A DNA stretch of 32,750 bases, from positions 1 to 32,750 of the forward strand of contig JAJEAL010000112.1 in the NCBI GenBank assembly GCA_022822785.1, read 5' to 3'. The translations under genes and the position numbers were made by a program. Below, one piece after another: positions 1-32,750 of this stretch. The notes beneath the pieces are model-generated. The model was not told the DNA's origin, ran no database searches, and saw only the letters and a program-made list of their open reading frames with translations. The first letter of the stretch is position 1, and the number at the start of each line of letters is the position of its first letter. Source of the DNA: Candidatus Poribacteria bacterium. Its GTDB lineage: Bacteria > Poribacteria > WGA-4E > PCPOR2b.

Positions 1-61
1 TAGCTTCAACAGCAATACTAAACTTGAATTTCGCCGTATGACGAATCCGTTTGGTTGACAT
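1..61 (-). CDS. IS3-family transposase OrfA-like, N-terminus only (cut by window edge)
   Basis: Reading leftward from the ATG at 59-61, 20 codons are visible before the window ends. They translate to MSTKRIRHTAKFKFSIAVEA. This matches the usual start of IS3-type OrfA helix-turn-helix proteins (a basic start, then xHTxKFKxxxAxEA). A strong ribosome binding site, GGAGG on the minus strand, lies at 69-73, eight bases before the ATG. The sequence between this gene and the FRG-TPR gene stop (163-165) would hold the left IS end. A candidate terminus beginning TGAGGAC on the minus strand starts near 149. Family identity rests on a short segment, so the exact IS group is unknown. Confidence 0.6.
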   Translation of the reverse strand, partial: MSTKRIRHTAKFKFSIAVEA

Positions 62-162
62 TTTTAGGCCTCCATTTCTGGCTGTGAGTTAGACGTTAAA
101 TCTTACTTAACTCCTGGCCCAAATATTGGGGACCATTATAATGTCCTCAATTGTCAAATACT

Positions 163-2481
163 TCAAGGTTTGGCTAGAGTTTTCCATGCTCGATCGTAGT
201 TTCTTATTATCTCGTCCAAGCCGATTTCAGCATCGCTCGCCGATTCGTGAGTTGCTTCTCCGCTTTCTTCTTTTCGCATGGTAATTATCTGGGGTGTCAA
301 CATTGCGGCGATGTCTGCGGGTAATTGAACTCCTGTTATCTGCTCAAAACCTTCAACGCTTCCGTAATCGTTACGAAATGAAGCGATGATATTCAGTCCC
401 ATATTTTTGGCATTCGTTAGGTCCATTCTTGCGTTTCCCCATTCTTTCAGGTGTAACCGCGCCACTGCCCGCCCAATATAAGATTCAGCAAGGTCAGGTT
501 TCCGCTGTATCGCCCTGTTATAATCTTCAATCGCACGGTCATACTCGCCTTGTTTAGTGTAAGCATTACCACGATTGTTATAAGCCTCTGCAAGATCCGG
601 TTTGTGTTCTATCGCTTTGGTATAGTCTTGGATGGCACGGTCATAATCCCCTTTTTCCCCGTAAGCAATCCCACGATTGTAATGTGCCTCGACAGAATCA
701 GGCTTTAGTACTATCGCTTTGTCATAGTCTGCGATAGCACGGTCAACCTCGCCTTTGTTCCGGTAAGCCGCACCGCGATTGCTGTAAGGTTCGGCATAAT
801 CTGGTTCCAGTGCTATCGCTTTGGTGCAATCTTTGATGGCACGGTCATAATCTCCTTTATTGCGGTAAGCCGCACCGCGATTGTTATAGGCTATGGCATA
901 ATTGGGATTCAGTTTTATTGCCTCGTTAAAGTCATCAATAGCACGATTGTAATCACCCTTATCGCGGTAGACAATCCCACGATTGCTATAAGCATTGGCA
1001 AAATCCGGTCTTAGTGTTATGGACTTGTCATAGTCTTCAATGGCTCGGTCAAACAACCCTTTATTATGGTAAGCAATACCGAGATTATTATAGGCATTGG
1101 CATAATTGGGATTCAACTCAATTGCTTTGTCAAAGTCTGTAATAGCTAAGTCAATTTTGCCCTGTTTGCTGTAAACAACACCACGATTGTTATAAGCATT
1201 GGCATAATTGGGATTCAACTCAATTGCTTTATCACAATCTGCAACGGCTAAGTCAAAATCACCTTTATCACCATAAGTCTTACCTCGATTGCTGTAGGCG
1301 TTGGCGTAATTAGGGTTTAGCTGTATTGCTTTGTCAAAGTCTATGATGGCATGGTCAAAATCGCCTTTGCTGTGGTACGCCGCCCCACGATTGTTATAGG
1401 GCTCAGCATCATTGGGATTCAACTCAATTGCTTTGTCAAAGTCCGTAATAGCACGGTCAAAATCGTTTTTATCACTACAAGCCTTACCTCGGTTATTATA
1501 GGCACCGGCATAATTAGGATTAAGCCGTATCGCTTTGTCAAAATCTTCAATGGCTAAGTCAAAATCACCTTTATTGCTGTAAATAGCCCCACGATTACTA
1601 TAGGCACCAACATCATCAGGATTGAGTCGTATTGCTTTGTCAAAATCTTCAATGGCTAAGTCATGCTCGTCTATATCCTTGTAAGCAGTACCACGATTGT
1701 TATAGACTGAGGAAAGTTCTAGATTGCGATCTAAGGCATCGGTATAATGCTGAACGGCTTCTGTACACGCTTTTCGTTTTTCTTTTAATGTCCTCGCTGC
1801 ATCCGCTTTATTTTGGGAGGCGAGCCCGCTATCAAAATCTCTGTAAGCTAACCAATTGTCTCTCTGACTTCTAATAAAGCCATGGATGTCGTTGTAGATA
1901 GTTTTGAGAGATATTTCGTCTGGAAGATTTTCTCGGAGGTGTTGTAATATGAGGAGTTTAAGGTCTTTTGGTATACAGATTACCTTGTATTTCTGTTCAA
2001 TATAACCCTTGGGAGGTTCAACGAATACGCTCTTCTGGGCACAGACGCGAATTTCTGGAGTTTGCGGGTGTCTCAGCATCTTTTTTATTTTCTCGGTTTT
2101 CCGCAAGATAATAACCCGGCCGCATTTAGTCGGAGACCCGTAACAGGCGAAAAAGAGGGCAATATTGTAATCAGTCGTAAAATCAATTAGGTTGGTTTTA
2201 CCTCCGTAGTGTTGGAGGTCGGTGAGAATTTCAAAATCGCTTTTTTCGTTTTCTGCATACTCCCTAGCATCTGTTATAATTCCGGATTGAATCTCCCTTA
2301 TATCAGAGTATTTCACCTTAACTGCGTCAAGTTCACGCCAGAGGTTTGAGGAGATCTTTTCATTACATTCAGGTTCACCTCGGAAGATGTAGGTGCCATC
2401 TGCCGATTTCTCCTTTATATCGTCAATGATGTCTTGAACCGTGCGTGGCGTATCATTTGAGGTGTTAGATTGATTTGACAT
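163..2481 (-). CDS. FRG-domain protein with about 13 tandem TPRs
   Basis: The 772-aa product starts at ATG 2481 with AAAGGAG about five bases upstream. Residues about 25-135 match the FRG domain: YIFRGE at 31-36 and QHYGGKTNLIDFTTD near 90-104, followed by NIALFFAC at 106-113. Residues about 258-700 are thirteen 34-residue tetratricopeptide repeats. Twelve are near-identical, of the type NPNYANAYNNRG...GDFDRAIxDFDKAI; the last is degenerate. A 70-residue tail without repeats follows. No signal peptide or membrane segment is visible, so it is probably cytosolic. FRG is a domain of unknown biochemical role, often fused to other modules. TPR arrays bind proteins, so this may be a sensor or scaffold for the upstream methyltransferase and helicase. 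It is the last gene of the leftward island, 123 bp after the methyltransferase stop, and an IS element abuts its 3' end. Function is inferred from context only. Confidence 0.85.
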   Translation of the reverse strand: MSNQSNTSNDTPRTVQDIIDDIKEKSADGTYIFRGEPECNEKISSNLWRELDAVKVKYSDIREIQSGIITDAREYAENEKSDFEILTDLQHYGGKTNLIDFTTDYNIALFFACYGSPTKCGRVIILRKTEKIKKMLRHPQTPEIRVCAQKSVFVEPPKGYIEQKYKVICIPKDLKLLILQHLRENLPDEISLKTIYNDIHGFIRSQRDNWLAYRDFDSGLASQNKADAARTLKEKRKACTEAVQHYTDALDRNLELSSVYNNRGTAYKDIDEHDLAIEDFDKAIRLNPDDVGAYSNRGAIYSNKGDFDLAIEDFDKAIRLNPNYAGAYNNRGKACSDKNDFDRAITDFDKAIELNPNDAEPYNNRGAAYHSKGDFDHAIIDFDKAIQLNPNYANAYSNRGKTYGDKGDFDLAVADCDKAIELNPNYANAYNNRGVVYSKQGKIDLAITDFDKAIELNPNYANAYNNLGIAYHNKGLFDRAIEDYDKSITLRPDFANAYSNRGIVYRDKGDYNRAIDDFNEAIKLNPNYAIAYNNRGAAYRNKGDYDRAIKDCTKAIALEPDYAEPYSNRGAAYRNKGEVDRAIADYDKAIVLKPDSVEAHYNRGIAYGEKGDYDRAIQDYTKAIEHKPDLAEAYNNRGNAYTKQGEYDRAIEDYNRAIQRKPDLAESYIGRAVARLHLKEWGNARMDLTNAKNMGLNIIASFRNDYGSVEGFEQITGVQLPADIAAMLTPQIITMRKEESGEATHESASDAEIGLDEIIRNYDRAWKTLAKP
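382..1710 (-). repeat. Tandem 102-bp repeats encoding the TPR array
   Basis: About thirteen 102-bp units lie head to tail inside the FRG-TPR gene, recognisable by recurring ccacgattgttataggc and tttgtcaaagtc words at 102-bp spacing. Similarity between units is high at the DNA level, which suggests recent duplication or gene conversion and a potential for copy-number change. Confidence 0.85.
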
Positions 2482-2523
2482 TTTTACTCCTTTTTCTCCA
2501 TACTGGCAATTCCCTCATTGTCA

Positions 2524-2612
2524 GAATCGCTGATTCGCGCGGATTCAGGGATTACACGGATTGAAAAAATCCGCGCTATCCGCTTAATCCGTCTAATCCG
2601 TGATTCAGACAT
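2524..2612 (-). repeat. Palindromic ACGGATTA-type intergenic repeat
   Basis: On the minus strand this stretch is a run of related words: TCACGGATTAGACGGATTAA, GCGGAT, CGGATT-TTTTC-AATCCG (a small hairpin) and TGAATCCGCGCG. It supplies the stop codon of the methyltransferase gene (TGA at 2605-2607, inside TCTGAATCACGG). A related, more diverged copy in the same orientation lies near 13050-13097. Confidence 0.7.
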
Positions 2613-5600
2613 TTTCCGCTTCTTCCACAATGTCAGTCTCATCAACATCAAGACCGTATAAGAAGTATACTATCTGATCAATCTCTTTTTCAAGTTTGGA
2701 TACATCGGCGTCCGGATCGGTGCGTTTGGCGTCGAGGATCTGATCGACAAGTTCAATAATTGGTTCTTGTTCTTCAGGTGACACATCAGGAACCGGCAAC
2801 TTTTTCCAATCATCAGGATATAGGTGGATATTGCTGCGGCGATTTGCCCTCAAGAAATCACGAGCGGCAGTAGAGTTCATAACGCCGATCAAGAATTTCA
2901 CAGCAAAACGACGACTAGTCTCTTCAAGTTCTTCCCGCGCGGGCAAATCCGGACGGTACGGTGTTTCGTCATGATAGCGCGTCTGCTTTTTGATAGATCT
3001 GTTACGAACCTCTGTCAAGCTATACCAAGGAAGAAAACCTACGCTACTTTCTGTAAAATGCAATCGACAATCGTCATAACAAGCCTTTGGATCCGGCCCG
3101 GGACTACGCTGAACGAGTATTTTTTCATCAACTTTATATAGTTCAGGAAACGTCGGACGGCTAAACAAATTAGGAGCTCGTTCCGTTCCCCACTCTAACC
3201 ATTTATTGATAGCAGGAAGCCACTTCGCAAGGTGTTTACCTTCTACAAATGGTTTCGGATGATACTCATCCTCTACGTCTGACACTAAATCTCTTAACTC
3301 AAATTCCCCTGGTGCTTTTTTTTCGTGAGCATGGACAACCATTCCCTTTGTGATGTAGCAAATTTCGTCTAGGGTTACCGTTAGGATTGACAAAGATTGA
3401 AAATCAGTATCTTCCGGGAAAAAGACACGATAGCTTAATTCATGCTGTTCGTTAGTTGGCAATAAATTGACCGCACCAAATTCGGGATCATGAACACGGC
3501 GTTCTGGCTTTTGATGACTACCATCTGCCTTTTGAAACAGATAGGTGACGTTATGAACCCCCGCCTCAAAGATTTTAATCTTACTCAAGAAGTCTAGTCG
3601 TAAGATTCGACTATTTTTCAAAAACCAGTCTTGTGACTTCTGGGCATACTTTGAATGACAATAGGCATCCGAGACAATGAGCGTAGTAAAGCCGCCGGGC
3701 TTGAGCAGCTTATAGCTGCGCTCAATGAACGGAATATACAGATCCCACTTTTCCCAAAGAGTTTCATACTGGTTGCTATCTTCAATTTTCTGGCGCATTT
3801 TGAGGTGTTCATCACCTGAATCCGCCCTGACATAAGGCGGATTGCCAATTGTAATATCAAATCCTTTCCTAACCCCAAACATCCACTCTGGATCAAAGAA
3901 ACCAGCAGAAGCATTCTGATCATAGGGGTCCCAATAGGCGATTTTGCGAGCATCGTCAAAGCTGAGGTCAAATTTTTTCTTGCGCCCTTTATACTTTTTC
4001 TGTTCCACTTCCCGCAACTGCTTGCGGTGTTTCGGATTGGGAAGTTGAGCAATTTTTCGTTCTATTTCCCGTTGTTGGTGCTCCATCCATTTTTCTTTTT
4101 CACCTTCCAATTCCGCTTCCAACTGTTCCCGACGCTCGTCCTCCCGCTCTTCGAGATCAAGTTTTTCCCCTCGATTGTTTGTAAGGAAATGCTTTTCACG
4201 AATTCCCTCAATTTCTCTGGTTAATTGCTGTATAGCATCCTCTTGAAGCAACAATCTGGTTTCGGATAATTGCAAGCCGATTAGCGTATTCGCTGCAATA
4301 AAACGGGTCTCCAGATTCGGCAGCGGCTTAATTCCAAAGTTGTCTGCGGCTTTGCTATTCGGTTCCTGCTCAATGGCAAGAGAAATAAAAAAACGAAGTT
4401 TGGCAATTTGGCACGCAATCGGTTGAATATCCACACCGAAGATGCTATTTTGGATCAGATACAATTTCCGTCCAAAGTCCGAATCGCGGTAACGCTCGAA
4501 AGTATTGCTGATTTCTACTAGTTCGTCCTCTCGCGTTTGTTGATTTGAGATCTTGAAAGCCGCCTGTGCCCGCTTTCCGGCACGGTCTCGCTGTAACTGC
4601 TCCCACCGGCTGTTATCCGGATCTAACCGCCGCAGTGCGAGGGTCAGTTTGTGAAGGACACCCATCGGAAAAGCACCGGAACCGACCGCCGGATCCAATA
4701 TCTTTAGTTCTGAAATTGCCCGCACAATTCCGTCGGTCTCATCGTCATCAAACCATTCGTTTGCATCGTCAAACACTTGTGCATATTCGAAAAGATAGCG
4801 CAACCGCTCGTCCCAAAACTTCGTATCTTCGTCCGTCGGCGGCACCTGCTGTGCTAGTATTGCTACTAACGCCTCTTCCACCATGTAGTCCACGATGGGG
4901 CGCGGGGTATAGTAGGAGCCGGTCTGTTTCCGTACTGTCTCACCGGTCTCAGGGTTATATGCGGCGAGCAGGTTTTCAAATACCCTGCCGAGTAGTTCTG
5001 GATCTAATGCGACATCCTGCTCTATCGGCGTGTTTTCCTCAACAGTAAACTTATAGTGATTGAGCAGAGGAATCAAACCGCGGTCCTTGTCAAAAAAGAG
5101 ACAGTTAGGAATGCTTAATTTCTTGTAGTCTTTATCAGAAAAGCAGTCAATACGGTAGCCTCCGTCTCTTGTCGCCTTGAAGCTGTCGAGGCAATCGAAT
5201 AAGCCACCGTTGATAAACGGCGTTTGGGCAAACAGTTCCAGTAGTTTATCAGGGTTGTGCATCTGATCCTTATAGCGATAACGTGAAAAATTGCGATGGT
5301 CTGGGTTCCTCTCTTTGCTAAATCCACGCTTCTCACCCTCGGCGTTCTCTATCTCGGTGTTCAGTGTGGCAAAAAACAGGTTCTGTAGTACGGCACGGTA
5401 GTAGGAATCACCGGCCTCACGGTCATAGTCTTTCAGTAAGGGGGAGACTTGTATCTCATTGAAAAGTTCATCGGCAACCAATCCTTTCTCTTTGATGAAC
5501 CAGACAAACAACAAGCGCGTGATTAAGCGGATGACGTGCTCCTCCGGATCTACAGTGCGATTTTTGTCCGTCGGAAACTTCCCCTCAGCTACCGCCCATT

Positions 5601-6321
5601 CAAACCAAGCGAACAGTTCCCGGTAGAATTTCTTGTTGAGCTCCTCGGTATCCAGTCGGGCAAGCCACGCCGCGAGCAATCCATCGAAGTTTTCCGGTTG
5701 CTTGTTGGCGTCCATCCACTTCTCGCATTCGTCCAACGAAAGTTCATACAGAATCTCTCTATGCGCTGGGTGTGGGTTATTTAGGCGAATGTCCTTGATT
5801 AGGCTGACCTGTTCCAGCACGTCGAGATTTGGGTCGCGTTTGTGTTGACGGCGACCAACAAAGCCGATGGTCAAACGGTCTTGAACACGAAAGAACACCA
5901 CAGTCGCAAGGGGGAGCCGTTTGTTGACCTCTCGTGTAAACTGGGCGTATTTGCTCCGGGAGTAGTCTTTATCTTTTAATTCGACAGCACAGAAAACAAA
6001 ACTCTGTATAAGTCCCCCGTCGAAGGTTCTTGACTCCAAGCGGTCTGGCTGACTGTTAGCAATTTCATCGCTCCCAACTTGAGATACCAATTCTATTGAT
6101 TTGGCATTCTTGCGGAATTCTTGTTCGGTCTTGGTGTTTTCGTTTTCAGCCGGATGTTCCTGAATAAAGTTATCCACCGTTTCCAGAAGTTCCTCAGTGA
6201 GTGGCGCGTGGTAGTCTAGCACCTCAAGTAGGTTGTTTGAGGTTTCCAAAAGATCGCCATCAATCATCCCCGCCAAGGCGGATTCAATTTCTTGCTTCTT
6301 GCTGATTTCTTCGTTGTTCAT
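2605..6321 (-). CDS. N6-adenine DNA methyltransferase, Eco57I / type IIG-like, with N-terminal extra domain
   Basis: The 1238-aa product carries the class I SAM-binding motif DPAVGSG (residues 543-549), the preceding GSYYTPRPIVDYM segment (468-480) and the amino-adenine catalytic motif NPPY (827-830). It should therefore transfer methyl groups to adenine N6 in DNA. A charged, probably coiled-coil insertion spans about 700-780. A TaqI/Eco57I-like target recognition region probably occupies about 990-1180. Residues about 95-200 form a separate module (VELKDKDYSR at 113-122, FVGRRQHKRDP near 153-163, LIKDIRLNNPHPAH near 174-187). This could be a degenerate nuclease or DNA-binding domain, but I cannot identify catalytic residues with confidence. 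The start ATG has AGGAA 8 bases upstream. It lies 201 bp downstream of the PLD-helicase gene, its likely partner. The length fits type IIG or DrmMI-like enzymes. The lack of an obvious nuclease suggests that cleavage, if any, is done by the partner. Confidence 0.9.
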   Translation of the reverse strand: MNNEEISKKQEIESALAGMIDGDLLETSNNLLEVLDYHAPLTEELLETVDNFIQEHPAENENTKTEQEFRKNAKSIELVSQVGSDEIANSQPDRLESRTFDGGLIQSFVFCAVELKDKDYSRSKYAQFTREVNKRLPLATVVFFRVQDRLTIGFVGRRQHKRDPNLDVLEQVSLIKDIRLNNPHPAHREILYELSLDECEKWMDANKQPENFDGLLAAWLARLDTEELNKKFYRELFAWFEWAVAEGKFPTDKNRTVDPEEHVIRLITRLLFVWFIKEKGLVADELFNEIQVSPLLKDYDREAGDSYYRAVLQNLFFATLNTEIENAEGEKRGFSKERNPDHRNFSRYRYKDQMHNPDKLLELFAQTPFINGGLFDCLDSFKATRDGGYRIDCFSDKDYKKLSIPNCLFFDKDRGLIPLLNHYKFTVEENTPIEQDVALDPELLGRVFENLLAAYNPETGETVRKQTGSYYTPRPIVDYMVEEALVAILAQQVPPTDEDTKFWDERLRYLFEYAQVFDDANEWFDDDETDGIVRAISELKILDPAVGSGAFPMGVLHKLTLALRRLDPDNSRWEQLQRDRAGKRAQAAFKISNQQTREDELVEISNTFERYRDSDFGRKLYLIQNSIFGVDIQPIACQIAKLRFFISLAIEQEPNSKAADNFGIKPLPNLETRFIAANTLIGLQLSETRLLLQEDAIQQLTREIEGIREKHFLTNNRGEKLDLEEREDERREQLEAELEGEKEKWMEHQQREIERKIAQLPNPKHRKQLREVEQKKYKGRKKKFDLSFDDARKIAYWDPYDQNASAGFFDPEWMFGVRKGFDITIGNPPYVRADSGDEHLKMRQKIEDSNQYETLWEKWDLYIPFIERSYKLLKPGGFTTLIVSDAYCHSKYAQKSQDWFLKNSRILRLDFLSKIKIFEAGVHNVTYLFQKADGSHQKPERRVHDPEFGAVNLLPTNEQHELSYRVFFPEDTDFQSLSILTVTLDEICYITKGMVVHAHEKKAPGEFELRDLVSDVEDEYHPKPFVEGKHLAKWLPAINKWLEWGTERAPNLFSRPTFPELYKVDEKILVQRSPGPDPKACYDDCRLHFTESSVGFLPWYSLTEVRNRSIKKQTRYHDETPYRPDLPAREELEETSRRFAVKFLIGVMNSTAARDFLRANRRSNIHLYPDDWKKLPVPDVSPEEQEPIIELVDQILDAKRTDPDADVSKLEKEIDQIVYFLYGLDVDETDIVEEAENV

Positions 6322-6365
6322 CTGTTTCGTTCCTGTTTGTTATGCAACTGAAGGGAGCTTATGAA

Positions 6366-6445
6366 ATTCGGTAATCTTCAAACGATGTCCGGTGCGGTTG
6401 CAAACCGCACCTACCGGGCCTGGGGCACATCTAGAATTACCGATT
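6366..6445. repeat. Small inverted-repeat element with central GTAG hairpin
   Basis: TCGGTAAT at 6368-6375 and ATTACCGA at 6436-6443 form an 8-bp perfect inverted repeat around a hairpin. The hairpin is GTGCGGTT (6392-6399), loop GCA, AACCGCAC (6403-6410). On the minus strand GTAG (6411-6414) directly precedes the stem. The rest of the 6322-6522 spacer shows no gene. Confidence 0.65.
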
Positions 6446-6522
6446 TATTTTTTACAACCTCATACAGTTTGCGGGGCGGGATCACAATCTAACAGATCGT
6501 GGTACAAAAAACTATCTACTTG

Positions 6523-9500
6523 CTATGACTGTGGGGTTGTGATGACTAGCCATGTCACCAGCTCAAAATCGCTGGCATCTCTGGGAGTTGCAGATCTCGG
6601 AGTTAGTTTTAAGTCTCGTGGACCGCCACGCTTCAGATTTCTGGTTTGCGTTGTTGTATGCGCCCTGCTGATGTGAGCGATGACCGCTTTCAACAGTTTG
6701 TTGTAGAGCGTCATGTTCTCGCCGTTTTGGGTGTCGCTGTCAAACTGGATGCACAGGTCATGTAACGGATCGATCTTACCGGCCGCCGCCGATTCAAACA
6801 GATCGAGCACCTGTCGGGTGTTTGCACAACCGTAGCGGATGTCACCGGTGTTGCGGATATAGACCGCATAAAAGGGGTGGATGGGACTCGCTGTTTTTCT
6901 CTGTATATCCGTGCTAGCGTTCCGTTGGCGGAGAAAAAAGATGACACCCGTTTCCATCGGCCGGTCTTCATCGTGGGTGACCGCATACACGCCGTTGGGG
7001 GTCGCTTCCAATTTTCTTTTGTTGTCTTCCAGATACCGCAACAGTTGGGTGAAGAAGTAGTCGAGCGTAAAATCGCTCAGCACAACCCCGTCGGAGAGGT
7101 CGTCGAAGTCTAGCACCTCTTCGCGCAGCTGCTTCAGTTGCTGGTCACGGAAATTCAGTTCCATCTGGGCTTGTTCGTATGCCGATTCGTTCAATGGGTC
7201 CTCACTGCCGGTTGCGGCGGCGTCCGCGAGTGCCATGCGCGCCTCGACACGACTTTGCAAGCGCAGATATACCTCCATATCTTCGGTGGGCCAATAGTTA
7301 ATCATTCGCACCGAGAGGTTGCGGCTGCCGATACGGTCGATACGACCGAAACGTTGGATAATACGCACCGGATTCCAGTGGATGTCGTAGTTCAGCACCG
7401 TGTCGCAATCCTGTAGATTTTGCCCCTCCGATATGCAATCGGTGGCGATGAGCAGGTCAATTTCATCGCCATTATTGTCAGCGCGGCCCCGGGCTCGTGG
7501 TGCGAAATTGGTCAGGATGGCGTTGAAGTTGTTTGGACGGGATTGGGTGCGCGTCACGTCGCCGGAGACCATCGCCACCTTCAGGTTCAATTCCGCTGCC
7601 AGATTCGACAGGTTGTCATAGAGGTAATCCGCCGTGTCCTTGAAGGTGGTGAATACCAGCAGCTTGCGGTTAATCTCCCCGTCCCTGTCGGTTGGGGGGT
7701 GTGCTGCCTTGTCGCGAATATGCGCCTTAATCGCTTGCAGTTTGCCATCTCGCTCAGGCGTAATCCCTTTGACGCTCTCCAACGCCTTATCCAACGTCCT
7801 TTTGTCCTTTATGAGATCCTTTTTCCAGCGGACGCAATCCAATTCTCCCAAGTGATAGGGGTGGCGCGCCTTATTTACGAGAAACTCCTCATCGTCTTCG
7901 TCGTCCTCCGGTAGGATGTCGGTTTCTACTAGACGGTCAGTTTCTGTTTCCGGCATCCCCTGGTTTTGTTCGTAGCGATTAATCTTTTCCAACAAGGTGT
8001 CAATTTTGCCGATTGTGCGTTGGAGCGTTTCTGTGAGGGAATGTGCGGAGCTCTCCAAACGCTTGAGAAAGTTGGTCTGCATCATCCCAATCAGGAACTT
8101 CTCACGGTCCAACTGGTTGAAACGGAAGTCCTGTTTCTCTTTTGCTAATCGCTGTTTTGCTTCTTCACCGATAACGTAACTGGACGGCGTGTAGACAGAC
8201 AGGGAGAATTTCTCTATCTGATCCGCCAAGTATTTATAGGAGAGTGCGCCGTCTAGGTCAGTGGGTGGGTGATGGTTTTCCGGTTTCAGCTGTTCGGGAA
8301 ACTCGCCGATTCTGTCGATTTCGTCCGCGTAAAAATTCTCAATGTGCCGCCGAGAGCGAGCGATAGAAACGCCGCCAAGCAGCTGGAAGAAATCGGCTCC
8401 CAATTCATTCAGTAACTTCGACTTATCTCTGCGGCCACCCGCATCCGGGTTGTCCTCCCACGCCTTAAACGTCTTTTGTGCCTGCCCCAGCAACGCGCGG
8501 ATATTACTGATTCCCAAACTTTTCTGGAAGACCTCTTCGCGCTTTCCGGTCATCAGGTAAATCTGATTCCGTAGGTCAATGAGGGACGTATTGACCGGCG
8601 TCGCTGAAAGCATCAGCACCTTCGTCTGGGCACCCTCCTTGATAACCTCCTCCAACAGTCGTGTGTAACGACTGTGACGGATGATATTACCGGCATCATC
8701 AAGGGTGGGTTTGGTGTCGTTACGGAAGTTGTGCGATTCGTCGATCACCACCAAGTCAAAGTTGCTCCAATTAAAGCCTGCCAAATCGGTGCCGTCGGCA
8801 TCGCCTTCGTAACGGGATAGGTCGGTATGTGATAAAAGTGAGTAACCGAATTTGTCCCCATCAAAAGGGTTGTTGCGCTGGCTGTAATACACTGGATACA
8901 GGGCCCAATTTTCGCGCAGTTTCTTGGGACACAACACCAGCACACGCTCATTTCTCAATTCAAAGAACTTGATCACTGCCAACGCTGTGTAGGTTTTGCC
9001 CAACCCCACGCTATCGGCGAGGATGCAGCCGTTGTGCCGTAACAGCCGGGCAATAACGCTTTTTACACCATCTTTCTGGAAGGCGTACAACGTATCCCAA
9101 ATTTTTGTGTCGTATAGATGCGTATCCTCTATTGTCTGCTCGTTGTTCATGCGGGTCTCTAATTCATCCCGGAACAGCTCGTAAAGGGTCTTGTAATAGA
9201 TGAACTCTGGCCCCTGATCGTCCCCCAGCTTCTTTAACCTAGCGATTACCTGTTCTTTTACATCTTCGACCCGCTCTTTGTCATTCCAGACATCATCAAA
9301 CCACGCTTTCAGGTCGCCGCGGTCTTGGTCGTCCTCCACCTCAAGATTGAGTTCGATGTTATTGTTGGACTGACCTAATCCGAGTCCCTGCACGGTAAAA
9401 TTGGAGCTGCCCATGATGGCTTTGTTTGCGTCGTTGTTGGCGATGTGATACATTTTCCCGTGGAGCAGATTTGATTGCCGGGTTGATTTAATCTCAACCT

Positions 9501-9822
9501 TCTGGTCTATCCAGTCAGCGCATTCTTTAGCAATGGGTCTTTGTTGAAGCGGCTTGTCAAGCTGCAGACCCTCGTCCTCAATTTTGAAGGCTTTCGGATC
9601 GGTGTTCCTTGTGTCGAGATTTTTGATAAAGTCGGGTTCGCCGAACAGGAATCGAAGTCCGTCAATTTTCCACAGATGCGCTTTGAGCGCTTCAAAGGCG
9701 TGGATTGTGAAGTACGCCGATACCACCGAGAGCGATGAACCGTTTTCGATGTTGGCTTTCAGAAACTCGCCGACCGTGCCTCGGTCGTGATTGTCTCGGA
9801 TTCGGGTGTTACGGTTTGACAT
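6523..9822 (-). CDS. PLD-nuclease / SNF2-family helicase fusion
   Basis: In this 1099-aa product, residues about 15-180 are a phospholipase D-like domain with HGKMYH (121-126) and GSSNFT (138-143), the conserved core of PLD nucleases. Residues about 240-960 are a SNF2/RapA-like superfamily 2 helicase: Walker A SVGLGKT (271-277), DESH (361-364), SATP (406-409), and C-terminal QRFGRIDRIGSRN as motif VI. One PLD half-motif implies dimerisation if catalytic. The enzyme should translocate on DNA and may cleave it. The adjacent adenine methyltransferase suggests the pair makes a restriction-like complex with nuclease/motor and methylation/recognition on separate chains. DISARM DrmD helicases and type ISP enzymes are the nearest named comparisons, but DrmA and DrmB are not present. 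Its start lies just inside the spacer carrying a repeat element whose edge supplies TATAAT on this strand. The domain call is firm; the biological role is inferred. Confidence 0.9.
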   Translation of the reverse strand: MSNRNTRIRDNHDRGTVGEFLKANIENGSSLSVVSAYFTIHAFEALKAHLWKIDGLRFLFGEPDFIKNLDTRNTDPKAFKIEDEGLQLDKPLQQRPIAKECADWIDQKVEIKSTRQSNLLHGKMYHIANNDANKAIMGSSNFTVQGLGLGQSNNNIELNLEVEDDQDRGDLKAWFDDVWNDKERVEDVKEQVIARLKKLGDDQGPEFIYYKTLYELFRDELETRMNNEQTIEDTHLYDTKIWDTLYAFQKDGVKSVIARLLRHNGCILADSVGLGKTYTALAVIKFFELRNERVLVLCPKKLRENWALYPVYYSQRNNPFDGDKFGYSLLSHTDLSRYEGDADGTDLAGFNWSNFDLVVIDESHNFRNDTKPTLDDAGNIIRHSRYTRLLEEVIKEGAQTKVLMLSATPVNTSLIDLRNQIYLMTGKREEVFQKSLGISNIRALLGQAQKTFKAWEDNPDAGGRRDKSKLLNELGADFFQLLGGVSIARSRRHIENFYADEIDRIGEFPEQLKPENHHPPTDLDGALSYKYLADQIEKFSLSVYTPSSYVIGEEAKQRLAKEKQDFRFNQLDREKFLIGMMQTNFLKRLESSAHSLTETLQRTIGKIDTLLEKINRYEQNQGMPETETDRLVETDILPEDDEDDEEFLVNKARHPYHLGELDCVRWKKDLIKDKRTLDKALESVKGITPERDGKLQAIKAHIRDKAAHPPTDRDGEINRKLLVFTTFKDTADYLYDNLSNLAAELNLKVAMVSGDVTRTQSRPNNFNAILTNFAPRARGRADNNGDEIDLLIATDCISEGQNLQDCDTVLNYDIHWNPVRIIQRFGRIDRIGSRNLSVRMINYWPTEDMEVYLRLQSRVEARMALADAAATGSEDPLNESAYEQAQMELNFRDQQLKQLREEVLDFDDLSDGVVLSDFTLDYFFTQLLRYLEDNKRKLEATPNGVYAVTHDEDRPMETGVIFFLRQRNASTDIQRKTASPIHPFYAVYIRNTGDIRYGCANTRQVLDLFESAAAGKIDPLHDLCIQFDSDTQNGENMTLYNKLLKAVIAHISRAHTTTQTRNLKRGGPRDLKLTPRSATPRDASDFELVTWLVITTPQS

Positions 9823-9853
9823 AATTTATACCTATCTCAGATTGTTTTGGTTC

Positions 9854-9859
9854 ATTATA
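9854..9859 (-). promoter_or_regulatory. Candidate -10 box for the helicase gene at a repeat-element edge
   Basis: The minus strand reads TATAAT at 9859-9854, about 32 bases before the helicase ATG at 9822. It falls on the terminal inverted repeat of the element at 9856-10006. The matching -35 position reads GTCTAT, which is poor, so promoter activity is only a possibility. Confidence 0.3.
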
Positions 9860-10006
9860 GTAAATCCTAAAAATAAATAGACGCTTTCGCTCTCCGTGTC
9901 CTGTCCCGACTCGTCGGGATGCGGTGCGGTTGGAAACCGCACCTACCGGGCCGGGGGGCAATGCAGTTCGGTTTGGAGTGTCTCATTAATTCTGAAATCT
10001 ACTATA
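9856..10006. repeat. MITE-like element E1 with 30-bp imperfect terminal inverted repeats and central GTAG hairpin
   Basis: The left end reads TATAGTAAATCCTAAAAATA, continuing AATAGACGCT. The right end, reverse-complemented, reads TATAGTAGATTTCAGAATTA, continuing ATGAGACACT. They match at about 21 of 30 positions. In the centre is the hairpin GTGCGGTT (9924-9931)/AACCGCAC (9935-9942), with GTAG on the minus strand at 9943-9946. A second small hairpin, CCCGA-CTCG-TCGGG, lies at 9905-9918. No ORF is credible inside, so the element is non-autonomous if mobile. Confidence 0.65.
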
Positions 10007-10027
10007 GTTCATTGGTTCATTTCCCCA

Positions 10028-10155
10028 AGTTGGCTCATATAAAAAGAAAGTGCAAGTCCCGATTCATCGAGGATTCCGCTACGCGGAACACGAAGATAAA
10101 CCGAGTTTTGAAGAAAAAACTCGGTTTCTGTTGCACCATTTCTTAACATGAGCGC
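10028..10155 (+). repeat. parA-flanking direct repeat, copy A
   Basis: Copy A shares its start (gttggctcatataaaaag) and end (tcggtttctgttgcacc ... aacatgagcg) with copy B at 11164-11260, in the same orientation. It contains a 12-bp perfect hairpin: AAACCGAGTTTT (10098-10109) and AAAACTCGGTTT (10116-10127). Copy A carries about 28 extra bases near 10053-10082. Its right edge covers the last codons and stop of the parA gene. Confidence 0.75.
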
Positions 10156-11147
10156 CCAAGTTTAATTCTTGCGGTTATCTTCTCAGCCAAAGCCTTGAAA
10201 TCGTCGCGGGCGGTATTGGCGGCAGCAGCGTGGCTGCCAATTGCGCCATCGGCCGGGGTGAGATGAAACATAGGCTTGCGTGCTTCTTGTGCCATCGGCA
10301 CCAGACTTCGGTAGTGCTTGACAGTCGCGAGGGCGTGTTCTTCATCTTGTGCCGGTGTCGCGGGGTAAGGCCCATCGTTATCGTCCAGTAGGTTTCGGGC
10401 ATATTCCTCCGGCATACGGTTGACCCACGTGTCGTATGCCGTAATGGGACGCCCCAAACGAATGCCGTGCTGCTGTACCACATAGCCAATGGGTTGAATC
10501 AACCCATCAGGCATACATAGGTCAGGGATGGGGTTACGGTCATATCTATCTTTCCACCCATTTCGCCAATCTCGTAGCGTCGCCCCGAGGGTACGCAGTC
10601 CTTGAAGTGAAATCAGATCTGTTCCAAGCGGAACGATAATGCAATCCGTCGCAACCAGTACCGCTCTATTCAAAGCCCCTAGGTTGGGACCCACATCTAC
10701 CAAGACAATTTCAGCACCACTATCATTTACTGCTGTTTGTAAAATACGCCATAGTGCTGAAATCACACGGAAAGCACGTGGACGACGGTCAAGACACGCT
10801 TGCCATTGGATCGAAAACTCATCCTCAGTAGCAGATAACGAGAAATCCCCTACGATGAGGCTCAACTTCGGTACTATCTGCTCTAAGTAAGGTTGCTCAA
10901 TGTCTCCGGTCCCGTCCAAAAGCGGTTGGAGGGCATTATAGATGGTTTTCCTCTCTCCATCGTCAGGCCACAGTATTTCTAGGCGTTCCTCATTGATAAA
11001 CATGCGGGTGAGGTTTGCCTGCGGATCGAGGTCACAAGCAAGTACTTGATAATCAAGATCGGATAGCATCCACGCTAGATGATAGACCAAAGATGTCTTG
11101 CCAACGCCGCTTTTATTGTTAAAAAAGGTTAAAATTGGAACAGACAT
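10143..11147 (-). CDS. ParA/MinD-type P-loop ATPase
   Basis: The product is 334 aa from the preferred start, an ATG at 11147. That ATG has AGGAG at 11154-11158 with six-base spacing. An ATG two codons earlier (11153) touches the ribosome binding site and is unlikely. The deviant Walker A, KSGVGKTS, lies at residues 12-19. CDLDPQANLT and LVDVGPNLGALNRAVL follow as the Walker A' and Walker B/switch regions of the ParA family (known to dimerise on ATP and bind DNA non-specifically). No ParB or centromere gene lies beside it, so a plain partition role is doubtful. A regulatory or assembly ATPase for the flanking TPR, helicase and methyltransferase genes fits better, but is inference. The 3' end lies inside a repeat, and a second copy of that repeat sits 17 bp upstream of the start. 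Confidence 0.85.
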   Translation of the reverse strand: MSVPILTFFNNKSGVGKTSLVYHLAWMLSDLDYQVLACDLDPQANLTRMFINEERLEILWPDDGERKTIYNALQPLLDGTGDIEQPYLEQIVPKLSLIVGDFSLSATEDEFSIQWQACLDRRPRAFRVISALWRILQTAVNDSGAEIVLVDVGPNLGALNRAVLVATDCIIVPLGTDLISLQGLRTLGATLRDWRNGWKDRYDRNPIPDLCMPDGLIQPIGYVVQQHGIRLGRPITAYDTWVNRMPEEYARNLLDDNDGPYPATPAQDEEHALATVKHYRSLVPMAQEARKPMFHLTPADGAIGSHAAAANTARDDFKALAEKITARIKLGRSC

Positions 11148-11163
11148 TTTCATCTCCTCTCAG

Positions 11164-11260
11164 GGTTGGTTCATATAATAAGAGAGCGCGAAACACGAAG
11201 AGAAATCGAGTTTTTTAGGAAAAACTCGGTTTCTGTCGCACGATTGTCGAACATGAGCGT
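11164..11260 (+). repeat. parA-flanking direct repeat, copy B
   Basis: This copy lies just upstream of parA. It is similar to copy A (10028-10155), including cacgaag, the GAGTTTT...AAAACTC hairpin near 11208-11229, cggtttctgt and aacatgagcg. Direct orientation means recombination between the copies would delete parA. Confidence 0.75.
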
Positions 11261-11338
11261 CAGGGTTTGTGCACTGCTTTTATCGTGGCAAGATCGTGTC
11301 AGATATTCTGGGGCGACGTTGTTGGTATCTTCAAAACG

Positions 11339-11356
11339 CGCAATGAATTGCGCTAC
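11339..11356 (-). repeat. GTAG hairpin (REP-like), CGCAAT type
   Basis: On the minus strand GTAG directly precedes the perfect stem CGCAAT-TC-ATTGCG. It sits in the spacer between the TPR gene stop (11379) and repeat B. Confidence 0.6.
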
Positions 11357-11378
11357 TACAAACCCAAGGGTGTAATTC

Positions 11379-12797
11379 CTATTGTGTTTCGCTGTTTTCT
11401 GCATCTTGCAGTGGTTCATGGCACCGGGCTAATTCTTTGTCTTGGAAAATATCGTCCCACCATTCCGGGTACTCCAGTGGTTCAGGCATATAAAATAAGG
11501 AAGCCTGTCTGTCATATTCTTTTATAACCGTTGTTTGTCGATCAATAGCCTTCTGATATGCTTTAACAGCGTCTTGGTAACGTCCGATTCTGTGCAACGC
11601 CTTCCCAAGACGATAGTGAAAATCAGGATATTCATAAGTATGTCTTGCACGCTCATACCAGAGGAGTGCTAGCTCATAACGCCCAACTTCGTCATTGGCA
11701 ACAGCGAGGTCGTAATACACCGCATCGTAATGTGAATCTGCCACAATAGCACTATGATAACATTCAATAGCTTGTATGTAATTTCCATCAGCAAAGTTCT
11801 GTTTTCCCAAATCGTGGTACGTTTCCGCAAGGTTTCGATGCACTGTTCCTTCTCTCAGATCGTAGAAGTCCCAGTACACATTTTCTACATCGAGGTGTTG
11901 CAGCCTTCCACGTGCTTTGTCCATACGATATATATTACCAAATACAATAGCCTGTTTGAAGGCCTGAATCGCTTCCTCAAACCAACCAGTCCACTGATAC
12001 GCTTTTGCTAATTCGTTATAGGCAGCCGCATAATTGGGCTTAATTCTTACTGCTGTACGATACGCTTCTATTGCCTTTTTGAGAACCTCTTGAATTCGGG
12101 GATGTTTGCCCTGTTTCATTGCCTCAATTTCATCTCTGGTTTCGTCACCATAGTTTTCCTCCAGCGTGATGAAAGGGTTAATCCAACGCGTGTATGCTTC
12201 GCCCAATTCGTAGTATGCCTCGGCACTATCGGGTTGGACCTTAATGAGTTGTTGATAGGTTTTTATGCGTGCCTCTGCAATGCCAAGTGTACCGTCGAAG
12301 TTTATCTGATCTCTGATTTCGTAATCATCGCAATTTTCCATCAACAGAGTGTATATCTGACCAATTTGGTGATAAGCAGCAGCCCAATCATGATCAATTT
12401 CGGCGGCTTGCTTATACCATTCAATAGCCCGCATGTAATCAGATGGAAACTCTAATTCTCCCCACTGGCTTTCTCCAAAATAGTCGAACAGTTCCGCTAA
12501 AGAGCTGCGCGCGTCTGCGTAATCCGGTTGAAGTTCAATCGCTTTTCTGTAAGCCTCTATTGTTCCTTGATAACGCTCAAATACCTCTTCAGTGTAGAGA
12601 TATTCTTCAGTGTTTTCGATTTGCCGTTGGACTAATTCGGAACGACAATGACCTATCTGAAACCACGCTTGGGCGAAATCGGGGTTGAGATCGGTAGCCT
12701 GTTCAAAATAGGATAGGGCATTGGCATAGTATTTGTACTCCATCAAGATCAACCCGTCTCGATAAATTTGTTCGGCTCTGTGTACTATGTTATTCAT
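11379..12797 (-). CDS. Tetratricopeptide-repeat protein
   Basis: In this 472-aa product, about nine TPR units cover nearly the whole length, for example NALSYFEQATDLNPDFAQAW near the N-terminus, AYRKAIELQPDYADARSSL, and AYRTAVRIKPNYAAAYNEL near the middle. The repeats are more diverged than those of the FRG-TPR protein, so this is an older, non-amplified array. There is no signal peptide or transmembrane segment. The ATG at 12797 has AGGAG at 12808-12812 with good spacing. It is the first gene of the leftward island and probably a protein-binding scaffold or adaptor. No enzymatic domain is visible. It could instead be an unrelated TPR gene that happens to sit upstream, since 231 bp with repeats separate it from parA. 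Confidence 0.85.
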   Translation of the reverse strand: MNNIVHRAEQIYRDGLILMEYKYYANALSYFEQATDLNPDFAQAWFQIGHCRSELVQRQIENTEEYLYTEEVFERYQGTIEAYRKAIELQPDYADARSSLAELFDYFGESQWGELEFPSDYMRAIEWYKQAAEIDHDWAAAYHQIGQIYTLLMENCDDYEIRDQINFDGTLGIAEARIKTYQQLIKVQPDSAEAYYELGEAYTRWINPFITLEENYGDETRDEIEAMKQGKHPRIQEVLKKAIEAYRTAVRIKPNYAAAYNELAKAYQWTGWFEEAIQAFKQAIVFGNIYRMDKARGRLQHLDVENVYWDFYDLREGTVHRNLAETYHDLGKQNFADGNYIQAIECYHSAIVADSHYDAVYYDLAVANDEVGRYELALLWYERARHTYEYPDFHYRLGKALHRIGRYQDAVKAYQKAIDRQTTVIKEYDRQASLFYMPEPLEYPEWWDDIFQDKELARCHEPLQDAENSETQ

Positions 12798-12820
12798 CTT
12801 CTAGGCTCCTAAAGTCAAAA

Positions 12821-12845
12821 GGGCAACCACAAGGGTTGCCCCTAC
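12821..12845 (-). repeat. GTAG hairpin (REP-like), GGGCAACC type
   Basis: On the minus strand GTAG (12845-12842) is followed by GGGCAACC, loop CTTGT, GGTTGCCC. It is a perfect 8-bp stem, 24 bp upstream of the TPR gene start. Confidence 0.65.
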
Positions 12846-13256
12846 AGTTTTCTTTGTGTTTAGCACTTTCTTTTTGCACGAGCCACTATAAATAACCACA
12901 TTCACTAAGATAACCTATCAGGGGTGTTCTTGTTTTATCACGCACCGACCCAATGCTACACACATGTCGCCCTGCTGGGGCTGCGTGGTTGATTGAACTA
13001 ATGAACCCTATACATTACAATCTGCTTTCACGCATCGCGTTTTACGCATTCTTATCCGCGTTATCCGCTTCATCTGTTTAATCCGTTATTCGGATCGATT
13101 CGCCGCTCTTCCCACGGGTTGAGGGCTTTGTAGGAGGGGCTTCCTATACCTGATGATAAACCGATATCACTCTTCCCCTGCTTGTTCAGCATAAGCGAAA
13201 TCCCAAACTGGCGGGACGGGCGAATAAGGCGGCTAGCCTTCCAGTCAACTTGGATC
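12846..13256. other. Spacer without a clear gene
   Basis: The spacer contains a diverged copy of the ACGGATTA-type repeat (about 13050-13097) in the same orientation as the one at 2524-2612. On the minus strand at 13070-13258 there is a 62-codon open frame containing SPSYKALNPWEERRIDPNN. It has no convincing ribosome binding site and runs into the repeat, so I treat it as a possible gene remnant rather than a gene. I see nothing definite between 12846 and 13040. Confidence 0.5.
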
Positions 13257-13520
13257 AATGGTGGATTTTAGAATTAATGAGACACTCCAAATCGGTGCGT
13301 CCCGATAAATCGGGATCCCGACCTGTCGGGAGAAACAGCGCCTACCGGGGACGGAAAAATCCGGGCTATCACCCGGTAGGTGCGGTTTCTAACCGCACCG
13401 CATCTCCCGATTCTCGGGATTCTCGATGCAATCGGAACCGACGAGTCCCCGATTGTATCGGGACAGGCGGGGCAGGACATGGGGGGCGAAAGTGTCTATC
13501 TGTTTTTATGATTCACTAAA
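13257..13520. repeat. MITE-like element E2, opposite orientation to E1, central GTAG hairpin
   Basis: The left end is AATGGTGGATTTTAGAATTA followed by ATGAGACACTCC. The right end, reverse-complemented, is TTTAGTGAATCATAAAAACA followed by GATAGACACTTTCGC. Both ends match those of E1 (9856-10006) but in swapped order. The centre holds GTAG (13376-13379) plus GTGCGGTT-TCT-AACCGCAC (13380-13398). Smaller palindromes such as CCCGAT-AA-ATCGGG near 13301 add further secondary structure. Confidence 0.65.
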
Positions 13521-13661
13521 GATAATTTTCCTGTCGACAAGTAGGTGTATTCAGTATATCATACGAACTCATATTGTATCTACGATTATTATCTCGCGGA
13601 TAAGGTAAGGAAGAATTGACGTTATCCAACTTCCAATCCACCACTATACAGGAGGAGAACC

Positions 13662-14801
13662 GTGAAAATTACTGACATAGAGGTAATCCATTTCCGAACG
13701 ACGACGCGAGGTCACCCCACTAAGTGGGGATATGGTGTCTGGGGGGACGAGGTCGAGAGTGTCGGTGCAATTACTAAAATTTCGACCGATGAAGGCGTTG
13801 ATGGGTATATGATCGGGGGCAACAAAGCCACCATGGAAACGGTTGTCAAGCCACTCATCTTGGGAGAAAATCCACTGCATCGAGAGAAGATTTGGCACTG
13901 GCTGGATCAGATGTCCACTTTTGGACACAGACCATCTGAAGGTGAAATCGGAGTGGTTGATTGTGCGCTGTGGGATCTGCTAGGTCGCAAGGCAGGGGTC
14001 CCAGTCTACCAGCTACTGGGCGGCGCCCGTGATCAGGTGAAAGCCTATGCGAGCACCTATCCCAACCTAGGCGGCCCCGAAGTCTATGCCGAGCACGCCT
14101 TGGCTTGTAAAGCGGAGGGCTATAAAGCATACAAGGTCCACGCCTACATCTGCTGGAATCCGCATACCGAAGCACCTGCCCCGCAGTTGCCGGGCTTCCC
14201 GAAGGAAGATGTCGAGATATGTAGGGCAGTGCGTGAAGCGGTCGGGGATGACATGGTACTGATGCTGGACCCATTCGGTGTCTATACGTTGGATGAAGCA
14301 ATCTGGGTAGGGCGGGAGTTGGAGAAACTCAACTACTACTGGTTGGAGCACCCCATGATTGAGACCCGTGTTGAGTCCTACCGGCGACTTACCCGTGCGG
14401 TGGACATCGCCATCTGTTCCCCGGAACACGTTCCGGGCGGCGTGTTTAGCCGGGCGGAATGGATACTACAGGGCGCATGTGATATGATGCGCACTGACAT
14501 CAATTACGGCGGTATCACTGGATGCTGGAAGTTAATCAATATTTGCCAAGCTTACGGTATACAGTGTGAATTGCACGGTACGGGTGCGCCGCATGTCCAT
14601 CTAGCGTGTGCAGCCCCTGAAGCGACTTGCCGGTATTACGAGCGAGGACTCTTACGTCCCGGCGTTGACTATAACCAGCCCCCACCGTACTTAAAGGCAA
14701 TTACGGATCCAATAGACTCCGAAGGCAACGTTATCGTTTCCCAGAACCCTGGACTGGGTATAGAATACGATTGGGATTACATTGAAGCCAACCGGATATA
14801 A
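13662..14801 (+). CDS. Enolase-superfamily (mandelate racemase/muconate lactonizing-like) enzyme
   Basis: The 379-aa product begins at GTG 13662, with GGAGGAG at 13651-13657 four bases before it. The N-terminal capping domain (about 1-125) precedes a TIM-barrel domain. Three acidic metal ligands of the superfamily are visible: Asp in MLDPFGVY, Glu in WLEHPM and Glu in SPEHVPGG. The segment YKAYKVHAY is where the first acid/base residues normally lie, and HGTGAPHVH may provide the catalytic histidine. These enzymes abstract the alpha proton of a carboxylate and often dehydrate sugar acids. The exact substrate cannot be read from the sequence. It stands alone between element E2 and the convergent moeA gene, from which a palindrome at 14835-14862 separates it. 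Confidence 0.85.
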   Translation: MKITDIEVIHFRTTTRGHPTKWGYGVWGDEVESVGAITKISTDEGVDGYMIGGNKATMETVVKPLILGENPLHREKIWHWLDQMSTFGHRPSEGEIGVVDCALWDLLGRKAGVPVYQLLGGARDQVKAYASTYPNLGGPEVYAEHALACKAEGYKAYKVHAYICWNPHTEAPAPQLPGFPKEDVEICRAVREAVGDDMVLMLDPFGVYTLDEAIWVGRELEKLNYYWLEHPMIETRVESYRRLTRAVDIAICSPEHVPGGVFSRAEWILQGACDMMRTDINYGGITGCWKLINICQAYGIQCELHGTGAPHVHLACAAPEATCRYYERGLLRPGVDYNQPPPYLKAITDPIDSEGNVIVSQNPGLGIEYDWDYIEANRI

Positions 14802-14834
14802 AGATAATCCGATCTAATTTACGGTGACTTCGTG

Positions 14835-14862
14835 GTAGGGAGCAACGATCGTTGTTCCCTAC
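14835..14862. terminator. 28-nt palindrome between convergent genes (GTAG-type, possible two-way terminator)
   Basis: GTAGGGAGCAAC-GATC-GTTGTTCCCTAC is self-complementary except for one G:T pair. It ends at the base before the moeA stop codon and lies 34 bp after the enolase-like gene stop. It starts with GTAG on either strand, like the other REP-like hairpins here. There is no long T-run, so transcription termination is plausible but unproven. Confidence 0.55.
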
Positions 14863-16065
14863 TCACCCCATAAATTGTGCTTCTACTTCTTCACCCGCGG
14901 CGATCGTGGCACCCGCCGGGACAACGATGAAACCGTTGGCTAAGACAAGCGAGTGCAGAATGCCGGAGCCTTGCGGTCCCGTCGTCTTGGCGTAATACTT
15001 CCCATCGCGTGAGGTGATAATCGAACGCATAAAGCTCACACGCCCATCTCTATTAGAGATATTTTCTTCCAAGACTGCCTTGAAGGTTGGACGGAGCAGC
15101 TCCGAATGGCCCGCCATTTTGAGGAGAGCAGGCCGAACAAAGAGTTCAAACACAACGAGTGAGGAAACCGGGTTACCCGGCAACCCGAAGATAGGTTTGC
15201 CATCAGCGATGCCGTAAGCTTGTGGTTTCCCCGGTTTCATCGCCACGCGCCAAAAATTGATTTCACCGAGCCTAGAGAGCACCGCTTTGACAACGTCGAA
15301 CTCGCCAACCGAGACCCCACCGCTGGTGATAAGCGCATCTGCTCCCGCCAACGCTTCCCGAAACTTTTCCTCCGTTTCGGCTTCGTTGTCACGAGCAATC
15401 CCCATGTCAATCGGATCGCAGCCCGCCTCTGCGACCTGGGCACAGATGCCGTAGCGATTACTGTCCCGGATTTTGCCCGCAGTCAGTGGCTCTCCGAGCG
15501 GGGTCAGCTCATCACCTGTGGAAACCACCGCAACTTTCGGGCGTTTGTAGACCTGAATTTCAGATCGGTTCAGTGACGCCAACATCGCAATCTCCTGCGG
15601 ACGGATGAGTTTCCCCTTGGGCATGACTAAGTCCCCGTGCTTCACACTCTCACCGGTAAATCGGACGTTCTCATCTTTCTCCACATCCTCAAAGATGGAG
15701 ACCTTATCCCCTTCGAGTTCTGTTACCTCTTTCATCACAACGGCATCGGCACCTTCAGGCATCATCGCGCCTGTCATGATACGTGCAGCGCTGCCCTGCT
15801 GGATGCGAGTTGCCGGCGCATATCCCGCCTGAATCATCTCAACAACCGAAAGTTCGACCGGACGGGCTTTAGAAGCGTTTGACACATCTGCTGCAATGAC
15901 GGCGAAGCCATCCATGGCTGAATTGTTAAATGGTGGTATGTTTTCACTCGCATAAAGGTCTTCAGCGAGAATAGTGCCAAGACAATCTAAGATACCCCGT
16001 GTTTCTGTGGGCAAAACACCGATGGTTTCTAACATTCGCTGACGTGCTTCTTCAACAGTTAGCAT
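14863..16065 (-). CDS. moeA: Molybdopterin molybdotransferase MoeA
   Basis: This 400-aa enzyme inserts molybdate into adenylated molybdopterin, the final step of molybdenum cofactor synthesis in the cytosol. Family signatures are clear: NNSAMDGFAV near residue 47, GKIRDSNRYG, the MoCF-domain TSGGVSVGEFD, and GLPGNPVSS. The ATG at 16065 (start MLTVEEARQ) is preferred. GGAGGA lies at 16073-16078, and the length and N-terminus match the family. A longer open frame reaches 16242, but its extra 59 residues are antisense-frame sequence of mobA and look non-coding. The start overlaps the 3' end of mobA by 14 bp, which implies translational coupling in a mobA-moeA operon. Confidence 0.95.
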   Translation of the reverse strand: MLTVEEARQRMLETIGVLPTETRGILDCLGTILAEDLYASENIPPFNNSAMDGFAVIAADVSNASKARPVELSVVEMIQAGYAPATRIQQGSAARIMTGAMMPEGADAVVMKEVTELEGDKVSIFEDVEKDENVRFTGESVKHGDLVMPKGKLIRPQEIAMLASLNRSEIQVYKRPKVAVVSTGDELTPLGEPLTAGKIRDSNRYGICAQVAEAGCDPIDMGIARDNEAETEEKFREALAGADALITSGGVSVGEFDVVKAVLSRLGEINFWRVAMKPGKPQAYGIADGKPIFGLPGNPVSSLVVFELFVRPALLKMAGHSELLRPTFKAVLEENISNRDGRVSFMRSIITSRDGKYYAKTTGPQGSGILHSLVLANGFIVVPAGATIAAGEEVEAQFMG

Positions 16066-16702
16066 GATAATTTCCTCCGATATATCTATTAGCCTGCTCA
16101 AAATCTTCGGGTGTATTAATGTTGAAAAATGAAAGGCCCTGTGGATCGAAAATTTCCCATTCCTCCGGTTGCACGATACGAGCATCAATGCGATCATACA
16201 GCGCATGAACCCGTAGCTCACCTGTTGCCAGCATCCCATCAATAATGGGCAAACACCGTTGAGAATAGACCGCGGACAAAGTTTGGAAGATGTGGACAGG
16301 TTCCGGTTTCATCACATCCGCTGCCTCAACACAGGGAACTACAGCATCATAATCTTTCAGCAGAGAAATTAGGTGAGATAAAAGATTGGGTTGCAACAAC
16401 GGCATATCACACCCTACACAGAGCACAACACTGTGCGTAGCGTGAGTTAATCCCGTGTGGAGCCCTCCCAACGCCCCCATATCCGGCAGTATATCTGTAT
16501 ACATTGGTACGCTCAGCGCCCTATATAAATCCGGTTCATTCGTGATGAGCAGAAGTTCATCTGTAACCAATTCCATCTGCCGAATAACGTGTACAATCAG
16601 CGGCGCATTTCCCAAACGCATCAGGGCTTTGTTCTGACCCATTCGGCGACTGCGGCCGCCGGCAAGGATAACGCCTGTAACTGGTGGGGTAGTCGCATCC
16701 AT
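16052..16702 (-). CDS. mobA: Molybdenum cofactor guanylyltransferase MobA
   Basis: This 216-aa nucleotidyltransferase would attach GMP to molybdenum cofactor. Its N-terminus TGVILAGGRSRRMGQNKALM is the characteristic GTP-binding signature (LAGGxSxRMGxxK). ILPDMGALGGLHTGL and CVGCDMPLL continue the family pattern, including the Asp of the metal site. It is the first gene of the pair with moeA, overlapping it by 14 bp. A sigma70-type promoter lies just upstream (16748-16776). It could instead modify the cofactor with another nucleotide, as with MocA-type relatives, but MobA is the best match. Confidence 0.9.
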   Translation of the reverse strand: MDATTPPVTGVILAGGRSRRMGQNKALMRLGNAPLIVHVIRQMELVTDELLLITNEPDLYRALSVPMYTDILPDMGALGGLHTGLTHATHSVVLCVGCDMPLLQPNLLSHLISLLKDYDAVVPCVEAADVMKPEPVHIFQTLSAVYSQRCLPIIDGMLATGELRVHALYDRIDARIVQPEEWEIFDPQGLSFFNINTPEDFEQANRYIGGNYHANC

Positions 16703-16747
16703 GATAGTCTGTGGAACTCCATAAGTGCAGAGAAACAGTGCCTCTCA

Positions 16748-16776
16748 ATCATATCACCCCGCAGGAGCCACGTCAA
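16748..16776 (-). promoter_or_regulatory. Sigma70-type promoter of mobA-moeA
   Basis: On the minus strand TTGACG (16776-16771), a 17-base spacer and TATGAT (16753-16748) precede the mobA ATG at 16702. TG lies one base upstream of the -10 hexamer, an extended -10. It sits between mobA and the stop of the 1995-aa gene, so the pair is expressed independently. Confidence 0.65.
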
Positions 16777-16814
16777 TAGAAAACAGAGGGAGATTAAACG
16801 AGAGTCCTTTATCT

Positions 16815-19800
16815 CTAAGGTGTTGGTGACTCCAAAATCAGCATGCCCAAATCGCTCGGAAACACCGAACCTGCCTCTGGTATCTGAGCTGCCCAATAAA
16901 TCGCTTGATTGTTGGATCGGTGAATAACAAAGTTAAAACCGATACGATTCTGTTGGCTCATTTTCAGGGGATGAAATCCGCGGAGCACAGGGAAAAACGG
17001 AATACGGGCCTCAATCACATAGTAATTTGTCCGTTGTCGTACCGCAACGTCGAGGTTCGCCGCTTGGTAGTTCGGAATAAATTCCGGTGCGCCCTGTCCG
17101 ATATAGGGGCGGTCACCGTGGAAGCCGCCGCCCCGTGGACAGATCCAGATGACGTAACGGTTTGGATCTTTCTCCGTCTGTAAATAATTTGGTTTTTTGA
17201 CCGCGTCCGGTTCCAAATCTATATGCAGCTCTAATGCGTCTGCGCCGCGATAATATTCGATAACATCCGGCACAACAACCTCCTCATCATAAACCTGTGC
17301 AAGCAGATACAGGTTATCGCGGTCCCACTGCAGCCACAAAAGCCCGTCATCTTGGGCGGTCTTGATGACCTTCTCAAGGGGCCAACCGTCTTCATGTCCA
17401 TCAATCAGCACAGGGCGATCTGTATACGGCACCCAAGCCACAGAGTTCGCCCGACAGCTCGCACTGATTTCGATGTTAGTTTCGCCGGTATCTGTGAGTG
17501 CATCCTCATAGATTGCTCTGACAGTGTCACCGCCAACCAAGCCAAGGACCTCTGCTGTCAAGGTGGCAGAATCGTTGGCTGACTCATCAATTATTGATCG
17601 CCCATACTGTGTGGGAATCCGTCCCTGAAATATAGGTGAATTTGCATTCTCCTCATATAAAACGATGGACGTCTCCTGTGCTGCCGTTACAATTTTTAGG
17701 GCTGTCGATTCAATCTTGAACGAGTCACGATTCAAATCTGAGTCTTCTAGGCGAAAATGGAGGGGAACGCCTACATTAAAATGCTGAATTGGGCTGCCGT
17801 CTCCACGCGTAATTGCGAGATACCCACGAGTGCCTCTGTTGGTATACGCGAAATCTTCGACAACGGGATAATTCACCCCTAGAAAATTCGGTGTATAAGT
17901 TGCCCGTATCTCTTCGTCACCTTGGACGTCTAGCGTTTCATCTGCAACAGGGGTTGTGCCGTATCGCGTCGGAACAGCGCCGGTAAAAATTCCTTCCGTT
18001 CCCAACCTTTTGCCGAGGATAACTTCGACCCTATCGCCTGTTTTGTCCCCAGACACCATAATTTTAACTTCATCCGCTTTGACGATTGTGGTGAGAAATA
18101 GATCTTCGAGCCAGAAGTAGATTGTTTGACCGGCATTAAAGCTGCCTAATTCATGGACCGATGCGAAATCTTCTCGCGGGACTGATGTAAAGCTAGTACG
18201 AGCTGCGTCGGTGCTTAATAACGAATCAACGATGTGGGCATCAACAATGCGCAGGACCCCCGCACTACTCCCCAACACCAGCGCTTGGACCTGAGTGTGA
18301 ACCTCGGTTTCGCCGGTGATAGTAATCGCATCGATATATGCAATGGTGATGACCTCCTTATCTGTGATTTGCAGGATTTCATCCGTGACGATTGCTGCGC
18401 CGTTTTCAATAGTTAACGGTTCCCCTTTTTGAGTCCATAGGTCGCCCTCAAAGACCCCGCTATTGATTGATGTTTCCCGCAAAATAACCTGAACCTGATC
18501 GGCAAAGACATTGCCCATGACTGTTACATGCGTAGTATCTGGTGTCGTAGGAGACAAATTTAGGTCATTATCCCTCAACCGAACCCTCAGCTTTTCACCG
18601 ATATTGAAACTTCCAGTGCCCACACGGGAACCACTGATAACAATCCCACTGTCTGCACTGTAGATTTCCAGCTCACTTGTATCCCCTGTTTCAACAGAGA
18701 GTCTCACTTGGACTGGTACTTGTGTGGCTCCTGTATTCTGTAACGCATCGATATAACTGCATGTCACAACACCGTTGCCCTGCACCTGCAAGATATCGTC
18801 GTTCGGAATAGGACTGTCACCGTAAACGGTTTTGACTTCACCACGAAAGATGTCAACACTGTCTGCCGTTTTAACCAAGGTTATCTCGGTACTATCCCGA
18901 ACCATGTTTTCCGTAAAATCGGTTTCAAACAGTTGTGCAACTGCGGTTGTGGTGTTAAGATCGGCATCTTGGAGTTCCAAAATCAATGTGTCACCAGCTT
19001 GCAGTCCTGATATTTCTATATTCTGAACCAAGGCATAATCAAAGTTTTTCTTGTTATGGACTCTGAGTGATCCGGTTATGCCGACATGTGCTTCACACGT
19101 ATCATAAAACTCGACATCCGTTTTGCCAGTAGATTGTAATTCATCGAGATAAATGGCACGGACCTGCTCCGTGCCTTGTACTTGCAGGATGCCATCGTTC
19201 TCCTGACGCTGTGTGTCATAAGCAGTTTGGATGAAACCGAAGAAAGTGCCTTCTACAGGGAAGATACGGGTCCCTTCCTCCATAGATTGGAACAGCTGCA
19301 CCGTTTCTCGGTCCTTCAGCGTGTCTCCAACGAGCGTGATTTCGACGAACTCAGCCGTGATGTCCGCGTCGCGGAGTCGGAAGTAGAGCCTTTCACCCGC
19401 GTTAAAGCTCTCCAGACGGGTAACATAATTGGCTTTGAGAATATCGAGCACCCCATCTATACCAGCGCTGACTTGCGCTGTATCGGTGAGGGTAACTTGT
19501 GTGTTGCCAGAACCGCTGAGGGCATCAATGTAACTGACGGTCACAATCTCTTTGCCTGTAACTTCAAGTATATTGTTGGATGGATCCGCGCTTGTTGCAT
19601 ACACGGTGGTAAATTGCCCTATGAATTGACCTGGAACATCGTGTGCCTCTTTTAGCGTGAGTTGATATCGGTCGTTGAGCTGATTTCCGGTCAGTAGCAC
19701 ATCAACGGTCAACCGCCGATCCGCATCACGATTCAGATCGGTATCACGCAGCACCACAGCGATCCGGCTGCCCGTGCTGAAAAATTTCTGATTGTTCAAG

Positions 19801-22800
19801 AACTTAAGGTCATCTATGCCAATCAACTCGATTTGCCCTGTATCACCGATGGTGACGGTTGCCTGCGCGCTTACCGGAACGTTGGTTCTGCCGGCAACCT
19901 GAATCTCATCCACATAAATTGCCACTGCTATCTGCCCGCCCTGTGCATCCAAATGTCCATCATTCGGTGTTGGGGTTTCACTGTACCCCGTCACAATCGA
20001 ACCGATATAGCGTGCTTGAGCTGGTTCAAAGGTTAGCTTAACAGGTTCAAGCTCTCCGGTTTCAGGGACCACGAGTTGGACCGCTATCTCCTTAACGCTG
20101 GGTGTCACGGAATTAGCGCTCCCATCCGCGGACATGTCTTCAATCTCTGCTTCATCAGTTTGCTTCAGCAGATCGGGATCTTCGACCCCTATGTACAGCG
20201 TTTCACCAAGCTGAAACGTACTCACTGATTCGCCTAATTCTGTTGTGATTGCGATGGTTCCAGTCGACCCGGTGTTGACACTCACGGTAGCGCTCACCGG
20301 GCGGTGCCGTTCAGCACTGCTATAGTATGGGTCAACATATCTCAAAGAGACTATCTCTTCACCACGAACAGAAAGGATTTGTGGATCTGTCCCCTCCTCC
20401 CCTTCTTCACCGTAGGTTGTGGCAATCTTTACTGCGAAAAGGGAGCTGTTCTTCCCAAAATCGTTATCCGGAATATCATCGCTAAGCGCAACCAAGTTAG
20501 ACTCATAAAGGACAGTCGGTATCAATTGACCGGTCGTATCATTTCGTAACTCAGCTTCAATGGATTCCACCCGATGGCGATCGGTATTTCGGTCAGCATC
20601 CCACACGCAGAGGGTTAACGTCTCGCCAGCATTGAAGGCTGAGACCGATCGGGCTGCCCGCTCATCCATTAAGATAGCACTTCCACTAACTCGATTTACC
20701 AGCTCAACTTCGTTCCAACGACTTGGTGGAGCCGTGAGTTCGTCCGAAGCATAAGCGAACCAGTCAGAAGCGCCTGTCGTTAATTGGAGATTGGCCATAA
20801 TGTAATTCAAACCGATAGAACGGTCAAGGGTTGGTTGAAATGCATTTAACGCCAAGTCTTTTGGGATGCTGGCTTCGAGGATGTATCCAGTGTCTGTTCG
20901 TGTTGCCTGCACGTCGATATGCTCGTGAAAATCAATGTTTGCCGGAATGGCATCGAGGTGATGATGTATCTGTGATGGATGGACTTCGGGTTCAGGACGA
21001 TTCGGATTGTGGATAGTAAAGACGAAGTGGTGTTCGCTAGCAGTATACATCCCGGGAGAACGGTTTAGCATCGTATCAATAAACAGATGTAACGCCTCAT
21101 CGCCGCTAGGTTTTTGAGGCGTCACAGGTGGGTCCGCATGTCGGTTGATAATTCCCGCAATATAAAAATTATGGTCGTCCCACTGGGCATAGAGCGTTAC
21201 CGGTGAATCCGCAGGATTGTCGTAACGCTGAGGAAGCATTGGGTACAGCAGCGGCCATTCATCTAGACGCCCATCGATCACAACCTGTTCGCTCAAACGA
21301 ATTGCCCGACCGATTGTTGCATCATTTAGTTCTTCCGATTCGGTACGGGCACGATCCGCCTCGGTATTTGGTTTAGCCTCAAGGATAGAGACTTCCGACA
21401 CCGCGGCATTTGGCCCTGCTAGACGGTTAAAATTGAGAACAATCTCGCCATCGACGTACGCCTCATTTGGGATTGCGTACGCATAGGATTCCGCCCTCCC
21501 CCTCGGAAGCGTAAACGCGTCGTGCAACAGAAATCCGTCAACGTCAAGATTCTGTATCCGGTTGCCATCTCTCTCTTGGAGATAGGTCGCTTTCAGCCAA
21601 TATAACAGTGATGGTTGTAAGCCAGTAAATCTGATACTAACCGTATCGTAATGATAAGCAAAACTCCGCTGACTCGGTGTATTGTCTGCCTCCACTGCAT
21701 CTGATGCGTCGCTAGTTGGTAGCCGGTAACGACTTTCATCGCCCGTATCTCTATCATATGCAAATCCTTGGACGAGATGGGGGGCGAATGTATTCCCATT
21801 TTCACCTAGATTCTCATAGTGCATCTGCACCGCGTTGTATTCGTCTAACCTGTCGTTGATGGGCGATGTCAACCGATAAGTGTCCGTAAAGACCTCAAAT
21901 TCTCGAATCTCGGGATAATCGCCGTACCACTCCCCCTTTTCAATCTCCATGCGGACATAACGACCTAATATCGGTGGATGGAATTGGCGGAGATGCGTCA
22001 CTACCTCGTCGCCGAGTGTTTGGGAGGTATAGACCTCGGTGTATTCCTGCCCGTCGTTACTCACGGAAAACCGATATCGCTTGAGATTGTTGCCGGGACC
22101 GTCCGTTGTCAGGCGTACACCGTAGATCTGTTGATTCGATCCGAGGTCACCCGTTACTTGAATTGCGTCTGATGGCGTTCTATAAGAAATTTCTGTGATC
22201 TGCTTGCCATCTCCCTGCTTTATCTCTCTTTCTATCCGTTCTGCCCCAATCCATTTGGAGCTTTCAAAGGGAAGGAGATCTGTCAATCGCTGCAGTTCAG
22301 CGGCGTTGTAGTTTGCATTGAGTAGTAGGATGGGGCTATGGGATTGATACCGGGGACCGACGCGAACCCCATCTTCTTGCAGTTGCGGTTTGTTACTGAA
22401 CCAGTCGTTGATGACGACCTGCACCCAGCGTGCTTCAACCGGAAGGGGAAATGGTTGTAAGGGGTATGTGTATTCACGGGAACTGCCTGTGAAAGAGAAA
22501 GCACGTTCAAACCGTTGCCCAACGCGCTCGGTGTGAACGAGGATATCATACTGTCCCGGACCACTCTCATCGGGGTTCTCAAAGCGGATTTCTGCTTTAT
22601 CAATCCTATACACATACCCTAAATCGTACGTTGCTACAATTGGATCCGTCCGCAGAATGCCCGTGTAATGGAGCGGTTCATTATCAAGAGTGCGAACAGG
22701 CGCAATAAAATCCTGATCGTCAACCGGGACTACATCTCCACGCGGAAAAAATAGGAATCCGAGAAGCAGCGCACTTCCGCCGAGTATCAAATACCTTATC

Positions 22801-22802
22801 AT
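16815..22802 (-). CDS. Giant exported protein: discoidin-like and CBM9-like domains with eight beta-sandwich-like repeats
   Basis: The 1995-aa product has a hydrophobic N-terminus (IRYLILGGSALLLGFLFF) that is a signal peptide or anchor. The N-terminal third has two discoidin/F5-8C-like segments (about 30-150 and 180-310, for example RYVRMEIEKGEWYGDYPEIR), a further beta-rich segment (about 330-480) and a CBM9/DOMON-like segment (about 505-700). Eight degenerate repeats of about 130 residues follow (about 705-1780), each with a line like FNAGETLxLxxxDxDLNxD, then GxFxGxxxTxYG and an xVxAxYxDAxxxTG ending. A second CBM9-like domain closes the protein (about 1785-1995). The D-x-D-x-N pattern could bind calcium. 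The design suggests a surface or periplasmic carbohydrate/protein adhesion role, which is inference. The start has AAGGAG eleven bases upstream, and its promoter is at 22874-22902. Confidence 0.85.
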   Translation of the reverse strand: MIRYLILGGSALLLGFLFFPRGDVVPVDDQDFIAPVRTLDNEPLHYTGILRTDPIVATYDLGYVYRIDKAEIRFENPDESGPGQYDILVHTERVGQRFERAFSFTGSSREYTYPLQPFPLPVEARWVQVVINDWFSNKPQLQEDGVRVGPRYQSHSPILLLNANYNAAELQRLTDLLPFESSKWIGAERIEREIKQGDGKQITEISYRTPSDAIQVTGDLGSNQQIYGVRLTTDGPGNNLKRYRFSVSNDGQEYTEVYTSQTLGDEVVTHLRQFHPPILGRYVRMEIEKGEWYGDYPEIREFEVFTDTYRLTSPINDRLDEYNAVQMHYENLGENGNTFAPHLVQGFAYDRDTGDESRYRLPTSDASDAVEADNTPSQRSFAYHYDTVSIRFTGLQPSLLYWLKATYLQERDGNRIQNLDVDGFLLHDAFTLPRGRAESYAYAIPNEAYVDGEIVLNFNRLAGPNAAVSEVSILEAKPNTEADRARTESEELNDATIGRAIRLSEQVVIDGRLDEWPLLYPMLPQRYDNPADSPVTLYAQWDDHNFYIAGIINRHADPPVTPQKPSGDEALHLFIDTMLNRSPGMYTASEHHFVFTIHNPNRPEPEVHPSQIHHHLDAIPANIDFHEHIDVQATRTDTGYILEASIPKDLALNAFQPTLDRSIGLNYIMANLQLTTGASDWFAYASDELTAPPSRWNEVELVNRVSGSAILMDERAARSVSAFNAGETLTLCVWDADRNTDRHRVESIEAELRNDTTGQLIPTVLYESNLVALSDDIPDNDFGKNSSLFAVKIATTYGEEGEEGTDPQILSVRGEEIVSLRYVDPYYSSAERHRPVSATVSVNTGSTGTIAITTELGESVSTFQLGETLYIGVEDPDLLKQTDEAEIEDMSADGSANSVTPSVKEIAVQLVVPETGELEPVKLTFEPAQARYIGSIVTGYSETPTPNDGHLDAQGGQIAVAIYVDEIQVAGRTNVPVSAQATVTIGDTGQIELIGIDDLKFLNNQKFFSTGSRIAVVLRDTDLNRDADRRLTVDVLLTGNQLNDRYQLTLKEAHDVPGQFIGQFTTVYATSADPSNNILEVTGKEIVTVSYIDALSGSGNTQVTLTDTAQVSAGIDGVLDILKANYVTRLESFNAGERLYFRLRDADITAEFVEITLVGDTLKDRETVQLFQSMEEGTRIFPVEGTFFGFIQTAYDTQRQENDGILQVQGTEQVRAIYLDELQSTGKTDVEFYDTCEAHVGITGSLRVHNKKNFDYALVQNIEISGLQAGDTLILELQDADLNTTTAVAQLFETDFTENMVRDSTEITLVKTADSVDIFRGEVKTVYGDSPIPNDDILQVQGNGVVTCSYIDALQNTGATQVPVQVRLSVETGDTSELEIYSADSGIVISGSRVGTGSFNIGEKLRVRLRDNDLNLSPTTPDTTHVTVMGNVFADQVQVILRETSINSGVFEGDLWTQKGEPLTIENGAAIVTDEILQITDKEVITIAYIDAITITGETEVHTQVQALVLGSSAGVLRIVDAHIVDSLLSTDAARTSFTSVPREDFASVHELGSFNAGQTIYFWLEDLFLTTIVKADEVKIMVSGDKTGDRVEVILGKRLGTEGIFTGAVPTRYGTTPVADETLDVQGDEEIRATYTPNFLGVNYPVVEDFAYTNRGTRGYLAITRGDGSPIQHFNVGVPLHFRLEDSDLNRDSFKIESTALKIVTAAQETSIVLYEENANSPIFQGRIPTQYGRSIIDESANDSATLTAEVLGLVGGDTVRAIYEDALTDTGETNIEISASCRANSVAWVPYTDRPVLIDGHEDGWPLEKVIKTAQDDGLLWLQWDRDNLYLLAQVYDEEVVVPDVIEYYRGADALELHIDLEPDAVKKPNYLQTEKDPNRYVIWICPRGGGFHGDRPYIGQGAPEFIPNYQAANLDVAVRQRTNYYVIEARIPFFPVLRGFHPLKMSQQNRIGFNFVIHRSNNQAIYWAAQIPEAGSVFPSDLGMLILESPTP

Positions 22803-22873
22803 AGGCGTCAGATCTCCTTACAGCCGTGACACACAATCTGTCTGAATACACTCCCACCGAAGCAAACAATAAG

Positions 22874-22902
22874 AGTATATATCACGCCTAAGAAAAAGTC
22901 AA
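22874..22902 (-). promoter_or_regulatory. Sigma70-type promoter of the giant exported protein gene
   Basis: On the minus strand TTGACT (22902-22897), a 17-base spacer and TATACT (22879-22874) lie about 72 bases upstream of the ATG at 22802. Both hexamers are close to consensus. Confidence 0.7.
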
Positions 22903-23243
22903 AAATCACAACGTTTTTCTAACCTGTATGAGAAATGGACCGGGGAAGGAAGAAAAAAAATACTGTAGCTGGGATAGTTTGAATTAATCGGGCAGTGGGG
23001 TTCGAGGATTAAGGTAAGGGAGAAATTATGTAAGTGAGGCGGGAGAAAGTGGTTGTGAAATCATGAACGCCCAAACTACGTGATGAACTGAAAAAAGAAG
23101 GTTGAATGTAACCCAACGAGAAAATTACACCCCGGTAGTATGTTTATTGTCGCTAAAGTACCCTAGCCCGGAAAGATTATCGTAGGAGCACCTCTAGGAC
23201 GTGGGACGTAACCGTTAAAACGATTAATGACGTTCAAAGAATA
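22903..23243. other. Spacer without a recognised feature
   Basis: This divergent spacer lies between the 1995-aa gene and katG, before the katG-side promoter. Only very short open frames are present, none with a convincing ribosome binding site. I see no repeat or RNA gene in it. Confidence 0.5.
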
Positions 23244-23273
23244 TTGATACTGGAGGGCAAAATATGTTATAAT
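23244..23273 (+). promoter_or_regulatory. Sigma70-type promoter upstream of the structured katG-side RNA
   Basis: TTGATA (23244-23249), an 18-base spacer and TATAAT (23268-23273) would start transcription near 23280. That is the first base of the pseudoknot-like sequence at 23281-23348 and about 330 bases before the katG ATG. TTATAATTAT here also resembles half of a PerR box, but the second half does not match. Confidence 0.6.
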
Positions 23274-23280
23274 TATCCCA

Positions 23281-23348
23281 GCTTTTGTGGGAAGGTTCTA
23301 CGCCACTGCTCGGTGGTGCTTCCCGCACCCGTTAGAACGGAAAAAAGC
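23281..23348 (+). ncRNA. Candidate structured RNA with H-type pseudoknot (katG leader or small RNA)
   Basis: Four helices can be drawn by eye. An outer stem pairs GCTTTT (23281-23286) with AAAAGC (23343-23348). A second pairs GTGGGAAG (23287-23294) with CTTCCCGC (23319-23326), with one G:U. An inner hairpin is CGCCAC (23301-23306)/GGTGGTG with a six-base loop, ending at 23318. The bulged GTTCTA (23295-23300) is fully complementary to TAGAAC (23333-23338), downstream of the second stem, which makes a pseudoknot. The 5' end coincides with the predicted transcription start. It matches no riboswitch or ribozyme class that I can recall. Covariation evidence is lacking. Confidence 0.4.
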
Positions 23349-23471
23349 CAAAGAGCCGCCCTACAAACTGACAATCTATAGCAATCACGGTCATCGTGAA
23401 GTGTCCAAGAGGATAGGCGCTTGTTCCGAAGTATGGAATTATTGCACGGCTCCGCACTGTCGTTATTATCG

Positions 23472-23490
23472 GATATATGGCAAATATATC
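23472..23490. promoter_or_regulatory. 19-bp palindrome, operator candidate for katG
   Basis: GATATAT-GGCAA-ATATATC is a perfect 7-bp inverted repeat of Fur-box length. It ends six bases before a TATAAT (23497-23502) that could be a second, proximal -10 for katG. A repressor bound here would cover the -35 region. Fur/PerR-family control of katG is common in bacteria, but the half-site differs from the standard GATAAT. Confidence 0.4.
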
Positions 23491-23554
23491 TACACATATA
23501 ATTCACAAAAACACATTTCAGGAATCCATTTGGATTTTTCCAACAGGTTCTTAG

Positions 23555-25798
<2,244 letters not shown>

Positions 25799-25808
25799 TC
25801 TCGGTGAG

Positions 25809-25866
25809 GTAGGTGCAGTGGGAACGGGGAATCATCACGTTTCCACTGCACCGCATTTCTTTTTCA
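25809..25866 (+). terminator. katG terminator, also a GTAG-type hairpin
   Basis: GTAG (25809-25812) abuts the stem GTGCAGTGGGAAC (25813-25825), which pairs with GTTTCCACTGCAC (25839-25851) with one G:T. A T-rich run (ATTTCTTTTTC) follows. It starts 11 bases after the katG stop. Confidence 0.75.
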
Positions 25867-25910
25867 GCTATCTTCTCTCACTAGCTTAGACACTTCGTTT
25901 CTACTGTTAC

Positions 25911-26046
25911 TATGGTAGATTTTAGAATTATTGGGACACCGCCGATACACATGTACAGATTGGGAAATCTGCACCCACAAACAACCCCCTAAATCCCTTC
26001 CCCCGATTGCCTCCCCGACGAATTAGGGCAGGGCGACATGTGTATC
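25911..26046. repeat. MITE-like element E3 (one clear end) with internal fold-back
   Basis: TATGGTAGATTTTAGAATTA followed by TTGGGACACC at 25911-25940 matches the terminal repeat of E1 and E2. Inside, GATACACATGT (25944-25954) and ACATGTGTATC (26036-26046) form a perfect 11-bp inverted repeat about 80 bases apart, and CAGATT-GGGA-AATCTG (25956-25971) is a small hairpin. The right terminal repeat is not recognisable. Confidence 0.5.
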
Positions 26047-26096
26047 CGAAGGGTGGAAGGTTTCATAGCTCAGTTCAATGCTCGAGAAGAGGAAAG

Positions 26097-27257
26097 ATGA
26101 TGGATGCACCTCATTCAGAAGCGGCGTCAGATGCAAGTCACCCGATAAAGATTGTAACGGTGGAGCCGATCCTGATCAAACCGACAACCCGCGGATACGC
26201 ATTCCTTGTTGTCAGGATTCGGACGGACCAGGGAATTGACGGTATCGGAGAATGTCACGCCGCTGGAGAAGCTCGGTCATTTGCGATTCGAGACTTTGTA
26301 GGCTCAATTGCAGAGGGACTGGAAGGCACAAGCCCGCTGGACATTCAGGCTTTTCTCAACCGATGTTCTGAACAAGGATCAGGGTGGGAATGGTTTGCCG
26401 CGGTCAGCGCCATTGAGATTGCGATGTGGGATATTGTAGGACAGATGGCAGGACTACCCATTTATTGTCTGCTGGGTGGACGCGTCCGCGAGCGAATTCC
26501 GCTCTACGCTAACCACGGTGTCTTCGGCGAGTCCAAAACTGTAGAGGAACGGGTCGAGCGGGCGGTACGCACAAAAGAGGCCGGCTTCGATATGTTCAAA
26601 TGGGATCCGTTCGGATACTATGGGATTCAAGGCACACCAAGCGTGGCACAGCTAGATGAAGCCATTAAAGAGGTAGAGGCAATGCGGGAGGCGCTTGGCG
26701 CGGACTTCAATATGGCGATCGATGCACACGCGAGATTTAGCCTTGAGGGCGCACTGATGACTGTCAAGGCGCTGGAGCCATTAAATCCCTTCTTCTTTGA
26801 AGAACCGACCAATCCGCCGGATCAACCCGACCTCATCAGGCAGGTCGCAGATTCGACATTGATACCTATTGCTACGGGGGAACTGCTCTCCGAACGGCGG
26901 AGCGCAGAAAAAGTCCTCGCCCACAGCGGCATCCAGTTTCTTCAGTCAGAAGTAGGCAATAACGGTGGTATTCTTGAGACGTTCAAGGTTGCGGCAATGG
27001 CAGAGGCTCACGATGTCAAGATGGCACCACACAACTGGTGTGGTCCCGTGCTTGCGCGGGCAACCGCTCACGTCTGCACGACCATACCAAATCTGCTCTA
27101 CATGGAGTATGCCGGCACCGCACCAGAAGCAGCGTGGGAACAGGACTTAATTGACCCACCGCTCCAGATTGAGAACGGAGAACTCAGCCCATCGGATCTG
27201 CCCGGACTCGGATCGAAACTGAATGAAGATGTGCTCGCTTCGCGGCGTTTGGACTGA
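26097..27257 (+). CDS. Enolase-superfamily dehydratase, D-galactonate dehydratase-like
   Basis: The 386-aa product probably starts at ATG 26097 or the adjacent ATG 26100. AAGAGG at 26087-26092 favours these over the frame opening at 26007, whose extra 30 residues lie in repeat DNA. Metal ligands are visible: Asp in AIDAHARF, Glu in FFEEPTNPP and Glu in IATGELLS. FKWDPFGYY matches the acid/base segment of galactonate-dehydratase-type enzymes, and KMAPHNWCGP provides the catalytic histidine. The partner acid in QSEVGNNGGI is Glu where relatives usually have Asp (QPDxxxxGG), which may alter the substrate or activity. These enzymes dehydrate aldonic acids to 2-keto-3-deoxy sugars. It is first in an apparent operon with the next two genes, 29 bp upstream of the 93-aa gene. 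Confidence 0.88.
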   Translation: MMDAPHSEAASDASHPIKIVTVEPILIKPTTRGYAFLVVRIRTDQGIDGIGECHAAGEARSFAIRDFVGSIAEGLEGTSPLDIQAFLNRCSEQGSGWEWFAAVSAIEIAMWDIVGQMAGLPIYCLLGGRVRERIPLYANHGVFGESKTVEERVERAVRTKEAGFDMFKWDPFGYYGIQGTPSVAQLDEAIKEVEAMREALGADFNMAIDAHARFSLEGALMTVKALEPLNPFFFEEPTNPPDQPDLIRQVADSTLIPIATGELLSERRSAEKVLAHSGIQFLQSEVGNNGGILETFKVAAMAEAHDVKMAPHNWCGPVLARATAHVCTTIPNLLYMEYAGTAPEAAWEQDLIDPPLQIENGELSPSDLPGLGSKLNEDVLASRRLD

Positions 27258-27286
27258 GAACGGAAAATATATTGAAAGGTCGAGTG

Positions 27287-27568
27287 ATGCCGCAGTTACG
27301 CCAAAAAATTCTCGTGCTTTATCTGCACACGCCAGACTTGAACAGTAATGTTGTCGCGTGGTCGATGTATGATGGAACAGGGAACACGAATCCCACAACC
27401 GGCGATAGCGACAAACCGCCCTATAATACCGTCGTCGAAGCGATGCAGCACGGCTGGCGCGTAGTTCAATTCCCACAACAATTCCCCGCCTATCCGGGCA
27501 TGGAATACCACACCTCGTATCTCAGATTTGAATACATCCTCGAAAAGATGGAGGAAATTGATGATTGA
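27287..27568 (+). CDS. Small protein of unknown function in the sugar-acid operon
   Basis: The product is 93 aa from ATG 27287, with GAAAGG at 27274-27279 seven bases upstream; an in-frame TTG at 27272 is less likely. It is soluble, without a signal peptide. Notable segments are ILVLYLHTPDLNSNVVAWSM, TTGDSDKPPYNTVVEAM and FPAYPGMEYHTSYLRFEY, which look like a compact single domain rich in aromatic residues. I recognise no family. The gene lies between a galactonate-dehydratase-like enzyme and a PhyH-like dioxygenase and overlaps the latter by 8 bp. It is therefore probably co-translated and works in the same process. Confidence 0.75.
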   Translation: MPQLRQKILVLYLHTPDLNSNVVAWSMYDGTGNTNPTTGDSDKPPYNTVVEAMQHGWRVVQFPQQFPAYPGMEYHTSYLRFEYILEKMEEIDD

Positions 27569-28379
27569 CAAAAAGTATTTGCTAGACTCCAAACAGATAG
27601 CGAATTTCGTGGCTGATGGATACCTTCGCTTTGATCAGCTAGTTCCTCAGGAGCTGAATGAAGCGGTTCACGCCGAGATGGATGATCACCGCATTGGACG
27701 TGGAACCGCAGGGGCGCCTTTGAGCGAAGTGTGGTCCGAATCGTCACCCATCGGTACTGTTTTTCGACTTCCTGAGATTCAGGGCATTATCCACAGCCTC
27801 GTTGGACCAGAGCCGCTTTACGACCACCACGCCGTCCATATTGTCAACGCGGGCAATGAAAAAGGGCAAATCTGGCACGCCGATGCGATCATCGACACAC
27901 GGCTGCATTTTGATATTCAGTTCTTCTATTTCGCGCACGATACACCCCGTGAGATGGGCGGCACAATGATTCTGCCGGGCAGCCACTACCGACGCATTTG
28001 CGAGACAGATATCGCTCGGTATCAGAACTTCCTAGAACAGATGCCGGTCGTATGCAAAGCGGGCACAATTCTAGTCGTCCATCACGGTATCTGGCACTGT
28101 GCACAACCCAATTTGACAGATCGTACGCGATATATGTTCAAGCTGCGGTTGAATCCAACGGTGCGTCAGATGTGCCTCTGGAATATCGACGACATTGATG
28201 ACCCCTCAATTCCGGGCATTTTGAGCAAGAATCACAAGTGGTACGGTAACGATGTCCGCCTTGAAATTGTCAACCGGATTAAGTTCTGGAGATTCTTGGT
28301 TGGGGATGACAAGTTCGATGTCGGCTACTGGATGGGAAGGCTAGAAAATCTGCCGGAAAATGTGCTGCGAGCAGCGTGA
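27561..28379 (+). CDS. Phytanoyl-CoA dioxygenase (PhyH)-like Fe(II)/2-oxoglutarate oxygenase
   Basis: The 272-aa product starts at ATG 27561, with GGAGGA at 27550-27555; an upstream ATG at 27528 lies inside the preceding gene and lacks support. The iron-binding triad is visible: His and Asp in QIWHADAIID, and a distal His in HHGIWHCAQPN. Arg in TRYMFKLRL is suited to 2-oxoglutarate binding. The enzyme should hydroxylate an organic substrate using O2 and 2-oxoglutarate. PhyH-like proteins are highly expanded in some uncultured marine and sponge-associated bacteria and act on many substrates. Overlap with the 93-aa gene indicates one operon. The substrate is unknown. Confidence 0.88.
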   Translation: MIDKKYLLDSKQIANFVADGYLRFDQLVPQELNEAVHAEMDDHRIGRGTAGAPLSEVWSESSPIGTVFRLPEIQGIIHSLVGPEPLYDHHAVHIVNAGNEKGQIWHADAIIDTRLHFDIQFFYFAHDTPREMGGTMILPGSHYRRICETDIARYQNFLEQMPVVCKAGTILVVHHGIWHCAQPNLTDRTRYMFKLRLNPTVRQMCLWNIDDIDDPSIPGILSKNHKWYGNDVRLEIVNRIKFWRFLVGDDKFDVGYWMGRLENLPENVLRAA

Positions 28380-28574
28380 TATGTAAAACACACGGCGACG
28401 AAAGATACATTTATTGGGGGCCGCGATCTCCAATTCCTACGGGCTCTTCTGCCTCTCTGGCGCGTGCAAATTCTGCACACCTGCGTAATTTTTGCGTGGT
28501 GAAAGCCACGCGGTTCAGTTCGTTTCCGCAGTGCTTCCTTGTGTCTAAAGCCTTCCGGATACTATGTTGGTTGG

Positions 28575-28580
28575 TATAAT
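28575..28580 (+). promoter_or_regulatory. Candidate -10 box for the polyprenol kinase-like gene
   Basis: TATAAT lies 55 bases before the ATG at 28636. No good -35 hexamer is found 16-18 bases upstream, so the call is weak. Confidence 0.3.
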
Positions 28581-28635
28581 TCTTGCCTACCCATAATCGT
28601 CTAAGAATATAACCTGGAAAGTAGGCGATATTATC

Positions 28636-29214
28636 ATGGCGCAAGAATTAAGACGCAAAAGTGTCCATCTGTTGGGATTGCTGTTTCCTATCCTGTACGT
28701 CTTTACAACACGGCACACAGCCATTATCGTGGTCGGTGGCCTCCTAGCTATTGCGCTTGGAATTGAATTGCTCAAGGCATTGTTTCCTGCCTTTCACGGC
28801 ATGTTCGTGCGAATCTTTTCCCCGCTGCTGCGTTCCCAAGAACGGAAAGGCGGACTTACCGGCGCCACAACCTACCTTATCGGATCCTTTCTCTGCGTAC
28901 TTCTCTTCGATAAAACGTTGGCGATCGCTTGTCTCTGTTTTCTTACTTTGGGAGACCTCTTTGCAGCGTTAATCGGGAAGCAGTGGGGACGGATTAAACT
29001 CTTCTCCCGAAAAAGTCTAGAGGGCAGCCTTGCCTGTTTCATTGTATGCACAGCGGTTGCGCTCCTGATAGGGCTGCACCCTGTTGTGGCAATTGCCGGG
29101 GCACTCGCTGCAACATTAATCGAACTTTTGCCCACCGGCATAGACGACAATATAACGATGCCTCTAATTTCGGGCTTGGCGATGTACCTCTTAATTAGCA
29201 GCTACACCTTCTAA
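28636..29214 (+). CDS. Diacylglycerol/polyprenol (dolichol) kinase-like membrane protein
   Basis: The 192-aa integral membrane protein has about five to six hydrophobic segments. The N-terminus ELRRKSVHLLGLLFP matches the RKxxH motif of the CTP-dependent dolichol/phytol/diacylglycerol kinase family. LGDLFAALIGKQWG and SRKSLEGSLACF carry the conserved Gly-Asp and Lys-Ser-x-Glu-Gly elements near the active site, and LPTGIDDNITMP is the usual C-terminal acidic loop. It would phosphorylate a lipid alcohol in the cytoplasmic membrane; the precise lipid is not predictable. It stands alone, 256 bp after the PhyH-like gene. A 10-bp inverted repeat (29228-29263) follows it. Confidence 0.82.
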   Translation: MAQELRRKSVHLLGLLFPILYVFTTRHTAIIVVGGLLAIALGIELLKALFPAFHGMFVRIFSPLLRSQERKGGLTGATTYLIGSFLCVLLFDKTLAIACLCFLTLGDLFAALIGKQWGRIKLFSRKSLEGSLACFIVCTAVALLIGLHPVVAIAGALAATLIELLPTGIDDNITMPLISGLAMYLLISSYTF

Positions 29215-29227
29215 CCTGCTTTACACC

Positions 29228-29263
29228 GGAAGAATCTGTCTTTTACTCAAGATAGATTCTTCC
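29228..29263. repeat. 10-bp perfect inverted repeat after the kinase-like gene
   Basis: GGAAGAATCT (29228-29237) and AGATTCTTCC (29254-29263) enclose a 16-base loop. No T-run follows on the plus strand, so a standard intrinsic terminator is not supported, although it may still stop or stabilise transcripts. The remaining spacer to 29530 shows nothing definite. Confidence 0.5.
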
Positions 29264-29530
29264 CAGCCAAACTCACGCGTTTGACCGACAAATAGACTTT
29301 CTGAGAAGTGCTCCCCTTTCCTGTCTTCTACTCTTTTTCTAGCCGCTAGTGCCGGTGATATGGAAACCATTGGTTCAACAATGTGGAAACGACTTTCTCA
29401 CTAACTAGCATCAAAGGTTAATATCAACCGAAAAAGCTGAAATATTTGCTTGCAAGATGCGTAGGGATGTGCTAATTCTAATATAGAGCTAGATAAGTTA
29501 TGTTGCGTCTTGCCGAAAACAGCGAAGGAG

Positions 29531-29826
29531 ATGGTGTCAACTGCGAGTTTCAAAGAGAATCTGCAAAAACACTTGCTGACCCAAACGGCAAGCCTAGCTG
29601 GAAGCAGCACTCATGGCATATGAAGCGGATAGCAACACAGATGCCCTGCTATTGGCAATGCGCGATGTCTCTCAGGCACAAGGGGTATCGGACAGCTTGC
29701 CAAGCGTGTAGGTATCAGTCGTGAACCCCTATGCAGGGTAATAGCAAGCACAACCCTCGTTTGGATAACCGGCTGAGTATCCTTTCAGGGTTAGGTTTCC
29801 AGCTGCGGTTGGAACTTATAAAGTAA
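29531..29826 (+). pseudogene. Frameshifted HigA-like antitoxin (addiction-module antidote) remnant
   Basis: No single frame is open, but pieces in successive frames spell a recognisable antitoxin. SFKENLQKHLL comes from the frame starting at the ATG at 29531. LEAALMAYEADSNTDALLLA then MRDVSQAQG follow near 29600-29680. GIGQLAKRVGISREPL is read near 29685-29735, and NPRLDNRLSILSGLGFQLRL ends in ELIK and TAA at 29824-29826. The order and spacing match the Xre/HigA-type family, whose members read like GIGKLAERTGLNRESLYRAL then GNPRLxTLxxIxxxLGxxL. At least three or four small indels disrupt it. No toxin gene remnant was recognised upstream. Confidence rests on hand translation. Confidence 0.65.
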
Positions 29827-29919
29827 TCTAAAGAGAGCGGTGCGAGTTTAAAGTCAATGGCAACACACCCAGCCGGGGACGTTGACATTTAATGTAAAAC
29901 ATACTGGAGAAGGTCAAAG

Positions 29920-30504
29920 GTGTTAAGAGAAGAACGAAAGAAAATGGTGGTACAATGTGCGAAAGCGGTCTTTTCACAGAAAGGATATTATCAAGCGAGT
30001 ATCTCAGATATCATCGAGCGAGCAGGCATCGCTAGGGGTACGTTTTATCTCTATTTTCGAAGCAAAAGGGATATCTTTAATAGCATTCTCGACGAGCTAG
30101 CTAGGGAACTTGAAGGGGTCATAGGGCGTCTCGATTTAGATCCTTCAGCTTCTTCATTAGAACAGTTGAAAAGTATCCTGCGATCGATTATCATGCTTGC
30201 ATTAGGAGATCGGGATCTGACCCGGATTGTATTGAGCCGTGCAGGCGGTTTGGACAGTGAGTTTGACGGTAAATTGCGGAAATTTTATGAGACGGCGCTA
30301 GATACGATCGAATCGAGTCTCCAACACGGAATTGAACACGGTTTAGTTAGAGAGTGCAACACGAAGGTAATTGCGTGCTGCATTCTAGGCTGCATGAAAG
30401 AGATAGTCAATCACATCTTTTCAGACGCGGAAGCCATTTCTCAACTGGATTCGATCTTAGATGAAGTTTTCGATTTCGCATTGCAAGGAGTGTTAACCTC
30501 TTAA
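29920..30504 (+). CDS. TetR/AcrR-family transcriptional regulator
   Basis: The 194-aa product starts at GTG 29920, with GGAGAAGG at 29906-29913 six bases before it. The N-terminal helix-turn-helix is typical: AVFSQKGYYQASISDIIERA then GIARGTFYLYFRSKRDIF, residues about 14-52. The C-terminal ligand-binding and dimerisation domain is of average length and diverged, so the ligand cannot be predicted. TTGACA at 29882-29887 could be a -35 box, with no clear -10. The inverted ATGT-AAA-ACAT at 29892-29902 could be an autoregulatory site. No transporter or enzyme gene is adjacent, so its target is unknown. Confidence 0.9.
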   Translation: MLREERKKMVVQCAKAVFSQKGYYQASISDIIERAGIARGTFYLYFRSKRDIFNSILDELARELEGVIGRLDLDPSASSLEQLKSILRSIIMLALGDRDLTRIVLSRAGGLDSEFDGKLRKFYETALDTIESSLQHGIEHGLVRECNTKVIACCILGCMKEIVNHIFSDAEAISQLDSILDEVFDFALQGVLTS

Positions 30505-30706
30505 ATGGTTTAATTTAAGCTGTGCTGACAGCGCGACAAAAGTTCCGACCCCGCCAGAAATAGGTTTCTCGCAGTTGACTCAAGAATATTTTTGTGTTGT
30601 TTGATAAAGGTATGTTATTTTAGATTCATATTTAAGACTGATATGTCAGTTTCTGTCGGTTGGGTCAGGCTTGATGCGTTCTCCTGTGTGTCACTGACTA
30701 CTGATT

Positions 30707-30810
30707 ATTAGTGGGTTCTAAAAATAAATGGACACTTTCGCTTCCCATGTTTGGTAGACGCTGTTTCCAACTGCGCCGGTACAGAGTGTCTAATTATGGT
30801 GAATTAGAGA
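30707..30810. repeat. MITE-like element E4 with decayed central GTAG hairpin
   Basis: The left end, ATTAGTGGGTTCTAAAAATA then AATGGACACTTTCGC, matches the E1 left end closely. The right end, reverse-complemented, is CTAATTCACCATAATTAGAC then ACTC. In the middle, GTAGACGCTGTTTCCAACTG then CGCC (30754-30777) is a mutated version of the GTAG-GTGCGGTT hairpin of E1 and E2. It is about 104 bp long. Confidence 0.55.
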
Positions 30811-30900
30811 AATAAGTAGACATTAATAGTAGTAGGCACACTCCGTGTGCCGTAACTCTTGGTTCGCATCATGTCTAAGTAATTCTAAACTTTACTAATA
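30795..30900. repeat. MITE-like element E5 with central GTAG hairpin of a different sequence
   Basis: The left end, TATGGTGAATTAGAGAAATA then AGTAGAC, and the right end, reverse-complemented, TATTAGTAAAGTTTAGAATT then ACTTAGAC, resemble the E1 terminal repeats. The centre is GTAG (30832-30835) followed by GCACAC-TCC-GTGTGC (30836-30850). It shares its left edge with the right edge of E4, as if one inserted next to or into the other. The rest of the 30505-30930 spacer shows no gene. Confidence 0.55.
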
Positions 30901-30930
30901 GTTCATCTAATAGATTCAGAAGAAAGACGT

Positions 30931-31182
30931 ATGGACAACTCAGAGATTAAAGCCACTTCAACAGATATTCGTTCCGAGACAGCTCGATTGTTATTATTAC
31001 ATAGCAAGCAACCTTCATTGGTCGATATTGCCCGCCGTAAATCGAACCGGCGGAGTGATAAGCAACTAAAGGCTTTCGATAAAAAAATGGAGCAAAACCA
31101 ATCGAAACAGCCACAGAGCCAGGTGGTGTTCTGGATCGGTTTCATCGTGGTGTTAATCGTGATTATCTGGGCGACGATTTAG
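30931..31182 (+). CDS. Small tail-anchored membrane protein, unknown function
   Basis: The 83-aa product starts at ATG 30931 with a weak purine-rich site (AGAAGAAAG) upstream. The first about 60 residues are polar and charged, with a helical pattern rich in Lys, Arg and Gln. Residues about 64-83 are a single hydrophobic segment (VVFWIGFIVVLIVIIWATI) at the extreme C-terminus, so the protein would be anchored in the cytoplasmic membrane facing the cytosol. I recognise no family. It lies immediately downstream of repeat elements E4 and E5 and 192 bp before the spondin-domain gene. It may be a real small protein or a chance frame; the transmembrane tail argues for the former. Confidence 0.5.
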   Translation: MDNSEIKATSTDIRSETARLLLLHSKQPSLVDIARRKSNRRSDKQLKAFDKKMEQNQSKQPQSQVVFWIGFIVVLIVIIWATI

Positions 31183-31374
31183 CAAAGAAAATAGCGGGTA
31201 ATCGCCGAGTCCTATGTCCCCAGCTGGCAAACGTTATAGATTCCGTTGCGTCTGCAGCTGTCCATTTAGGTTAACATAACCCAAACGACAGTGAACCGCG
31301 TATAACGACCTGTGCTTAGAGCGCAGAGTCATGCCCGCTTCACATCGATCAACTATGAGAAGAAAGGTATTATC

Positions 31375-32750
31375 ATGACCCGTCAAGTTTCCAATCGCAG
31401 GGTGTTCATTTTTGCAGTGTTTATGTTCCTTACCATTTACGGCGCGAACAATGTTCAGCCGCTTTCGATAGACTCCGCCGTTGAACCGTCATCGGCATCC
31501 GATCCCCCGTCCGACGCCCCCGACGCAACCACTCCGCCTAAAATCCCGATGATCCCGATTGAGTTTGAAGTGACCCTGACCAATCTGACCGAAGGTGTGC
31601 CCGGTGAAGGGGGTCAGATCTTTTCCCCACCGATTTTAATTACACACGATTATGGATTTTCAATAGGCGCATCAGGCGAACCAGCCAGCGCAGCGCTGAC
31701 CGCACTGGCAGAGACAGGCGACCATGTGCCTTTGTTTGAATTAGCGACTGAATCCAGTGGCGCGGAAACTATTGCAGGTTTTCTGCCGCCTCCTGACGGT
31801 CTGGTGCTTCCTGGCGAGTCTGTTACCGCGATAGTGTTAGCGACCTCAGAAGCGCATTATCTCTCACTAGCGACGATGCTGGTGCAGACCAACGACGGGA
31901 TAGTCTTAGCCAATGCCCTGCCGCTCGTTGACGGCAAAGGCAATCCGCAAACAATCACGATGGATCTCATCGCCTATGACGCTGGCACAGAGGATAACAA
32001 CGAATTAGCGACCCATGTGCCGGGACCACCATTTTATGGTACAGAACGTGCGCCTACCGAGGGCGGCGTGATTGCGCCCCACACCGGTATTGAGGGGACA
32101 GCTGATGTCGGAGCCGAGTTTGGTTGGACCGAGCCAGTAGCCCGCGTGACGGTGAGTGTGGTCAAGCTAGATACCGTTGAACCCGTTGTCCCTCCTGTGG
32201 GAACAGAGATCCCTGCGGAGATGGATCTATTTGAGATGGAGTTGGCGAAAGGTTTGAACATGATCTCCCTGCCCTTGATGCCGTTGGAGCCTTACACGGC
32301 ACGGTCATTTGCCGAGATGCTTGATGCGACGATCGTGATTCGGTTAGACACAGCAAGCCAAGAGTTTATTGGGTTCACCGCAGCCCAAGCGGGCACAGGC
32401 TACCCCATCGAAGGCGGCCAAGGCTACATCGTCAACGTCCCCGGCGGCGGCACAGTTACCTTCGAAGGGACGGCGTGGAGCAACACGATAGAAAACACAG
32501 CCGCTGCACCGAGTGCCGAACCCTCAAGCACGGGGTGGGCATTTGTCGTTAGCGGTGAGTTGCGAGAGGCTGTAGTGGGTGTATCCTACAGGGTGGTTGC
32601 CAAAAATCACCGCACCGGCGAAGTTGTAACACGGCAGGTTACTAGCGATAACAGCGATTTCAATGCGGTGTGGGCAGACCTGTCAAGAAATCCTGTCATC
32701 GAAGTGGGCGATACCATAGAGGTTGCCCTGGTAGATCAGTGGGACACCAT
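31375..32750 (+). CDS. Exported spondin-domain protein, 3' end beyond window
   Basis: From ATG 31375 the frame stays open to the window edge (458 codons). AGAAAGG lies about ten bases upstream of the ATG. Residues 1-31 form a signal peptide (basic MTRQVSNRR, hydrophobic VFIFAVFMFLTIYG, then polar sequence). A Pro/Asp-rich linker follows to about 56. Residues about 57-235 match a spondin N-terminal-like domain: FEVTLTNLTEG near the start, QIFSPPILITHDYGFSIGAS, LAETGDHVPL, and IAPHTGIEG. After a second linker, LAKGLNMISLPLMPLEPYTA and GYPIEGGQGYIVNVPGGGTV mark a beta-rich module typical of large secreted proteins. A third beta-sandwich-like segment starts near residue 390. It is likely secreted or surface-bound. 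The partner is unknown, although eukaryotic spondins bind extracellular matrix. Confidence 0.82.
   Translation, partial: MTRQVSNRRVFIFAVFMFLTIYGANNVQPLSIDSAVEPSSASDPPSDAPDATTPPKIPMIPIEFEVTLTNLTEGVPGEGGQIFSPPILITHDYGFSIGASGEPASAALTALAETGDHVPLFELATESSGAETIAGFLPPPDGLVLPGESVTAIVLATSEAHYLSLATMLVQTNDGIVLANALPLVDGKGNPQTITMDLIAYDAGTEDNNELATHVPGPPFYGTERAPTEGGVIAPHTGIEGTADVGAEFGWTEPVARVTVSVVKLDTVEPVVPPVGTEIPAEMDLFEMELAKGLNMISLPLMPLEPYTARSFAEMLDATIVIRLDTASQEFIGFTAAQAGTGYPIEGGQGYIVNVPGGGTVTFEGTAWSNTIENTAAAPSAEPSSTGWAFVVSGELREAVVGVSYRVVAKNHRTGEVVTRQVTSDNSDFNAVWADLSRNPVIEVGDTIEVALVDQWDT

Follow-up and report, generated by a model that had tools for sequence, protein, structure and literature searches.

Candidatus Poribacteria carry a locus whose core is a PLD nuclease-SNF2 helicase together with an N6-adenine methyltransferase, and a TPR protein that bears either an FRG or a TIR domain at its N-terminus is a real partner of the methyltransferase. 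What is new is the combination of this core pair with a TPR protein whose FRG or TIR head is exchangeable; the idea of a backup effector next to such a core is older, and those reported beside BREX and BREX-related cores are nucleases (PMC12839542). The reading that we favour, and on the sequence evidence hold to be reasonably probable, is that the pair would act as a two-gene, ATP-dependent core resembling a restriction-modification (R-M) system, supplemented by an NAD-consuming and probably abortive backup, with the ParA gene and an upstream TPR gene as passengers or optional add-ons.

The window, by which we mean the whole stretch of DNA analysed (32,750 nucleotides), is one complete contig of a Candidatus Poribacteria metagenome-assembled genome. 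An earlier, sequence-only reading had described five genes on one strand; the five open reading frames (ORFs) do lie at the positions it gave, all on the minus strand, and the domains it assigned to each of the five proteins are backed by Pfam. The features discussed below are:

163..2481, minus strand: FRG-TPR protein, 772 aa, with Pfam FRG and TPR matches; candidate backup effector that would consume NAD, built on a TPR chassis.
2605..6321, minus strand: Eco57I-type N6-adenine methyltransferase, 1238 aa (Pfam Eco57I, 2.2e-29), with a target-recognition region at residues ~740-1230.
6523..9822, minus strand: PLD (HKD) nuclease-SNF2 helicase, 1099 aa (PLDc_2, SNF2-rel_dom, Helicase_C); candidate restriction/translocation subunit.
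9918..10053, no strand: inverted-repeat cluster, left copies, flanking the ParA-TPR segment; pairs I1, I2 and I5 with 12863-13404.
10143..11153, minus strand: ParA-family ATPase, 336 aa (Pfam AAA_31/ParA, 8e-25); passenger.
11379..12797, minus strand: TPR-only protein, 472 aa, with Pfam TPR repeats only; rare accessory of uncertain relevance.
12863..13404, no strand: inverted-repeat cluster, right copies, flanking the ParA-TPR segment; members of a dispersed repeat family.

With 120-320 bp between neighbouring genes, there is no clear sign of co-transcription. Adjacent ORFs beyond the island encode MR_MLE/enolase, MoeA and MobA domains (Pfam).

The helicase matches Pfam PLDc_2 (7.2e-9) as well as SNF2/Helicase_C, and the PADLOC model C3a139 'HKD+Snf2', a single-protein model that combines the same HKD nuclease and Snf2 helicase, covers it near full length (2e-107). 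Both resources thus agree with the earlier description of an R-M- or DISARM-like helicase that carries an N-terminal PLD nuclease and is accompanied by an N6-adenine methyltransferase. The PLD motif (HxK...GSSN...E) and the helicase motifs (Walker A, DESH, SAT and QRFGRIDR) are intact. The catalytic motifs are conserved across the Poribacteria loci, which retain all five PLD residues (H, K, S, N and E). Relatives of the helicase at some level occur in 53 of 59 related genomes, and its orthologues are evenly conserved (70-93% identity), with no variable-region pattern. Enterobacterial and archaeal plasmids encode a helicase that is 38-39% identical over its full length, but in these proteins the HKD residues are not conserved and the company differs: a DUF4391 protein, a different (site-specific) type of methyltransferase and a second (DEAD/DEAH) helicase. 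We found no literature on DUF4391 in defence.

The methyltransferase has intact DPAxGSG and NPPY motifs, and its best PADLOC matches are type IIG enzymes. Compared across loci, the catalytic part mostly shows 60-95% identity to the window protein; over residues ~740-1230 identity drops to mostly ~8-25% in most loci. Some loci combine a 93% identical helicase with a methyltransferase whose recognition region is, for the most part, just 10-26% identical. Another species shows 80-98% identity along much of the recognition half, against only ~45% in the middle of the methyltransferase. Hypervariable and mosaic, this region bears the sequence signature of an R-M specificity subunit that undergoes recognition-domain exchange, and the locus thus combines a variable specificity region with a conserved catalytic partner, as R-M systems in the broad sense do. 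A nuclease within the N-terminus of the methyltransferase was considered and looks unlikely, since the sole ExK-like motif seen there is not conserved across relatives and a model of the N-terminal part (pLDDT 76) gave no significant PDB match. The PLD domain of the helicase is therefore the likely nuclease, and cleavage would fall to it.

The two genes are usually found together. Of 53 loci in the two closest helicase classes, 45 encode a methyltransferase no more than 6 kb from the helicase. At least four of the remaining eight are at contig ends, and in two the methyltransferase is slightly beyond 6 kb. In nine near-complete genomes the helicase is paired with a methyltransferase in all nine cases (0.16 expected). 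The pair, with an intact HKD motif, recurs in Planktothrix, Calothrix, Nostoc, Microcystis and Parabacteroides plasmids (cyanobacteria and Bacteroidota). Viewed from the methyltransferase, a helicase within 6 kb is missing in 45 of 90 loci; since this is half of its loci, the methyltransferase presumably also acts without the helicase. At some other loci, HigBA-like toxin-antitoxin or AAA+DUF4276 cassettes sit between helicase and methyltransferase.

The FRG-TPR protein of the window matches Pfam FRG at 1.8e-13 (1.6e-14 for the N-terminal 250 aa alone), and the FRG and TIR domains, a feature of NAD-depleting abortive systems, score above the curated Pfam cut-off. We located FRG and TIR_2 genes in 59 genomes; the counts that follow are minima, and because the genomes are related they do not represent independent events. 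Either domain is encoded within 5.5 kb downstream of the methyltransferase, on the same strand, in at least 35 of 87 methyltransferase loci (at least 19 with FRG and at least 22 with TIR), and among the matches listed none near a methyltransferase was on the opposite strand and one was upstream (uniform expectation 0.19). In more than half of the 87 loci no FRG or TIR gene was found downstream, a figure inflated both by contig ends and by the downstream counts being minima. A permutation test on FRG alone in nine genomes (5 of 34 methyltransferases, where 0.58 would be expected) is suggestive only; the strand-aware test of FRG and TIR in 59 genomes is decisive. A TIR gene also follows the pair in a Parabacteroides plasmid. 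The FRG-TPR gene of the proposed island is therefore one instance of a conserved kind of methyltransferase neighbour.

Proteins in this slot have in common a TPR array and a C-terminal cap (FRNxYxxxxxFEQxxGxxLPEDIAxLLT), and differ in having FRG or TIR at the N-terminus. Five of them (L021, L057, L107, L109 and L111) bear an additional C-terminal DNA-recognition tail, identified as TaqI_C by Pfam in four and, in the fifth, 76% identical over the tail to one of these; the window protein consists of FRG, TPRs and cap, with no such tail. FRG has been described as a domain of the ART superfamily that might be an NADase (PMC9503650). The top PDB matches of our FRG model (pLDDT 83) were ADP-ribosyltransferases, at non-significant scores (best E 0.57). 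Searches of the literature on FRG+TPR or TIR+R-M combinations found none describing a helicase/methyltransferase plus FRG/TIR-TPR unit.

The strand and side bias and the cap shared by otherwise different effectors both speak against an uncoupled defence island, in which an R-M-like pair and independent FRG, ParA and TPR genes have accumulated by chance at a hot spot. Such an island would explain why ParA and TPR genes vary between loci and why unrelated cassettes intervene between helicase and methyltransferase elsewhere; on balance we think it decidedly unlikely.

Other readings accept the coupling and shift the restriction step to the effector. Several methyltransferase loci that lack a helicase still carry an FRG- or TIR-TPR gene downstream, and the tail seen in five effectors means that the effector could read DNA itself. 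One could then imagine an R-M-like system in which restriction takes the form of NAD depletion: the methyltransferase would mark self DNA, and the FRG/TIR-TPR protein, with its exchangeable NADase head and in some loci a TaqI-type tail, would sense unmodified DNA, with or without the PLD helicase, so that the cell is killed or arrested. We rate this reading as unlikely. A close variant, in which methyltransferase and TPR effector are the system, the effector is the restriction arm that depletes NAD when methylated sites are missing, and the helicase is optional, seems to us rather unlikely, for the helicase is hardly ever found away from the methyltransferase, the pair occurs with no detected effector in many loci, and the FRG-TPR protein of the window has no recognition tail.

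Contrary to the sequence-only reading, the five genes do not form a single conserved system. ParA adjoins the helicase in three loci only; the pair does recur apart from it, the outcome that the earlier reading had named as refuting its proposal. Of the three proposed neighbours of the pair it is the FRG-TPR protein that represents a conserved kind. Fourteen of 15 close homologues of ParA have a SLFN_AlbA_2-HATPase gene immediately upstream, the window copy being the lone exception, and no Schlafen/AlbA_2 remnant was found in the window. ParA was accordingly rejected as a component of the system, its usual partner being the Schlafen/AlbA_2 gene, and is a passenger here. Genes of the Schlafen type are known beside BREX-related loci (PMC12839542), and in Parabacteroides such a gene is found immediately upstream of the pair; it is therefore plausible that the Schlafen-ParA cassette is an optional module whose main gene has been lost in the window. 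A search of 24 relatives yielded a single homologue of the upstream TPR gene, and it sits immediately upstream of a methyltransferase from the same family; one homologue is too few for a call, and its relevance is uncertain.

The island had also been described as bordered by an insertion sequence and by repeats, as transferred defence loci would be. No transposase domain was found by Pfam among the window ORFs scanned, and the intergenic region 12798-13661 contains just two short ORFs with no recognisable features and short dispersed repeats; the proposed insertion-sequence border was dropped on these grounds. The left edge of the island is the end of the contig and, as the window is the whole contig, no true boundary. 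The repeats do exist, but they are dispersed genome-wide and say nothing about transfer: the palindrome GGTGCGGTT-N3-AACCGCACC has 91 copies in the genome against 0 for a reversed control, and repeats were rejected as proof of transfer on that account. The evidence for a recently transferred island bordered by an insertion sequence is weak, with the helicase at the same chromosomal site in several genomes. Many genomes have it at a fixed place: beside the enolase gene in the genus of the window, and in another family beside a single conserved gene block.

We compared the locus with named systems. DrmA, DrmB, PglZ and HsdS, reported missing in the earlier reading, are indeed absent from the window by Pfam and PADLOC, and defence-model searches likewise bear out that there is no complete match to a named system. 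DISARM class 1 (DrmD, DrmMI, DrmA, DrmB and DrmC) uses related helicase and methyltransferase families; the window differs in the fusion of a PLD nuclease to the helicase, and the DrmA, DrmB and DrmC domains are absent from the scanned ORFs. PglZ and BrxC of BREX are likewise missing from the window. A further likeness is found in type-2 BREX-related (BR) systems, which overlap Hma and in which a Swi2/Snf2 helicase with an N-terminal HKD nuclease works with an N6-adenine methyltransferase (PMC12839542). The window has the same arrangement of HKD nuclease, Snf2 helicase and methyltransferase, but no DUF499 ATPase or DUF3780 gene by Pfam, and its methyltransferase has no DUF1156 match. ARMADA is also built on a gene pair of helicase and PglX-like methyltransferase (PMC12458937), to which the window pair is similar; the window encodes no YprA-family or GajB-like helicase. 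Type ISP and IIG enzymes resemble the locus in joining a methyltransferase to a recognition region and, for ISP, a helicase/translocase. Type ISP, however, holds nuclease, helicase, methyltransferase and target-recognition domain in one chain where the window has two separate genes, and the nuclease of type ISP/IIG is PD-(D/E)xK/Mrr, in contrast to a PLD nuclease and a methyltransferase chain in which no conserved nuclease motif was seen. The helicase also scores below the curated cut-off of NF042964, the single-gene PLD-helicase anti-phage model (145 bits against 1100). DISARM, BREX, type-2 BR, ARMADA, type ISP and the single-gene PLD-helicase system were each rejected, as the locus fails at least one defining feature tested for each, and no named system was found that joins an HKD+Snf2 helicase, this methyltransferase and an FRG/TIR-TPR gene.

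A decayed or partial DISARM or BREX-related system, with the missing genes lost or located elsewhere, would account for the helicase scoring on the DrmD model and the methyltransferase weakly matching DrmMI and PglX. These scores fall far under the curated cut-offs (DrmD, 150 bits against 610; BREX PglX, 49 against 500), the window contains no DrmA, DrmB, PglZ or DUF499 gene, and dozens of genomes, and other phyla besides, preserve the pair in intact form; this explanation, already disfavoured, is highly improbable.

Under the favoured reading, an R-M-like core with an NAD-consuming backup, the methyltransferase would provide both modification and DNA recognition, methylating adenine in host target sites. 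On unmodified DNA it would recruit or activate the helicase, presumably by direct contact, and the helicase would then translocate and cut with its N-terminal PLD nuclease, thereby accomplishing restriction. The TPR chassis protein, with FRG here and TIR elsewhere, would most likely form a second line: once the first has failed, it would consume NAD and arrest or kill the cell. Phage may be the target of such a system. The sequence itself shows the intact motifs, the conserved pairing, the hypervariable recognition region and the strand-specific downstream slot with its exchange of FRG and TIR. Several observations weigh against this reading: half of the methyltransferase loci have no nearby helicase, more than half have no detected FRG or TIR gene downstream, the spacing of the genes gives no clear sign of co-transcription, and neither the FRG fold comparison nor the model of the methyltransferase N-terminus yielded a significant match.

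Here the R-M-like pair has as its partner a dedicated TPR chassis on which two unrelated, probably NAD-consuming heads are exchanged and to which a DNA-recognition tail is sometimes added. If the favoured reading is true, sequence-specific DNA self-marking would be tied to metabolic suicide in a testable unit of two or three genes. We know of no cultured member of the phylum Poribacteria; for these sponge-associated bacteria, the third gene with its swappable front end suggests an immune system that may have a cell-suicide backup built in.

Cassettes of other genes lie between the PLD-SNF2 helicase and the Eco57I N6-adenine methyltransferase, the two core genes of the island, in several relatives:

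L047, 11495-13493: AAA_21/AAA_15 ATPase and DUF4276 pair, inserted between the core genes
L116 (Microcystis plasmid), 11116-12583: SMODS nucleotidyltransferase and SLATT_4 effector, methyltransferase on one side and helicase on the other
L044, 11528-12345 (and similar loci): putative Gp49/HigB-like toxin and HI1420-type antidote, flanked by helicase and methyltransferase

The ATPase-DUF4276 pair resembles PARIS, and the SMODS-SLATT_4 pair is CBASS-like. The Gp49/HigB-like toxin and HI1420-type antidote were assigned from Pfam scores slightly under the cut-offs; many loci belonging to another family, L044 among them, have these two genes between the core genes. On a Parabacteroides plasmid, a 304-aa protein for which Pfam gave no matches (L091, 11930-12844) is encoded with the methyltransferase on one side and a TIR gene on the other.

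The plasmid relatives L087, L088, L089 and L090 share an island composed of the helicase, DUF4391, a site-specific methyltransferase and a DEAD/DEAH helicase, a combination for which we know of no name. Its hosts are Enterobacterales, Aeromonas and one methanogen; the HKD motif has been lost from the helicase in the copies that were aligned, and the Aeromonas island (L088) also contains an AAA ATPase and DUF4276 pair.

In several genomes the Schlafen-ParA pair occupies one conserved chromosomal site, adjoined by three genes for probably exported proteins:

L098, 7702-15337 (also L096, L099-L101, L103 and L104): Schlafen-ParA pair

Further features were recorded in the window:

16815-22802: protein of 1995 aa carrying F5/8 type C and CBM9-like domains
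13372-13404: one copy of the palindrome GGTGCGGTT-N3-AACCGCACC

MobA and MoeA genes adjoin the former; the latter is dispersed, with 91 copies across the contigs of the same genome. Within the FRG-TPR gene, 102-bp DNA repeats form a near-tandem array (524-1653), each unit encoding 34 aa, or one TPR, and because the DNA repeats are near-tandem, array length may vary through recombination.
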